Positions 1 through 64,000 of a stretch of 64,000 nt of DNA are shown piece by piece. This stretch comes from Granulosicoccus sp. Its GTDB lineage: Bacteria > Pseudomonadota > Gammaproteobacteria > Granulosicoccales > Granulosicoccaceae. Every line of letters starts with the position of its first letter. The stretch's first letter is position 1. A program made the translations under genes and the position numbers. The stretch is taken from NCBI GenBank assembly GCA_023301795.1, contig JALZVU010000088.1:1-64000 (forward strand), given 5' to 3'. Below the pieces are notes generated by a model. The model had not been told where the DNA came from. It made no database searches and saw nothing but the letters and a program-made list of their open reading frames with translations.

Positions 1-1373
1 CTTCAAGTCGTCTCCAGTTGGCTGGTGTTGCCGTATTAAGCGTCGTCACTACTTTGCTGGTTTTCTGGCTGCTGATATCGCGAGATATCCTTGCGCGGTT
101 GCTACAGACCATCGCCGTGCTGCGCAAGCTGGCTGATGGAAACTACGATGTTGAAATCGATAGTCGCGGCTCTGACGAGTTGACTGATCTTGCACGCACA
201 GTGGATGTCTTCCGGCGCAATGGGCTTGAGGCAAAGCGGCTCAACCAGGAACAAGTTGAACTTGCCCGTAAACAACATGAGCAGGAGCTCGCTCAGCGAG
301 CAAGCGAACAATCTGCTCTTGATGAGCGCAGTGCGCGTTTGAAAATTGAACACGACGAGGCGGTTGCTCAGCAAACGTTGGCAAAGGCACTTCAACATCG
401 AGTTGATGCATTACTTGTAGCTGTGAGTGCTGCCTCCCATGGCAATCTCAATCACCCTATCGACACTAACGGGGATGACTTGGCAGGTCAGATGGGGCGC
501 GCTCTGGACAGTCTATTCTCTGAGTTACGAGTCAGTATGCAGGGTATTGATGACAACGCTACACAGCTAGCGCGTGCATCCGACACGCTTAGTACACTAT
601 CTGTTGACATGAACGAGATGGCATCGGCCAACACATTGAGTGCACAAGATGCTTCGGAGCTCACCCATACAATGGGTGCAAGCGTTGATAGTGTTGCTGG
701 TGCAACCGAGCAGATGAGCTCATCTATTCGCCAGATAGCCAGAAATGCTAGTGAAGCTGAGGTGGTTGCAGCGCAAGCTGTTACGCTTGCACAAAACACT
801 GATGTTACGGTTCGCAAGCTTGCCACCAGTAGTGCTGGTATCGGTTCGGTAATCAAGGTCATAACGTCTATTGCAGAGCAGACTAACTTACTGGCGTTAA
901 ACGCAACGATAGAGGCTGCAAGAGCCGGAGACGCAGGTAAAGGTTTTGCGGTTGTGGCGAATGAGGTAAAGGAGCTTGCAAAAGAGACGGCCAAGGCTAC
1001 TGAACAAATCGAAGCCAGTATCTGTGATATTCAATCAGATACGGATTCTGCTGTTGACGCTATCCAGGCGATTGGAAGCATAATTACCAAGATTAGCAGT
1101 ATCCAATCAACCATAGCAGTAGCTGTTGATGAGCAGGCCGCAGTCACCCAGGACATTAGTCGCTCTGTCTCTCAGACGGCAAATGGTAGTGAAGCGATCT
1201 CGACAGTCATTCAAAATGTGGCAGATAAGGCATTGGCAAATCAACAGGCCTCTGACGATATCAGCAGTGCAGCATCTGAGCTTTCTGACACAGCCGTTCA
1301 ACTACAGAGTCTTGTTAAACGTTTTACAACGAATAACACGAGCATATCTTCTACCGCTAAAAAGGCTGCCTGA
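1..1373 (+). CDS. Methyl-accepting chemotaxis protein, C-terminal part (cut by window edge)
   Basis: The reading frame is open from the first bases, so the N-terminal sensor lies outside the window; about 456 residues are visible. A membrane helix (about residues 6-26) is followed by a HAMP domain (about 27-80), a charged coiled coil, a second HAMP-like stretch (about 145-190) and the long MCP signalling hairpin. The hairpin tip, with [18 protein letters not shown] near residue 291, is the CheA/CheW contact region. The protein ends in Ala-rich sequence without an NWETF-type tail, so CheR/CheB must find it without a C-terminal tether. It sits at the head of the visible che genes and probably feeds the same CheY/CheB. 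The sensed ligand cannot be told. Family call is secure. Confidence 0.95.
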
Positions 1374-1449
1374 AAAGGCACTAACTATTAAAAAGTGTAG
1401 GTGTGACAGGTCACCTGCTCTGATGATTGATAACTTCAGGAACACTCCT

Positions 1450-1836
1450 ATGCCACAAGCTCAAGTTCATGCGCTCATCATTGATGATTCTCGTGCCATG
1501 CGTGCGATTCTCAAGCGCGTACTTAACAAGCTGAATTTCAAGACATCCGAGGCCGGTAATGGGCTTGAAGGGCTTGAGCGTCTGGCTGAACACGACGACA
1601 TTGCGATTTGTCTGGTTGACTGGAACATGCCTGAGATGGATGGGTATGAGTTTGTTAAAGCGGTTCGTTCTGACAAGGCTAATCAGGAACTCTGGTTGAT
1701 GATGGTGACCACAGAGACAGAGATGTCACGTGTTGTAAAAGCCATGGCTGCAGGTGCAAACGAGTATGTGATGAAGCCTTTCACCGATGATGTGATTATC
1801 GATAAATTGCGCCTGCTTGGGTTGGTTGCCGCGTAA
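1450..1836 (+). CDS. cheY: Chemotaxis response regulator CheY
   Basis: This is a stand-alone receiver domain of 128 residues. It carries acidic residues D12 and D13, phospho-acceptor D57 (in LVDWNMPEMDG), T87 and K109, which are the same positions as in E. coli CheY. CheA would phosphorylate it, after which it binds the flagellar switch or a comparable output. The ATG at 1450 is preceded by TTCAGGAA at a suitable distance. The frame stays open further upstream, but that part overlaps the receptor gene and is not coding. The stop is one base before cheB, which indicates one transcript. No CheA or CheW is visible; they may lie left of the window. Confidence 0.95.
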   Translation: MPQAQVHALIIDDSRAMRAILKRVLNKLNFKTSEAGNGLEGLERLAEHDDIAICLVDWNMPEMDGYEFVKAVRSDKANQELWLMMVTTETEMSRVVKAMAAGANEYVMKPFTDDVIIDKLRLLGLVAA

Positions 1837-1837
1837 C

Positions 1838-2995
1838 ATGAGTAATAAACGCATTTTAGTCGTTGACGATTCCTGTCTTTTTCAACGATTGCTTTCTGAC
1901 GTGATAAATGCTGGAGATGGCCTGGAAGTGGTTGGTGTTGCTTCAAATGGCAAGATAGCTTTGAGCATGATAGAGGAGCTAAGGCCTAATCTTATTACTC
2001 TGGATATTCTCATGCCTGAAATGGACGGTATTCAGACGTTGATGGAGCTGAAAAAAACATGGCCATCGATCAGAACCGTTATGGTGAGTTCACTGACCTC
2101 TGAAGGCTCTGATGCCGCGTTGGATGCGCTTGCGCTGGGCGCCAGCGAATATGCTGTAAAACCGACCACTGGTGGTGGCATTGCCGCCGTTCGTTCTATT
2201 CTGGCAGACGATTTAGTGCCAAAAATCGAGGCATTGTGCGGCGTGGAAAAACAACAAGTGTCAAGTGAGTGTTCTATAAAAGATCCCGGTGTGCCTGCTG
2301 ATTTTGGTTTGAGTCGTGTAAAGACACGGAAGAGATCTGTAAAAGGTGCTATCGATCTGGTTGCTATCGGCGTTTCAACCGGTGGGCCTGATGCCTTGGC
2401 GAAGCTTCTATCACAATTACCAGCAGATATTGGCGTACCTGTTGTTATCGTTCAGCACATGCCAGCTGAGTTCACAGCGAAACTCGCCAAGCGGCTTGAT
2501 GGTGGCAGTGCTCTTCAGGTTGTTGAAGCGCAGCTCGGTGACACGTTGCAGCCAGGTGTTGTGTACGTAGCGCCCGGAAGCTTTCACATGGTCCTTGAGC
2601 GTAATGGCGGTGATGTCGTTGTTAATTTGAATCAAGATGAGCCGGAGAATTCTTGCCGACCTTCTGTGGATCCACTTTTTCGTTCTATCCCACCAATCTA
2701 TGGGTCTAAATGCCTTGGCGTTATCATGACGGGGATGGGAGCTGATGGCCTCAAAGGTAGCGAAGCATTGTCTGCTGCGGGTTGTCCGATCATTGTTCAA
2801 GACAAGCCCACATCAATCGTCTGGGGTATGCCCAAGCTGGTTGCCATGGCCGGGCTTGCACAAGAGGAAGTACCGCTGGACAGAATGGCTGATGTGGTGA
2901 GCCGCTATGTGAAAGGCTCATCAGTGGTTAAAAGCTCAACTGCGGCTAACTCAGATATCTACAAACATACAACCATTGCGGGAAGGCGCTCATGA
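1838..2995 (+). CDS. cheB: Chemotaxis protein-glutamate methylesterase/glutaminase CheB
   Basis: The protein has 385 residues. An N-terminal receiver domain (phospho-Asp D56 in TLDILMPEMDG) is joined by a linker to the CheB catalytic domain. The catalytic triad is visible as S180 (GVSTGGPDAL), H207 (QHMPAEFT) and D303 (MTGMGADG). CheB removes methyl groups from, and deamidates, chemoreceptors once CheA has phosphorylated it, giving adaptation. The start chosen is ATG 1838, directly after the cheY stop; a longer frame beginning at 1817 would run into cheY. The 3' end overlaps cheR by ATGA, so the two adaptation enzymes are translationally coupled. Confidence 0.95.
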   Translation: MSNKRILVVDDSCLFQRLLSDVINAGDGLEVVGVASNGKIALSMIEELRPNLITLDILMPEMDGIQTLMELKKTWPSIRTVMVSSLTSEGSDAALDALALGASEYAVKPTTGGGIAAVRSILADDLVPKIEALCGVEKQQVSSECSIKDPGVPADFGLSRVKTRKRSVKGAIDLVAIGVSTGGPDALAKLLSQLPADIGVPVVIVQHMPAEFTAKLAKRLDGGSALQVVEAQLGDTLQPGVVYVAPGSFHMVLERNGGDVVVNLNQDEPENSCRPSVDPLFRSIPPIYGSKCLGVIMTGMGADGLKGSEALSAAGCPIIVQDKPTSIVWGMPKLVAMAGLAQEEVPLDRMADVVSRYVKGSSVVKSSTAANSDIYKHTTIAGRRS

Positions 2996-3804
2996 GCGAG
3001 ATAAGCAATTCTGATTTCGATTTCGTTCGTGATCTTGTGTATAAAGAATCGGCTATAGCGATTGATCCAGATATGAAATATCTGGTGGAATCGCGCCTGA
3101 CGTCGTTGACCCGAAAAACAGATTACAAAAGTCTCGATGAGCTGCTAAGGGCCTTGCGATCTGGACGTGATGGAGCCTTGGGTGCGAGGGTGGTCGACGC
3201 AATGACCACCAATGAGACATCGTTTTTCCGAGACTCTCATCCCTTTGATACTCTGTGCAAAGACGTTTTGCCTGCTATCGCAAAGTCGCATTCCGGCACT
3301 ATCAACATCTGGTGCGCGGCTTGCTCCACAGGCCAGGAACCCTACACCATTGCCATGGCTATTCATGAGCAGTGTCCAGAACTTGCATCACGCATTGCAA
3401 TTACAGGGACAGATATTTCCGCAGAGGTGGTGGCAAAAGCTTCAGCGGGTCGGTATAACCGGCTTGAGGTAAATCGAGGTTTGCCAATGCAATTGCTGAC
3501 GAAGTATTTCGTGCAGCAAGGACTGTCATGGGAGGTCAGTTCAAAGCTACGGGATATGGTCAGCTTTGAGCAACTTAATCTGATTCGGGATTGGCGTGGA
3601 TTGCCTGATATGGATGTTATATTTCTGCGCAATGTTCTAATTTATTTTGATCCAGATGTGAAAACTCGCATCTTGCAAAAATCCTGCACGGTTCTAAAAC
3701 CTGGGGGATGTCTATTTCTTGGGTTGTCGGAGACAACTCTGAATCTGAACACTGACTATCAGCGCGTCACGACCGACCGCAGTCACTATTACAAAATTGC
3801 CTGA
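2992..3804 (+). CDS. cheR: Chemotaxis protein methyltransferase CheR
   Basis: The protein has 270 residues, typical for CheR. It has an N-terminal helical CheR_N domain (about 1-80) and a SAM-dependent methyltransferase domain with the motif WCAACSTGQEPYTIAM and a later DVIFLRNVLIYFD segment typical of the family. It methylates receptor glutamates using S-adenosylmethionine, opposing CheB. The ATG overlaps the cheB stop (ATGA). No pentapeptide-binding target is seen on the visible receptor tail, so it probably acts untethered. Confidence 0.95.
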   Translation: MSEISNSDFDFVRDLVYKESAIAIDPDMKYLVESRLTSLTRKTDYKSLDELLRALRSGRDGALGARVVDAMTTNETSFFRDSHPFDTLCKDVLPAIAKSHSGTINIWCAACSTGQEPYTIAMAIHEQCPELASRIAITGTDISAEVVAKASAGRYNRLEVNRGLPMQLLTKYFVQQGLSWEVSSKLRDMVSFEQLNLIRDWRGLPDMDVIFLRNVLIYFDPDVKTRILQKSCTVLKPGGCLFLGLSETTLNLNTDYQRVTTDRSHYYKIA

Positions 3805-3818
3805 GCGGAGTATTCGAC

Positions 3819-4271
3819 ATGAGTGTAATACGTGAAGAAGAATTACAAGAGATCGTTGAAGTCGTCTGCATGACAGCACTGGAGTTGCCGATCGGTGTCG
3901 GCGACAGTTCAGTGCTTGCATCATGTGATGTGCAGACTTCTGAAATTGAAATCAGTGGCGCATGGCAGGGAGCTGTGAGAGTACGGGCAAGTATTGAATT
4001 TTTAACCCACGCAGCCTCTAAGATGTTCAATTGTCCGTCGGATGAGGTGTCGGATATGGATCGTGCTGATTCGCTAACTGAACTGACAAACATGCTCGGT
4101 GGTACGGTTAAGTGCCTGCTTCCTGAACCCTGCAACTTGTCTCTACCCATAATTTTGACGAACGATTTGTCAGATACGGAAGATCACGAGTGGGAAAATT
4201 TTGAGTGTGAGGGTCGGCAGCTTGCGGTTGCGGTCACCCAGAAGGCTCAGGGTGCGCAGCAAGCAGCCTGA
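3819..4271 (+). CDS. CheX-like chemotaxis phosphatase
   Basis: This is a 150-residue soluble protein of the CheC/CheX/FliY type. The single visible active-site pair, E88-x-x-N91 (in ELTNMLGG), matches the family rule that Glu and Asn two residues apart position water for dephosphorylation of CheY-P. Length and the single motif favour CheX over the two-motif CheC. It starts 14 bases after cheR in the same direction, so it is very likely the signal-terminating phosphatase of this cluster. No cheZ is seen in the window. Sequence similarity to well-studied CheX is modest, hence the moderate confidence. Confidence 0.7.
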   Translation: MSVIREEELQEIVEVVCMTALELPIGVGDSSVLASCDVQTSEIEISGAWQGAVRVRASIEFLTHAASKMFNCPSDEVSDMDRADSLTELTNMLGGTVKCLLPEPCNLSLPIILTNDLSDTEDHEWENFECEGRQLAVAVTQKAQGAQQAA

Positions 4272-4484
4272 TTACTGAGCGCCATGATAATGACGCTTGC
4301 TGCAGGTTAGTCGATACGCCTTGTGGCCGACAGGCAAGACGCCAGATGAACTAGACTAGTGGGTATGGTGGGATGGAGATGTGCTCACCGCGACTCTGTT
4401 TACTAACGCTGCCCACGTGGAAACACGAACAGTCTGTGTAGGCAGAGTCAGAACACACACTTTGTCCACTCACTGGAGAACACC

Positions 4485-5525
4485 ATGGTGAAGTTTCTGA
4501 CGTTCACAGGTAAAACAGCCGGTCGCTATTTTGCACTTGCTGCCTTGACAACAACGCTGGTAGCTTGCGGCGGCGGTGGTGGTGGGGATTCCACCGAATT
4601 GGAAAATGGCGACATTGATAGCCTGGACCTGGATGGGGACGGTATACCCAACGGTGAAGACTTTGATGACGACGATGATGGTATCGATGATCTGGCGGAT
4701 CCGTTTGTAGATCGTGATGGGGATGGGTTCGATGACATCATCGGAGCGCAGGATCTGGATCAGGATGGAATCGTGAATAGTGAAGATTTCGATGCCGACG
4801 GTGATTTTCTGGCTGATGCAGATATTGATTTTGATACAGGCGAGAGACTGGACAAGTTCATTGATTTGAACCAGGACGGGTTTGATGATGAATCTGGCCA
4901 GACTGAGGGGCAGAGCATCGGAGTCACCGCCGACATGCCTTGCGGCATTGAAAGCGGTAGCGATTCACAATCGGCCAACAATGAGTGGAACGATAACTGC
5001 TTGGTTCGTCGATCCTCAGCAGGTGGTTTGTTCGCTGACAGTTTGTACGCGGTTGGCGTTCAACGCATTTCGTGGTGTGCAGGTTTTGATGGCACGATAC
5101 CCGCGGACACCGTGGCAGATTTTGCTGAAGGCGAGTTTGGGCCCAGTTCAGAGGCATCGTTGAAGGCGTTTCAACTAGCTACCTCTATTCCTAACAGTGA
5201 GCCATTGCCAGCAGGTGATGAACCCTTTGCCATGCTGGTTGATGATGGCCAAGTGGGTCCGCAGACGTGGGCGAAATTGCGTAAAGCGATTACACGATTG
5301 ACTCTAGCTGAATTCGATGTCAACGATTCAGTCGATACAGTAGGGTTTGACACGTACGGGTTTGCGGCTGGTCGTTGTGCTGATATCCCCTTGTTTTATC
5401 AAGCGTTGACCTTGCAGGAAGACGGTATTAATGTTGATCTGCTAGGTTGGAGACTGGCCAGAAATCCACCAAACTCAGGCGACAGCGTGCCATTTTCTAT
5501 CGACGCACCGTTTAACCGTTTGTAG
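4485..5525 (+). CDS. Lipoprotein with calcium-type Asp repeats and a peptidoglycan-binding domain
   Basis: The protein has 346 residues. A signal peptide ends in a lipobox (LVAC, Cys about residue 28) followed by a run of glycines. Residues about 35-135 are a chain of Asp-rich repeats (DLDGDGIPNGEDFDDD, DRDGDGFDD, DLDQDGIVNSEDFD) of the thrombospondin-type-3/EF-hand-like calcium-binding kind. The C-terminal half contains a PG_binding_1-like segment (YAVGVQRISWCAGF ... DGQVGPQTWAKLR). It is therefore probably a membrane-anchored, Ca-stiffened stalk that touches peptidoglycan. It heads the co-directional block that runs to 15847. The exact role is unknown. Confidence 0.75.
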   Translation: MVKFLTFTGKTAGRYFALAALTTTLVACGGGGGGDSTELENGDIDSLDLDGDGIPNGEDFDDDDDGIDDLADPFVDRDGDGFDDIIGAQDLDQDGIVNSEDFDADGDFLADADIDFDTGERLDKFIDLNQDGFDDESGQTEGQSIGVTADMPCGIESGSDSQSANNEWNDNCLVRRSSAGGLFADSLYAVGVQRISWCAGFDGTIPADTVADFAEGEFGPSSEASLKAFQLATSIPNSEPLPAGDEPFAMLVDDGQVGPQTWAKLRKAITRLTLAEFDVNDSVDTVGFDTYGFAAGRCADIPLFYQALTLQEDGINVDLLGWRLARNPPNSGDSVPFSIDAPFNRL

Positions 5526-5545
5526 CCCTTCGTATGTGAGCTTAA

Positions 5546-5572
5546 GCTGGCATTGAGTTTTTCAATGCCAGC
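5546..5572 (+). terminator. Perfect 11-bp hairpin between the lipoprotein and HEAT-repeat genes
   Basis: GCTGGCATTGA (5546-5556) pairs perfectly with TCAATGCCAGC (5562-5572) around a 5-base loop, 20 bases after the lipoprotein stop. No T-run follows, so it may be a Rho-assisted end, an attenuator or a 3'-end stabiliser. It also buries the ATG at 5565, which argues for the downstream ATG at 5598 as the start of the next gene. Confidence 0.5.
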
Positions 5573-5597
5573 CTTGCACAATGAAAGACAAGAAATT

Positions 5598-6620
5598 ATG
5601 AAAGCTGTTGCTGTAAGCGCTTGTGTGGCAGCTATTATCGGCGGCCTAGCTTACTGGCAGCTGTTCATTAATTCGCCAACCGATACGTTTGCTGATCAGG
5701 CTTCGGTCAAGACCCCGTCAGGTACCGAGGGGGTCGCAGGACATGCTGGAATCCTGCAAGAATCACTTTCGCCCTTTGCGGTTGCCAATACCGACGTGTC
5801 ATCAGCTCAAGCGCTGAAAGCAGAGGGACACGATGCAGCCGCCGACAACCAGCAAGCAGCTCCGACATTGCAAGGCAATGCACAGCTTCCCGACTGGGGA
5901 GCACCCCTCGGTGAAGCCCAATTGTCCATTCTGGTAGAACGACTACGCTTGGACCCTGCGCTCTTGCAACAGCTGATGGACGAATTCAGGCAAGAGAATG
6001 ACCCTACCCGTAAAGCCTTACTTGCCAGTGTGCTGGGTGAGGTTGGGGGCGATGAAGTTACCCTGCTGGCTAGTGAATTGATCTTCTCTGGCAGTGCCTC
6101 TGAACGCTCTGTTGGTTTGAACCTGCTACAGGCGGTTCAACCTGGCAACGCGTCTGCTCGCGATATTGTGTCTAGCATGCTGTCCACCGAAGTGGAACCT
6201 GATGTTCTTACGCAGACCTTGACGGTATTAGCGCGCCCCGGTGATGTGGACGAGGCCAGTCGAGCGTATCTGGCTGATCAGGTGGCCTGGCTAACAACGC
6301 ATGAGGATGTCAACGTGCGTGGAATGAGTCTGGATGTTCTGTCCAGATGGAGTCGTGAGGGGCAGCACACAGATGTATTTGTGCGCGCTCTGGATGATGA
6401 GTCTGCCAACGTACGCGCATCAGCGGCCTACGCCCTGGTGGGGCAAGATGTCCAATCCACAGAGCTTGTTGACCGGCTGTTCACGGTGTTAGAAGATACC
6501 GAGGAACGTGCAAGTGTGAAGAGCGCGGCAACCCTTGCACTGAATTCTCTAGCCCTTTCACCGACGCAACAGGCTCGGTTGGACGCTCTAGTGAAGGCCC
6601 GTAATACAGCTACCCGCTGA
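5598..6620 (+). CDS. Membrane-anchored HEAT-repeat protein
   Basis: The protein has 340 residues. It begins with an uncleaved-looking membrane helix (VAVSACVAAIIGGLAYWQL), continues with a low-complexity linker to about residue 105, and ends in about 200 residues of helical HEAT/armadillo-like repeats. Conserved repeat turns read VNVRGMSLDVLSRW and ANVRASAAYALV, and the closing repeat is DTEERASVKSAATLALNSL. Such solenoids bind other proteins; the domain should face the periplasm. ATG 5598 was chosen because the membrane helix begins right after it and the earlier ATG 5565 and TTG 5553 lie inside the hairpin stem. It lies between two envelope-protein genes in the same direction. No specific function can be given. 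Confidence 0.65.
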   Translation: MKAVAVSACVAAIIGGLAYWQLFINSPTDTFADQASVKTPSGTEGVAGHAGILQESLSPFAVANTDVSSAQALKAEGHDAAADNQQAAPTLQGNAQLPDWGAPLGEAQLSILVERLRLDPALLQQLMDEFRQENDPTRKALLASVLGEVGGDEVTLLASELIFSGSASERSVGLNLLQAVQPGNASARDIVSSMLSTEVEPDVLTQTLTVLARPGDVDEASRAYLADQVAWLTTHEDVNVRGMSLDVLSRWSREGQHTDVFVRALDDESANVRASAAYALVGQDVQSTELVDRLFTVLEDTEERASVKSAATLALNSLALSPTQQARLDALVKARNTATR

Positions 6621-6746
6621 GCGCGCATGAATGTGAGCGGTACGGATGGGTTGGCCGCTACTGCGTAGCGGCGTGTTCACATGGCGTACTAGTTGCACCG
6701 CTTGCACATACTGCAATTGCTATGGCCCTGCCAATACACCGCCACG

Positions 6747-8639
6747 ATGTCTTCGCCTGCGCTCGACACCTTGCTCCCCCAATCCGAACCTGTCCCTGCA
6801 GGATCGGATGAGCCGATCCTGAGACCAACACGTTGTGATGATGGTTGTTACGCGTGGCTAGCCTGGCTGCACAGGTTACTTTCAGGTGATGCATTGCAGC
6901 TCTATCGAACTGATTTGTGCGACGGCAAAGTGCATCTGAGTCATATCGGCTCATTGCCTGAGAATCAGGCGCCGCCTCGCACCGCGATTAAAGCGCTTGT
7001 GCTGCGAGCTGCCAGATGCGGCTCCGTGGTGCGCGCCAAAAATGCAACGAAAAGCGATCACTGTGTGGTTTGTATTCCCGATACTGCGCATGACGCCCAG
7101 CCTTCTTCCCGTTATGTTCTTGTCATAGAACGATCCGGTAGTTCAAAGCTTGATGTCCAGACGCAGTCCAGATTGGTCACCTGGGCGTTCGCAGCCATTG
7201 TGAAATTTACCGCTACATCTGTAACCACATTTGCACCGACAACTGTATCCACAACAACATCCAGAGTGCCTGAAGCAACACTCTCTCAATGGAGTCTTGA
7301 GCAGTTGGATCGTCAGGGAAGTTTGAATGATAGGTTCGCGCAGCTGATGCAGACGCTGGCCGAGTTGTCGTTCAGTCAGCGCTGTCTGGTCGTGAAGCTT
7401 AAGCTACGGGGCGAGCATATTCGAGGCTCTGTACTCATGGCGATATCTGGACAAGCTCGTGTCGATAACCGTCTGGCGATGCCTGGTGCATTGGCGCGCA
7501 GTGTGGAGAAAATCTATCAGGGGCAAAAACGCTTGTCTATCCGTTGTGAAGATTCAGTCGCGCCCTATGGTCGTGAGCATGAGTGTGCTTCGGGTCTGCC
7601 AATATTATGCTCACGCCTGGTGATACCCGTGCACGTCGAGTCAGATTGCTACGTGGTTTTGCTGGAGCGTGCGGTTGACCAGCCATTCACTGGCGCAGAG
7701 CAGGCAGACATTGGACATGAACTCAATACTGCAGTACAGGTGCTTGTACTTCGTGATCTGGCAACACAGGGAATTGCTTGTGTTATCAAGCGTCGACTAA
7801 ATGATTGCCGTGAAGGATTCAGAGCACAGCGCACTCGTAACGTTACGGCGGGTGCGGCACTGATTCTTGCATTGTCTTTGCTGTTGTATCCTGTGGAGCA
7901 TCGGGTCACTGCTCCGTTGAGCGTTGAAGCAGCTGAACGCTATGTTTTAATCGCACCGATCGATGGCTTTGTGCGCTCCGTGCGAGTCAAGGCGGGCGAT
8001 GTAGTTGCAAAAGATCAGATCATAGCGGCTTTGGATGATCTGGACTTGCAGCTTCAATGGCAGCAACGCCAGAGTGAGCAAATGCAGAACAGTCAAGCCT
8101 ACGCAAAGGCACTGGCGACCCGAAACAGGGTGGAGGTGACTCGTCTCAAAGAGCGCGCGCGGCTCCTGCAGGCGGAGTTGTCTCAGTTGCAGATGCAAAG
8201 AGATAGGCTCGTGCTAAGAGCGCCGGTATCAGGTGTGGTTCTGAGTGGAGCACTGGATGATTTTCTGGGTGCTGCGGTCAGTGCAGGAGATACGCTGTTC
8301 AGTATCGGTTCAAATACTTCACACCGTTTGGTTTTAGAGGTATCCGAATACGACGTAAACAGTGTTAAGCCAGGTCAGCCAGTGGGAATACGTCTGTCTG
8401 CTGATCCCTCCATTGTGCTTGAGGCAACCGTAACCACCATCATGCCGCTTGCCACACTGGTTAATGGTGTGAACAGTGTTCAGGTACACGCAGTGTTGAA
8501 TAACGATGCACAGCTCAGACCCGGAATGGAGGGGCTTGGGAAAATTTTGTTGGGCACGCGCAGCAGATTGAATCAGTGGCGATTACGTATTGGTGCACGG
8601 TTGATTTGGTTGGGTTGGAAGTTGGGTGTTATCCGGTGA
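6747..8639 (+). CDS. GAF-domain HlyD-type membrane fusion (periplasmic adaptor) protein
   Basis: The protein has 630 residues. The N-terminal 360 residues are cytoplasmic in character and include a GAF-like region (about 165-345). One membrane helix follows (about 364-385, TAGAALILALSLLLYP), then a HlyD-type adaptor: lipoyl half-motifs (IDGFVRSVRVKAGDVV ... RAPVSGVVLSGAL) flank a coiled coil (about 430-490), and a beta-barrel lies near the end. HlyD adaptors bridge inner-membrane exporters to outer-membrane channels. A cytosolic GAF sensor on such a protein is unusual. The stop overlaps the GTG of the next gene (GTGA), so the pair is made together. ATG 6747 was preferred to an upstream TTG at 6693; neither has a strong ribosome site. 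Confidence 0.75.
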   Translation: MSSPALDTLLPQSEPVPAGSDEPILRPTRCDDGCYAWLAWLHRLLSGDALQLYRTDLCDGKVHLSHIGSLPENQAPPRTAIKALVLRAARCGSVVRAKNATKSDHCVVCIPDTAHDAQPSSRYVLVIERSGSSKLDVQTQSRLVTWAFAAIVKFTATSVTTFAPTTVSTTTSRVPEATLSQWSLEQLDRQGSLNDRFAQLMQTLAELSFSQRCLVVKLKLRGEHIRGSVLMAISGQARVDNRLAMPGALARSVEKIYQGQKRLSIRCEDSVAPYGREHECASGLPILCSRLVIPVHVESDCYVVLLERAVDQPFTGAEQADIGHELNTAVQVLVLRDLATQGIACVIKRRLNDCREGFRAQRTRNVTAGAALILALSLLLYPVEHRVTAPLSVEAAERYVLIAPIDGFVRSVRVKAGDVVAKDQIIAALDDLDLQLQWQQRQSEQMQNSQAYAKALATRNRVEVTRLKERARLLQAELSQLQMQRDRLVLRAPVSGVVLSGALDDFLGAAVSAGDTLFSIGSNTSHRLVLEVSEYDVNSVKPGQPVGIRLSADPSIVLEATVTTIMPLATLVNGVNSVQVHAVLNNDAQLRPGMEGLGKILLGTRSRLNQWRLRIGARLIWLGWKLGVIR

Positions 8640-10750
8640 GTGATGAAGGCTTGCGATCATTGCTAAGCGCTCAGCCATGTTTCAACAGTGACTGCACCAC
8701 CACCTACAGTGATATCCGTGGTGAAGCGTGGATAATCATCAAGAATCCATTAACGGGTGCCCATGTCAGAATTTTCCGCGATCTTTGGCTTCATCTGTGT
8801 CGACTGGATGGCAATGTTACTCTACAGAGATGGATAGAGCCGCTTGCACAGCGCTATGGTGAGCAGCGCCTTTTATCGATGGTCGTTCAGCTAAAACGCC
8901 AAGGCATGTTGATATTTCCAGGATCTGCGCAGCTGAGTGAGAAATCAGATAAATCAGTGGGTGCAGCTTTGTTCTCTCGCTACAATCCGTTGATGTTACG
9001 GGTTGCTTTGTTCAACCCTACGAAGCTGCTTGATAGCTTTTGCAAGCTGCCCTTGATATTGCCGCTTAAGTGGTTGCTTGTAGCGGTTGGGTTGCTCGTG
9101 GCAATGGCGTTATTGTCATTGATTTTAAGCGGGGGGAAGTTGGTAACGTTTTGGCAGGCGTATTCTCAAAATATGCAAATATGGCACTTTGTGTTGTTGT
9201 TCCCATTGACCAAATGCTTGCATGAACTGGCCCACGGTTGGGTGCTTCGTTACTTTGGAGGTGATGCGCCTGAGGCTGGGATATCATTCATCGTGCTTTT
9301 CCCCATGCCTTATGTCGATGCAACTGATGCGTGGAGTTTGCCGAGGCGCAATAGAATGCTGGTTACCGGTGCCGGAATGGCCGTAGATTTTTTGCTGGCT
9401 TGTGTTGGTATCGTGTTGTGGGCGCATCTGGCTCCGGGGGCGATTGCCAGTATGGGATTTACGCTGGCCCTTATGGGGGTGGTGTCAATATTTGTTTTTA
9501 ACGCCAATCCTCTACTTAAATTCGACGGGTATTACTTACTTGAGGACGCACTGGATAGTCCAGGTCTTGCAAGGCGCTCGCATTCGTATATGCGCTACAT
9601 TGTTAAGCGATATGTGTTTTTGCTAAACCACAGCGTGCCGCCGCCGGTTGCGCCTGGTGAACGAGCGTGGTTAGTTGTCTATGCGGTTTCAAGTTGTGTC
9701 TATCGATTCGTTTTGGCCGCCATTATTAGTGTCTATCTGATTAGCACCTTGCATGAGCTGGGTATTGTATTGTCGTTGTTTTCATTGATACCGTTGTGTG
9801 TTTTGCCACTGCTTCGATTTGCCAGGTTTCTGTCATTCTCGAAGGAGCTCAATAATTCACGACTAAGAGCTGTGTCCGTATTGAGTGTGATCGCGCTATG
9901 TTGTACAGGTTTCATATTCAGTGTACCGGTGCCATCATCGACACGCACGCAGGGAATCGTCTGGGTGGATGAGCAAGCGCAGGTCTATGCATCGCAATCT
10001 GGCACCATCGATCAGCTGATGGTTGCTAGCGGCGATGTTGTAAAAAAGGGCGAGCCGATCATGGCGCTTGGCTCGGATGGGCTTGACATTGATCTGGAGC
10101 GACAGCGAGCAGCAGTACGTCTGGCTCAACTTGTCGTCGAGCAATACCGTCAGAGCGATCCCGCCCGGGCGCAAGCTGAGCGCATCGTTTTGGATCAGGC
10201 TGAATATGAAGTGCAAAACGCCATCCGCCAATTACAACAACTTACGATGGTTGCGTCTGTATCTGGACGAGTGGTGCTTGCAGGTGATCACCTTGCGCCA
10301 GGGGCGTTGGTCTCGCAAGGCGATCTGCTGGCGTATGTTGTTAACGACAAAGATCGTGTGGTTCGAGCGGTGGTTCCCCAGAAGGCCATGGGGCAAGTTG
10401 ATACTGGAGTGATTCGAGCACATGTTCGACTCGCCCAGAATCTTCAAGAGAGAATACCGGCGCGTATCACTCGTCAAACTCCTGCAGGGAGCCATCAACT
10501 ACCCAGTAGTGCTCTAGCGAACACCGGCTTCGGTGGATTTGATATGGCCCTGTCTACAGCTCAGACATCTACGCGAACCGCTCACAAAGTGTTTCATGTA
10601 GAACTTGAGCTGTTCGAGTTAGTTGGGCAACTGAGCTCTATTGCCATGGGTACAAAGGCATTTGTAACGCTTGAGCATAGCGCTGAACCATTGGGGCGTC
10701 GATGGCTTCGTATCTCACGGCAACTACTGCTTAAGCACTTGAGTGTCTAG
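8636..10750 (+). CDS. PqqD-M50-HlyD membrane protein (site-2-protease-like)
   Basis: The protein has 704 residues. It has a PqqD-like winged segment (about 20-95, with WIIIKNPLTGAHVRIF and LDGNVTL) and a multi-pass M50 peptidase domain. Metal site HELAH is at 196-200 and NPLLKFDGYY supplies N291 and D297, so the zinc-protease residues are intact. After further helices a C-terminal HlyD-like part follows, with two lipoyl half-motifs (SGTIDQLMVASGDVVKKG; SVSGRVVLAGDHL) around a short coiled coil. Proteins of this build occur beside adaptor proteins in many bacteria, but their substrate is not established. The GTG start at 8636 overlaps the previous stop; an in-frame GTG at 8576 is possible. It could cleave or export a peptide or an exported protein; which of these is open. 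Confidence 0.75.
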   Translation: MSDEGLRSLLSAQPCFNSDCTTTYSDIRGEAWIIIKNPLTGAHVRIFRDLWLHLCRLDGNVTLQRWIEPLAQRYGEQRLLSMVVQLKRQGMLIFPGSAQLSEKSDKSVGAALFSRYNPLMLRVALFNPTKLLDSFCKLPLILPLKWLLVAVGLLVAMALLSLILSGGKLVTFWQAYSQNMQIWHFVLLFPLTKCLHELAHGWVLRYFGGDAPEAGISFIVLFPMPYVDATDAWSLPRRNRMLVTGAGMAVDFLLACVGIVLWAHLAPGAIASMGFTLALMGVVSIFVFNANPLLKFDGYYLLEDALDSPGLARRSHSYMRYIVKRYVFLLNHSVPPPVAPGERAWLVVYAVSSCVYRFVLAAIISVYLISTLHELGIVLSLFSLIPLCVLPLLRFARFLSFSKELNNSRLRAVSVLSVIALCCTGFIFSVPVPSSTRTQGIVWVDEQAQVYASQSGTIDQLMVASGDVVKKGEPIMALGSDGLDIDLERQRAAVRLAQLVVEQYRQSDPARAQAERIVLDQAEYEVQNAIRQLQQLTMVASVSGRVVLAGDHLAPGALVSQGDLLAYVVNDKDRVVRAVVPQKAMGQVDTGVIRAHVRLAQNLQERIPARITRQTPAGSHQLPSSALANTGFGGFDMALSTAQTSTRTAHKVFHVELELFELVGQLSSIAMGTKAFVTLEHSAEPLGRRWLRISRQLLLKHLSV

Positions 10751-11022
10751 TCAGACGTGGTGGTGAGTGCTTGTTAATGGTCGATATTTATTGAGCCGTT
10801 ACCTCTATTGCCGAGATAAGCGAACTTCGGATCTGTATTTGCAAGCTATTGACAAAATGTAAAAGTAACTTAACCCTGCTTTATGAAAATCTCCCGGCCA
10901 AATGGCTCTCGGTCGATATGTGCAAGATCATGTGAGAGCAACTATCGCGACAAGTTTCATCAGTCGGTGGGCGTCATCCGTGCTACGCAGATGAGCGCCG
11001 CCTGTGGCATGGGTAACATGGC

Positions 11023-14000
11023 ATGAGCGTTCCGGCAGATGCAGTTTCGCTAGACCAGGAATCAGCTACTACCTCTTTGCATGGCAAGAAATTTCTATCG
11101 CGCCTTCATCTGCCGCAACTAACAGCGCGTTTTCATATCGTGATCGGACTGACGTCTCTGGTGAGCACCAGCACGTTACTTGCCATTTTTCTCGGACTTG
11201 TTCCTGACACCCGTTCAAGTGAACAGGCATCGCGTGTGGTGTTGGCCGAAACCATGACCACACTGGGCTCAGCACTGCTACGCAATGGGGAGACTGCCGG
11301 GCTTCGCTATTCGCTTGAGTTCTTAGTGGCGCAAAATCCGGATATCCATGCGGTCAGGCTCAACCGTCGTGGCGGTGGTGAATATCAATTTTTATCGGAT
11401 CAGGCGCGTGCTGAGAAGGGTTTTGCACAAGGCGTACTCACCGACGACATCAGCGTGCCGATACTTCAGCGCAATCGGCCATGGGGTGAGCTTGTAGTGC
11501 AGTTTGTATCGACACGCAACTTGCCTTGGTACACACGATATCTGAATACGCGATGGTCACTTATAGCGCTGATGTCGGCATTTTGTTTTCCGATGTTCTA
11601 TTTGTTTTTGGGCAAAGTGCTCAAAGAGCTAAATCCTTCGGCGGCGGTGCCTTCGCGCGTGCGTTCGGCACTGGATACCATTGCCGCTGCACTGCTGGTA
11701 TTAGATGTTCGAGGTAATATCGTGCTGGCAAATGCTGCGTTCCTTGAACTCACGGGTAAAACCATGGAGCAGTTGCTGGGGCAGCCTGCCAGCAGACTGT
11801 CATGGGAAGGTGATTCAGGACCTGTCTGGGAGGAGTCTTTATATGAGGCCAAGCCTACCCGTCACAATAAGATACGTTTTAACGATGTGCACGGTAGGGT
11901 CAAGAGCTTTATCGTTAACTGTTCGCCAGTGATGACAGCCGACGATACGATCGGTGGCGTGCTAGTGAGTATGGATGATGTAACGCAGTTGGAAGAGCAG
12001 GAGGTACTGCTCCGCAAGTCAATGGAGCTAGCGGAGGAGGCCAACAGTGCGAAGAGTATCTTTCTGTCCAATATGAGTCATGAGATTCGCACGCCAATGA
12101 CTGCAATACTGGGTTTTACCGAGGTTATGAAACGCGGTAAGCACCAGACCGAGTCAGAGCGTCTTGATTATCTCAACACGATTGCCAATAGCGGACAACA
12201 CTTGCTTGAACTAATCAATGATGTTCTGGATCTGTCGAAAGTGGAATCAGGTGCAATGGATGTCGAATGGATGCCTTGCAACTGCGCCGTGATTGCGAAT
12301 GATGTAGTGCGTGTTCTTAAGTCGAAAGCAGATGAAAAAGCTATCGGAATAGAGCTTGTTTTTAACACCTCTCTTCCAGATCAGATACAGAGCGATCCGA
12401 GTAGGTTGCGCCAGGTGATAACCAACCTGCTAGGCAATGCCATCAAGTTTACTGACAATGGATCTGTCAGCGTCCATTTGTCTATGCAAATGGACCCCGA
12501 TGGAGCACCCCCCTTATTGCACATTGATGTCGTGGACAGCGGTATCGGCATGTCGGCTGATCAGCAGTCCAGAATATTTGATGCCTTTGCACAGGCGGAT
12601 ACCTCTATTGCCAGACGGTTTGGTGGTACTGGGCTTGGCTTATCCATAAGTCGTCAACTAACGGAGGCGATGGGTGGTGAGTTAAGTGTCAGCAGTGTCG
12701 AGGGGCAAGGTAGTACGTTTCGAATCTGTTTGCCATTTAACACTGAGGACTATGAGTTGTGTTCAGCCGAACAGATAAAAGGAACTCTTGCGGCACCTGT
12801 TCAGGCGCAGCACCTCGAGTGGGATATCGATAGCGCACGTGTTCTGGTTGTGGATGACGGGCCTGAAAATCGCCAACTAATGTCTATTCTTCTTGGGGAT
12901 TTAGGGCTTGACGTGTCACTTGCCACAAATGGGCTTGAAGGTGTGGAGAGTCTGTTTGGTGCTGGCAACGACTCAGCATTCGATGTGGTATTCATGGATA
13001 TACAGATGCCTGTCATGGACGGTTATCAGGCTGTTGCACAGATGCGTGAACGAGGTGCCAGCTTGCCAGTTGTTGCGTTAACCGCCAATGCCATGAAGGG
13101 ATTCGAGAAGGCAGTGCTGGATGCTGGATTTTCTCACTATATGGCAAAGCCCATTGATATAAACAGATTGTGTGAGTTATTAGCAGAGCTTGTAGGGGGG
13201 GAGTCTCGGGAAATCACTGTAGAGCCTGTTGTAGACATAGCGCCAATACCGTCGCAAGTCAGTGATGTAACCTCATCTGAGCGAATCACCTCGGCGCAAC
13301 ACACAGAGCTGTTCAGCACGCTTGCTATGGCCGATAGTCGATTTGTCCCGATTGTCGCTGAGTTTAAAGAGCGGCTTGGGGTGCGGCTTGAGGAGTTTCA
13401 CTGCGCAGTTCAGAATGATGACTGGCGTAAGTTGGGTGATCTGGGACATTGGCTCAGAGGCTCATCTGCAAGTGTTGGGCTTGATGCGTTAGTCGAACCA
13501 AGCGCCGCCTTGGAGTCTGCAGCCCTTGCCTCTGACAAGCTACGGTGCACAGAGGCTGTTCAGACGATATGCGCCATGCAGCCACAGATCGTTGCAGATG
13601 CATCGCAGCCTGTCCCTGAGACTCTAGACGCCTCGTTACAACGGCCCGAACAGAGCACCCAGACCACTAAAGAGCGTGTAGACGAGGAGCCGGTGTATTC
13701 AACCCTGCCGGTCGACGTGTTTGAATTCCATGAGGTGGTCGGCCTTTTTATTGATCGCCTCGGTGAGCAGATGCACTCCTTGCGAGTTGCGATCGATATG
13801 CTGGATAGCGACGAGGCGTGTGAGCTTATTCATTGGTTGAGGGGCTCAGGAGGTAACGTAGGCTTTGGTGAGTATTCTTCGTTGTGTAACAGCTTGGAAC
13901 TCAGCCTTCTGGAATCTTTGCCGTCAATAAACAAAGATATGTCAGCAATTGAATCATTTAATCGTCGTGTTATAGCCGGTTGGGCGAATACACCTGTTCC

Positions 14001-14028
14001 TGATAAGGGCGATGGATCACCGTGCTGA
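11023..14028 (+). CDS. Hybrid sensor histidine kinase with receiver and two HPt domains
   Basis: The protein has 1001 residues. Order: membrane helix (about 38-60), periplasmic sensor (about 60-165), second helix (about 175-198), PAS (about 210-330), HisKA with H353 (MSHEIRTPMTAILGF), HATPase_c with the N box (NLLGNAIKFTDNG) and G boxes (DSGIGMS, GGTGLGLS), receiver with phospho-Asp D659 (VFMDIQMPVMDGY), HPt1 with H809 (HWLRGSSASVG) and HPt2 with H937 (HWLRGSGGNVGFG). The phosphorelay would pass H353 to D659 to an HPt, then to a separate regulator, most likely the REC-GGDEF-EAL protein encoded 76 bases downstream. The 272 bases upstream contain a lone TTGACA (10849) but no convincing -10, so the promoter is undefined. 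Confidence 0.92.
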   Translation: MSVPADAVSLDQESATTSLHGKKFLSRLHLPQLTARFHIVIGLTSLVSTSTLLAIFLGLVPDTRSSEQASRVVLAETMTTLGSALLRNGETAGLRYSLEFLVAQNPDIHAVRLNRRGGGEYQFLSDQARAEKGFAQGVLTDDISVPILQRNRPWGELVVQFVSTRNLPWYTRYLNTRWSLIALMSAFCFPMFYLFLGKVLKELNPSAAVPSRVRSALDTIAAALLVLDVRGNIVLANAAFLELTGKTMEQLLGQPASRLSWEGDSGPVWEESLYEAKPTRHNKIRFNDVHGRVKSFIVNCSPVMTADDTIGGVLVSMDDVTQLEEQEVLLRKSMELAEEANSAKSIFLSNMSHEIRTPMTAILGFTEVMKRGKHQTESERLDYLNTIANSGQHLLELINDVLDLSKVESGAMDVEWMPCNCAVIANDVVRVLKSKADEKAIGIELVFNTSLPDQIQSDPSRLRQVITNLLGNAIKFTDNGSVSVHLSMQMDPDGAPPLLHIDVVDSGIGMSADQQSRIFDAFAQADTSIARRFGGTGLGLSISRQLTEAMGGELSVSSVEGQGSTFRICLPFNTEDYELCSAEQIKGTLAAPVQAQHLEWDIDSARVLVVDDGPENRQLMSILLGDLGLDVSLATNGLEGVESLFGAGNDSAFDVVFMDIQMPVMDGYQAVAQMRERGASLPVVALTANAMKGFEKAVLDAGFSHYMAKPIDINRLCELLAELVGGESREITVEPVVDIAPIPSQVSDVTSSERITSAQHTELFSTLAMADSRFVPIVAEFKERLGVRLEEFHCAVQNDDWRKLGDLGHWLRGSSASVGLDALVEPSAALESAALASDKLRCTEAVQTICAMQPQIVADASQPVPETLDASLQRPEQSTQTTKERVDEEPVYSTLPVDVFEFHEVVGLFIDRLGEQMHSLRVAIDMLDSDEACELIHWLRGSGGNVGFGEYSSLCNSLELSLLESLPSINKDMSAIESFNRRVIAGWANTPVPDKGDGSPC

Positions 14029-14104
14029 TCGATAACCGACGATGACTCGTGCGCAGATGACATTGCGAAAGTGTTTGAACCAGGAGGACCAAAGTTCCTG
14101 CCTC

Positions 14105-15847
14105 ATGAGCCGCTCCAAGGTCATGATGGTCGATGATGAGCCGATCAACATGCGGGTGCTGCAGTTGCACCTCACAACTGAGGGCTACAGCCAGTTCGTT
14201 ATCGTGAGTGATTCAACAACGGCTATGCGAGTGCTGCGGGCTGAAATGCCTAATGTATTGTTGCTGGATTTGAATATGCCGATGGTATCGGGACTAGAAA
14301 TACTCGAGCAGATCCGGGCAGATGATGAGCTCAAGCAGTTGCCTGTTATTGTCCTGACCTCATCCAATAATGATCGAAGCAAATTGCAAGCGTTAGAGCT
14401 TGGTGCCAACGATTTCCTGTCCAAACCCGTGGACCCCAGTGAGTTGGCTCTACGAATGCGCAATACGTTGATGGCCCGTGTATACGAGCAACAGCTTATG
14501 CACGTTGATGTGCTGACGAATCTGCCAAACCGTTTGTTCTTCGTAGACTACATGCGTGAGTTCAAACATAACTTGCACAAAGGTGACGATGAGTTCCGCG
14601 TGCTGGTGCTGATAAATCTGCACAGATTCAAGTCGATCAACGACAGCTTTGGTTCGGACCGTGGAGACGATGTGCTGTGGGCATTCAGTCAACGTTTACG
14701 TACTGCATTTGACTGCTCAGATGAAGAGCGTGAATGTGATGGCAGGATGACTCGTCAAGAGACGAAGGTCATCAGACTGGGTGGTGACAGGTTCGGTGTG
14801 ATCGTTGACGCCTGTGAAGAGCCTGAGAATAATGCCTATCTACGTCGGTGTATTGATGCGTTGCTGGACTCATTGAAGGAGCCATTCAAACTCGATTCTC
14901 AGAAAATATTTCTGAGTGTGGGAATTGGTATTTCGATGTTTTCCGAGCAATCCCAGAGTGTCGAGGCTTTGATCAATCACGCTGAAACAGCCATGAACAA
15001 TGTGAGTGTCAGCGGAGGTAGGCCCTACGCGTTTTACAGCGTTGATATGGTCAAAGGTGCGCGGCGTTTGCTGGCTATTGATAACGCGATGCGCACGGCC
15101 ATTGATGATCGGGGTTTGTATCTGAACTATCAACCGAAAATGGATGTCGATTCCGGACAGATTAAAGGAGCGGAGGCTCTACTACGCTGGCAACATCCCG
15201 AGCTTGGCTTGGTCTCGCCAGAAGAGTTCATCCCTGTCGCTGAATCCACAGGTTTGATCGTCCCTATTGGCCTGTGGGTGCTGGAGCAAGCGTGTATGCA
15301 AGCAGCTTTGTTCCGAAAGAGCGTGTATGCGCAGTTTCACATCGCCGTTAATGTGTCTATTGCGCAGCTTTATTCGGCCGAGTTTATTGATGACGTCAAG
15401 CGTGTCCTGAAAACCACTGGACTTCCCAGTCACGCACTGACTCTCGAGCTGACTGAAAATATGATCATGGAAGATGTTGACAGTAATATTGCAAAATTGT
15501 CTGCTCTACGAGATCTCGGTATCGGTATTTCCATTGATGATTTTGGCACCGGTTATTCATCACTGAGTTACTTGCAACGATTCCCCATCAACCAGTTGAA
15601 GATTGATCGCTCGTTTGTTATGCAGATCGAATCAGCTGATGCCTGTGCACCTATCGTCAAGGCTATCATTACGTTGGCTCAGGATCTTGGGTATAGCGTT
15701 GTGGCAGAGGGTGTAGAGACTCCCGAGCAGCTTGCGTACATTCGCAGCCTGACCTGTGGTGAGTATCAGGGTTTCTATAAAAGTCGTCCAATCAGCGCAG
15801 AACAGTTTGAGCAATTGTTGCGCGGTGATCAGGCAAACGCGGCTTGA
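14105..15847 (+). CDS. Response regulator with REC, degenerate GGDEF and EAL domains (c-di-GMP phosphodiesterase)
   Basis: The protein has 580 residues. Receiver domain about 4-120 with phospho-acceptor D55 (LLLDLNMPMVSG). GGDEF domain about 130-310, in which the signature reads GGDRF (226-230), so the active-site Glu is Arg and cyclase activity is unlikely. EAL domain about 330-575 is intact: EALLRW (E357), LELTENMIMED, IDDFGTGYSSL, LKIDRSF, VAEGVET and QGFYKSRP. The protein should therefore hydrolyse c-di-GMP under control of the phosphorelay just upstream. An in-frame ATG at 14042 would add 21 residues; ATG 14105 was chosen because the receiver fold starts there, though AGGAGG at 14082 lies rather far away. 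Confidence 0.9.
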   Translation: MSRSKVMMVDDEPINMRVLQLHLTTEGYSQFVIVSDSTTAMRVLRAEMPNVLLLDLNMPMVSGLEILEQIRADDELKQLPVIVLTSSNNDRSKLQALELGANDFLSKPVDPSELALRMRNTLMARVYEQQLMHVDVLTNLPNRLFFVDYMREFKHNLHKGDDEFRVLVLINLHRFKSINDSFGSDRGDDVLWAFSQRLRTAFDCSDEERECDGRMTRQETKVIRLGGDRFGVIVDACEEPENNAYLRRCIDALLDSLKEPFKLDSQKIFLSVGIGISMFSEQSQSVEALINHAETAMNNVSVSGGRPYAFYSVDMVKGARRLLAIDNAMRTAIDDRGLYLNYQPKMDVDSGQIKGAEALLRWQHPELGLVSPEEFIPVAESTGLIVPIGLWVLEQACMQAALFRKSVYAQFHIAVNVSIAQLYSAEFIDDVKRVLKTTGLPSHALTLELTENMIMEDVDSNIAKLSALRDLGIGISIDDFGTGYSSLSYLQRFPINQLKIDRSFVMQIESADACAPIVKAIITLAQDLGYSVVAEGVETPEQLAYIRSLTCGEYQGFYKSRPISAEQFEQLLRGDQANAA

Positions 15848-15875
15848 GAAACTGCTGAGGCGTAGCCCGGCAAGA

Positions 15876-15925
15876 CCAGCCAGGCGTAGTATGAAACGGT
15901 TCCGCCGGGTCTATGCCTTGGCTGG
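15876..15925. terminator. Imperfect inverted repeat between convergent genes
   Basis: CCAGCCAGGCGTAG (15876-15889) is nearly complementary to CTATGCCTTGGCTGG (15911-15925), with one bulge and one wobble pair. It lies between the response-regulator gene and the end of hemH, where a shared transcription stop is expected. There is no clear T-run on either side, and the right arm is the hemH 3' end. Confidence 0.3.
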
Positions 15926-17035
15926 CATAGCTTCTTTGAGTGCATGCGCTCTGTGAGCTGTTGCTGCCAGCTCGTCATTGACCTTGGCAATATCGCGTGC
16001 GACGTCAGCCTCTGGCCAGCCCTGAGCGTGTCGTTCGATGAGTTCTCCGAGGAAAGTAACGTGGTCTGGTCTGTCGTTAAGGCAGGGGATGTACTGGAAT
16101 CTCTCGCCGCCGTGTTCTTCGAAATACTCGCGGTTCTCACCACTTATTTCTTCGATAGTTTCCAGACAGTCGGCTGAGAATGCCGGGCACAAGACATCGA
16201 TACTTTTTATACCTTCGCCAGGCAGGTTTTTCATGGTTTCGTCGCAGTACGGCCTCAGCCATTCTTCGCGGCCCACGCGTGATTGGAAAACCACTCGGAT
16301 TTTGTCCGGTGCAATGTTCAGCTCCTCAGCTAACAACCGCGAGGTCTTGTGGCACAGGCAGTGATAGGGATCGCCGTTGAGCAGATACCGCCTGGGTATC
16401 CCGTGGTAAGAGGTAACGAGTAGATCACCCCGTCCATTGAGCTCCCAGCTTTCGCGCACACTGTTGGCAAGGGCTGTGACAAACCCCTGATGATCGCAGA
16501 ACTGGTTGATGAAGCGTAGCTCAGGGATCCAGCGGGTCTTTTGCAATCGACTGGTTACCGCGTCGAATACAGAGGCTGTTGTGGTTCCCGAATATTGTGG
16601 ATACATGGGTAAAACAATCATGCGCCTGACGTTGGCCTGCTCAAGCTCTGCGATGGCGTCATCAATGCTCGGTACGCCATAGCGCATGCCCAGTGCGATT
16701 TGCACGTGATCTCCAAAGCGCTTGGTGAGTTCCTCCCGGAGTGCATGTTCCTGCTGGCGCGAAATGCTAAGCAGTGGCGAACCTGTCTCTTCTGACCAGA
16801 CTTCTTGGTAGGCTTTGGCGCTGCGCGATGGGCGAATACGCAAGATAACCCCGTGGAGCAAGATGTTCCATAACCAGCGGGGCAGCTCGATTATTCTGGG
16901 ATCACTGAGAAATACAGCAAGGTAGCGGCGCACAGCAGCGGTCTCTGGTGCCTCGGGAGTACCGAGGTTGACCATGAGGACACCCAGCTTTTCTGCTGTG
17001 CCGTGCTCGAAATTCGGTTTACCAATGTATTTCAT
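15911..17035 (-). CDS. hemH: Ferrochelatase
   Basis: The 374-residue enzyme inserts Fe(II) into protoporphyrin IX, the last step of protoheme synthesis. It opens with GVLMVNLGTPEAPETAAVRR, carries the active-site stretch LVTSYHGIPRRYL with the metal-handling His, and the late motif CPAFSADCLETIEE with the conserved Glu residues. Length is typical for proteobacteria. It is transcribed away from pntAA, with 184 bases between the two starts, and converges with the regulator gene to its left. HemJ, which would supply protoporphyrin IX, is encoded elsewhere in the window at 49723. Confidence 0.97.
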   Translation of the reverse strand: MKYIGKPNFEHGTAEKLGVLMVNLGTPEAPETAAVRRYLAVFLSDPRIIELPRWLWNILLHGVILRIRPSRSAKAYQEVWSEETGSPLLSISRQQEHALREELTKRFGDHVQIALGMRYGVPSIDDAIAELEQANVRRMIVLPMYPQYSGTTTASVFDAVTSRLQKTRWIPELRFINQFCDHQGFVTALANSVRESWELNGRGDLLVTSYHGIPRRYLLNGDPYHCLCHKTSRLLAEELNIAPDKIRVVFQSRVGREEWLRPYCDETMKNLPGEGIKSIDVLCPAFSADCLETIEEISGENREYFEEHGGERFQYIPCLNDRPDHVTFLGELIERHAQGWPEADVARDIAKVNDELAATAHRAHALKEAMPAKA

Positions 17036-17219
17036 ACTTTCAGGGCCGTGACCTGTCGCCGGACTTGGCAGTCTGTACGCGATTGATTAGAGATTGGAGC
17101 CTGCGCTGCCAGAGACTCTGTCGAAAGTGCGCGGCGCAAAGGTAATGCGGCTCGCTCCCCGGCAGAGTAAACTAGTATAACGGACGCTCAATGATCCACC
17201 CCAGTTCCAGAGGTACTCT

Positions 17220-18944
17220 TTGTCTTTAATTATCGCATTGCCGCGAGAGTCACGCCCCAGTGAACGGCGAGTTGCATTAGACCCTTCGAGGGTAGAACGG
17301 CTTGTGTCCGCGGGTGTGCAGCTGCGTATCGAGGCTGAGTGTGGTCACACGGCAAGCTTCCATGATGATGATTATCAGGGCGTTACAGTGTGCGAGGACT
17401 TCGCCCAGACCCTCAAGGGTGCAGATATTGTCACCAAGGTAGTTTGTCCAACGCTTGAGGAAATCAACCATTTTCAGCCAGGCTCCGTCCTTATTTGCTT
17501 TTTGTCGGCTTTCCAGCATCTCGAGGAGGTCGACGCACTGCGTCGACGCGGGGTGACCGTGCTGGCAATGGATAACATGCCGCGTACGACGCGCGCACAG
17601 CCTATGGACGCCATGTCCTCGCAGGCGACGGTGGCTGGATACAAGGCGGCGCTGCTGGCTGCTGAGCTGTCACCAAGGATGTTTCCGATGCTCACGACGG
17701 CTGCTGGCACCATCCGGCCATCACGCGTGTTGGTGATCGGTGCAGGTGTGGCAGGGCTACAGGCGATTGCTACAGCGCGTCGACTAGGGGCACAGGTGGA
17801 AGGTTACGATATCCGGCGTGCAGCCAAAGAACAGATTGAATCACTGGGTGCAAGGATGGTTGATACCGGTGTGGAAGTGGAGGGTGCTGGTGGTTTTGCG
17901 CGCTCACTACGCAAGGATGAACGCCAGAAACAGCACGACGTACTGGCAGAGCATCTGGCGCGTGCTCATGTGGTTATTTGTGCAGCGTCCATTCCTGGCC
18001 GCGCCGCGCCGCGTATCATTACCGAGGACATGGTGGATGGGATGTTGCCTGAGTCTGTCATTGTTGATTTGGCAGCTTCAACCGGCGGCAATTGCGAGCT
18101 TACACACATCGGCGAGCACTACTATCATCACGAAACGCTGATTGTCGGGCCCCTTAATCTGCCCAGCCACGGTGCTGTGCATGCCAGTGAGATGTATTCG
18201 CGTAACGTCCACAACATGCTGCAATTGATCATTCGGGAGAATGAGGTTGTACTTGATCCTGCTGATGACATCATCGCGCACTGTGTGGTGTGTCATCACG
18301 GCCAGGTCAACCATGCGTCCACGGCACAAAAACTGGAATTGGACCACGTCGCTTTCGGTGGTGCTGTGCACGCAGCCTCTGATTTTCCTGACGACAGCGC
18401 TGGTTGGCTGGAAGAGGCTAGCGCTGCCCATGAGGTTAAATCTACCGCCATAGTGGGTGATGAGGCATCCCCTGACGTCGATGCTGCATCTGAGCAGACA
18501 ACGTCGGCTCAGAGCCACTCGTCTGTAACGCTGCAAGAGCTTGACAGTGGCCAGCTGCTTGCAGCTTCTGGCAAAGATACAGAATCCGAGCAAACGCAAT
18601 TCTCAGCTGGCCATAGTGATACTGAGGAGCAGAGCAATTTGCTGGAGATCGATGCATTGAATGATGCTGATCAGCTCCGGGATTTGCAGGCCCTGGATGG
18701 CGTCGCAGAGAAGGCTGTCATCGATGATCAATTGCCCGCTGACGACTTCACTCGTATCGACGGTGTTGGGCCGGTATTGCAAAAGTGGCTTATTTCGTAT
18801 GGCTTCAGGCGTTATGCCGACCTTGCAGCTCTGGATGATGAGGGCGTGCAAAAACTCAACGTACAGCTTGAACTCGATGATGAAGTCGAACGTCAGGACT
18901 GGCGAGGTCAGGCACAGGTTTTGATGCAGGAAAAATCCAAATGA
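17220..18944 (+). CDS. pntAA: NAD(P) transhydrogenase subunit alpha part 1 with C-terminal H3TH-type extension
   Basis: The 574-residue protein has two parts. Residues 1 to about 375 are the NAD(H)-binding domain I of proton-translocating transhydrogenase, with RTTRAQPMDAMSSQATVAGY, the nucleotide site VIGAGVAGLQAIATARRLGA and ENEVVLDPADD. Residues about 376-507 form an acidic Ser/Gln/Asp-rich linker. Residues about 508-574 form a helix-hairpin-helix module (TRIDGVGPVLQKWLISYGF) resembling the COG3743 domain found on some NuoE and L21 proteins. Normal PntAA proteins stop near 375-400, so this is a fusion. The start is TTG 17220 with AGAGG upstream. The stop overlaps pntAB (ATGA). Confidence 0.92.
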   Translation: MSLIIALPRESRPSERRVALDPSRVERLVSAGVQLRIEAECGHTASFHDDDYQGVTVCEDFAQTLKGADIVTKVVCPTLEEINHFQPGSVLICFLSAFQHLEEVDALRRRGVTVLAMDNMPRTTRAQPMDAMSSQATVAGYKAALLAAELSPRMFPMLTTAAGTIRPSRVLVIGAGVAGLQAIATARRLGAQVEGYDIRRAAKEQIESLGARMVDTGVEVEGAGGFARSLRKDERQKQHDVLAEHLARAHVVICAASIPGRAAPRIITEDMVDGMLPESVIVDLAASTGGNCELTHIGEHYYHHETLIVGPLNLPSHGAVHASEMYSRNVHNMLQLIIRENEVVLDPADDIIAHCVVCHHGQVNHASTAQKLELDHVAFGGAVHAASDFPDDSAGWLEEASAAHEVKSTAIVGDEASPDVDAASEQTTSAQSHSSVTLQELDSGQLLAASGKDTESEQTQFSAGHSDTEEQSNLLEIDALNDADQLRDLQALDGVAEKAVIDDQLPADDFTRIDGVGPVLQKWLISYGFRRYADLAALDDEGVQKLNVQLELDDEVERQDWRGQAQVLMQEKSK

Positions 18945-19351
18945 GTGTTATAGGAGCGTTGTATCTTGTCTTGCTGGCAGCGGTAGCCGGCTATGTACTC
19001 ATCGCCAGAGTGCCCTCGTTGCTACATACTCCCATGCTGTCTGGTTCTAATTTTATTCATGGCATCGTGCTGGCCGGGGCTATGTTGGCACTATCTAATG
19101 CCTCAGGGACACTCGAGCTAGTGGTTGGTTTTGTTGCTGTTATGGCAGCTTCGGCGAACGTGGTTGGCGGTTTCATCGTCACAGACCGTATGCTCAACCT
19201 TTTTGATCGGAAAGGCAGGGGCGAACCCGGAACGCCCACCCATCAACCTAAAGAGCGCCCGGCAGGTAATATTGTCGACGGACGATCAGGCGACAGTCGG
19301 GAAGGTTCAGCCTTGCGCCCTTCAGCCACTACCAGTAAAGGTGAGCAATAG
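18941..19351 (+). CDS. pntAB: NAD(P) transhydrogenase subunit alpha part 2
   Basis: The 136-residue protein supplies the first membrane segments of the proton channel (domain II), with about three helices between residues 4 and 90 (VGFVAVMAASANVVGGF is typical). It is longer than usual for the family because of a hydrophilic tail of about 40 residues rich in Gly, Arg and Ser after GGFIVTDRML. The start overlaps the pntAA stop and pntB begins 4 bases after its end, so the three subunits form one operon in the split arrangement seen in many proteobacteria. Confidence 0.92.
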   Translation: MSVIGALYLVLLAAVAGYVLIARVPSLLHTPMLSGSNFIHGIVLAGAMLALSNASGTLELVVGFVAVMAASANVVGGFIVTDRMLNLFDRKGRGEPGTPTHQPKERPAGNIVDGRSGDSREGSALRPSATTSKGEQ

Positions 19352-19354
19352 CGC

Positions 19355-20743
19355 ATGGGTGAATCTGTTTCCATTCCGGTTCAGCTTGCCTGGTTTGTCG
19401 CTACGGTGCTGTTCATCACCGCTCTTCGCCAGTTAAGTTCACCGGTAAAGGCGCGCAAAGGCATCTGGGTTGCCGGTGCGGGTATGGTGTTGGCACTAGG
19501 TTCGATGTTGTTTCATCCTGAGCTCACGGCCAATCATGGTCTGATTCTCATCGCGGTTATCAGTGGTGCGCTTCTGTCCATCGTTCACGCGCGGCGTGTG
19601 GATATGACGCGTATGCCGCAAATGATCGCCTTGTATAACGGGCTGGGTGGGCTTGCTGCTGCAGGCGTTGCCACGTTGGTCTTGTTGCACGTGTCGCGCT
19701 ATGGCGCGGCCCCCAAGGCGCTGGCCACGTTGGGCGCGTTGATTGGCTGTGTTGCTTTTGCCGGTTCCATCTTTGCATTTTTGCGTCTGAATGGTTTTTT
19801 CAACAGCGAGCAAGGCTTTGCAAAGCGTCAGGTGGCCTACCTGGCCAATGGTGCCCTGGTGATGCTGCTAGGTCTGATTCTGGCCACTTCATCCACCGCT
19901 CACCCTGTTTTGCTGTTGGTGTTTGTTGCACTAGCCATGAGCTTTGGCGTGTTGATGACTCTGCCAACATCGGCTGCGGACATGCCTGTACTCATTTCTT
20001 TTTACAACGCACTCACCGGGCTTGCGGTCGCATTTGACGGGTTTGTTATTGATAATCCTGCCATGGTGGTTGCCGGTACGATTGTGTTTGCGGCAGGCTC
20101 ATTGTTAACCCGATTGATGGCACGTGCCGTTAATCGACGTCTCAGCGAAATCATGTATTCAGGATTTGGTATGAGTACTGACGAAGACGGAGCACAGGCC
20201 AGGAAGGATCACGTCAACACTATCGATTCCAGAGACGCCGCAGTGGATATGGCTTACGCCCGTCGTGTCGTGATTGTGCCCGGATACGGTATGGCCACGG
20301 CGCAGGCGCAGCACAAGCTACGAGAATTGACACAGTTGCTGGACGAGCGTGGGGTTGAAACCAGTTTTGCGATTCACCCTGTTGCCGGAAGGATGCCGGG
20401 GCACATGAATGTCCTGCTGGCAGAGGCAGGTGTGCCTTACGAGAAGATTCAGGACTTGTCTCAGATTAACGCCGAGTTCTCCGAGGTTGATGTGGCTATG
20501 GTTGTCGGCGCCAACGACATCGTTAACCCCGCAGCGCTTGTTGACAGTGAGTCGCCCCTATTTGGTATGCCTATTCTGGAAGTCGACAACGCAAAACGCG
20601 TGATCGTGCTTAAACGTGGTGATGGCACCGGGTACGCAGGTGTCGAGAACCCTTTGCTTTTCGCGCCTGTGACGCGTGTTCTGTTTGGTGACGCCAGAGA
20701 GTCTGTTCAGGATTTAATCATGTCGATCAAAAGTCTGGACTAG
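19355..20743 (+). CDS. pntB: NAD(P) transhydrogenase subunit beta
   Basis: The 462-residue protein has the membrane part of domain II (about eight or nine helices, residues 5-265) and the NADP(H)-binding domain III. The latter shows VIVPGYGMATAQAQ, AIHPVAGRMPGHMNVLLAEA, VGANDIVNPAA and VLKRGDGTGYAGVENPL. With PntAA and PntAB it couples proton entry to reduction of NADP+ by NADH, feeding NADPH to biosynthesis. It is the last gene of the operon; no hairpin with a T-run was found right after it. Confidence 0.97.
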   Translation: MGESVSIPVQLAWFVATVLFITALRQLSSPVKARKGIWVAGAGMVLALGSMLFHPELTANHGLILIAVISGALLSIVHARRVDMTRMPQMIALYNGLGGLAAAGVATLVLLHVSRYGAAPKALATLGALIGCVAFAGSIFAFLRLNGFFNSEQGFAKRQVAYLANGALVMLLGLILATSSTAHPVLLLVFVALAMSFGVLMTLPTSAADMPVLISFYNALTGLAVAFDGFVIDNPAMVVAGTIVFAAGSLLTRLMARAVNRRLSEIMYSGFGMSTDEDGAQARKDHVNTIDSRDAAVDMAYARRVVIVPGYGMATAQAQHKLRELTQLLDERGVETSFAIHPVAGRMPGHMNVLLAEAGVPYEKIQDLSQINAEFSEVDVAMVVGANDIVNPAALVDSESPLFGMPILEVDNAKRVIVLKRGDGTGYAGVENPLLFAPVTRVLFGDARESVQDLIMSIKSLD

Positions 20744-21099
20744 ATTGAGCTGCGAGGAAGTTTGCCCGAGAATAACGCGCGAGCAGTCTATTCACTAGCA
20801 GTCGTCCTTAGAGTCAGATCACGCTACTTTTAGATCTTCGGTTGGTAACCACTGACATGTCCCTCGTTATTCGCACACGGCGTTCGACGGACGGCCTCCT
20901 GGCGTCGTCGTCTCATGTAGTGCTTTCGAAACAGTCAGGCCGTGGTTTGTTGGCTGTGTAATCAGTTACTTATCGTTAATAGTCGGCCGTAGTTAACCCC
21001 TTTCATAGTCGAACAATTGGCGGTTTTTTAATAAAATAGTGTTACTTAGCTAGTAATTTGTCATCCCCGGGCCTTGACGTCAAAATATTTTTGTAGGCC

Positions 21100-21108
21100 T
21101 TATGCACA
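21100..21108 (+). promoter_or_regulatory. DnaA-box-like site (TTATGCACA)
   Basis: TTATGCACA fits the TTATNCACA consensus. It stands 170 bases left of the denser cluster and borders the AT-rich part of the region. Confidence 0.4.
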
Positions 21109-21277
21109 AGAGTCAAAAATAAGAAGAAGCTCTGCAATTTGTTGCAGCAGTTGTTGAAAATAATTCTCATTTTTCTAGTAACTATTTGATAAATAAATGA
21201 GTTTTTGAAATTGATCAAAGTTTGCTCATTTTTTTGTAACCTTCAAGCCGACAACGTTTAAAGAGTTTTTCTTAGCT

Positions 21278-21312
21278 TTGTCCACATACTTATCCACAGT
21301 TTCTGTTGATAA
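21278..21312. promoter_or_regulatory. Cluster of three DnaA-box-like sites
   Basis: Within 35 bases there are TTGTCCACA (21278, one mismatch), TTATCCACA (21290, perfect consensus) and, on the other strand, TTATCAACA (21304-21312, one mismatch). Such spacing is common in origins and in DnaA-controlled promoters. The next gene is priA, encoding the replication-restart helicase, which makes a DnaA link plausible, but no binding is shown here. Confidence 0.55.
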
Positions 21313-21469
21313 AATTAAATAATTTGACGCTTAGATGATGGAAAACTGCCGCCAGTATTCAGACACAATCCCAATGTGCGCTTGTCACGTAGAACGTGTC
21401 CATTGCAATGTGTGCCGGTAGTGCTGAGATCGAAACCGCGTCGACTGGCATGACAGGCACGCTATCGTT

Positions 21470-23656
21470 ATGAGCCGTCTGGTTCAGGTTGCGATTCCGA
21501 CACCGCTCTATCGCCTGTTCGATTACAACTGGTCAGGGGATGCGCCCATCGTCAGGGGTGCCCGTGTTGGAGTGCCCTTTGGGCGACGACAGGTGATCGG
21601 TATTGTGCTGGGCGAGCTGGAATCTACACAGGTCCCGTTGAACAAACTGCGAGCGGTGCAGCGCATCATTGATGATGTCCCGCTAATACCGGCCGATATC
21701 ATGGACCTGCTTAGCTGGGCCAGTCGTTACTATCACCATCCACTGGGTGAGGTGCTGATGTCTGCACTGCCCAGCCGCTTGCGCAAAGGGCAGGCTGCTG
21801 ACATCGCTGAACGAGAATTCTTTGTATGGACTGGCCCGGTACCTGTTCCCGAGTCTCTGCAAAGCGCTAGGGTTCAATATCAAATTGCCGAATACCTTGC
21901 CAATCTGGGAGGAAAGTCTGCCGCGGCTGATGCTCTGGTAAGAATCAGCCCTCGATGGCGCACCTCCATTGCGTCTTTGATAAAAAAGCAAATGGTGGTT
22001 TGCGAGAGGGCGTTACACATTCCTGATAACACCTCCAATGCCTCGGCACCTGTGCTTGCTGACGAGCAAAAGCATGCCGTGGATTTGATTGTCAGCGCCT
22101 TGAATAGTGATCAACGCTTCTTGTTAAACGGGGTGACAGGCAGCGGTAAGACCGAAGTGTATTTACGCAGCATTGAGGCTGCGAGCGCCAAAGGCTTGCA
22201 GTCCCTAGTGCTGGTGCCTGAAATTTCACTGACGCCACAGTTAATGAGTCGCTTCGAGCAACGTCTTGATGGGTGTCTTGTCAGTCTTCATTCAGGACTG
22301 AACGACACTGAACGCATGCAGAACTGGTTATGTGCCGCTCAAGGGTATGCGAATGTGGTGATCGGTACGCGCTCATCCATACTTGCGCCCATGCCGCATC
22401 TAGGGCTCATCATTGTGGATGAAGAGCACGATGGCTCTTTTAAACAACAAGACGGATTTCGTTATCATGCGCGCGATCTTGCACTGCTACGTGCACGCGC
22501 GTGCAAATGCCCGATCGTGCTGGGTAGTGCAACACCCTCGTTTGAATCGCTCAACAATGTCGCTAACGGTAAATTCATCGAGTTGCCTTTAACCCAGCGC
22601 GCGGGGGAGGCTGTACCGCCAACGCTTGCGTTGATGGATATCCGACGTCGAAAGCTGATTGAAGGGCTCAGTGATCGGATGATAGAGGCGATTAAAAAAC
22701 ATCTTGATAATGCAGGTCAGGCACTTATTTTCATTAATCGTCGTGGCTTTGCGCCAACGCTCTTATGTAACGATTGTGGTGCAGCTGCTGATTGCAGACG
22801 TTGTGATGCGCACATGACCGTGCATGCAAGGCATAACCGGCTACGCTGCCATCATTGTGGTTCAGAGCGAGCAATGCCTACTGGTTGTGAGAGTTGTGGT
22901 TCTGTTGAGCTCGATCGAGTAGGTTATGGTACGGAGCGTATCGCTCAAGCGTTGAGTGAGGCCTTTCCAGATATATTGATAGCTCGAATAGATCGTGACA
23001 GTACACGTCGCAAAGGTGCGTTAGAGCAGCAACTGGATCTTGCTACCAGCGGTGAAGCGCGAATTCTTGTTGGTACACAAATGCTGGCTAAAGGCCATCA
23101 CTTTCCCAAGTTGACCCTAGTGGGAATACTGGATGCTGATCGTGGACTTTTCGGCACCGATTTTCGTTCACTGGAAAATATGGGGCAACTGATCTTGCAG
23201 GTTGCAGGTCGTGCAGGGCGAGAAAAAAACAGCGGTACTGTAATGATACAGACACGTAACCCTGACAACCCGATGCTGCAAACGCTGATCAACGATGGAT
23301 ATCCTGCTTTTGCCTCTGTTGCCATGGGGGAACGCAAGCTTGCTCAGCTACCACCCTATTCGTTTATGGCATTGATTCGCGCAGAGGCTGCTGATGGGCG
23401 TGAGCCACATCGTTTTTTGCTGGAGGTGGTCGAAACCCTGAAAAACTATAATGTCGGTCAGCTTGATGTCTTGGGGCCGGTGCCGGCACCCATGGAAAAG
23501 CTGGGTGGTCGTTTTCGTGCACAGCTGCTGCTGCAATCTAATTTACGATCAACGCTGAATGACAGTCTGACCAGACTTTGCAATGTGATTGACGGGTTGT
23601 CGGGGGCGCGACGCTGTCGCTGGTCAATTGACGTTGATCCAGTGGATTTATTTTAG
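21470..23656 (+). CDS. priA: Primosomal replication-restart helicase PriA
   Basis: The 728-residue protein has the N-terminal DNA 3'-end-binding domain, a superfamily 2 helicase core with Walker A GVTGSGKTEVYL (from residue 221) and a DEEH box (VDEEHDGSF). The zinc-binding insert has eight cysteines in CxxC pairs (CNDCGAAADCRRCDAH; CHHCGSERAMPTGCESCGS), followed by helicase motifs such as VGTQMLAKGHHFP. PriA recognises stalled forks and loads DnaB away from oriC. Upstream lies the DnaA-box region. In related genomes priA is also near argS. Confidence 0.97.
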   Translation: MSRLVQVAIPTPLYRLFDYNWSGDAPIVRGARVGVPFGRRQVIGIVLGELESTQVPLNKLRAVQRIIDDVPLIPADIMDLLSWASRYYHHPLGEVLMSALPSRLRKGQAADIAEREFFVWTGPVPVPESLQSARVQYQIAEYLANLGGKSAAADALVRISPRWRTSIASLIKKQMVVCERALHIPDNTSNASAPVLADEQKHAVDLIVSALNSDQRFLLNGVTGSGKTEVYLRSIEAASAKGLQSLVLVPEISLTPQLMSRFEQRLDGCLVSLHSGLNDTERMQNWLCAAQGYANVVIGTRSSILAPMPHLGLIIVDEEHDGSFKQQDGFRYHARDLALLRARACKCPIVLGSATPSFESLNNVANGKFIELPLTQRAGEAVPPTLALMDIRRRKLIEGLSDRMIEAIKKHLDNAGQALIFINRRGFAPTLLCNDCGAAADCRRCDAHMTVHARHNRLRCHHCGSERAMPTGCESCGSVELDRVGYGTERIAQALSEAFPDILIARIDRDSTRRKGALEQQLDLATSGEARILVGTQMLAKGHHFPKLTLVGILDADRGLFGTDFRSLENMGQLILQVAGRAGREKNSGTVMIQTRNPDNPMLQTLINDGYPAFASVAMGERKLAQLPPYSFMALIRAEAADGREPHRFLLEVVETLKNYNVGQLDVLGPVPAPMEKLGGRFRAQLLLQSNLRSTLNDSLTRLCNVIDGLSGARRCRWSIDVDPVDLF

Positions 23657-23917
23657 TGTGTAGTGTGCTAGCCGTGAGCTGATTTTCTTCGCTATCTGTC
23701 TGGCTGAATAACAATTACTTGCACGTCATGCAACTAATGCGCAGGCGTTACCTATTCTTTGTTAAGTCTCCGTGTTTGTGGGGAATTTTTCGAATATGAA
23801 GATGTCCACACCGTTCGTGTCGTTAGCTTGAAGACAATGTGTATTCATCTGATCACTGTTTTGACAGTCAACGTATACAGACTCCATTGACACCGCTACA
23901 TAAGCAATATTCGCCTT

Positions 23918-26125
23918 ATGACTATTAACGACAACGATGTACTTGATACACCTGTGGCAGCCGGCCATAACGAACCACTAGCGCCTTTTGCGCAGGACGC
24001 TGCAGCGCTCGGGCAGATGCTGGTGACCAAGACAACGCTTCTCGATGGGGGGACACCCGAAGGCAAGCGTGAAGAGATCTTGCATTACTTTCATCAAAGC
24101 TTCTCTTTATACGAATCACTGTTTGAATGCCTTGCAAGCGATGAGGCCTATTACCAGAGGGCTAGTCCGCTTCGCCACCCGTTGATTTTCTATTACGGGC
24201 ATACCGCCGTATTTTTTATCAATAAATTGAATGTCGCCAATCTTATTGATGAGCGTATTGATCCTGCGCTTGAGTCCTCTCTGGCAATCGGTGTTGATGA
24301 AATGTCATGGGACGATTTGAATGACAAGCACTACGACTGGCCTACACCTGCGGTTGTAAAAGACTATCGCGACAAGACTCGTGCTTTGGTGGATAACTAC
24401 ATCAGAACGTGTGATTTAAGCTTGCCGATAAAGTGGAACGATCCCATGTGGATCATCATGATGGGCATCGAGCATGAGAGGATCCATCTGGAAACCTCAT
24501 CAGTGCTGATGAGGGAGTTACCGCTCGACTCGGTGCAACCTCACAAGCTGTGGGGGAACATTTGCAAGGACACAGATACCGCTCCTGTTAATGAATTGTT
24601 ACCGGTAAAAGGTGGATCGGTTGTTGTGGGTAAGTCAAAGGATGACCCAATTTACGGCTGGGATGTCGAGTATGGTGAGGAGACGTTTGAAGTTGCTGAC
24701 TATAACGCCAGTAAGTATCTGGTCAGTAATGGTGAGTTCATGGAGTTTATCGAAGCTGGTGGGTACAGCACACGCAAGTACTGGACAGATGAGGGTTGGG
24801 GTTGGATTCAATACCGCAAGGCGCAAATGCCGGTCTTCTGGCGTCATGATGGAAGCCAGTACCTGTATCGCACCATGCTTGAAGAAATTGCTATGCCGTG
24901 GAATTGGCCAGCTGATCTGACTTATCTTGAATCCAAGGCATTTTGTGAGTGGAAGTCTGCACAAACAGGCAAAAGTTTGCGCCTGCCTACCGAAGCCGAA
25001 TGGCATCGTTTGAGGGAGAACGTAGATACCGACCAACCCTTCTGGAGTAACGCGCCAGGCAATATCAATCTTGAGTACGACATGTCGTCCTGCCCGGTTA
25101 ATCGCCATGAGTGCCAAGGTGGTTTTTTCGATATTATTGGTAACGTGTGGCAGTGGACCGAAACACCGGTTGATGGTTTGGCAGGTTATGAGGTTCATCC
25201 GGCGTACGATGACTTTTCTACACCCACGTTCGACGGTAAGCACAATATCTTTAAAGGCGGTTGCTGGATTTCAACAGGAAACTATGCAATCAAAAGTTCG
25301 CGTTATGCCTTCAGACGGCATTTCTATCAACACTCCGGAATGCGCTACGTCGAAGCCGGACCTCTACCGGAAGTAAAGATGAATATTTACGAGATGGACG
25401 ATGCGGTGTCGCAATACATCGAATTTCACTACGGTGATGAATACTTCGGTGTTCCCAACTTCCCGGTGGCGTGTATTGAGCATTGCATGTCGGTGGCCTC
25501 TGAGCTGCCTCGAGCTAAGGCACTGGATCTTGGTTGCGCGACGGGCCGCTCAAGCTTTGAGCTGGCCAGGCACTTTGACCATGTTGATGCGCTTGACTTT
25601 TCGGCACGTCTTATTAATGCGCCCTCGCAGCTTCAATCGTCTGGCACGCAGCGATACGCCATTCAGGATGAGGGTGATCTTGTTACCTACAAGGAAGTGA
25701 CGCTTGCCGGACTCGGCTACGAAGGGGTAAAAGACAAGGTGAATTTCATGCAGGGAGATGCGTGTAACTTACCGGAAAAATTCACCGGCTATGATCTTGT
25801 GTTCGCTGGCAACCTGATTGACCGATTGTATGATCCCAGCGGGTTTATCGAGCTGATCAAGACCCGTATCAATGCGGGTGGCATTCTGGCGATTTCATCG
25901 CCTTACACGTGGCTGGAAGATTTCACCGAGAAGGACAAATGGCTGGGCGGATTCAAAGCAGATACTGGCGAGAACTTCACAACGCTTGAAGGGCTGGCGC
26001 AGGCGTTATTGCCAGAATTCACGGCCATCGCACCTCCTGTCGATGTGCCCTTTGTGATTCGCGAGACTCGCCGCAAGCATCAGCACACGGTTGCGGAATT
26101 ATCGTTCTGGAAAAAACGTGATTAG
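23918..26125 (+). CDS. ovoA: 5-histidylcysteine sulfoxide synthase / 4-mercaptohistidine N1-methyltransferase (ovothiol synthesis)
   Basis: The 735-residue protein matches full-length OvoA. The N-terminal DinB-like helical domain holds the iron motif H186-x3-H190-x-E192 (HERIHLE). A formylglycine-enzyme-type sulfatase-modifying domain follows (about 230-460; LRLPTEAEWHRL, GNVWQWTETPV, RYAFRRHFYQHSGMRYVE). A class I SAM methyltransferase domain forms the C-terminus (about 520-735; ALDLGCATGRSSFELARHF). It joins cysteine to histidine carbon 5 with oxygen and methylates the product, giving the antioxidant ovothiol A after C-S cleavage. The separate lyase gene is not adjacent. It stands alone between priA and argS, with 261 bases upstream and 167 downstream. 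Confidence 0.93.
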   Translation: MTINDNDVLDTPVAAGHNEPLAPFAQDAAALGQMLVTKTTLLDGGTPEGKREEILHYFHQSFSLYESLFECLASDEAYYQRASPLRHPLIFYYGHTAVFFINKLNVANLIDERIDPALESSLAIGVDEMSWDDLNDKHYDWPTPAVVKDYRDKTRALVDNYIRTCDLSLPIKWNDPMWIIMMGIEHERIHLETSSVLMRELPLDSVQPHKLWGNICKDTDTAPVNELLPVKGGSVVVGKSKDDPIYGWDVEYGEETFEVADYNASKYLVSNGEFMEFIEAGGYSTRKYWTDEGWGWIQYRKAQMPVFWRHDGSQYLYRTMLEEIAMPWNWPADLTYLESKAFCEWKSAQTGKSLRLPTEAEWHRLRENVDTDQPFWSNAPGNINLEYDMSSCPVNRHECQGGFFDIIGNVWQWTETPVDGLAGYEVHPAYDDFSTPTFDGKHNIFKGGCWISTGNYAIKSSRYAFRRHFYQHSGMRYVEAGPLPEVKMNIYEMDDAVSQYIEFHYGDEYFGVPNFPVACIEHCMSVASELPRAKALDLGCATGRSSFELARHFDHVDALDFSARLINAPSQLQSSGTQRYAIQDEGDLVTYKEVTLAGLGYEGVKDKVNFMQGDACNLPEKFTGYDLVFAGNLIDRLYDPSGFIELIKTRINAGGILAISSPYTWLEDFTEKDKWLGGFKADTGENFTTLEGLAQALLPEFTAIAPPVDVPFVIRETRRKHQHTVAELSFWKKRD

Positions 26126-26292
26126 TGTCTAGAGGAACGTCTAAAGCAATTCAAAAGCTCGACACTTTCACATTTTGGTCATTAGCCTGGTGGGCTCGTT
26201 GAGGCTCACCGGCGAATACTGGTTGTGATTACGTGGTTTCATGATTAATCCACGATAGACTCGGTGTCTAGTCATCCAGTCTGGACGTAGTA

Positions 26293-28047
26293 GTGATACC
26301 CCTGATAGAGAAGCAGTTGCTCAGCGCGCTGTCTGTGTTGAAAGCGGATGGCGTTGTGCCGGAGGAGGTAAACCCTGCCATCGGTGTAACGCGCACCCGT
26401 GATGCTAGTCATGGGGACTTCGCCAGCAATCTTGCGATGATGTTGGCCAAGCCTGCCAAACGAGCCCCTCGCGATCTGGCTGAGGCACTGATAATGGCTC
26501 TGCCTTTTTCCGATGCGATCCGCGAGGTTGCCATCGCGGGTCCGGGTTTTATTAATTTCTTTCAGGTTGAGGAAGCGCAGTCTGTCGTGGTGCCCACTGT
26601 GCTTGAAAAGGCGGCAGACTTTGGCCGCAGCAATGTGGGTAGTGGCAAGCGCGTACAGGTCGAGTTCGTGTCAGCCAACCCTACCGGCCCTTTGCATGTT
26701 GGTCACGGGCGTGGTGCTGCCATGGGAGCTACCGTGTCGAATCTGCTGGAGGCGGTAGGGTATAAGGTAGATCGCGAGTACTACGTAAATGACGCCGGGC
26801 GGCAAATGGATATTCTGGCTACTAGTGTCTGGCTGCGCTACCTAGTGCTGTGTGGCGAGGAGCTCGACTTCCCTGTTAACGGCTACAAGGGTGAATACAT
26901 CATCCAGATTAGCCAGCAACTACTCGACCAGCACGCGCAAGGATTTCATCATCCAGTTGCCGAGGTTTTTGCGGGCTTAGAGCTAGATGAGCCTGCCGGT
27001 GGTGATAAAGAGACGCACATTGATGCGCTTATCCAGCGTGCACAGCAACTGCTGGGAGCTGAACACTACCAGGTAGTTTTTGATGCCGCATTAAATTCAA
27101 TCCTCACTGATATCAAGGATGATCTGGAGGAGTTCGGGGTCCATTACGATCAGTGGTTTAGTGAGCGCAGTATTGCCGATGATGTGCAATCTGTCGTCAA
27201 GCGACTCGAAGCGGCTGGGCACACCTATGTCAAAGATGGCGTTATCTGGTTCAAATCGTCAGAACTTGGTGATGTGAAAGATCGCGTTGTTATTCGAGCT
27301 AATGGATTGGCCACCTATTTTGCGTCAGATATTGCGTACATCGACAACAAGATACTGCGTGGTTATGATGAAGTACTGTACATGTTTGGTGCCGATCACC
27401 ACGGCTATACCGCACGGATGCTGGCTGCTTGCGAAGCGCTGGGTCACTCCCGTGAAAAGCTCCAGTTTTTATTAATTCAGTTTGCCATTCTCTATCGTGG
27501 CGGTGAGCGGGTGCAAATGTCGACCCGCTCTGGCTCGTTTGTGACCATTCGCGAGCTTCGCGATGAGGTGGGCCGTGATGCTGCACGATACTTCTATGTG
27601 ATGCGAAAATACTCCCAGCACATGGATTTTGATCTGGATCTGGCCAAATCCCAGTCCAATGATAATCCCGTGTATTACATACAGTATGCCTATGCCCGTA
27701 TCTGTAGCGTCATGCGTCAGTTAGAGCAACGCGATCTGGCCTTCGATCAGGCCGCAGGGCTTGCTGCATTGGGGCGTCTGGAGGAATCTGCCGAGACGGC
27801 ACTCATGACGGCGTTGTCCACCTATCCTGAACTTCTTCAACGCGCAGCGCTGGCTCATGAGCCTCACCAGCTCACAGGGTACTTGCGAGATCTGGCAAAT
27901 GGTCTACATAGTTACTACAACGCGCATAAGGTGTTGGTGGACGATCATGAGCTAAGGCACGCACGTGTATGCCTGCTGCTTGCCGTCAGGCAGGTGCTCG
28001 CTAATGGTTTGTCCATCATTGGCGTATCAACTCCCGAGGTGATGTAA
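26293..28047 (+). CDS. argS: Arginyl-tRNA synthetase
   Basis: The 584-residue class I aminoacyl-tRNA synthetase charges tRNA-Arg. It has the N-terminal Arg-specific domain, the HIGH box as HVGH (NPTGPLHVGHGRGAAMG), a KMSKS equivalent of MSTRSGSF type, and a C-terminal DALR anticodon-binding domain. The start is GTG 26293 with a weak GGA upstream. A short GC hairpin (26189-26210) lies in the gap after ovoA. The SPOR gene begins 4 bases after the stop, the same pairing seen in Pseudomonas. Confidence 0.97.
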   Translation: MIPLIEKQLLSALSVLKADGVVPEEVNPAIGVTRTRDASHGDFASNLAMMLAKPAKRAPRDLAEALIMALPFSDAIREVAIAGPGFINFFQVEEAQSVVVPTVLEKAADFGRSNVGSGKRVQVEFVSANPTGPLHVGHGRGAAMGATVSNLLEAVGYKVDREYYVNDAGRQMDILATSVWLRYLVLCGEELDFPVNGYKGEYIIQISQQLLDQHAQGFHHPVAEVFAGLELDEPAGGDKETHIDALIQRAQQLLGAEHYQVVFDAALNSILTDIKDDLEEFGVHYDQWFSERSIADDVQSVVKRLEAAGHTYVKDGVIWFKSSELGDVKDRVVIRANGLATYFASDIAYIDNKILRGYDEVLYMFGADHHGYTARMLAACEALGHSREKLQFLLIQFAILYRGGERVQMSTRSGSFVTIRELRDEVGRDAARYFYVMRKYSQHMDFDLDLAKSQSNDNPVYYIQYAYARICSVMRQLEQRDLAFDQAAGLAALGRLEESAETALMTALSTYPELLQRAALAHEPHQLTGYLRDLANGLHSYYNAHKVLVDDHELRHARVCLLLAVRQVLANGLSIIGVSTPEVM

Positions 28048-28051
28048 GTCC

Positions 28052-28762
28052 ATGGCAAAGACCAACCCTGTTCCTGTAGCCACACAGAACCGCCTGTTCA
28101 TCTGGGCGCTTGGCTTGCTTGTGGGGTTTGTTCTGGCATTTGTGTTTGTGCTTTCGCGCGTACCGGTTGATAACATCATCGGCCAGTACGGCAACGTTGA
28201 GGAACGTGGTGTCGACCTGGGCGACATGAATTTTGATTACTATTCTGTGCTGCAGGAACAGGGAGGCACTCAAAGCTCAGAGCAGCGGATTGTGGCTGTG
28301 GAGCCTCCAGTGGTCTTTATAGAAGAGCCTCCAGTGGACGTCCGGCAAGATAATTCGAACCTTGCGGAACCTGCCATTGCGCCTGCTCCTCGTATCCAGC
28401 AAATATCGCCACAGCAGGTTGAACAACCCCCACAAACTGCCTCATCAACCATACAAACTAACCCTGCTACTCAGGCACCCTCTCAGCAGGTGCAGGAAAT
28501 CGTACTGGCCAGTGAGACCGGCCAGGATGCCTACTATGTGGAGGCAGGTAATTACCGGGTAAATGATGATGCACTCAAAGTGCTTTCTTCGCTGCGCAGC
28601 CTAGGCCTGGATGCATTTATTGTCGTGCGCCAGGATAACAGTGGTACGTTTGGGCACCGGGTTCGCATCGGCCCCTTTTTCGATCAGACACGGCTGGACG
28701 AGACGCGAAACCGGTTGCGATCCAGCGGTATTAAACCTCGGCTGATACGGGTCAAGGGATAG
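28052..28762 (+). CDS. SPOR-domain membrane protein
   Basis: The 236-residue protein has a short cytoplasmic tail, one membrane helix (about 14-34, WALGLLVGFVLAFVFVL), a Pro/Gln-rich periplasmic linker (about 85-150) and a C-terminal SPOR domain (about 160-236, YYVEAGNYRVNDDALKVLSS ... HRVRIGPFFDQTR). SPOR domains bind denuded peptidoglycan at division sites. The layout is FtsN-like, but the argS-SPOR pairing is conserved while the role of this protein in division is an inference. Confidence 0.85.
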   Translation: MAKTNPVPVATQNRLFIWALGLLVGFVLAFVFVLSRVPVDNIIGQYGNVEERGVDLGDMNFDYYSVLQEQGGTQSSEQRIVAVEPPVVFIEEPPVDVRQDNSNLAEPAIAPAPRIQQISPQQVEQPPQTASSTIQTNPATQAPSQQVQEIVLASETGQDAYYVEAGNYRVNDDALKVLSSLRSLGLDAFIVVRQDNSGTFGHRVRIGPFFDQTRLDETRNRLRSSGIKPRLIRVKG

Positions 28763-28909
28763 TCCACGCTAGAAGATTGGTTGAGTAGCTCAGTGTTTGG
28801 CCCAGTGCATCGCGTATTGAGCTTTTATTAATCTCTACTGCCTCCCAGATGCGGGCGCTCAGGATTGTCACTCTGCTCGGCCTGAGGTCCAATATCGACA
28901 CCATGACAA

Positions 28910-28933
28910 CAGTGGTTCATTGAAGAACCACTG
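28910..28933 (+). repeat. Perfect 9-bp inverted repeat upstream of the RAYT gene
   Basis: CAGTGGTTC (28910-28918) and GAACCACTG (28925-28933) are exactly complementary around a 6-base loop, 9 bases before the AAGGAGGG ribosome site of the transposase. It may be a REP-like target of the neighbouring enzyme or an mRNA hairpin limiting its translation. Confidence 0.5.
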
Positions 28934-28959
28934 ACATCAGTATCCAAGGAGGGATAACG

Positions 28960-29655
28960 ATGAAGAAGCGGCAGGTGCAAGGCGTTGCGGGGCAGGTCTT
29001 GCACATCACACAACGATGTTACGAACAGAAGTTTCTGCTCAATGCGGAAACAGATCGACGGCGATGGCTATATTGGTTGTATCAGGCCAGGCGGCGCTTT
29101 GACATTAGCGTATTGAACTACGTCGTCACCTCAAACCATGTGCATATTCTGATTCAAGACCATAGCGGTGGCTCGGTAGCCGGCGTTATGGACATGATTA
29201 ACCAGCGCACAAACGCAGAATTAAACCGGAATCGACGCTGTGCGCTCTGGGCCCCCGGGTTCCAGACTACCGCTGTTCAGACAAACGAGCACCTTGCGCG
29301 TTGCATGGCCTATATCGATACCAATATGGTCCGTGCTGCTGTAGTGGCCCACCCTGTGGATTGGCGCTGCGGTGGTTACTACGAGTCGTTGTACCCCAAA
29401 GCGCGTGGCGGGCGGATCGATCACAGCAGCTTGCGTAAGCTGTTGCAATTCAAAACAAGCAAAGCCCTGCAGGCGGCTCGGGATCAATGGATTGACGTCA
29501 GATTGAACCAGGCTACGATGGTGCGTGAGCCCTACTGGAGCGACAGTATTGCAGTGGGTGACTTAGGCTTTGCGCTAAAAATGAAGCGATTCCTCGCGTA
29601 TGCCGATCCAGGGCGACGAGCTCAGCGTGAACGCGGGTGTTTCGCGGTTCGATAG
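28960..29655 (+). CDS. REP-associated tyrosine transposase (RAYT, Y1_Tnp)
   Basis: The 231-residue protein is a single-domain HUH nuclease of the IS200/IS605 relatives that are domesticated with REP palindromes. The HUH motif is SNHVHILIQ and the catalytic Tyr lies in CMAYIDTNMVRAAVV, with the Asn-x-Val-Arg-Ala context typical of RAYTs. A strong AAGGAGGG precedes the ATG. Inverted repeats lie on both sides (28910-28933 and 29721-29747). It is present once here, without terminal repeats of an insertion sequence, so it is better seen as a resident gene than a mobile copy. Confidence 0.85.
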   Translation: MKKRQVQGVAGQVLHITQRCYEQKFLLNAETDRRRWLYWLYQARRRFDISVLNYVVTSNHVHILIQDHSGGSVAGVMDMINQRTNAELNRNRRCALWAPGFQTTAVQTNEHLARCMAYIDTNMVRAAVVAHPVDWRCGGYYESLYPKARGGRIDHSSLRKLLQFKTSKALQAARDQWIDVRLNQATMVREPYWSDSIAVGDLGFALKMKRFLAYADPGRRAQRERGCFAVR

Positions 29656-29720
29656 GCGTCTGTCTGAGGGGTGGGCGGGCTAATGCTCTGCATTGGCCGT
29701 ATACTTCTTAAACCATCGGC

Positions 29721-29747
29721 GTCCCCCGCTGCCATGCAGTGGGAGAC
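29721..29747 (+). repeat. Hairpin downstream of the RAYT gene
   Basis: GTCCCCCGCTGC (29721-29732) pairs with GCAGTGGGAGAC (29736-29747) around a 3-base loop, with one mismatch and one wobble. Its GC-rich stem and tight loop are REP-like. No T-run follows, so a simple terminator is less likely. Confidence 0.45.
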
Positions 29748-29828
29748 ACCCGCGTCTGGTGAATGCCGGGTGCGTTAGCTGCCCACTTTTTGATTTCGAT
29801 CGTTGCCTTTAGATTCGCTATATCCACC

Positions 29829-32800
29829 ATGTCACTTGAGCCCAGCAATGAGTCCCCTACAAGCGTCATGTCGGCCAAGGCGCTACACAGGCTGATCGAT
29901 GATTGTCTGAAGATCGACCAACAGCGGCTGCGTCGACGGGTTCGCAATCTGGCTGGTAAGTCTGAAGGTGATGAAGCACTGATAAAGTTTCAGGAGCAGG
30001 TGCAGCGCTCTACGCAGAAACGTCAGCAGAGACTGGCGAATAAACCCACGCCCGAGTATCCACCTGAACTACCGGTTGTTGAGCAGCGCGAAGAGATTCT
30101 GGCTGCTATAAAAGCCCATCAGGTGGTCATCTTGTGTGGTGAGACAGGTTCTGGGAAGACCACGCAATTACCCAAAATCTGCCTTGATGCAGGTCGTGGT
30201 GTGGCAGGTCTTATCGGTCATACCCAGCCACGAAGGATAGCCGCTCGAAGTGTAGCTGCACGTATTGCTAGTGAGCTGAACACCAGCATTGGTGAGGCGG
30301 TGGGATTCAAGATACGTTTTAGTGATCAGGTCAGCGAGCGAAGCTATATAAAGCTAATGACAGACGGCATCTTGTTAGCCGAAATCCAGAATGATCCCTG
30401 GCTCAATCAATATGACACTCTCATCATCGATGAGGCGCACGAGCGTTCACTGAATATCGATTTTCTGCTGGGGTATTTAAAAAATCTGTTAAGTCGGCGA
30501 ACTGATCTGAAGCTGATCATTACCTCGGCCACCATTGATCCGGAGCGTTTCGCGGAGCATTTTAACGGCGCGCCAATTATCAGAGCCGAAGGGCGTACCT
30601 ATCCTGTCGAGCTTCGTTATGCGCCTCCAGAATCCACCTCAGGAGAGGAGGGTGATTCGCTGGATGATATTGACATGCCGACTGCAATCGTCAACGCATG
30701 CGAGGCGCTTTTGCAAGAGCGTCAGCACGACATCCTTGTGTTCCTAAGTGGCGAGCGCGATATTCGTGAGCTGGCTGACCTACTAGGCAAACAGTCATCG
30801 CATAATCGATCCTTTCGGGGCGTTGAGATCCTGCCGTTGTTCTCGCGTTTGTCGAATGCAGAGCAGAACCGCATTTTCGCAAAACACACCACGCCGCGCA
30901 TTGTACTGGCGACTAACGTGGCAGAAACCTCGCTGACGGTACCCGGTATTCGTGCTGTCATTGATCCCGGATATGCTCGCTTGTCGCGATACAGCGTGCG
31001 CAGCAAAGTACAGAGGCTACCTATCGAAAAAGTCTCGCAGGCATCAGCCAATCAGCGCATGGGGCGCTGTGGGCGTGAAGCCCCTGGGGTATGCATCAGA
31101 TTGTATTCAGAAGAGGATTTTATCAATCGCGCAGAATTCACCGAGCCGGAAATACTCAGAACCAATCTGTCTGCTGTCATCTTGCAGATGGCGTCCATGA
31201 AGCTTGGATTGATTGATGATTTCCCGTTTGTGGAATCCCCTGATGCAAAGTTTATCAATGATGGATACCGTACTCTGCAAGAGTTGGCAGCCCTTGATGA
31301 AAAGCGGCAATTGACACCGCTGGGTACGCGTCTGGCTAAGTTGCCCATTGATCCACGCTTGGGGCGCATGTTGCTGGCGTCGGCCGATGAGGGCTGTGTT
31401 AACGAAGTATTGACGATTGTCAGTGCGCTGTCGGTGCAGGATCCGCGCGATCGACCCTTTGATAAGCGTCAGGCTGCTGATGAGCAACACGCCGAATTCA
31501 ACCATGAAAGCTCGGATTTTATGGCGTGGTTGAATTTGTGGAATTTCTGCACTGTGCAGAAGGAGAATCTGTCAAATTCGCAGTTTCGCAAAATGTGCAG
31601 GCAGCGCTATCTATCTGCATTGCGCATCATCGAATGGATCGATGTCCGCCGGCAACTGGAACGGTTGTGTAAGGATTTACAGCTTCCCATTAGCAGCAGC
31701 GAAGCCAAGGAAGAAAATGTCCATCGGGCGTTGTTGGCAGGGCTGTTGGCCAATGTGGCGACGCGCACTGAGAAAAAAGGCTATCTGGGTACCCGTAATC
31801 GGCACCTGAATATTTTTCCAGGCTCTGGTCTTTTCAAGAAAGGACCCAAGTGGATGATGGCCGCGGAGATTGCTGAAACCAGCAAGCTCTACGCTCGCCA
31901 GGTGGCTTCCATTGATCCGGGTTGGATTGAGGCCCAGGCTGAGCACTTGCTGCATTACAGTTACCGTGATGCGCACTGGCAACGTCGCAAAGGCACGGTG
32001 GGTGCGTGGGCCCAGTCCACGTTGTACGGTCTGATCATTAATCCGAAAAAGGGCGTTGACTACTCACGGATAAACCCCGGAGAGTCGCGCCAGATTTTTA
32101 TTCGAGAGGCGTTGGTCAATGGTGAGCTGATCACCAAAGGCGAGTTCCATCGTTATAACCAACAGCTGCTGGAAGAGGTCACATCCCTTGAGGAGAAGTC
32201 GCGCAGGCGTGACATCGTGGTTGATCCGGAAGAGTTGGTGCGTTTCTACGATGCCTTGATCCCTGAGGACATCTGCAACGCCCGCACGTTTGAGACGTGG
32301 CGTAAAACCTTTGAGAGCGATAATGCGCGCGGATTGTATTTTGTGCGTGAGCAGCTAATTGCTAATGATGATGTCAATGTCAGCGCAACTGATTACCCTG
32401 ATCAGATTGAAATGCAAGGTATGGTGCTGCCGCTTCGTTATCACTTTGCGCCTGGAGAGGATGATGATGGGGTGACCCTGGTGTGCCCTGTCGAGGTGCT
32501 CAACCGTGTGCCTGTGGCACGCTGTGAATGGTTGGTGCCCGGCATGCTGGACGAAAAAATTATACTGCTGATCAAGTCCTTGCCCAAATCACTTCGTCGA
32601 AATTTTGTTCCGGCCCCCGACTATGCGTCAGCAGCAACTGCGGCTATGCAAGCTGATAGCGGATCGTTACTCGGTGCCTTGTCGCGGGAGCTGCACCGCA
32701 TGAGTGGTGTCAGGATAACGCGCGATGACTGGGACGCCAGCAACTTGCCTGTCCACTTGAAAATGCGCTACAGCGTGGTGGGGAGTCATGGACAAGAGCT

Positions 32801-33770
32801 ACGAAGTGGCCGTGATCTGGAGGCTCTGCAAGCGGCCTATGTGGGTGAGGTTGAAGAGACGTTATTAAAGTTCAGCGACAACAGTATTGAGCGTGATCAG
32901 GTCACTGACTGGAACTTCGGAGATTTACCGCAAAGTGTCGATATCGAGAAAAGCGGTATGACTATGCAGGGATATCCCGCGTTGCAGGCCACCCGGGATG
33001 GTGTGGGCATCAAATTGTTTGCCACGCCCAGTGCGGCGATGAGCGCGATGCCGCTTGGACTGCGAGCCTTGTACAAGCAAGTGCTCAAGGACGAGGTGAA
33101 GTACTTGCAACGTAAGTTACCCAATATCAATGTATTGAGTTTGCGTTTCACACCATTCGGTAACAAACAATCTCTGATAGCCGACATCGTGAATGCTGCT
33201 TTTGATGAGACGTTCATTAATCCTGTCGAACTGCCACGTACACGCGATGCGTTCATGAAAGCATTGCAAGATAATCGCGCCAACCTTGTTGGAGTCGCCG
33301 GTGAGATGTGTGATCGGCTCGGGCAAGTCTTTGAGCAGCACCGTCAGGTGGCAAAGCGCCTCGAGGGCTCGATCTCCCTGAGCTGGATAGAGCCTGCCAC
33401 TGATATCAAAGAGCAGATAGCCTCATTGTTGTTCAACGGCTTTGTCACAGCCACAGGGCTACAGAGGCTAGCTCGTCTACCTGTGTATTTTCAGGCGATG
33501 GATAAACGACTGGATGCTATCGACAGGGCACCGGATAAGGATCGGCGGCGGCGCTCTGAGTTTCTACCCGTATGGGAGCGATTCTGTGCTCTGCCGGGCG
33601 ACAAGGACGATGATCCGCACTATCGCACGGCTCATCAGACGCTGCGTTGGGCCTTTGAAGAGTTGCGGGTATCGCTTTTTGCTCAGGATTTAGGGACCAG
33701 TGAAAAGGTGTCAGTGTCCAAGCTGGAGAATCGAGTGGAGGAGTTGAGCAAGTGGATGCCCAAAATTTGA
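29829..33770 (+). CDS. hrpA: ATP-dependent RNA helicase HrpA
   Basis: The 1313-residue DEAH-box helicase is close in length to E. coli HrpA. Walker A is GETGSGKTTQLPK (from residue 104) and the DEAH box begins at D201 (IIDEAHERSLNIDFLLGYL). Motifs SATIDPERF, LATNVAETSLTVPGI and QRMGRCGR follow, then HA2/OB-fold regions and the long DUF3418 C-terminus (SLPKSLRRNFVPAPDY). HrpA acts in mRNA processing and ribosome rescue. ATG 29829 is preferred over the upstream frame start at 29763; ATG 29868 is also possible. It stands alone, preceded by the RAYT hairpin. Confidence 0.96.
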   Translation: MSLEPSNESPTSVMSAKALHRLIDDCLKIDQQRLRRRVRNLAGKSEGDEALIKFQEQVQRSTQKRQQRLANKPTPEYPPELPVVEQREEILAAIKAHQVVILCGETGSGKTTQLPKICLDAGRGVAGLIGHTQPRRIAARSVAARIASELNTSIGEAVGFKIRFSDQVSERSYIKLMTDGILLAEIQNDPWLNQYDTLIIDEAHERSLNIDFLLGYLKNLLSRRTDLKLIITSATIDPERFAEHFNGAPIIRAEGRTYPVELRYAPPESTSGEEGDSLDDIDMPTAIVNACEALLQERQHDILVFLSGERDIRELADLLGKQSSHNRSFRGVEILPLFSRLSNAEQNRIFAKHTTPRIVLATNVAETSLTVPGIRAVIDPGYARLSRYSVRSKVQRLPIEKVSQASANQRMGRCGREAPGVCIRLYSEEDFINRAEFTEPEILRTNLSAVILQMASMKLGLIDDFPFVESPDAKFINDGYRTLQELAALDEKRQLTPLGTRLAKLPIDPRLGRMLLASADEGCVNEVLTIVSALSVQDPRDRPFDKRQAADEQHAEFNHESSDFMAWLNLWNFCTVQKENLSNSQFRKMCRQRYLSALRIIEWIDVRRQLERLCKDLQLPISSSEAKEENVHRALLAGLLANVATRTEKKGYLGTRNRHLNIFPGSGLFKKGPKWMMAAEIAETSKLYARQVASIDPGWIEAQAEHLLHYSYRDAHWQRRKGTVGAWAQSTLYGLIINPKKGVDYSRINPGESRQIFIREALVNGELITKGEFHRYNQQLLEEVTSLEEKSRRRDIVVDPEELVRFYDALIPEDICNARTFETWRKTFESDNARGLYFVREQLIANDDVNVSATDYPDQIEMQGMVLPLRYHFAPGEDDDGVTLVCPVEVLNRVPVARCEWLVPGMLDEKIILLIKSLPKSLRRNFVPAPDYASAATAAMQADSGSLLGALSRELHRMSGVRITRDDWDASNLPVHLKMRYSVVGSHGQELRSGRDLEALQAAYVGEVEETLLKFSDNSIERDQVTDWNFGDLPQSVDIEKSGMTMQGYPALQATRDGVGIKLFATPSAAMSAMPLGLRALYKQVLKDEVKYLQRKLPNINVLSLRFTPFGNKQSLIADIVNAAFDETFINPVELPRTRDAFMKALQDNRANLVGVAGEMCDRLGQVFEQHRQVAKRLEGSISLSWIEPATDIKEQIASLLFNGFVTATGLQRLARLPVYFQAMDKRLDAIDRAPDKDRRRRSEFLPVWERFCALPGDKDDDPHYRTAHQTLRWAFEELRVSLFAQDLGTSEKVSVSKLENRVEELSKWMPKI

Positions 33771-33789
33771 CACATAGTGCGAGTTTTCC

Positions 33790-33817
33790 TTGTCAGCCCT
33801 GAATACACGTCTACACT
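33790..33817 (+). promoter_or_regulatory. Putative sigma-70 promoter for the YfaZ-like gene
   Basis: TTGTCA (33790-33795) and TACACT (33812-33817) are separated by 16 bases and lie 34 bases before the ATG at 33852. The hexamers match the consensus at five and four of six positions. Confidence 0.35.
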
Positions 33818-33851
33818 TAGCGCATAATATTAGGCGGTCTTAGGGTGTGAA

Positions 33852-34469
33852 ATGAAAAAACTGATTGCAGCAGCCATTCTGCTAACAGCGCCTGCGACTC
33901 TTTGGGCCGCAGCTCTGGACTTATCGCTGAGTAATGAGACAGCCAATCTGGTTTATGTGTTCAACGAGGACCCATTGAACCGGAGCAGGCTTCAGGGAGA
34001 AAGCGGAGGTTCGGAGATTTCTTTGGGGCTTTTCTTCAACGAGGCCAGCGATAACATCGTGCACGGTACGCTCCTGGCTCGCGGTTATCGCGAATCGAGA
34101 TCGTCGCAGTACCAGATCAGCGCAGGCATGCGACTTCTTGGCGGGAACATCAGCGTAATTAATGATCAAATTCAGGAAGAAGACAGCGAAACCGTGGGCG
34201 CATTGGCCTTGGGTTTTCAGGCAGGTCTGTTGCTGAAGCCCGGAAATTTCAATCCTGTAGATCTTACCTTCGAAGGCTTTTATGCGCCTAGCATCACCAG
34301 TTTTTCAGATGCAGAGCGTTATGGTGAGGTAGCTGTGCGCTTGCAAGTGGACATCATGACGCGGGCTCGTGCCTACATCGGGTATCGACGAATTCGTTTT
34401 GATACTAATGATTTTGAAAATGTCACACTCGATCGAAGCGCACATGTCGGTTTGAGTATCTCTTTCTGA
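33852..34469 (+). CDS. YfaZ-family outer-membrane protein
   Basis: The 205-residue protein has a clear signal peptide (MKKLIAAAILLTAPATLWAA) and alternating strand patterns ending in SISF, with the terminal Phe typical of outer-membrane barrels. The stretch FEGFYAPSITSFSDAERYGE and the closing GYRRIRFDTNDFENV match the YfaZ family, whose function is unknown. It lies between hrpA and mazG with its own likely promoter. Confidence 0.8.
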   Translation: MKKLIAAAILLTAPATLWAAALDLSLSNETANLVYVFNEDPLNRSRLQGESGGSEISLGLFFNEASDNIVHGTLLARGYRESRSSQYQISAGMRLLGGNISVINDQIQEEDSETVGALALGFQAGLLLKPGNFNPVDLTFEGFYAPSITSFSDAERYGEVAVRLQVDIMTRARAYIGYRRIRFDTNDFENVTLDRSAHVGLSISF

Positions 34470-34518
34470 TCGGAATGAGCATCCGTCGGTATCTCTGCGC
34501 TATCCGGAGGACGGGCTT

Positions 34519-35334
34519 GTGAGCGTACCCATCGATCAGCTGCGCGACATCATGCGCCAGCTCCGTGATCCCGAGACTGGCTGTGCATGGGACATCAAAC
34601 AAGACTTTAGCAGCATTGCAGCCTTCACTCTAGAAGAGGCTTATGAGGTTGTTGATGCCATCGAACGTGGCGATCTGGACGATTTAAAAGATGAGCTTGG
34701 GGATTTGCTCTTACAAGTGGTGTTTCATGCGCAGATGGCCAGCGAGCGCAATCTTTTCGACTTTGATGATGTCACACAGGCCATCTGCGACAAGATGGTA
34801 AGACGTCACCCTCACGTATTCGGTGATGTGGTGTTCAAGACTGAGGCTGAGTTAAAAGCGTCGTGGGAGTCGATCAAGGCCGAGGAACGCCGGAACAAGC
34901 GGCAATCTAAGGCAAAAGCTCTGGATAGGGATACACCTGCTGTTACTTCAGCGCTGGATGGTGTTGCACCTAATCTACCTGCGTTGAAGCTGGCCGACAA
35001 AATTCAGAAGCGTGCTGCACGAACCGGTTTTGACTGGCCGGATATTCATCCAGTGTGGGAAAAACTGGACGAAGAAATTGCGGAAGTGCACGAGGCCATG
35101 GCAGATAACGAGCCTGCCGCTGTGAGCGATGAAATCGGTGATTTACTGTTCACCGTCGTGAATCTTGCACGCCACGCCGGTGTGGACTCGGAAGCTGCCT
35201 TGCGACAAGCCAGTATCAAGTTTGAACAGCGATTCCGACGAGTTGAACACTACGCCGCACAAGCAGATCAATCACTGTCTGGCATGACTCCAGAAGAGTT
35301 GGACGCGTTATGGCGTCGCGCCAAACAGCAATGA
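34519..35334 (+). CDS. mazG: Nucleoside triphosphate pyrophosphohydrolase MazG
   Basis: The 271-residue protein has two MazG domains. The first carries EEAYEVVDAIERGDLDDLKD and ELGDLLLQVVFH, the second EEIAEVHEAM and DEIGDLLFTVV, giving the ExxE and ExxD metal-binding helices. It hydrolyses NTPs and dNTPs to monophosphates and PPi, cleaning the pool of abnormal nucleotides or lowering ppGpp under stress. The start is GTG 34519 with CCGGAGG eight bases before it. It converges with the L,D-transpeptidase gene. Confidence 0.95.
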   Translation: MSVPIDQLRDIMRQLRDPETGCAWDIKQDFSSIAAFTLEEAYEVVDAIERGDLDDLKDELGDLLLQVVFHAQMASERNLFDFDDVTQAICDKMVRRHPHVFGDVVFKTEAELKASWESIKAEERRNKRQSKAKALDRDTPAVTSALDGVAPNLPALKLADKIQKRAARTGFDWPDIHPVWEKLDEEIAEVHEAMADNEPAAVSDEIGDLLFTVVNLARHAGVDSEAALRQASIKFEQRFRRVEHYAAQADQSLSGMTPEELDALWRRAKQQ

Positions 35335-35351
35335 TTGACCCTTCACTTAGC

Positions 35352-37121
35352 TTATAACGAGCTGGTTGTCAGTTTGCTTAGTAAGGTACCTGCACCATGC
35401 AATGCTGTGAGAAGCTTGGCGTCGTGGCGATAGATGTCTGGACGGCTTTGCAAGATGTTGTTCTCATCAACCCATGTAGTGAAATAGACAAGGTGGGTAG
35501 GTACAGGTTGTCGGAAACGAATCCGGTGGGTTTTAGTGGATCTCATTGATTGAGCAATTTTTTCATCACTATAGCCGTCGCTACTCATTAACAGTTGAGC
35601 CAGTGCATCGGGGTCCCCCAATCTTATGCAGCCGTGGCTATAAGCTCTGTCATTGAGCGTAAAGTGCTTTTTAGCTTGCGTGTCATGCAGATAGATAGCG
35701 TACTGGTTAGGCATCATGAATTTCATCCGCCCCAGAGCATTGATAGGTCCGCCACGTTGCCGCAGTACGTACGGGAATCTGGCGGAGTTCAATTCTTCGG
35801 GCGTCACCGTATCAGCAGGCACTTTTACCAAACGGTTACCTACGCGTTTGAGAAAATCAAAATCGCGGGAAACCAGATAGCCCGGTGATCTGCGCTCTTT
35901 TGGCACCAGCTCCTTATTAGCGATCGATGCAGGTACTGTCCATGTCGGGTTGTATTCCATATAGCTCATATCTCGTGAGAATGAGGGCGTTTGATGTTTG
36001 AATTTACCCACAACAGCGGGCATGGAAAGCTTGGTTACATTGTTTTCTACCACTTTGACGCGATAATCGGGGATGTTGACGAACACGTGTCGATCGCCCA
36101 ATTCTCGTGGCAACCAGCGCCATCGCTCTAGGCTGAGTGCCACCGCTTCCATGTCATCGTCAACGCCTTTGTTGAGCGCTGCACGGGTTTTCTCATCGGC
36201 GAAGCTGTTTTGTTCGAGGCCGTTGCGTGCCTGAAAGGCGCGTAGCGCTTTGAGTAGCTCGGCATCGATATTGGGTGCGGCATAGGCCTCGAAGCTCAGA
36301 TCGCCAGTCTCCAGCAGGCGCTCTCGGATACTTTGTTTGTCGTTGGCTTGTGAGATCAGTTGCGCATTATTACTCGCTGCCACTTGCGTTCGGGCAATGC
36401 CTGTAGAGCGCTCGGTTAGCAGGTTGCGCATCGTTTTTGTCAGGCGAATGTACTCGGGGTGAGATTGGACAACCGATGACAAGGCCTCGGCAACACTGAG
36501 CTCAGCACTACTGATGGATACCAGCATGTTGAACGCTTTGATTTTTGGGGCATCACGGTAGAGTCTTCTTTGGAGAGCGCGACCATCAACAACACCCTGG
36601 CCCAAGTGATTGGCCAGCGTGATAAAGCTTGAGTCCAGCAGATCGTTTAATGTAAATCTCAACGCAGCTTCGTCGCTTTGCAGGTAAGACGAATTGTTTG
36701 TGGATTCTGCTGGTTGGTTTTTGTCCAGATGCGATAGCAGATCAACGGTTCTGAGAATTCTGGAGAGTTGGTAGGTCTCAGGATTCAAGCCATGTACACG
36801 AGCGTCCTGAATGAATCGAATCAGAACCTGTGCGTTGTGCGAGATGGCACCTTCGGTTAGCCATGGACCCAATCGACGAATCTGATCACGCTCTGTATCA
36901 CTCATCTGCCGATGTAAATCGGTCGTCAAACTAAGGGCATGTGCAGCGCCAAGTTGCGGTTGACGCGTTCGGGTCGGCAGTGCGCTTACGCCTGCGTTCT
37001 TGTGGAATCTGAATGAGCCGTCTGGCTCATTGGCACTAACGAGCGAGTTCTGCGAGATAGCTATTAAAGAAAGAGCAGCCGCGGTAACAGTGAAGATATG
37101 ACGCATAATATGTCTGAGCAT
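35352..37121 (-). CDS. L,D-transpeptidase of the YcbB/LdtD type
   Basis: The protein has about 589 residues. A signal peptide (MRHIFTVTAAALSLIAIS region) is followed by a helical scaffold domain, a peptidoglycan-binding motif (LLKALRAFQARNGLEQ) and the YkuD catalytic domain with HDTQAKKHFTLNDRAYSHGC, containing the nucleophile Cys and adjoining Arg (SHGCIRLGDP). It forms 3-3 cross-links in peptidoglycan or anchors proteins in the periplasm. ATG 37121 was taken; ATG 37106 fits the signal peptide equally well, and neither has a good ribosome site. The 294 bases upstream show nothing I can name. Confidence 0.92.
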   Translation of the reverse strand: MLRHIMRHIFTVTAAALSLIAISQNSLVSANEPDGSFRFHKNAGVSALPTRTRQPQLGAAHALSLTTDLHRQMSDTERDQIRRLGPWLTEGAISHNAQVLIRFIQDARVHGLNPETYQLSRILRTVDLLSHLDKNQPAESTNNSSYLQSDEAALRFTLNDLLDSSFITLANHLGQGVVDGRALQRRLYRDAPKIKAFNMLVSISSAELSVAEALSSVVQSHPEYIRLTKTMRNLLTERSTGIARTQVAASNNAQLISQANDKQSIRERLLETGDLSFEAYAAPNIDAELLKALRAFQARNGLEQNSFADEKTRAALNKGVDDDMEAVALSLERWRWLPRELGDRHVFVNIPDYRVKVVENNVTKLSMPAVVGKFKHQTPSFSRDMSYMEYNPTWTVPASIANKELVPKERRSPGYLVSRDFDFLKRVGNRLVKVPADTVTPEELNSARFPYVLRQRGGPINALGRMKFMMPNQYAIYLHDTQAKKHFTLNDRAYSHGCIRLGDPDALAQLLMSSDGYSDEKIAQSMRSTKTHRIRFRQPVPTHLVYFTTWVDENNILQSRPDIYRHDAKLLTALHGAGTLLSKLTTSSL

Positions 37122-37415
37122 TGGGCCAGAAATTGGAAAGCGGCTGTAGCCACAAGCTTCCGGCAAGAATGTGCTTAATTTTTACAACCAGCCTGACCTA
37201 ATAATCGACGCTATGACTTTTTCCTTAAGCGTAAAACAACTACTATTGCATTGATGTTGTCTCAACTGCAGGCTTGTGTCGCATTACCGTAGTGCGAGAA
37301 CAACAAAGAGAGGCAAGTCAGCCGTGCTCGGCGGCAGAAGTAGCGTGCTCTTGAGTTGTAACTTGTGGTTTTGTGAAGTAATAGCGCCGGGTACTTTCTT
37401 GACTTACAGGTGGAG

Positions 37416-37844
37416 CTATAGCAAATCGTGAAGACTGTTTAAATACGCCGCCTCGTCAGGTATGCGCTCCTGACGTTGTGCTTCCCAAAGGTACAAGCCC
37501 AATTTTTCTATCATCAAATGCTCCACGGTATGGCCATCACCGTGCTTGAGCAATAACGATCGAGTCAGTGAGGCAATACCTGCAGGCCTGTCAGTACCCA
37601 CCTGTTCACGAAGTGCCAGATGCAGGCTCAGATGTAAAAACGGGTTTTCCCTGCCATCCTCAGCTTTGAATTCTTTATCCAGAACATCCTCATCACCACT
37701 TAATAGATTGTGATATTCAGGATGCTCTTTCAACAAAGTGACGATTTCTTTTTCGAGAGGTTCAAGTGTTTGATCCTCCTTGTGCTTTGCCCAGGCTTGC
37801 CGAAACAACTGGCGGGTTCGTGTACGGTCCTGAGTGAATAACAT
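37416..37844 (-). CDS. DUF1841 family protein
   Basis: The 142-residue soluble protein is mainly helical, without signal peptide or cysteine motifs. The stretch NPFLHLSLHLALREQVGTDR, followed by the late HGDGHTVEHLMIEKLGLYLW, is the hallmark of DUF1841, a proteobacterial family of unknown function. It follows rsxE by 18 bases and probably ends the metG-rsx transcript. In Pseudomonas-type genomes a DUF1841 gene is likewise near this cluster. Confidence 0.85.
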   Translation of the reverse strand: MLFTQDRTRTRQLFRQAWAKHKEDQTLEPLEKEIVTLLKEHPEYHNLLSGDEDVLDKEFKAEDGRENPFLHLSLHLALREQVGTDRPAGIASLTRSLLLKHGDGHTVEHLMIEKLGLYLWEAQRQERIPDEAAYLNSLHDLL

Positions 37845-37862
37845 GGTGGTGTGACCTGTGGA

Positions 37863-38567
37863 TTAGTGACTTTTGGAGTAGTTGGCGTCAATGATGTTTT
37901 TTAGCGCCAGTAACAATCCTAATAGGATAAATGCGCCCGGTGGTAGTAATGCGATCAGCATGGTGTACTCGGGTGCCAGAATCGTAAGGCTCCATTGTCT
38001 GGCATATTCCCCAAACAACAGATGGGTGTCATGGAAGAGAGTTCCTTGACCTATCACTTCGCGAATCGCACCCAGACAGATCAGTACCCATGAAAAGCCA
38101 ATACCCATGGCCAAGGCGTCGATACTCGCTGTGCTAACAGGCTGCCGAGAAGCGAAGGCCTCAGCCCGACCAATAATCAGGCAGTTTGTGACAATCAGCG
38201 GCAGGAAAATTCCCAGAGAAGCGTGCAATGCAGGTAACCAAGCTTGCATGAGCAATTCAATACTGGTGACTGAGCTAGCGATGATCAGAACGTACACTGG
38301 CAAGCGGATAGACTGTATCAGGTAGCCGCGTAAGAGCGATACGGCAACGTTACTGACCAAAAGTGTCAGAGTGGTGGCAAGGCCTAATGCAAGAGCGTTG
38401 GTGACATTATTACTGACCGCCAACAGGGGGCAAAGACCGAGTAGTTTCACAAGGGCAGGGTTTTCCTGCCACAAGCCTTGTCGCCAAAGGCCAGCGTTTA
38501 CACCCGCTGCTGAATTCGGGCTTGCTGTTGAGTCTTGTTCGGGCACATCTGCGCTAATGTTGTTCAT
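37863..38567 (-). CDS. rsxE: Electron transport complex subunit RsxE/RnfE
   Basis: The 234-residue membrane protein has six helices of the RnfE/NqrD family, beginning LWQENPALVKLLGLCPLLAV and including LPLIVTNCLIIGRAEAFAS. It pairs with RsxA to hold the membrane-embedded iron-sulfur site of the complex. ATG 38567 overlaps the rsxG stop (ATGA); a longer frame to 38603 would lie inside rsxG. It is the last rsx subunit gene. Confidence 0.95.
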   Translation of the reverse strand: MNNISADVPEQDSTASPNSAAGVNAGLWRQGLWQENPALVKLLGLCPLLAVSNNVTNALALGLATTLTLLVSNVAVSLLRGYLIQSIRLPVYVLIIASSVTSIELLMQAWLPALHASLGIFLPLIVTNCLIIGRAEAFASRQPVSTASIDALAMGIGFSWVLICLGAIREVIGQGTLFHDTHLLFGEYARQWSLTILAPEYTMLIALLPPGAFILLGLLLALKNIIDANYSKSH

Positions 38568-39169
38568 TGGGCAAATACCTGCGACCTGTTGCTGTCGTAC
38601 CACTGTACGGCTCGATGGATTGCCTGTAATACGGCGCGCGAGGTGATGGTGGCACCGGTCAAGGCATCGTAGTCACCGCCGGCATTCTTTAATTGCCAGG
38701 TGGCGGGTTCATCACCCGTCATTGAGCGCCCATCGAACTGCGCTATCCAGTTAGATTTTCGATATTCAATACCATCACCTAGTCCTGGAGTTTCTTTATG
38801 TTCGATCACTCTTGCCGCCACCACTTCGCCACTGTAAAGCAGTCCTAATAGAATACGAATGTTGCCGCTATAACCGTCTGGCGCCAAGATCTCCAGAACC
38901 GCAGCTACCGGTGAATCGTGTGTGAAAGCGGTGTAAATATCGAGCAACTCTTGTCCACCGAGTTCCGGTGCAACATGTTGTCGTACCGAATGGACAGGAT
39001 TCTGATCAAATTCGCCAGGCGGCAGAACGGCTGATAAATTCTCCAGACGCAAGGCTTGTTGAGCCTGATCAATGCGCTCACGCGTAAGCTGGCTGATGCT
39101 CACTAACAGCGCAAGGGCTATTAGTACGGCTGCTGCAAGTGTCACGCCGGTGCGTTCCGGTGAGCTCAT
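38564..39169 (-). CDS. rsxG: Electron transport complex subunit RsxG/RnfG (FMN-carrying)
   Basis: The 201-residue protein has an N-terminal membrane helix (VTLAAAVLIALALLVSI) and a periplasmic FMN-binding domain. The covalent flavin site is DALTGATITSRAV, with the Thr of the TGAT-type motif. EHKETPGLGDGI is the second conserved stretch. Both ends overlap neighbours (rsxD and rsxE) by four bases, a tightly coupled operon. Confidence 0.95.
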   Translation of the reverse strand: MSSPERTGVTLAAAVLIALALLVSISQLTRERIDQAQQALRLENLSAVLPPGEFDQNPVHSVRQHVAPELGGQELLDIYTAFTHDSPVAAVLEILAPDGYSGNIRILLGLLYSGEVVAARVIEHKETPGLGDGIEYRKSNWIAQFDGRSMTGDEPATWQLKNAGGDYDALTGATITSRAVLQAIHRAVQWYDSNRSQVFAQ

Positions 39170-40302
39170 GAGTCGGAGTCGTGTGCGTCAGATGGGCGAG
39201 GCGCATGACGTTTGATACGATTGCGGGTGAACGCATAGTCAATCAACGGTACGCACATGTTCATTAACAACACAGCAAAAGCGATTCCTTCCGGGTAGGC
39301 ACTGAACTCACGGATGACAAAGCACAGTATGCCGATGCCGGTTGCGTACACAAGCTTGCCCGATTCACTAGTGGCAGCGCTGACAGGATCGGTCGCGATG
39401 AAAAACGCACCCAACATAATGGCGCCTGAAAACAAGGCAATGGTTGCTGGCAATACCGGACCTGAAGAACCCAGGCCATACAGTGTGTATAGCATCCATA
39501 GGCTTGCCAACACCGCAACCGGAATATGCCAGCTGATAACACGCATTAATAGCAGATACAGTCCGCCAACCAGCCATGCACCGCTTATCCAGATCCAGTC
39601 TGATTGTGTGACTAGTAATGAGATTTGGTAATTTTCTATTGCGTGGTCTACGTAAGAGTTTGCAGAGTCTTCATTCGTGCCATGTGCTGTCGGCTCCGTC
39701 TCGCCCGCCGTTGTGATCTGCGCAATGTATTCGCGTTGAAATGCATCTAGCCTGTCCAGTGGTGTTGCGCTGGTAACACCGTCCCAATTGTTGTTTGCCG
39801 TCGCGTTTACAGGTGGCTTGTCATTATTAATAGAAGCATCGTGAGTGAGGTCCAGAAATCCATGTTCTGTGCTCCACTGTGTCATCGTTAGTGGAAAAGA
39901 TACAATCAACACAGCATAGGCCACCATGGCTGGATTGAATGGATTATGTCCCAGACCACCAAATACGTGCTTGCCTAATGAACACAGGATAAACACACCC
40001 GTGATTAACTGCCACGTCGGCAAACTCTGCGGTACGCTAAGCACCAATAGTATGGCCGCCAAGACAACGCTTGTGTCTTTGATCGCTGCAAGTATTGATC
40101 GTTTGCGCAGCCAGACAAATCCGCATTCAAATAGTATAGCTGCCGAGCATGCGATCACGGTATTTTGCAGTATTCGGTAGTCCACAAGCAATGCGTATAA
40201 CGCAATTCCCGGAACCAGAGCAATAATCACGTGCAACATAATGGTTGCTACTGAGCGTCGCTGATAGGTAACAGCCGCCGTATCCAGTGTCAGATTACTC
40301 AT
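39166..40302 (-). CDS. rsxD: Electron transport complex subunit RsxD/RnfD
   Basis: The 378-residue membrane protein of the NqrB/RnfD family has about nine helices. The FMN-attachment stretch reads WDGVTSATPLDRL, and GGLGHNPFNPAMVAYAVL is the conserved helix. It conducts ions in the complex. A loop of about 65 residues follows the TATPL-type site (about 165-215) and is rich in Thr, Glu and Asn. Overlaps rsxC and rsxG. Confidence 0.95.
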   Translation of the reverse strand: MSNLTLDTAAVTYQRRSVATIMLHVIIALVPGIALYALLVDYRILQNTVIACSAAILFECGFVWLRKRSILAAIKDTSVVLAAILLVLSVPQSLPTWQLITGVFILCSLGKHVFGGLGHNPFNPAMVAYAVLIVSFPLTMTQWSTEHGFLDLTHDASINNDKPPVNATANNNWDGVTSATPLDRLDAFQREYIAQITTAGETEPTAHGTNEDSANSYVDHAIENYQISLLVTQSDWIWISGAWLVGGLYLLLMRVISWHIPVAVLASLWMLYTLYGLGSSGPVLPATIALFSGAIMLGAFFIATDPVSAATSESGKLVYATGIGILCFVIREFSAYPEGIAFAVLLMNMCVPLIDYAFTRNRIKRHAPRPSDAHDSDS

Positions 40303-41858
40303 CGTTTGTTCTTACGCGCACGGGCACGCGCCAGCGCGTCACCAATCGCGTTGTCAGCAGATGCCAGTTGCGTTTTTTTGTGTTCGCGTATGCGCGTGGC
40401 TTCTTGCTCTCTAAGTACAACGCGTGACTCATGTGACTCAAAGCGTGTTCTGGCAAGTTCAGCATCGACGTGTTGCTGCTGCTGTTCGCGCCAGCCGGTA
40501 CGTGCGTATCGGAATGTTGCTGTCAGGGGTATTGATGAGGGACACACAACATCGCAGCATCCGCACTCAATACAGCTGTCCAGTCCGAAGCGCATGGCAC
40601 TGTTCAAGTCGTCAGCAGTGGCGTACCAGTGAAGCTGTTGAGGAACAAGGTTGACAGGGCACACATCACTACACTGGCTGCATCGTATGCAGGCGCCGGT
40701 TTTGGTGGGTGTGGCGATAGGCTCTATGGCAATACAATTGGTGGTCGCCGTTATCGGAACAGAGGTGTCAAGTAAATCAAATCCACTGAGTGGTCCTCCA
40801 ACTCGCACGCGTGCTGTTGTGGATGCCGCTAAGTTGTTGGTGTGCTCAAGTACGTGTGCTACGGCGGTGCCAATTCGTACGCGCACGTTAACGGCCTGTT
40901 TAGCATTTCTACCTGCCACTGTGATGATTCGCGATAGCAAGGGGTATCCAGACGCCGCTTTCCATGCTGAAAAAATCGTGGCAACATTCAGGCAAACGAT
41001 ACCCCTATCAACTGCGCGCTCGCCGGACTCAAGGGCTAAGCCTGTAACTCGTTGTACCAATACTTTCTCTGCGCCTGAAGGGTAGATTGCCGATACAGGC
41101 ATGAGTGTTATCGGCGAATCATTTGAATTGACAGGCAGGGCGGTTTGATAATTTAACAACGCCTGCGATAGCTCAGCTGCAGCGTCCAGTTTGTCCTCTT
41201 CGATCGCAACGATACATTGCGCGCAGCCTGTTAATTGCATCATGGAGACTATTGCCGTAACAATCGCGGTGGCGTCACTGCGAATAAGCGCTTCATCACA
41301 ACTGATAAGTGGCTCGCATTCCACCGCGTTTACCAATAACGTGTGAATGGGTGTCGGCGTATTTTTTGCGATTCTCAGTTTATGCGCTGTGGAAAAACCG
41401 GCGCCGCCCAAACCTGAAATACAAGCCTGTTCCAGGCGTTCTACGGTAGGTACTGATAGTGGTGGCAGAGTTTTGGGATCATCACTGACTGTATGATCAA
41501 CATCGATGACAATACACGGCACGTTGCGATGTGAAGGGTGGATAATAGCGCGAGATTCAATAGCGCTGATCGTACCGCTTGCGGTTGCAATGATGCCTTT
41601 AGCCAATCGGTCGCCTGTCTTTACCGATGCACCAACTTCGACCTCAGCGCACATGATTTGCTTGGCATAGTCCGTTAACGGAAAAACCAGCTGATCGGGT
41701 AGCGCCAATTCTGGAATGTGCACTGCAACTGGCAACAATCCCGGCTTGTTTCGAGCCAGGGCCAGCCCACCATCAGGTGCGATCGGCAAGAGAGCCTGTT
41801 TGCCTCGCGGTAGCTTCGACGTGAGTCGAGAGATGAAAAGCTTGAGGGTGTTGTTCAT
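40299..41858 (-). CDS. rsxC: Electron transport complex subunit RsxC/RnfC
   Basis: The 519-residue peripheral subunit binds NADH and FMN ([30 protein letters not shown]) and has two 4Fe-4S motifs ([12 protein letters not shown] and [12 protein letters not shown]). The tail of about 60 residues is short and Lys/Arg-rich compared with the long Ala-rich repeats of enterobacterial RsxC. ATG 41858 overlaps the rsxB stop (ATGA); the frame is open further upstream only inside rsxB. Confidence 0.95.
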
Positions 41859-42499
41859 GCAGGTTTCGGCCACTGCCATCGATGCAGTGGCACCGGCACT
41901 GGGCGTAGTTCTATGCAGTCCACAGGACACGGAGGCAGGCAGAGCTCGCAACCGGTGCATTGGCTGGCAATAACGGTATGCATGTACTTTGAAGCGCCTA
42001 CAATGGCATCTACCGGACACGCTGCAATACACAGTGCGCATCCAATACAGTCTGGCTCAATAATGAGTGCAAGCTGTGCTGGTTTTGTTTCACCTTTGTC
42101 CGTATCCAGAGGTATCGCCTCGACACCCAGAAAGTCAGCCAGCTCTTCGATAAGTGCATCACCACCGGGTGGGCATTGATTGATAGGTACACCATCATTA
42201 ATGATCGCAGTTGCGTACGGACGGCAGCCCGGATACCCGCATTGCGCGCATTGAGTCTGTGGCAGGCGTCGGTTCAGGTTTTCGATAAGCTCTGCGTCTT
42301 TTTGCGAGCTGACTGCATCGATACTTGCAGCCGAGGCAGCGGCGGCATTGTTGCTCTCAGGCGCATCGAGTTCGTTGACATCTGTCTTGAGGTTCACTGA
42401 TACAGCTTGTTTTGCTGCGGGTTCAGCAAGTCGCGACAAGGCATAGCCCACTAGCCCTATACCAAGCAAGACACCTACTAGGGTAAACAGTGCACCCAT
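41855..42499 (-). CDS. rsxB: Electron transport complex subunit RsxB/RnfB
   Basis: The 214-residue ferredoxin-like subunit has an N-terminal membrane helix ([19 protein letters not shown]), a 4Fe-4S domain ([13 protein letters not shown] ... CPPGG) and two further clusters ([16 protein letters not shown] and [16 protein letters not shown]). It passes electrons from RsxC to the membrane part. ATG 42499 overlaps the rsxA stop, preferred over GTG 42502. Confidence 0.95.
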
Positions 42500-43074
42500 C
42501 ACGTCAGCCCTGAAAAACCCATAAATGCCAGTGACATGATGCCAGCACTTATCAGGGCAATAGCGCTGCCCTTGAACGGCGTGGGAATATCGGCAAGTTC
42601 AAGGCGTTCGCGCATGACAGAAAACAAGACCAGTACCAGTGTGAAGCCTGCGGCCGCACCAAACCCGTACACCATGGCCTCGAACAATGAGTGTTGTTGC
42701 TGGATGCTCAGCAGTGCCACGCCCAGCACTGCGCAGTTGGTGGTTATCAACGGTAGGTACAGCCCCAGCACCCTATGCAGTAAAGGACTCTGGCGCCGTA
42801 TGACAATTTCCGTGAACTGAACCACTATGGCAATCACCACAATAAAGCTCAGTGTTCTCAGATACTCCAGCTCAAAAGGCACTAGCAACCAGCGATTAAC
42901 CAGATAGCTCACGCTGGTGGCCAGTGTGAGTACAAAGGTGGTTGCCACACCCATCCCGATGGCGGAATCCACGCGTCGGGATACGCCCATGAACGGGCAC
43001 AGGCCGAGAAACTGCACCAACACAAAGTTGTTGACCAGCACAGTGCCCAGCAGGATGAGCGCGACATCGCGCAT
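42499..43074 (-). CDS. rsxA: Electron transport complex subunit RsxA/RnfA
   Basis: The 191-residue membrane protein with six helices carries [19 protein letters not shown] near its start and [18 protein letters not shown], the cysteine-containing half-sites shared with RsxE. The start at 43074 is four bases after the metG stop, so rsxABCDGE is probably read from the metG promoter. In E. coli the complex keeps SoxR reduced; in marine bacteria it usually exchanges electrons between NADH and ferredoxin with ion transport. Confidence 0.95.
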
Positions 43075-43078
43075 CAGA

Positions 43079-45097
43079 CTACTTGACGCGCATGCCAGCA
43101 CTCGCACCGTCATCTGGTGTGAGTATGAAAATATCAGAGCCGCCCGGGCCTGCTGCCAGCACCATGCCGCTTGACAGGCCAAAACGCATTTTTCGCGGTT
43201 TCAAGTTAGCGACCATGACAGTACTTCTGCCGATAAGGTCTTCAGGTTTGTAGGCGGCTTTGATACCGGCAAATACCGTACGTTTTTCAATACCGATATC
43301 CAGTGTTAATTCCACCAGTTTGTCGGCACCCTCAACCGCCTGTGCATCGACAATCACAGCTACACGCAAATCAACCTTGTTGAAATCATCAATCTCGATT
43401 TCAGGTTTCAGTGGTTCTATGTCGGGCGTGCTGGCAGCGACAGGTTCTGCGGGTGCGTTGGCAAGTGTCTCCTCTAGAATCTTGTCAACTTGAGACGTCT
43501 CCACACGGGTCATCATCGGCTTGTAGGCGTTGATAGTGTGATTGACAAGGGGCTGCTCAAGACCCTCTAGCGTCAGGCTTGTATTGAGGAATTGTTCGGT
43601 TTTTGCTGTTATGTCCGGTAGCACAGGGCTAAGATAGGTAACAATGGCGCGAAAATAGTTCAGCCCAATGGTGCAGATGGCCTGAACTTCAGCAGCCTTG
43701 TCAGGATCCTTGATTTTCACCCAGGGCTCTGCATCGTTGATGTACGTGTTGGCATGCTCTGCCAGGATCATGATTTCACGCATGGCTTTGCCGTACTCGC
43801 GTTGCTCGTAATATTCGCCAATAATCTGTTTTGCGGAGGTGAATACTTCGTAATCATGCAATGAATTCGCGGGGTATTCTTCAGATAGTTTTCCGTCGAA
43901 TTTCTTGGTTATAAAGCCTGCACACCGGCTTGCGATATTGACAACCTTACCCACAAGATCGGCGTTACAGCGCGTCGTGAAGTCCTCGAAATTCATGTTC
44001 ATGTCGACCACGCTGCCAGTGAGCTTTGAGGCAAAGTAGTAGCGCAGGTATTCAGGCTTCAAATGCTTGAGCCATGTTTCGATGGTGATCGAGGTGCCGC
44101 GTGACTTGGACATTTTCAAGTTGTCGATGGTCAGAAAACCGTGGCAGAAAACGCCGGTAGGTTTACGGAAACCTGCTCCCTCAAGCATGGCTGGCCAGAA
44201 CAGGCAATGGAAGTTGGTGATGTCTTTTCCGATAAAATGATACAGCTCAACATTCGAGCCTTCTTTCCAGCTCTCCTCCCAGTTCTCACCGGTACGCGCA
44301 GCCAGGTTTTTGTGGCTGGCCATATAGCCAATAGGGGCATCGAGCCACACATAAAAATATTTGCCCGGTGCATCAGGAATCTCAAAACCCCAGTAAGGCG
44401 CATTGCGCGAAATATCCCAATCTTGTAAACCGCTCTCCAGCCACTCTTTGAGTTTGTTGGCCACCTCGGGTTGTAAGGTGCCACTGGCCGTCCAGCTGCT
44501 GAGCATGTCGTTAAATTTACTCAGTGCGAAAAAATACTGCTCTGAGTCGCGCAGTTCTGGCGTGGTGCCGGACACTTGAGAGATGGGTTCTTTGAGCTCT
44601 GTGGCCTCGTAGGTGGCGCTGCACTTTTCGCAGTTGTCACCGTATTGATCCGGCGTGTCACAGTTGGGGCAGATTCCTTTAACAAAGCGGTCCGGCAGAA
44701 ACATGGCTTTCTCTGCATCGTACAGCTGCTTGATCGTGCGTTTTACGATGTGACCTGCATCACGCAGCCGCGTATAGATGAGCTCAGCCATCTCCCGGTT
44801 CTCATCAGAATGCGTGGTGTGGAAATTGTCTGGTGAGAGCAAAAAGCCTGCAATGTCGCGCTCGTGTTCTGCTTTACATCGAGTAATCAACTCAAGTGGT
44901 GTGATGCCTTCGGCCTCAGCCTTTAGCATGATGGGCGTACCATGCCCGTCGTCAGCCCACACCCACTGGCACTGATTGCCAGCCAAGCGCTGATAGCGAA
45001 CCCAGATATCGGTCTGAATGTACTCGAGCATGTGCCCCATGTGAAGGGCACCGTTGGCGTAGGGAAGGGCGCTGGTAACCAGTATCTGACGGCTCAT
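43079..45097 (-). CDS. metG: Methionyl-tRNA synthetase
   Basis: The 672-residue enzyme has the HIGH box ([18 protein letters not shown]), a zinc-binding knuckle ([17 protein letters not shown]), KMSKS ([11 protein letters not shown]) and the C-terminal tRNA-binding Trbp111-type domain ([12 protein letters not shown]). ATG 45097 gives the standard N-terminus [16 protein letters not shown]. It is divergent from apbC, with 258 bases between, and leads the rsx genes. Confidence 0.97.
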
Positions 45098-45355
45098 GGC
45101 GGAAGTCGGTTTTCTCGAAGATGTGAGGATGCAAACTGGACGGCGTTTGTGATACCAACGATCAGGCAAAACAGTAGGGTCGCGGTAGAGGCGCCGCAAC
45201 GTGTATAGTCGTGGGTTGCGTCAGTTCACGGTAAACAAAAGCCTGCGTTCTAGTATAAAACGGTGAGAGAGGATTAGTACCTAGCACCCGTTATCAGCTT
45301 GTTCGCAGATGCCTAGTTTAACAGTCCAAATATTAAGTGGGAGCCTTGTAGTCGG

Positions 45356-46447
45356 ATGTCAGAAGTTTCACGCGAAAAAATCGAATCAGCCCTTGATCAG
45401 GTGATTGACCCACATTTTGACAAGTCTTTGCTGGCGTCCAAATCAGTGCAGGACATCCGTATTGATGGGGATGCGGTCACCGTCGATCTGGTTATGGGAT
45501 ACCCCTGTGGACGCTGGGCAGATGCGCTGCGCGGCATGGTCAGTGAGTCGCTGGAACAACATGCGCAGGTTAGCAATGCCACGATCAATATCTCGCACAA
45601 GATTCTTGCGCATTCTGTTCAGCATGGCGTAAAGCGCCTGGAGAACGTCAAGAACATCATTGCAGTGGCCTCAGGCAAGGGCGGTGTGGGCAAATCCACT
45701 ACCTCAGTCAATCTGGCGCTGGCGTTGGCCTCTGAAGGTGCCACGGTAGGGTTACTGGACGCTGACATCTACGGACCCAGCCAGCCTCGCATGATGGGCT
45801 TATCCGGGCAACCGGAGTCTGTGGACGGAAAAAGTCTGGAGCCCATGGAAAACTACGGTGTTCAAACCATGTCCATCGGCTTCCTGATTGACGAAGAGAC
45901 GCCGATGATCTGGCGTGGTCCTATGGTGACTCAGGCGCTTGAGCAGCTGCTTAATGACACCAAATGGCGTGATCTTGATTATCTGATCATCGACTTACCC
46001 CCTGGCACCGGTGACACCCAGCTAACCCTTGCGCAAAAAGTCCCTGTCAGTGGCGCAATCATTGTGACTACCCCGCAGGACATCGCACTTCTGGATGCAC
46101 GCAAGGGTCTGAAAATGTTCGAAAAAGTAGAAGTGCCTATCCTGGGTATCGTGGAAAACATGTCCACGCATATATGTAGCAGCTGTGGTCATGAAGAACA
46201 CATTTTCGGCAAAGGCGGTGGCCAGACGATGGCATCCGAAGCTGACATCGAGTTACTGGGCATGCTGCCGCTGGAAATGAATATTCGGCTGCAAGCTGAT
46301 ACTGGCAAGCCGACGGTTGTCTCTGAGCCCAACGGGCGCACGGCAGAAATCTACCGCGAAATAGCGCGCAAGGCTGCTGCTCGTTTGTCCACGCAAGCGA
46401 AAGACTATACGTCGAAGTTCCCGAATATCGTCATCCAGAACACCTGA
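45356..46447 (+). CDS. apbC: Iron-sulfur cluster carrier ATPase ApbC/Mrp
   Basis: The 363-residue protein has an N-terminal MIP18/DUF59 domain (about 1-85) and a ParA/MinD-type ATPase domain with deviant Walker [20 protein letters not shown]. The conserved CxxC pair that binds a bridging Fe-S cluster is [11 protein letters not shown]. It loads Fe-S clusters onto target proteins, plausibly including the Rsx subunits. dcd follows after 13 bases; the metG/apbC/dcd neighbourhood is conserved in pseudomonads. Confidence 0.96.
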
Positions 46448-46460
46448 GGCGGGCAGCATC

Positions 46461-48161
46461 ATGGCTATCAAAGCAGATAAATGGATCCGGCGCATGTCTG
46501 AAGAGCACGGCATGATCGAGCCCTTCGAGGCAGGTCAGATCCGTGTAGACAGTGACAATCAGAAAATCGTCTCCTATGGCACTTCAAGCTATGGATATGA
46601 CGTGCGCTGCGCGGATGAATTCAAGATATTTACCAATATCAACAATTCTATTGTTGATCCCAAGAGCTTTGATCCCAACAGCTTTGTCGATCTTAAATCC
46701 GACACCTGCATCATCCCGCCCAACTCGTTTGCACTGGCTCGTACCGTCGAATACTTCCGGATTCCCCGCAGTGTCTTGACGGTTTGCCTTGGAAAGAGCA
46801 CTTATGCACGTTGTTTTTCAGCGGATACTAAAGTGGCTCTGGCTGACGGGCGATCGTTGAGCCTTGAACAAATGGCCACAGGCGCTTCTGAAGGCGAGCG
46901 CTTCTATGGATACGGCGTTGGCCAGTTCGGTAAGGTGATTGTTCAGGAATTGGAAGCACCGCGCCTAGTAGGACAAGATTCGCTTGTTGAAGTGGAACTC
47001 GATAATGGCGAGGTCATAAGAGCCACGCCAGATCATGAATTTCTTATGCGTGATGGAACGATGTGTCCAGCAGCTGAGCTTATGGCGGAAAGTTCTTTGA
47101 TGCCGCTGTATCGCACGTTACGCCGCGGTTACGAGATGACTTTTCAGCCGTTAACCGGGTACATGTATCCCACCCATCGTATGGCTGATGAATGGAATCT
47201 GCGCCACGGTGCTTACGACGATGTGCCGGACACGCACCGACATCACATTGATCATTGCCGAACCAATAATTCTCCGTTCAATATCATGCGAATGGATGCC
47301 AGCGAACACATCAGCATGCACAACGCCATTAGTTTTGGTGAGGGGTTTGACCGACAAGAGCACGGTTTAAGCATCAGGCAGTCACTTTCGGAGCTGCGCA
47401 AGAACGACAAGTGGTATGCAAACTACCGGAAGCAGCAATCAATGCGTGCTCAAAAATTCTGGCACGCTGATGAATACGCCACGACCAGAGCAGCGTTGAA
47501 CGAAAAACAGCTTGCTCGGTGGACTGCAGATGAGCGGGAGCATCAGAGCGCAAGACTGGCGAGCTTCTGGGATGGTAATGAGCAGGCTCGTCAGGAGCGT
47601 TCTGAATTTTCTCGTAACGTCTGGGCTAAGGCGCCTGAATCCAGGCGTCTGGCGCAGGCAGAGCACGCGCGTAATCTCAAGATTCGCCATGATATCGATG
47701 CGGTAGCAGTGCGATCGGCTCTGGATAAAACCGGCAGCATTCGAGGGGCAGCACGTGAGCTGGGTGTGGATCGATCCGTGTTTCGACGCTTTCCTCAAGT
47801 GCTGAGTGCATTTCGTGGCGAGCCTGTTGCAAACCATAAGGTGGTCAGTGTGAGAACAGTGTCTGGCTCACATGATGTTTACTGCCTCACGGCACCAGAG
47901 ACTGGAAACTTTGCATTAGAAGCTGGCGTTTTCGTCTCCAACTGCGGCATTATCGTAAACGTAACGCCCCTGGAGCCCGAGTGGGAGGGCCATGTAACGC
48001 TGGAATTCTCCAACACCACACCGCTACCGGCGAAAATCTACGCCAACGAGGGAATAGCGCAGATGCTGTTCTTCGAAAGTGATGAGATATGCGACACGTC
48101 GTATGCAGACAGAGGCGGCAAGTATCAGGGCCAGAAGGGCGTAACGTTGCCTCGTACCTAA
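46461..48161 (+). CDS. dcd: dCTP deaminase precursor interrupted by an intein
   Basis: One continuous frame of 566 codons encodes Dcd residues 1-117, a 377-residue intein (precursor residues 118-494) and Dcd residues 118-189 (precursor 495-566). The two exteins join exactly to the gammaproteobacterial Dcd sequence: LGKSTYAR + [16 protein letters not shown]. Dcd converts dCTP to dUTP and ammonia, feeding dTMP synthesis. Active-site Ser113 and Arg117 lie before the junction and Glu138 (VTLEFSN, spliced numbering) after it, so the unspliced protein should be inactive and function depends on splicing. Length after removal is 189, normal for the family. No frame breaks were seen. Confidence 0.95.
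46812..47942 (+). mobile_element. Intein with HNH homing-endonuclease region inside dcd
   Basis: The first residue is Cys ([13 protein letters not shown], block A). Block B is [19 protein letters not shown] with T72 and H75. The end is [19 protein letters not shown] then VSN, followed by Cys +1 of the C-extein. Between them are an HNH-like segment (intein residues about 142-170, [17 protein letters not shown] ... EHISMH; 47235-47321), Trp/Glu-spaced repeats (about 205-290) and a helix-turn-helix (about 296-330, [18 protein letters not shown]). This is a class 1-like layout with C1 and N377. The penultimate residue is Ser instead of the usual His. The element has 1131 bases, an exact multiple of three. 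Confidence 0.93.
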
Positions 48162-48325
48162 GCATGGGAGCTTTTGTAGGTAGATTCTTCTACACTTGCG
48201 TACCACGAGCGCTCAACAGCAGGCAGGGCTTTCCAGCCTGCAAGGGTGTTGAGAACAAGTCGTTTTGTATATTAATTCGTTTGCACAGCCCCGTTATTTT
48301 TGGAAGAATCGGGCGAGAGACATAA

Positions 48326-48817
48326 ATGAAGAATTCCGACGTGATTGATAATGATGGCTATCGAGCTAATGTCGGCATCATCTTGAGTAATACTGCTGGC
48401 CAAGTGTTCTGGGCCAGGCGTATTGGTCAGGATGCCTGGCAGTTTCCGCAAGGTGGCATCGATCAGTCAGAATCGCCAGAGCAGGCGATGTACCGTGAGC
48501 TCAAGGAAGAGACCGGGTTAAATCCCGATGACGTCGATGTATTGGGCTGTACACGAGAGTGGCTACGATATCGTTTGCCAAAACGCTACGTTCGTCGAAA
48601 CCAGATCCCTGTGTGTATCGGCCAAAAGCAGATCTGGTACATGTTGCGCATGTTGGGTAGTGAAAGTGCTGTAGACCTGGCTAACAGTCCAAAGCCCGAA
48701 TTCGAAGACTGGCGTTGGGTGGATTATTGGGAGCCGTCAAAAAGAGTCATTTTTTTCAAGCGCAAGGTCTACAAACGCGCACTGGCTGAGTTGGAACCGT
48801 TGCTCGTTAGCAGCTGA
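48326..48817 (+). CDS. rppH: RNA pyrophosphohydrolase RppH
   Basis: The 163-residue Nudix hydrolase has the Nudix box [20 protein letters not shown] (TGL follows) and the RppH-specific starts [10 protein letters not shown] and FPQGGID, as well as [15 protein letters not shown]. It removes pyrophosphate from 5'-triphosphate mRNAs, opening them to RNase E. The 164-base gap after dcd shows nothing I can name. It converges with the EamA transporter gene. Confidence 0.95.
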
Positions 48818-48829
48818 ACTCAGTGGCCA

Positions 48830-49726
48830 TTAATGCCATCTGACTATCAGCACCACACTGAGCGCAATTGCCACAACACCCGATAGTTCGCGCCCCGTGA
48901 CTCTCTCCTTGAAAAACAAAGTGGTGATGGCCAGCGTAAACAGAAACTCGACTTGCCCTAGAGACTTGACGAGTGCGGGGTTCTGATACGTCATAGCGGT
49001 AAACCAGCCCACCGACCCTAGCGCACTAGTGACACCCACGAAAAAACTCAATGGTAGTCGCTTGGAAATAGCGCTGAATTGATCAGGCTCGCGTGCCAAC
49101 GTATAGGCGACACAAACACAGGACTGCAGCACCACCATATAGACAAGGGTGATAGCTGCACTCTGGACGACAGCCAGATCAAGACTGAGGCTAGCTTCGC
49201 GCAAGCACAGTGATGTTAGGCTGAAGGCGGTGCCCGATAACGTGCCAAACGCGACAGCTCCTGGTTCCCAGCGCTGATTCGCTGTGGGCATGCTAACGAT
49301 GAATACGCCGATGAATCCGATGGCCACCGCCAGCCAGCCGATGGGTGACAACGCGGAGCCGAACAACAACATACCGATGACGGCAGTTTGTACTGCTTCT
49401 GTTTTGGCAAAGCTTGTGCCGACAGTAAAGTTACGGTAACTGAATGCGCGTATCAGCAGAAAAGTGGCAATGATCTGAGCGATTCCTGCTGCCGAGGCAA
49501 ACAGTACAAACCGTTGATTGATCAGTGCGTCTGCAACCAGAGCCACACTCTGATCCCCAGCAACATAGAACAGATAGACGATGACAAAGGGCAGACCAAA
49601 TACATAGCGAATTAACGTGGAGCTCATCGCCGTGACGCTGCTGGTTAGACGTTTTTGCCCAGCTGTCCGGACAGACTGCATCAATGCAGCCATGACCGTG
49701 AACGCTATCCAGGGGCTGTCTATCAA
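48830..49726 (-). CDS. EamA-family (drug/metabolite) transporter
   Basis: The 298-residue protein has ten predicted membrane helices in two EamA halves, ending LAITTLFFKERVTGREL, a typical second-half signature. Substrate cannot be inferred. The TTG start at 49726 overlaps the TGA of hemJ (TTGA), which suggests coupling; an internal ATG at 49687 would delete the first helix. Confidence 0.85.
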   Translation of the reverse strand: MIDSPWIAFTVMAALMQSVRTAGQKRLTSSVTAMSSTLIRYVFGLPFVIVYLFYVAGDQSVALVADALINQRFVLFASAAGIAQIIATFLLIRAFSYRNFTVGTSFAKTEAVQTAVIGMLLFGSALSPIGWLAVAIGFIGVFIVSMPTANQRWEPGAVAFGTLSGTAFSLTSLCLREASLSLDLAVVQSAAITLVYMVVLQSCVCVAYTLAREPDQFSAISKRLPLSFFVGVTSALGSVGWFTAMTYQNPALVKSLGQVEFLFTLAITTLFFKERVTGRELSGVVAIALSVVLIVRWH

Positions 49727-50151
49727 CTAAACGGTCGCACAATTACCATGATGACGATACCGAATAGCCCTGCCACCGGAACCTCGTTAAACCAGCGGTA
49801 CCAAACGTGGGAGTGGGTGTTAGCATCGTCACGAAACACCTTGACAAGTTTTGCACAATACAAGTGATAGCCAAAAAGTGCGACTACCAATAGCAACTTG
49901 ATTTTCATCCATGCCAGCGTCATCAGGCCGGGTAGCCACACCACAAGAAGCACTGTGCCAAATACAATGGTCAGTAAAGCGCCGATGTTGGTGATGGCCA
50001 GCAGCTTGCGCTCCATCACCTTGAATGTGTCTATCTGACCCTTGTTCGAAGGGTCGCTCATCGCGTGATATACAAAAATTCGCGGCAGATAAAACAGGCC
50101 AGCGAACCAGGTCACCATGAAAACAACGTGCAGTGCTTTAATCCAGAGCAT
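49723..50151 (-). CDS. hemJ: Protoporphyrinogen IX oxidase HemJ
   Basis: The 142-residue membrane protein has four helices. H8 (IKALHVVFMVTWFAGLFYL) and the Lys stretch LAWMKIKLLLVV, together with YHLYCAKLVKVF and SHVWYRWFNEVP, match HemJ (UPF0093). HemJ oxidises protoporphyrinogen IX to protoporphyrin IX, the substrate of the ferrochelatase encoded at 15911. It begins directly after the stop of the TlpA-like gene, in one transcript with the EamA gene. Confidence 0.9.
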   Translation of the reverse strand: MLWIKALHVVFMVTWFAGLFYLPRIFVYHAMSDPSNKGQIDTFKVMERKLLAITNIGALLTIVFGTVLLVVWLPGLMTLAWMKIKLLLVVALFGYHLYCAKLVKVFRDDANTHSHVWYRWFNEVPVAGLFGIVIMVIVRPFS

Positions 50152-50700
50152 TTAACCAAGTTCCAGTAATCTATCAAGCTGTTTGCGTAATGTATCCATT
50201 GGGATTGCACCAATATACCGTTCAACCAGCTGTCCATCCTTGTCAAGCAGGAAGCTGGTTGGTGTGCCTTTCACGGATTCAAAAGAGGCCGTCGCTTCGC
50301 CAGTAACATCCAGCGCGACCGGAAATAGCCATTGTTCTCGCTCCGCCATTTCCAGAACACGATTGGGTGGGTCGTAAGACATCGCCACGGCTATAAGCTC
50401 AAACCCCTCTGACGCATAGTCCGCATAGAGTTGAGCCATATCGGGCATCTCGTGAATGCAGATCGCACAATCGGTTGCCCAGAAATTGATCAGCACTGGG
50501 CCTTTGACGCTCGCAAGCGCTATGTCTTGTCCACTAAGTGTTTTGAATACCAGCGAATCAACTGAATCGGGCAGCGTGGGGGATCTGTTACAGGCACTGA
50601 GCAGCAAACAGGTGGACAGCATGATTAGCACTGCGGATAAACGCAGGGAATCAGCTGTGCGACGGGACTGGCGGGTGATCGAATTGTTCAGGAAAAGCAC
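50152..50700 (-). CDS. TlpA-like thioredoxin-fold lipoprotein
   Basis: The 182-residue protein has a lipobox (LLLSAC, Cys about 37) and a TlpA/ResA-type thioredoxin domain with the CxxC site WATDCAICIHEMP and the cis-Pro loop VKGTPTSFLLDKDG. It should reduce or exchange disulfides in the periplasm, perhaps for cytochrome maturation. GTG 50700 is used because GAGG lies five bases before it and it supplies a full signal peptide. It precedes hemJ without a gap. Confidence 0.88.
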   Translation of the reverse strand: MLFLNNSITRQSRRTADSLRLSAVLIMLSTCLLLSACNRSPTLPDSVDSLVFKTLSGQDIALASVKGPVLINFWATDCAICIHEMPDMAQLYADYASEGFELIAVAMSYDPPNRVLEMAEREQWLFPVALDVTGEATASFESVKGTPTSFLLDKDGQLVERYIGAIPMDTLRKQLDRLLELG

Positions 50701-50908
50701 AAAAGCCTCAGCAGTCAGGCGAAGAGAGTTTCATTCTACCCAGTCGCAAGTTACTAAGGAATAAGAATCTACTGCCGACATCTCCTGTTAACAGGGCAGA
50801 TACGTTGTGAGTGCTGATTGGCGCTTCCACGCGGGCTGTCTACGCACAAATTTATATAGGCGGCGTACCACTTGCGCGTGACTATCAGGCTTAACGGAGA
50901 ATTTACTG

Positions 50909-51418
50909 ATGAGAAAACTAATCGGCTGCCTGTTGCTGGGCTTATGCCTGATGAGCAGTGCAGCGCACGCAGAAGGTGACGTTGCGAAGTTGTACTACGG
51001 CGCTGGATTCACTGATGGCAGCGTGGATATCGCGAATGGGTCGGACAAGAGCCTTGGCACAGTGTCAGCTGTTGTTGGTCTGCAGTTTCTGGATTTTCTC
51101 GGTGTCGAGTTGTCAGTAGGCGTGGGCTCAGATCAGACAGACAGTATTCTGAGTGATCCACTGGTCAACTATCAGGCAGCGTTGCTGCGTATCGGCTACC
51201 GATGGGATCGCACGGGTATCTATGTTCTGGCCGGTCAGGCGCGCCTGGATCTGGATTCCAAGTTCAATAACACTGACGCTGGCAATGCCATCGGCTTCGG
51301 AATCAATTTGTTTGGCAACGCTACAACGTCTTTGAACTTCAGCGTACTCGACATCGATGATGGGGCTTTCAGAACGGCCACCATAGGTTTCCAGTATTAC
51401 ATTGGCGGCTTTCGCTAG
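50909..51418 (+). CDS. Small outer-membrane beta-barrel protein
   Basis: The 169-residue protein has a signal peptide (KLIGCLLLGLCLMSSAAHA) and alternating strands, with a late TATIGFQYYIGGF. It resembles the OmpA-like/OMP_b-brl barrels of eight strands. No family can be named with confidence. It starts 10 bases before the Big_1 lipoprotein gene and the pair is probably co-transcribed. Confidence 0.7.
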   Translation: MRKLIGCLLLGLCLMSSAAHAEGDVAKLYYGAGFTDGSVDIANGSDKSLGTVSAVVGLQFLDFLGVELSVGVGSDQTDSILSDPLVNYQAALLRIGYRWDRTGIYVLAGQARLDLDSKFNNTDAGNAIGFGINLFGNATTSLNFSVLDIDDGAFRTATIGFQYYIGGFR

Positions 51419-51427
51419 GAGAGGCAC

Positions 51428-53488
51428 ATGCAAACCAGAGCATCAATGAGAGGATTGTACGCAGGCGCTTTGCTAGTAGCAGGTTCCATCATTCTGACAT
51501 CGTGTGGGACGCGTACTGACGAGGAGGGAGGATCGAGTCAGCCTATCTTCAATGCAAACGGGGATCTGATTAGTGGTGGTGACGGTTCAATACCGCTACT
51601 GGGTGAAGCAGAACCTGTGGAACAATTGACACTACGAGTGATCAGTGACGTCAACAGCATTGCAACCGGCGGAACAGACGTTGCTACCATTACGGCGCTG
51701 GTGACCGACGATAACAACAATGCTGTTGCAGCTAGCGATGTTACTTTCAGATCTACCGGCGGGGTATTGCAGAACATATCCCCCTCGACTGACGACAACG
51801 GCGAAGCGATTGCCACATTACGTTTGCCTCAAGATTTCCAGAATCAGGACATTATCGTTGCCGTATCGGCAGGTGAGTTTGAAGCCAGTGTCAAAGTCAT
51901 AGCCTCTGGTAGCACTTTAGAGGTTACCGGGCCCGATAATCTTGTATCCGGCGATAGTGCTGAATTGGTAGTGCGGCTCATGGCAGGAAATGGTGAACCC
52001 ATTGCTAATCAGCTTGTAACGGTCTTGTCAGCGGCAGGGAATTCAATCTCCCCGGCAGAGATAGTGACTGATACTGATGGGCGTGCGGAAATATCGGTGG
52101 GCAGTGAAAATTCAAACGATACGGTGAGCATCAGCTCGTTAAACACAACCGTCTCTGTAACCCATAGTTTTAATGTTGTTGAAGACTTTTTAAGTTTCAT
52201 TAACTTGCAGGATGGGTCGGAGCTTGTGGTAGGCACTGAAAATCTGGTTCAAGTTAACTGGACCAGTCAGGGGTTGCCGGTTGTCGGTCAGCCGCTCACG
52301 TTCAATATCACTGCGGGTCGGGTAGAGGCACCGTCGGCGGTTGTCACTGATGCTCTAGGCAACGCCTCAGTGCGCGTTAGCTCGGCGAGTGCGGGGCCTG
52401 CAAAAATTACGGTGGAGGCTGGAAACGGTAGTGCTCCAGAGACCGACATCGATGTTGAGTTTATCGCTACTGGTCCAGAAACACTCTCTATCGACGCGTC
52501 TTCCTCGTTGGTTAACATCAACGAGACCAGCACCATTACGGCTCTGGTAACAGACCGCTTGGGTAACCCGGTTAAAAACACTGATGTAAGCTTTACAGGG
52601 CTGGATTTGAAAGGTGGTCAGCTTAGTCCTGCATCTGCGATTACCAACAGCGCAGGTGTTGCCAGCGTGACGTTTACGGGTGGCGAGAGTGCAACAGAGC
52701 AAGACGAAATCAATATTGTGGCCACAGTTAAAGGCTCAAGCATTAATGACAGAATGGTATTGACGGTATTCAAGCGGGCGTTGAATGTCACTCTTGGCTC
52801 GTCCAACCAGATTACCATCAAACCGCTGAGTACCCAGTACGCCATGCCATTGATCGTACAGGTGTCTGATGGTTCGGGTACACCGCTAGAGAACGCCACT
52901 GTCAGAGTGAGTGTGCGTCCTCTGGGTTACGCCAAAGGTGCGCTTGTTCTAGTGGATGAGAACGGACAGACTCGAGCTGCGGCGCTTGCTGCTAATGAGG
53001 ATTTTAATGCAGATCAATGGGCGCAGCTAAGCAGTAGCATTGTCGTATGTCAGGCAGAGGATTTTGATGGCGACCGTTTGCTTGATACCTTGGGGCCTGT
53101 AAGTGAGGACATAAACAATAACGGCTCCCTGGATCCACAGGATCCTGCTTCTCTGGCTGCTGTGGAAGGTGGGTTCGCTACGCTATCAGGTGGTTCGTTA
53201 CGCACTGACATTAATGGTTCGGGATTTTTTGAATTGTTGTATCCCGCCAGTAATGCTAATTGGGCTTATGTAGAGATCACGGCGCGTGCCGAGGCTCTGG
53301 GTGAAGAGACAACGGACTCTTACCAGGCTTGGCTAGCAATGCCTGCCACAGAGGCGACTGCAGTGGACAGGGTGCCAGCGAACTTCGCTAGCCCCTACGG
53401 TTTGGATACTCGCAATGATGTTGAGGGGCAGGTGGTCGTGGGCGATCCGAATACAACAATATTTACTGGCTGCACCACCACGTTCTAG
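51428..53488 (+). CDS. Lipoprotein with bacterial Ig-like (Big_1) repeats
   Basis: The 686-residue protein has a lipobox (ILTSCG, Cys about 26), a Gly/Ser spacer, then about five Ig-like repeats of roughly 85-95 residues (about 55 to 530). The repeat cores read ITALVTDDNNNAVAASDVTF, VRLMAGNGEPIANQLVTV, ITALVTDRLGNPVKNTDVSF and VQVSDGSGTPLENATVRV, each followed by a TDxxGxAxxxx turn. The C-terminal 150 residues are different and include an Asp/Asn-rich stretch (DFDGDRLLD). Intimin-type repeats make rod-like stalks on the surface. A role in adhesion is an inference. Confidence 0.85.
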   Translation: MQTRASMRGLYAGALLVAGSIILTSCGTRTDEEGGSSQPIFNANGDLISGGDGSIPLLGEAEPVEQLTLRVISDVNSIATGGTDVATITALVTDDNNNAVAASDVTFRSTGGVLQNISPSTDDNGEAIATLRLPQDFQNQDIIVAVSAGEFEASVKVIASGSTLEVTGPDNLVSGDSAELVVRLMAGNGEPIANQLVTVLSAAGNSISPAEIVTDTDGRAEISVGSENSNDTVSISSLNTTVSVTHSFNVVEDFLSFINLQDGSELVVGTENLVQVNWTSQGLPVVGQPLTFNITAGRVEAPSAVVTDALGNASVRVSSASAGPAKITVEAGNGSAPETDIDVEFIATGPETLSIDASSSLVNINETSTITALVTDRLGNPVKNTDVSFTGLDLKGGQLSPASAITNSAGVASVTFTGGESATEQDEINIVATVKGSSINDRMVLTVFKRALNVTLGSSNQITIKPLSTQYAMPLIVQVSDGSGTPLENATVRVSVRPLGYAKGALVLVDENGQTRAAALAANEDFNADQWAQLSSSIVVCQAEDFDGDRLLDTLGPVSEDINNNGSLDPQDPASLAAVEGGFATLSGGSLRTDINGSGFFELLYPASNANWAYVEITARAEALGEETTDSYQAWLAMPATEATAVDRVPANFASPYGLDTRNDVEGQVVVGDPNTTIFTGCTTTF

Positions 53489-53566
53489 TGTGGCTCACGG
53501 TGCACATTCTCAGGTTGGCTTAATTTTTTCTGTGATTGGCCGCCATACAACATAAGTATCTGCCAT

Positions 53567-53590
53567 ACCCCTTGGCACGAGTTAAGGGGT
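53567..53590 (+). promoter_or_regulatory. Hairpin covering a possible ribosome site of the HDOD gene
   Basis: ACCCCTT (53567-53573) pairs with AAGGGGT (53584-53590). The right arm is an AAGGGG Shine-Dalgarno-like sequence seven bases before GTG 53597, so the hairpin could limit translation from that start. Confidence 0.35.
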
Positions 53591-53596
53591 TAACCA

Positions 53597-54892
53597 GTGG
53601 ACGAAGGTAACATGGTGTTTAAGAGTGATTCAAAACCGGCTGCGAGTTCAGCCGATGAAAACAGCACGCTGATACTGGCAGCGGCAGGTGCTGTATCGCC
53701 TGTTAGCGAGCTAAACGCTATTAACCGCGTCGCCATCTGCAAAAGCGCAACTGTCGTGCATGTTCAGCGTAACGATCAGATCAAACCTGAAAACTCACAT
53801 CGTTGGTTGATGTATTTGATTGAGGGTTCACTGTCGTTGTATGCTGGTAAGGAAGAGGTGGGTGTGATCACCGCTCGCACTGCCGAAGCCTTGCAGCCTT
53901 TGTTTCTGGACAAAGGCGCCTATCAGAGTGCTCGTACCGGCACAGTGGCAAAAATTGTCCGGTTCGGCAGAGAGCAGCTGGACATCCTCATGAAAGAGCA
54001 GCAAAAGAACGCGGTGAGCGTTATGGATGTGCATGTGGGTGAGCTTGATAACCTGGTGTTCAACGATATTGTTTCTGCCATGAATCAGCGTCAAGTATCG
54101 CTGGCTGTAGCGCCTGACTCGGCTCACAAGATCTTCAACGCCTACCAACATGTGGCAGGTATTCCCCAGCTTGCCGAAGTCATTCAATGTGATACCGGGC
54201 TTGCTACGCATATCGTTAACGCTGCCAATAAAGTGGACGCCAATACCAGTGAGTCTACATCCAGTATCCGGGGTGCGATCACACGGCTGGGCGTTAAAGA
54301 AACACAGCGATCTGTTGCAGCCTTGCTTCAGGCCAACACCATGACGCCTGCCAGTGAAGTCATTGCCAACCGCATGACACGCTATGTACAAAGGACCACA
54401 CTGTGTGCCTCCATTGTTCAGGTGCTTGCTTCAGAGTTACCGCACCTGAAGCCTGAAGTGGCTATGCTGGTCGCCTTGACGGCTGACATTGGCGAGTTGT
54501 TAGTGTTGACCTATGCCAACAAGCACGCTGACAAATTCCCTGATGACCAGAGTCTTGCTGCAGTGATAGAAAACCTGCGTGTCATCCTGAGTTGTTGGTT
54601 GATTACTTCCTGGGATTATCGGGAGGAATTTGTTGATGCTGCGCATAATGCCCGCGATTGGTACCGCGCGCACAACGGTGAAATCGTCTACACAGATCTG
54701 GTGACGGCAGCGTTGCTTATCATCCAGTCAGAGATGCCGGATTCGGAGCACAGCTCAATTCCCAGTGCCGGCAATTTGCTGTTGGCCAGACGGCTGCAGC
54801 AATCAGGGATCGACTTGACGTCTCCTGGGAAAATTATTTCAGCGGCCAGCGCGCGTCTGATTAGCGTGCAAGAGTTGCTGAAGGCAGGCTAA
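53597..54892 (+). CDS. HDOD-domain signalling protein
   Basis: The 431-residue protein has an N-terminal cyclic-nucleotide-binding-like fold (about 35-145, HRWLMYLIEGSLSLYAGKEE) and an HDOD domain (about 185-385, AGIPQLAEVIQCDTGLATHI ... RLGVKETQRSVAALLQAN). The HDOD fold lacks the catalytic His-Asp of HD phosphohydrolases and acts as a signalling scaffold. Starts at GTG 53597 or ATG 53612 (GAAGG upstream) are both possible. The target is unknown. Confidence 0.85.
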   Translation: MDEGNMVFKSDSKPAASSADENSTLILAAAGAVSPVSELNAINRVAICKSATVVHVQRNDQIKPENSHRWLMYLIEGSLSLYAGKEEVGVITARTAEALQPLFLDKGAYQSARTGTVAKIVRFGREQLDILMKEQQKNAVSVMDVHVGELDNLVFNDIVSAMNQRQVSLAVAPDSAHKIFNAYQHVAGIPQLAEVIQCDTGLATHIVNAANKVDANTSESTSSIRGAITRLGVKETQRSVAALLQANTMTPASEVIANRMTRYVQRTTLCASIVQVLASELPHLKPEVAMLVALTADIGELLVLTYANKHADKFPDDQSLAAVIENLRVILSCWLITSWDYREEFVDAAHNARDWYRAHNGEIVYTDLVTAALLIIQSEMPDSEHSSIPSAGNLLLARRLQQSGIDLTSPGKIISAASARLISVQELLKAG

Positions 54893-54894
54893 GT

Positions 54895-54921
54895 TTCGAT
54901 GCCTGCATTGCAGGCATCGAA
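54895..54921. terminator. Perfect 12-bp hairpin between convergent genes
   Basis: TTCGATGCCTGC (54895-54906) pairs exactly with GCAGGCATCGAA (54910-54921) around a 3-base loop, just after the HDOD stop and facing the ispH 3' end. It is most simply a bidirectional transcription end, though no T-run follows on either strand. Confidence 0.6.
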
Positions 54922-54962
54922 GGCTGGAGTTGTCAGACTGGGTCTATTGTGAATAATCCATG

Positions 54963-55919
54963 CTAGGCATCACGTGAAACATTCATTCTCTTGAGCGCCT
55001 TCGGGATTGAGAATATAACGGTCTCCTTGATACCTTCGTACTCGGTGGCAGTCTGCCCACCTTCAGCACGCAAACGCTCAACCACCTCATTGACAAGAAT
55101 CTCGGGTGCGGAAGCACCGGCGGTGACACCGATTTTTTTCTTGCCCGCCAGCCAGTCAGTTTGAATATCAACAGCCCGCGTAATAAGGTATGAGTCTACG
55201 CCTGCTCTTTCCCCCAGCTCTGCCAGACGGTTGGAATTAGAGCTGTTGCTGGCACCCACGACGAGTAGTAAGTCCACCTCTTCACACAGCTTTTTGACGG
55301 CGTCCTGTCGATTCTGGGTTGCGTAGCAAATATCGTCTTTATTCGGTGCCGAGATGCCCGGAAACCGTAGACGAAGTGTATCAATAATGTCTTGTGTGTC
55401 ATCGACAGACAAAGTGGTCTGAGATACAAATGCCAGATCGTCAGGATTTCTGATAGATAGATTGGCAACGTCTTCGGGTTTTTCTACCAGAATAATACGT
55501 CCACCCTTGCTCGTATCGTAGCGGCCCATTGTGCCCTCGACTTCTGGATGTCCGGCATGCCCGATCAGAATAACCTCCTTGCCTTCTCTGGCGTATTTGA
55601 CGACTTCCAGGTGGACTTTGGTGACTAGTGGGCAGGTAGCATCAAAAACCTGCAGGCCACGTGTGTTTGCGGCATTCTCTACAGCGTAGGAGACGCCATG
55701 GGCGCTGAAGATAACAGTGGCATCATCAGGCACTTCATCCAGCTCCTCAACAAAAACAGCGCCTTTGTCTCGCAGGCCATCTACCACGTATTTGTTGTGA
55801 ACAACCTCATGTCGAACATAGATAGGGGCACCATGGATCTCGATGGCGCGTTCCACGATTTCGATAGCACGGTCCACACCGGCACAGAAACCACGGGGGT
55901 TGGCGAGTAATATTTGCAT
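54963..55919 (-). CDS. ispH: 4-hydroxy-3-methylbut-2-enyl diphosphate reductase
   Basis: The 318-residue iron-sulfur enzyme makes IPP and DMAPP from HMBPP, the last step of the MEP isoprenoid pathway. The three cluster cysteines are C12 ([12 protein letters not shown]), C96 ([11 protein letters not shown]) and C198 ([10 protein letters not shown]). Length is standard. It is the most distal of the ribF-ileS-lspA-ispH genes. The fkpB gene that often stands between lspA and ispH is absent; two hairpins occupy the 182-base gap. Confidence 0.97.
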
Positions 55920-55977
55920 GGCAGTGTCAGAAACCTGTTGCAGTGTTAATCAAAAATACCTGTCTAGTCTACCGCAA

Positions 55978-56099
55978 CCTGCCAGCAACGGCCTCCTGGC
56001 AGGCAAGGCAAACGTGATGATCAGCTACCCAATAAACGGGTGAGTTTGTGCGCCAATGCCGGCTGGCTGCGGGCATGGGTCAAAGGGTAAGCAGCCAGC
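55978..56099 (-). terminator. Two hairpins between lspA and ispH
   Basis: GCTGGCTGC/GCAGCCAGC (56062-56070 with 56091-56099) lies directly after the lspA stop, and CCTGCCAG/CTGGCAGG (55978-55985 with 55996-56003) follows. Both stems are perfect. Neither has a T-run. They may attenuate read-through into ispH or stabilise the upstream mRNA. Confidence 0.45.
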
Positions 56100-56101
56100 A
56101 G

Positions 56102-56593
56102 CTATTTCGCTGCCTTCTCACCGGTATCGTCGCTCTTCTCAAAAAAGGTGAGAACCAGCAGTAGTGCAGTGCCACAAGAGATGGCCGCATCAGCAATATT
56201 GAACGATGGAAAGTAGCTTTCGTTCCAATGTACCTGTATGAAATCCACCACATACCCGTAATAAAACCGGTCTATCAGGTTACCAATAGCGCCACCAAGG
56301 ATGAGTACGATTGAAAGACTCAGCCATTTCTCTGCACGTGTTATGCGGTACAGCCAGACACACAGCACCACACTGACCACAAAGCTTATGGCTGTAAAAA
56401 ACCACCGCTGCCAGCCACCAGGTGTATCCAGAAAACTAAAGGCAGCCCCATAGTTATAGGCTTTGGTGATGTTGAAAAACGAGGTAACGTAGACTTGTTG
56501 GTACAATTCGAGCGTTCGATCAGCCCAGATTTTGGTGATTTGATCGAGAACGACGATGATGGCAACAATGCTGTATCGCAGTGAATGCGGCAT
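56102..56593 (-). CDS. lspA: Lipoprotein signal peptidase
   Basis: The 163-residue aspartyl protease has four membrane helices. Catalytic D108 is in GGAIGNLIDRFYYG and D135 in FPSFNIADAAI. It cuts prolipoproteins after diacylglyceryl transfer and would process the lipoproteins seen at 4485, 50700 and 51428. It follows ileS by 147 bases, the usual order. Confidence 0.97.
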   Translation of the reverse strand: MPHSLRYSIVAIIVVLDQITKIWADRTLELYQQVYVTSFFNITKAYNYGAAFSFLDTPGGWQRWFFTAISFVVSVVLCVWLYRITRAEKWLSLSIVLILGGAIGNLIDRFYYGYVVDFIQVHWNESYFPSFNIADAAISCGTALLLVLTFFEKSDDTGEKAAK

Positions 56594-56740
56594 GCGGTTG
56601 TAAACTCTTGATAGTTGTTGGAACGCTAACCTGGACTATCCATGAAACGCGGCAAAACAGGCGGTTTTATGAATAATCCAGCTCAGTGTTGTTACGAAAA
56701 AAGTAATCTCGATAATGAATCTCGTCTGCTGTGTTGGCAA

Positions 56741-59575
56741 TCAGGCAATGTGGCGCGTCTCGCCCTCACCAGCGACATTGTCTGCACAACGTCCACACAG
56801 CTCTGGATGATCTGTATTTGAGCCTACATCGGTGCGCAAATGCCAACACCGCACGCACTTATCACCATCAGCCTTGGCAGCGTGAACAGCAAATTCATGT
56901 CCGTTGTAGCTCAATGTTTCGAGTGCAGACGGCTTGTCTGCCAGATCAGCAACATTCGCATCGGATGTAATAAAAACAAAACGAAGTTCATCGCCGGTCT
57001 TCGCCAAAACCTGTTGAATATCAGGCGAGGCGAAGATCGTAACAGTGGCTTCAAGAGCTGCGCCAATTTCACCCGCCGCACGCATTTTTTCCAACGACTT
57101 TGATATTGCATCGCGCACTTCGGCAAGCGTTGTCCAGTCACTCAGGCTAATCGCCGAATCATCACCTAGTTCGAACAAGGTATCCAGATAGGTTTCGGTA
57201 AACGGCGTGGATGAGCGTGAGGCGCGGTTAGTGTCAGACTGTTCACGCAAGTGCTGCCAGATCTCATCGCTGGTAAAGCTGAGCACCGGTGTAATCCAGC
57301 GCGTCAGAGCATCCGTGATCAGGTACATGGCGCTCTGAGCAGACCGGCGACCATGGCTGTTGGCAGGCATGGTGTACTGGCGATCCTTGATGATATCCAG
57401 ATAGAAACTGGACATATCGATGGAGCAGAAATGTAGGATGGTTTGATACACGGTGTGAAATTGATACGCTTCATAAGCCTTTTGTACCGTGTTTTGCGTT
57501 TGCAGCGCACAGTCCACAGCCCAGCGATCCAGTTCCAGCATGTCCTCGCGGGCCACCATCTGAGTGTCTGGATCGAAGTCGTTGATAGCGCTCAGCAGGT
57601 ACCGTGCGGTGTTGCGAATACGCCGGTAGGCATCAGCCATTCTGTCCAGAATCTCATTAGAGACAGTCATCTCGCCGCGGTAATCAGCAGAGCAGACCCA
57701 CAGCCGGACGATATCTGCACCTAAGGTTTTCAGCAGCTTTTGTGGTGCGATAACGTTGCCCAGAGACTTGGACATCTTGCGCCCGTTCTTATCGACCGTA
57801 AATCCGTGTGTGAGCACCTGACGATAGGGCGCTTGTTTATTCACGGCAACGCTTGTCAAGATGGATGAGTGAAACCATCCGCGGTGCTGGTCTGAACCTT
57901 CCAGATAGATGTCAGCCGGGTAGGTAAGCTGGCTGTTTTGCTGGAGTACATGTGCCCAGGTAGTGCCTGAATCAAACCAGACATCCAGCACATCACTCAC
58001 CTTGTCGTAGTTGGCAGCTTCCGCCCCCAGCAGCTCCTCTGCATCCAGATCGAACCACGCCTGAATGCCTGATTGCTCAATACGCACTGCCGCCTCTTCA
58101 ACCAGTCGGCTGGTGTCAGGGTGTAACTCACCGGTTTGCTTGTGCAGGAACAGAGGAATAGGTACGCCCCAGTAGCGCTGGCGCGAGATGCACCAATCAG
58201 GGCGACCCGCAATCATGCCGTGAATGCGCGACTGGCCCCAATCAGGAATCCATTGCACTTTCTCGATCTCAGCCAGAGTGTCGGCCCGCAAACCTTTGGT
58301 TTCCATACCGATAAACCACTGCGGCGTTGCACGGTAGATGATGGGTGTTTTAGTACGCCAGCAGAACGGGTAGCTGTGTTGGTACTTTTCGCTTTTGACC
58401 AGACGTCCGCGGCTCTCGAGCTCCTCAAGCATGTGCTTGTCGACTTTTATCACGTGTTCGCCAGCGAACAGTTCTACATGATCGCGGAACACGCCATGAT
58501 CGTTGACGTAGTCCAGCAGTTCAAGGCCTGCCTTTTTTGCAGCGTAGAAATCATCCACACCGTGATCAGGGGCTGTATGCACAGCACCGGTACCTGCCTC
58601 GGTAGTTACGTAATCACCAAGAATGATCAACGTATCGCGCTCATAAAGCGGATGTTTAAGCTGCATGCCCGCCAGCGATTCGCCGTTGGTTGTGCCCACG
58701 ATAGACGCGTTGTCAAATCCGTAACGAGCCATGACATCGTCCACCATTGCCTCAGCCATGATCAGACGCTCGTCGTTAACGGCTACTAATGCATACTGCA
58801 ACTCTGGGTGCAGTGTGACCGCCAGGTTGCCCGGGATCGTCCACGGTGTGGTTGTCCAGATAACAACGCTGACATCACTACCGTCATCCTGTGCGCCAAA
58901 GGCGCTCAGCATCGCGCTCTTGTCACGCGGTGCAAAGCGTACATCAATAGCCGTAGAGGTCTTATCCTCGTACTCGATTTCAGCTTCAGCTACTGCTGAG
59001 TGTGCCCCCCAGCTCCAGTAAACGGGCTTTGTGCCTTTGTAGACGTGCCCCGCGTCGATGATCTTGCCCAATGTGCGCACGATGTTCGCTTCATTGGCAA
59101 AGTTCATGGTCAGATACGGAGCCTGCCAATCACCGATAATGCCCAGCCGCTGAAATTCAACGCACTGATTGTCGATCTGCTTGGTGGCGTACTCACGGCA
59201 AGCTGCCCGGAACTCGGCTTCGGTAACTTTAGCTCCGGGTTTGCCAATCAATCCTTCCACCTTGTTTTCAATAGGCAGGCCGTGGCAATCCCAACCAGGC
59301 ACATACGGTGAATCAAATCCTGCCATCTGGCGGGATTTGACAATCATGTCCTTGATCACCTTATTGACGACATGTCCAATATGAATATCACCATTGGCGT
59401 AGGGAGGGCCGTCGTGCAGAATGAATTTGGGACGCCCTTCGCTGTGCTTGCGAATGTGCTCGTAAATACCCTGATCTTCCCAGCGAGCCAGCATTTCAGG
59501 CTCACGCTTAGCCAGATTTCCGCGCATGGGGAATTCTGTTTTAGGTAAGTTAAGCGTCTGTTTGTAGTCGGTCAC
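56741..59575 (-). CDS. ileS: Isoleucyl-tRNA synthetase
   Basis: The 944-residue class I enzyme has the HIGH box ([19 protein letters not shown]), [13 protein letters not shown], the editing domain ([16 protein letters not shown]), KMSKS ([12 protein letters not shown]) and a C-terminal zinc finger ([10 protein letters not shown] ... ELCGRC). Length fits the bacterial type 1 family. It lies between ribF and lspA. Confidence 0.98.
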
Positions 59576-59624
59576 GTCGTTGGCTTCGTCATGGTGGGCG
59601 TACCTTAGGAGGCTATAGTGTATG

Positions 59625-60554
59625 TCATAAGCGTTGCATCAGCTGCCTTGCGGAAGCTGCATCCAGTGCGATCTGAGCTTTAAGTTCGTCCAGCGAATCA
59701 AACCGTTTTTCCTGTCTGAGCTGGCTCATGAAATCGACGGCCAGATGTTCGCCATACCAGTCCGGTGACTGATCCAGTGCATGGACCTCAAGCAGTAGTT
59801 TACGGCCGCCAACGGTTGGGCGTTCACCCAGATTGGCAATAGCTGGGTAGCGTACACCGGTGGCCAGGTGGGTAGCCCATACTGCAAACACGCCACGCAA
59901 CGGCGGACGATGCTTGCCCAGAGCGACGTTGGCGGTGGGGAAGCCGAGCTGGCGTCCAACTTTCTCGCCGTGAATCACACGCCCGCTAATCCGGTAGGGG
60001 CGGTCCAATAATTCGGCGGCAGCGCTCAGATCGCCTGCCTGAAGAAGATCCCTTATTCGTGTGCTGGATACTCGCTGGTTGCCGTGCAGACAAGTTTCGC
60101 TTTGGCCCACAGTGTAGTTGTGTGCACCAGCGTGGCGTTGCAATGTGTCAACAGTGCCTGCGCGTTGATAACCGAATCGAAAATCGTCACCGACAACGAT
60201 GTGGCGCATACCCACTGTTTCCACCAGGATTTGTCGAATAAAATCCTCAGGCTGCATAGCGGCTAGCGCATGGTTGAATCGTAGTAGTAGTAGTCGGTCA
60301 ATCTTTGCTTTGGCTACGCTCTCAACACGGTCTCGGAGCCCTTGAAGTCGGGGAGGAGAATTGACGGACGTAAAATATTCGTGTGGAAGCGGCTCGAAAC
60401 TGATGACGGTTGCGGGCAGGTTCTGCTCATCGGCAAGACGGCGGGCAGTTGCAAACATGGACTGATGGCCAAGATGCACTCCGTCGAAGTTGCCGATGGT
60501 GATGATAGTGGGACTGCTATCTGGCCAGCTTTCGATGCCACGGATTAGTTGCAT
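59625..60554 (-). CDS. ribF: Bifunctional riboflavin kinase/FMN adenylyltransferase
   Basis: The 309-residue protein has an N-terminal FAD synthetase domain ([41 protein letters not shown]) and a C-terminal riboflavin kinase domain ([24 protein letters not shown]). It turns riboflavin into FMN and FAD, cofactors also used by the Rsx subunits. ATG 60554 has AGAGGTG six bases upstream; an in-frame GTG at 60563 is less likely. Confidence 0.96.
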
Positions 60555-60657
60555 GGGACGCACCTCTGGTTGCAGCCTTGCGACTCTTGACGCAGAGCAA
60601 TTTGCAAGCTGTCATGCCGCAGAGCTTTCTGAGGTAAAAGTATGAGTTGCATGGCGC

Positions 60658-62211
60658 TCAAGGGTTGATCAGTTGACGCGGGCGAATTCCCGAAACGAGA
60701 AGAACAAGGCCGTAGGTTACGGCGCTGGCACCTAGTATAGTCAACAGGCGAAGCAATCGACCGACGGGCCCAAGTGCCTCCCAGTCGACACCCATACCGG
60801 CCAGTAGGACAAGGGTTAGCGCCAGAATACCCGGCAGCACTCTGAGCGCAAATGCGCCAAGGGGTCTGGATAGTTGATAAATGTCCTCACGGCTCAGTTC
60901 GCGATACAGCATAAAAGCCTGCTGCCAGGCTGACAGAGAGCTTGCCAATGCCAGGCCTGTGTGGGGTGCTATAAAATCGAGCCAGATCATAGGCAGCACA
61001 AACATCAGGTTGTAAGCCATATTTGATATCAGAGCCACTATGCCTATTCGTACAGGTGTACGCGTGTTCTGCCGTGCAAAGAAGGCCGGTGCGAAAACCT
61101 TGATCAGCAGGAAGGCGGGTAAGCCAGCGCTGTAGGCGATAAGACTATAGCTTGCCATCTGAGCATCGCGTGCTGTGAATTGACCGTAGCCAAAAAGTGT
61201 CATCAGCATGCCGTCGGCTAGCAGCATGAGGGCTATGGCTGATGGTATGCCCAGAACAAAAATAAGGCGTAGCGCCCAGTCCAGGGTGCGACGAAAGTCG
61301 TCCTGCGATTTTAGTGAATGTTCCCTGGATAACCTTGGCAGGATAATGGTGCCAATGGTAACTCCGAGCAGTCCTAGGGGGAATTCCATCAGCCGATCGC
61401 TGTAATAAAGCCAGCTAAGACTTCCAGCGGTAAGAAACGAAGCAATAATGGTATCGAGCAGCAGATTAATCTGGGCCACGGATGAGCCGAGTATCGCAGG
61501 TGCCATCAGCTTGAGGATACGTCGCACTCCTGAATGCTTCCAGCCCCAACGAGGCCTGGGTAGCAGCCCAATCTGTTGTAAAAACGGCACTTGTAGAAGC
61601 AACTGGGCAAGCCCTGCAATAAAGACACCCCAGGCCAGCGCAACAATAGGGATATCAAAATGAGGACTCAAGAGCAGGGCTGCGCCGATCATGCTGATGT
61701 TGAGTAACACCGGAGTAAATGAGGGAACTCCGAACTTACCGAAAGTATTGAGCATGCTGCCGCAATAGGCCACCAGGCTGACGAAAAAAAGATACGGGAA
61801 GGTGATGCGCAGCATTTGCGTAGCCAGATCGAATCGCGCGGGTTCATCGATAAATCCCGGAGCGAATAACATAATGATAGCTGGGCTCATCATTACGCCC
61901 ATAGTGGTGACCACAAGCAGCACCACAATGAGTGTTCCGGATACATGGGCCGCCAGATCGAGCATGGCATCGCGGCTACGAGTTTCTTTGTATTCAGTAA
62001 AAATCGGAACAAACGCTTGCGCAAAAGCACCTTCGGCAAAAAGCCTTCGCAAGAAGTTGGGAATCTTGAAGGCGACCAGAAACACATCGGTGGTGCCGCC
62101 GGCGCCAAATACAATGGCGAGAATCTGGTCTCGAACGAAGCCTAAAACCCTCGAAAGCAGGGTCATTAGGCCTACAATAGTCCCTGATCGTGCGAGAGTC
62201 GTGGTTTTCAT
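60658..62211 (-). CDS. murJ: Lipid II flippase MurJ
   Basis: The 517-residue protein has about 14 membrane helices of the MviN/MOP type, with TIVGLMTLLSRVLGFVRDQI near its start and IPNFLRRLFAEGAFAQAFVP, both hallmarks of the family. It moves lipid II across the inner membrane for peptidoglycan synthesis. ATG 62211 gives the usual N-terminus; ATG 62223 would add four residues. It is divergent from rpsT with about 80 bases between. Confidence 0.96.
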   Translation of the reverse strand: MKTTTLARSGTIVGLMTLLSRVLGFVRDQILAIVFGAGGTTDVFLVAFKIPNFLRRLFAEGAFAQAFVPIFTEYKETRSRDAMLDLAAHVSGTLIVVLLVVTTMGVMMSPAIIMLFAPGFIDEPARFDLATQMLRITFPYLFFVSLVAYCGSMLNTFGKFGVPSFTPVLLNISMIGAALLLSPHFDIPIVALAWGVFIAGLAQLLLQVPFLQQIGLLPRPRWGWKHSGVRRILKLMAPAILGSSVAQINLLLDTIIASFLTAGSLSWLYYSDRLMEFPLGLLGVTIGTIILPRLSREHSLKSQDDFRRTLDWALRLIFVLGIPSAIALMLLADGMLMTLFGYGQFTARDAQMASYSLIAYSAGLPAFLLIKVFAPAFFARQNTRTPVRIGIVALISNMAYNLMFVLPMIWLDFIAPHTGLALASSLSAWQQAFMLYRELSREDIYQLSRPLGAFALRVLPGILALTLVLLAGMGVDWEALGPVGRLLRLLTILGASAVTYGLVLLVSGIRPRQLINP

Positions 62212-62291
62212 ACGACCAGCCATTGACGTGGGACGCACACCGGTGGATAATGGGCGGCTGAATTTAGTATAGACACCGTAGAGGATAGTTC

Positions 62292-62555
62292 GTGGCCAAC
62301 ACAGCCCAGGCACGCAAACGCGTTCGCCAAGCCGAAAAATCTCGTCAACGTAATGCCAGCCATCGCTCCATGATGCGCACCATGGTTAAGCGTGTTTTCA
62401 CTGCCGTCGCAAGCGGTGACAAGAGTGCTGCGGAAGCAGCCTACAAGGACGCAGTCCCTGTACTTGATCACATGGCGCGAAAAGGCTTGATTCACAAGAA
62501 CAAGGCAGCCCGATATAAGAGTCGTTTCAACACACAGGTTCGCGCATTGGGCTAA
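62292..62555 (+). CDS. rpsT: Ribosomal protein S20
   Basis: The 87-residue basic protein ([20 protein letters not shown] ... [16 protein letters not shown]) binds 16S rRNA early in 30S assembly. The start is GTG 62292 with GAGGA six bases upstream. In E. coli S20 also uses a weak start codon (UUG), which takes part in autogenous control; a similar mechanism here is an inference. Confidence 0.97.
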
Positions 62556-62689
62556 CGCCCAAGGTGTCAGGCTCAGCTCCTGTTCGGGGTTGGGCTTTGT
62601 AGTCTGTTCGATGGCGCGCGTTTTGCCCAATCGCTGAAGCAGTCCAGCGATAAGGGAGGCGCGCGCTTTTCGTTGTGGGCAGGTAGTCA

Positions 62690-63811
62690 TCACTGCAGCA
62701 CAATCATGTTGTCGCGGTGCATGAGCTCTGGCTCACCTGTATAGCCCAGCAACTGTTCAAACTTCTCGCTCGATGAGCCCAGCAGCTTGCGTGTGTCATC
62801 GGAGCTATAGTTTGTTAGTCCGCGAGCGATAAGCTTGCCTTGTTTGTCAGTGCAAGCTACCAGCTCGCCTCGAGAGTATTCTCCAGAGCATCGAGTAACG
62901 CCTGCAGCGAGCAGGCTTGAGCCGCGCGTGAGAAGCACATTGCAAGCACCGTCATCCAGTATCAGTGTTCCCTTGGCTCTCAAGTGGTTGGCAAGCCATC
63001 GCTTGCGTGCGTCAAGTGGCTTTTGATCGCTTGTCAGCATAGTCCCTAGTGGCTCCCCATCGCGTAGCCTTAGCAGGACATTAGGTTCACGCCCGTGTGC
63101 GATGACAGTCGTTGTGCCGTTTTGGGCGGCACGTTCGGCGGCGAGTATTTTTGTTCGCATGCCTCCGCTACCCAGAGTGGAGCCTGCAGGGCCTGCCAGC
63201 GCGAGTATATGTTTGTCGCTAGCGTTGGCCCGTTCCAATAATTGTGCGTCTGGATGTGAGCGCGGGTCTTTGTTGAATAATCCTTGCTGGTCGGTCAACA
63301 AAACGAGAACATCGGCATCAATAAGATTGGCTACCTGTGCTCCCAAGGTGTCATTGTCTCCCAGTCTGATTTCATCAGTCGTCACCGTATCGTTTTCGTT
63401 AACGATGGGCAGAACGCCGTGTGTGAGCAATGTTGATAGTGTGCCGCGCGCGTTGAGATAGCGTCGCCGGTCTGCCAGATCATCGTGAGTCAGTAGTATC
63501 TGGGCGGTAAGCTTGCCATAAGCCTCAAACTGCGACTCATAAGCGCGGATCAGCCCCATCTGTCCGACAGCAGCTGCCGCCTGTAGTTGGTCAACCCGTG
63601 TCGGACGTTCAGCTAGCTTCAGGCGTGCTACCCCTTCTGCTATAGATCCGCTTGAAACCAGTACAACTTCGCGTCCATCATTCAGAAGCGCGGCAATCTG
63701 CTCAGTCCATTGGGTAATAATGGCGTGATCAAGTCCTTTGCCATCGGCTGTAAGTAGAGAGCTGCCTACTTTAACTACCCAGCGCTTCGCTACTCTGAGT
63801 CGCTCACGCAT
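62690..63811 (-). CDS. proB: Glutamate 5-kinase
   Basis: The 373-residue enzyme phosphorylates glutamate as the first step of proline synthesis. The amino-acid kinase domain shows [35 protein letters not shown] and [15 protein letters not shown]; a C-terminal PUA domain (about 280-373) is present. The ATG overlaps the end of the obg gene by eight bases, so the two are coupled. proA is not adjacent. Confidence 0.97.
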
Positions 63812-64000
63812 CGTCTGCGGGTTTGGGCGATGGGGTCAAACCGTCGTCTACTGTTGTAGCAGCAGTGTCTGGTGTGTCTAAGGTGGGTGCAGCGTTTTCG
63901 AGCTGTCGCTTGCGCTCAAGACGCGCTTTGGCTCGATCGGCTTCTTCCTGTTCTTCGCGTTCTTGTTTTCTGAGCTCTATGTGCTTCATGATGTCAGCTG
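63804..64000 (-). CDS. obg: Obg/CgtA GTPase, C-terminal end (cut by window edge)
   Basis: Only about 65 C-terminal residues are visible and the frame runs off the right edge. ADIMKHIE followed by an acidic/basic coiled stretch ([17 protein letters not shown]) and an Ala/Pro/Asp-rich tail fits the end of Obg, whose conserved last helix reads similarly, and the obg-proB order is standard in gammaproteobacteria. The GTPase domain itself cannot be seen, so the call rests on position and this short match. Confidence 0.7.

Follow-up and report, generated by a model that had tools for sequence, protein, structure and literature searches.

A block at positions 6747-15847 of a 64,000-nucleotide stretch of Granulosicoccus DNA (here called the window) appears to be a pared-down copy, without cargo, of an operon found in relatives together with giant, N-terminally tagged proteins, and its substrate is most likely a tagged giant encoded elsewhere; we put the probability of this reading at roughly 0.5. 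The block retains the relatives' pair of a GAF-HlyD adaptor and a PqqD/RRE-M50-HlyD protein, together with sensor and c-di-GMP output genes like those of the giant-export loci in relatives, and is otherwise their operon minus SecA, the third HlyD and the giant. We infer that the window copy most likely processes or conducts one or more unlinked tagged giants under c-di-GMP control.

Gene content and selection

Six open reading frames run co-directionally on the (+) strand at 4485-5525, 5553-6620, 6693-8639, 8576-10750, 11023-14028 and 14042-15847, with better starts for the third and fourth at ATG 6747 and GTG 8639, respectively; the original prediction of six genes in one direction is thereby confirmed. 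The prediction had also treated the block as a unit from 4485; the shared direction of its genes stands, but 4485 is no boundary, as the MCP, CheB, CheR and CheX genes upstream run the same way. Scans for promoters and terminators in the block returned sites no more numerous than in shuffled sequence. Pfam matches comprised HEAT, HlyD in both fusion proteins (bearing out the two proposed adaptor halves), HisKA/HATPase/REC/Hpt and REC/GGDEF/EAL. No ABC, RND, MFS or TolC gene was found anywhere in the block 4485-15847, in line with the claim that none lies between the adaptor halves.

The GAF-HlyD adaptor (6747-8639, 630 aa; Pfam and an AlphaFold model with pLDDT 85.8) comprises a tandem GAF-like region (about 6840-7781), a transmembrane helix (about 7830-7886) and a HlyD/MacA-like adaptor part (about 7890-8564), which matches Pfam HlyD_D23 at 1.2e-17. 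The modelled adaptor resembles MacA (Z 16-17), and its residues about 171-343 match solved GAF domains at Z about 12. Pfam GAF was called in 20 of 44 family members and not in the window protein itself, so that the family and the model uphold the earlier assignment of GAF fused to a HlyD half.

The second fusion protein (8639-10750, 703 aa from GTG 8639) consists of a PqqD/RRE-like domain (about 8678-8908), an M50 site-2 protease domain (about 8996-9853) and a HlyD adaptor half (about 9926-10699). The zinc motif HELAH (9221-9235) and the second M50 motif NANPLLKFDG (9500-9529) confirm the intact HELAH and NPxxxFDG (here NPLLKFDG) reported before; HExxH is present in 76 of 77 family members, and the first N and the D of the second motif are invariant in all 77. 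As expected of a site-2 protease, the HExxH and NPxxxxDG motifs lie in membrane helices. Pfam M50 matched 52 of the 53 members of the family alignment, with the window protein alone below cut-off. The PqqD-like fold was likewise substantiated through the family: Pfam PqqD matched 15 of 53 members, the window sequence alone not being called, and in a profile search with the N-terminal region PqqD ranked first among PDB entries (3g2b, 1.7e-5), followed by 5sxy (0.011) and TfuB1 (0.056). The modelled domain has the three strands (20-46) and subsequent helices (47-87) of a PqqD/RRE fold, in keeping with the PqqD and RRE structures that the profile matched. The whole-chain Foldseek and VIA lists for this model were filled with HlyD matches, making the missing S2P rows uninformative, and the S2P and PqqD assignments come from the profile searches instead.

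The hybrid kinase (11023-14028) is arranged as TM-periplasmic sensor-TM, PAS, HisKA, HATPase, REC and two Hpt domains, and its orthologues adjoin the adaptor/M50 pair in lineages A and B. Its sensor module (11101-11730) is shared with the sensor-PAS-GGDEF-EAL proteins of sister loci (HHalign E 1.6e-49; 4e-33 without the linker), where it is fused directly to GGDEF-EAL. This sensor was found in 13 of 274 genomes of the class, all 13 with the M50 family. Of its 17 copies, 15 are next to the machine or to a giant, and two are at contig ends. The REC-GGDEF-EAL response regulator (14042-15847) carries GGDRF in place of the GGDEF motif and intact EAL motifs; judging from these motifs, its cyclase half is likely inactive and the product is probably a c-di-GMP phosphodiesterase.

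Three components are missing relative to the full operon, as would be expected if a giant-protein operon had been duplicated and the block were its functionless remnant, now in decay. We regard this as very improbable and already disfavoured: seven species retain the window-type block with its motifs intact, and dN/dS for the GAF-HlyD/M50 pair is 0.10-0.21 in the close pairs compared; purifying selection is acting on the window lineage, which is not in decay. Decay of the PqqD-like domain in the window lineage was also considered and rejected; the domain is fast-evolving in every group and most of its conserved columns are still present, and hence no relaxation is claimed.

The two genes preceding the pair encode an Asp-rich repeat lipoprotein (4485-5525), with repeats spotted by eye, a Sec lipobox (LVAC) and a weak PG_binding_1 match (3e-4) below cut-off, and a membrane-anchored HEAT-repeat protein (5553-6620; Pfam HEAT, 1.2e-10); for both, membership of the machine is unproven. 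Their position directly upstream and their retention in six of seven lineage-A loci would fit a lipoprotein that is the dedicated substrate and a HEAT protein that is its periplasmic helper. However, the seventh locus (L108, M50 49% identical) keeps the pair and the kinase/EAL genes and lacks both, neither gene occurs in lineage B, and the lipoprotein has its own Sec lipobox. Both genes stand next to the pair only in loci whose synteny extends over the entire region from the che genes to hemH/pntA, and the conservation of these flanking genes accounts for that of the lipoprotein and HEAT genes. Because they are retained only within region-wide synteny, they cannot be counted as machine parts, contrary to the original prediction, and the lipoprotein was rejected as cargo; we consider a substrate/helper role for the two improbable.

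Giant-protein loci in relatives

Relatives of the M50 protein occur across many families among HlyD genes, SecA-like ATPase genes and genes for giant proteins. In the recurrent locus, GAF-HlyD and PqqD/RRE-M50-HlyD are followed, often after an intervening SecA-like ATPase, by a third HlyD, a giant and, last, a sensor whose output is c-di-GMP. The giants are cadherin/RTX/DUF4347 proteins that carry the tag LExRxLLSAD at the N-terminus (NCBIfam LEPR-XLL). A survey of the pair's neighbours thus recovered cargo-like giants, a SecA-like ATPase and a third adaptor, and the objection that these genes might not co-occur in other genomes fails. Of the earlier proposal of a dedicated machine with local c-di-GMP control, the surface-protein version is favoured by these giants and the sensor/EAL module, while the peptide version is not, the cargo-like proteins being giant tagged proteins rather than peptides.

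Tag and protease are found together: M50 is present in 17 of the 19 genomes that have the tag, compared with 36 of all 274 (Fisher 2.7e-15, uncorrected for kinship). The two exceptions, G076 and G213, gave no M50 match; conversely, 19 M50-positive genomes lack a LEPR-XLL match, and variant tags, LEPRMMFDGA for example, occur in some giants. The window's 272-bp gap between the M50 and kinase genes (10751-11022, (+)) is where relatives carry a SecA-like ATPase, a third HlyD and/or a tagged giant. Locus L124, nested in the window's M50 clade (20 rows, SH-aLRT 98), reads HlyD, M50, HlyD, a 1792-aa LEPR protein and kinase, with the giant exactly between the third HlyD and the same kinase as in the window; L035 and L142 are further loci for comparison with the gap. 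The 40-row M50 clade, made up mainly of Granulosicoccales, contains no SecA-like gene at all; such a gene is therefore not universal to the giant-export locus. Clades that have no SecA-like genes still keep the LExRxLLSAD tag, an indication that it is read by the M50/HlyD part.

The adaptor halves have MacA/AcrA/EmrA-like folds (Z 13-17) and TolC-family genes lie elsewhere in the window genome, as would suit adaptors of the usual efflux kind working with an ABC, RND or MFS exporter encoded at a distance. We give this reading little credence, since the recurrent neighbours of the pair in relatives are SecA-like ATPases, third HlyDs and giants, with no ABC, RND or MFS exporter among them, and we know of no role in efflux for an M50 protease with a PqqD-like domain.

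Probable cargo and proposed mode of action of the window copy

No LExRxLLSAD-tagged giant was found among the window ORFs, and both the SecA-like ATPase and the third HlyD are absent from the locus. The window genome holds two further, fuller copies with linked giants, C222+C17 (HlyD, M50, SecA-like, HlyD, LEPR/DUF4347 giant; the SecA-like gene being on C222) and C263 (HlyD, M50, HlyD, LEPR/DUF4347 giant). The assembly (97% complete, 313 contigs) contains only two tagged proteins, on C17 and C263, both linked to these other copies; a third tagged giant could be missing from the assembly, or the substrate could be a different one.

Alternatively, the reduced copy may have been repurposed, its M50 protein now acting in regulated intramembrane proteolysis on a membrane or envelope substrate that bears no tag, and the kinase/EAL pair serving it as a signalling arm. 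Consistent with this, no spare tagged cargo was found in the window genome or in G297, which has only one clear tagged protein, the third HlyD is missing from all seven lineage-A loci, and catalytic motifs and selection are intact. Conversely, the retained HlyD halves and PqqD-like domain exceed the needs of a plain signalling protease, and G293, G315, G316 and G317 each hold unlinked tagged giants besides the window orthologue. There are precedents for cargo encoded in trans. The complete genome G293 has seven M50 loci and seven tagged giants, two of each unlinked, and its window orthologue is one of the two M50 loci without a linked giant; G305 (97% complete) likewise combines one cargo-free M50 locus with one tagged giant at another site. 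We view repurposing as unlikely, at about the level of a serious minority hypothesis.

Under the preferred reading, of a copy acting on unlinked tagged giants, the giant would reach the inner membrane via SecA/SecYEG or the SecA-like ATPase, where the PqqD/RRE-like domain would bind its N-terminal tag in the fashion of a RiPP leader and the M50 site would cleave or release the tag. The HlyD halves may then provide a passage across the periplasm to a TolC-type channel, and the GAF domains, together with the periplasmic sensor, phosphorelay and EAL protein, may gate export through local c-di-GMP. More tentatively, the loci as a whole may represent a new secretion system for giants, in which an RRE-type domain fused to an intramembrane M50 protease and an HlyD adaptor reads the LExRxLLSAD tag and a dedicated sensor gates export through c-di-GMP, with the window copy acting in trans.

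Relation to known systems

No paper describing such a giant-export system was found, in agreement with the original statement that the adaptor/M50 pair has no worked-out function; most subscription journals lay outside the search, so the novelty is unproven and the machine is apparently undescribed. Searches on LEPR-XLL, DUF4347, SecA/HlyD/M50, PqqD/M50/HlyD and RRE/M50/HlyD yielded incidental mentions only, among them a Vibrio genome paper with a LEPR-XLL protein of about 8000 aa with RTX domains (PMC10868602). LEPR-XLL/DUF4347 proteins, thousands of residues long, are common in sequence data, and no described export route for them was found; the conserved locus offers a concrete, testable machine with a tag and its reader domain, a protease, a conduit, a motor and control by c-di-GMP. 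Reduced to protease/adaptor and control parts, the window copy shows that these are separable from cargo and motor.

The closest counterparts are the LEPR-XLL (NF012209)/DUF4347 (PF14252) loci, whose family entries give no mechanism; they share the HlyD/M50 proteins, sensor and c-di-GMP module with the window copy, which lacks their giant, SecA-like ATPase and third HlyD. Type I secretion and tripartite efflux systems (HlyD, MacA, AcrA, EmrA) have the adaptor fold in common with both fusion proteins, whereas the block has no local ABC, RND or MFS partner and its adaptors are fusions, one with GAF and the other with an M50 protease. The M50 proteases of daptide and epipeptide (YydH/LiaK) RiPP maturation show the same PqqD-like/M50 arrangement, and the window protein matches the daptide metalloprotease NF041824 at 3.3e-39 over about 370 residues (51-419 of the longer ORF) but falls far short of its equivalog cut-off (135.1 versus 300 bits); it differs from these proteases in its HlyD half and in that its relatives' partners are giants, not peptides. 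Finally, c-di-GMP-controlled proteolysis of a giant surface protein is an idea shared with the LapD/LapG/LapA system; Pfam found no LapG-type cysteine protease or LapD among the six block proteins, and the window block has an intramembrane zinc protease and a phosphorelay instead.

Layout of the block and structure of the pair

Six open reading frames lie on the forward strand at the positions given in the original prediction, and our domain calls agree with its assignments while adding four refinements: the GAF-like region of the GAF-HlyD adaptor (6747-8639) is tandem; GTG 8639 is the most likely start codon of the PqqD-like/M50/HlyD protein (8639-10750, hereafter the M50 protein); the hybrid kinase (11023-14028) carries a full phosphorelay of HisKA, HATPase, REC and two Hpt domains; and the last gene (14042-15847) combines an intact EAL site with a degenerate GGDEF motif (GGDRF), and is therefore read from its motifs as probably a phosphodiesterase under receiver control. 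Position 4485 is not a natural border, since it is preceded by co-directional genes for the chemotaxis proteins MCP, CheB, CheR and CheX.

Good AlphaFold models were obtained for the M50 protein (pLDDT 89) and the adaptor (pLDDT 86). In these models the HlyD halves of both proteins match MacA, AcrA and EmrA (Z 13-17), and the second GAF-like domain of the adaptor matches solved GAF domains (Z about 12); Pfam GAF matches 20 of 44 adaptor family members. The M50 protein begins, in its model, with strands and helices in the order seen in PqqD, and a profile of this N-terminal region from 40 family members retrieved PqqD as the top PDB match (3g2b, 1.7e-5), followed by a PqqC/D fusion and then TfuB1, an RRE-type protein. 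Pfam M50 matches 52/53 members of the family, HExxH is kept in 76/77, and the first N, as well as the D, of the second M50 motif is invariant (77/77).

Tagged giant proteins and c-di-GMP control

Strong relatives of the M50 protein (E below 1e-20, with coverage of the M50 region) were found in 36 of 274 sampled genomes of the class. Recurring beside them are genes for a GAF-HlyD adaptor and a third, small HlyD protein, for a SecA-like ATPase (SecA_DEAD, 2.2e-75), and for giant proteins that contain cadherin, Ig-like, RTX or DUF4347 domains; these giants begin with the short tag LExRxLLSAD, the LEPR-XLL of NCBIfam. Of the 274 genomes, 19 encode LEPR-XLL, and the M50 family is present in 17 of these (Fisher 2.7e-15, uncorrected for kinship). 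Genomes G076 and G213 encode LEPR-XLL giants, yet the class-sample search detected no M50 relative there. A more distant M50 clade has variant tags, such as LEPRMMFDGA and LEERVVLDAA; the giants of its loci L060, L061, L062, L063 and L192 share a looser tag, LExRxxxDxA, and TolC-family genes adjoin in several members. At L192 (G293:C1:3395000-3414900), an 8745-aa DUF4347 open frame with the tag LEARIMLDGA adjoins an M50/HlyD set of this clade without a SecA-like gene.

The protein families involved have established roles: leader peptides are recognized by PqqD/RRE domains, M50 proteins are intramembrane proteases, HlyD adaptors connect to TolC channels, and c-di-GMP is degraded by EAL domains. 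The analysis directly shows the parts, their neighborhoods and motifs, the selection on them and the sensor association. From this we infer that the PqqD-like domain would read the N-terminal tag of the giant, because the tag survives where the SecA-like gene is missing.

The N-terminal sensor of the kinase comprises a periplasmic domain between two transmembrane segments and a conserved linker (LKELNPS-VP-RVRSALDT), with weak sCache_4 matches in some family members. It shares homology with the N-terminal part of sensor-PAS-GGDEF-EAL proteins (HHalign 1.6e-49; 4e-33 without the linker), which stand in for the kinase and REC-EAL protein in sister loci. The sensor is present in 13 of the 274 genomes, all 13 with the M50 family, and 15 of its 17 copies lie beside the machine or a giant protein, the other two being at contig ends. 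We rate this distribution as the strongest evidence that c-di-GMP control is part of the machine and not a chance neighbor.

Origin and possible substrate of the window copy

The window genome lies within or very close to Granulosicoccus, its nearest named relative being a Granulosicoccus MAG. Within the order, 43 of the 48 genomes carry the M50 family. Besides the window copy, two fuller ones are present in the window genome, one across contigs C222 and C17 (HlyD, M50, SecA-like, HlyD, tagged DUF4347 giant), joined solely on a common SecA end of 30 residues at 97% identity, and one on C263 (HlyD, M50, HlyD, tagged DUF4347 giant). The M50 tree places the window copy in a clade of seven species (support 100) inside a 20-row clade (support 98). 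In nearly all members of the latter the window's kinase recurs, in most cases together with its REC-EAL gene. Related loci retaining the third HlyD read HlyD, M50, third HlyD, kinase, REC-EAL, and locus L124 reads HlyD, M50, third HlyD, 1792-aa LEPR protein, kinase; the window clade therefore corresponds to this operon minus its middle. The 272-bp gap between the M50 and kinase genes in the window holds no notable ORF. A wider 40-row clade, mainly Granulosicoccales, has no SecA-like gene nearby and still has linked tagged giants at several loci, so the ATPase is dispensable for the giant/M50 association.

The lipoprotein (4485-5525) and HEAT protein (5553-6620) genes are present in 6/7 loci of the window clade. 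They are treated as neighbors rather than machine parts, since che genes and hemH/pntA are equally kept in six of the seven, and locus L108 retains the pair without both.

We favor, at about even odds, the reading that the window copy acts in trans on a tagged giant encoded elsewhere. In G305, the sole M50 locus lacks cargo and the sole tagged giant is encoded elsewhere; the complete genome G293 has seven M50 loci (six from the order-wide search and one in L192) versus seven tagged giants, with two loci, including the window orthologue, and two giants unlinked; G315 and G316 have three of each. The main rival is repurposing of the window copy for proteolysis: the window genome has three M50 loci versus two tags, G297 has two versus one clear tag, and no spare tagged cargo is visible in either draft assembly. 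Decay of the lineage is argued against by dN/dS of 0.10-0.21 in close pairs of the window clade, a rough estimate since dS is near or above 1.

Other forward-strand features of the window and novelty

Domain matches also identify a DinB-FGE-methyltransferase fusion of OvoA/EgtB type (23918-26125), likely of the ovothiol or ergothioneine pathway, a single Y1 transposase gene (IS200-like, REP-associated; 28960-29655), and an intein-interrupted dCTP deaminase (46461-48161; DCD 1.4e-28, Intein_splicing 2.9e-12). A further lipoprotein (51428-53488) contains four Big_1 domains, Ig domains of the invasin/intimin type, and no LExR tag was seen in it. A literature search, thin in subscription journals, found no published description of the combined locus, which may represent an undescribed secretion system. 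Its component parts are already known, and their combination in one locus would be the new element.
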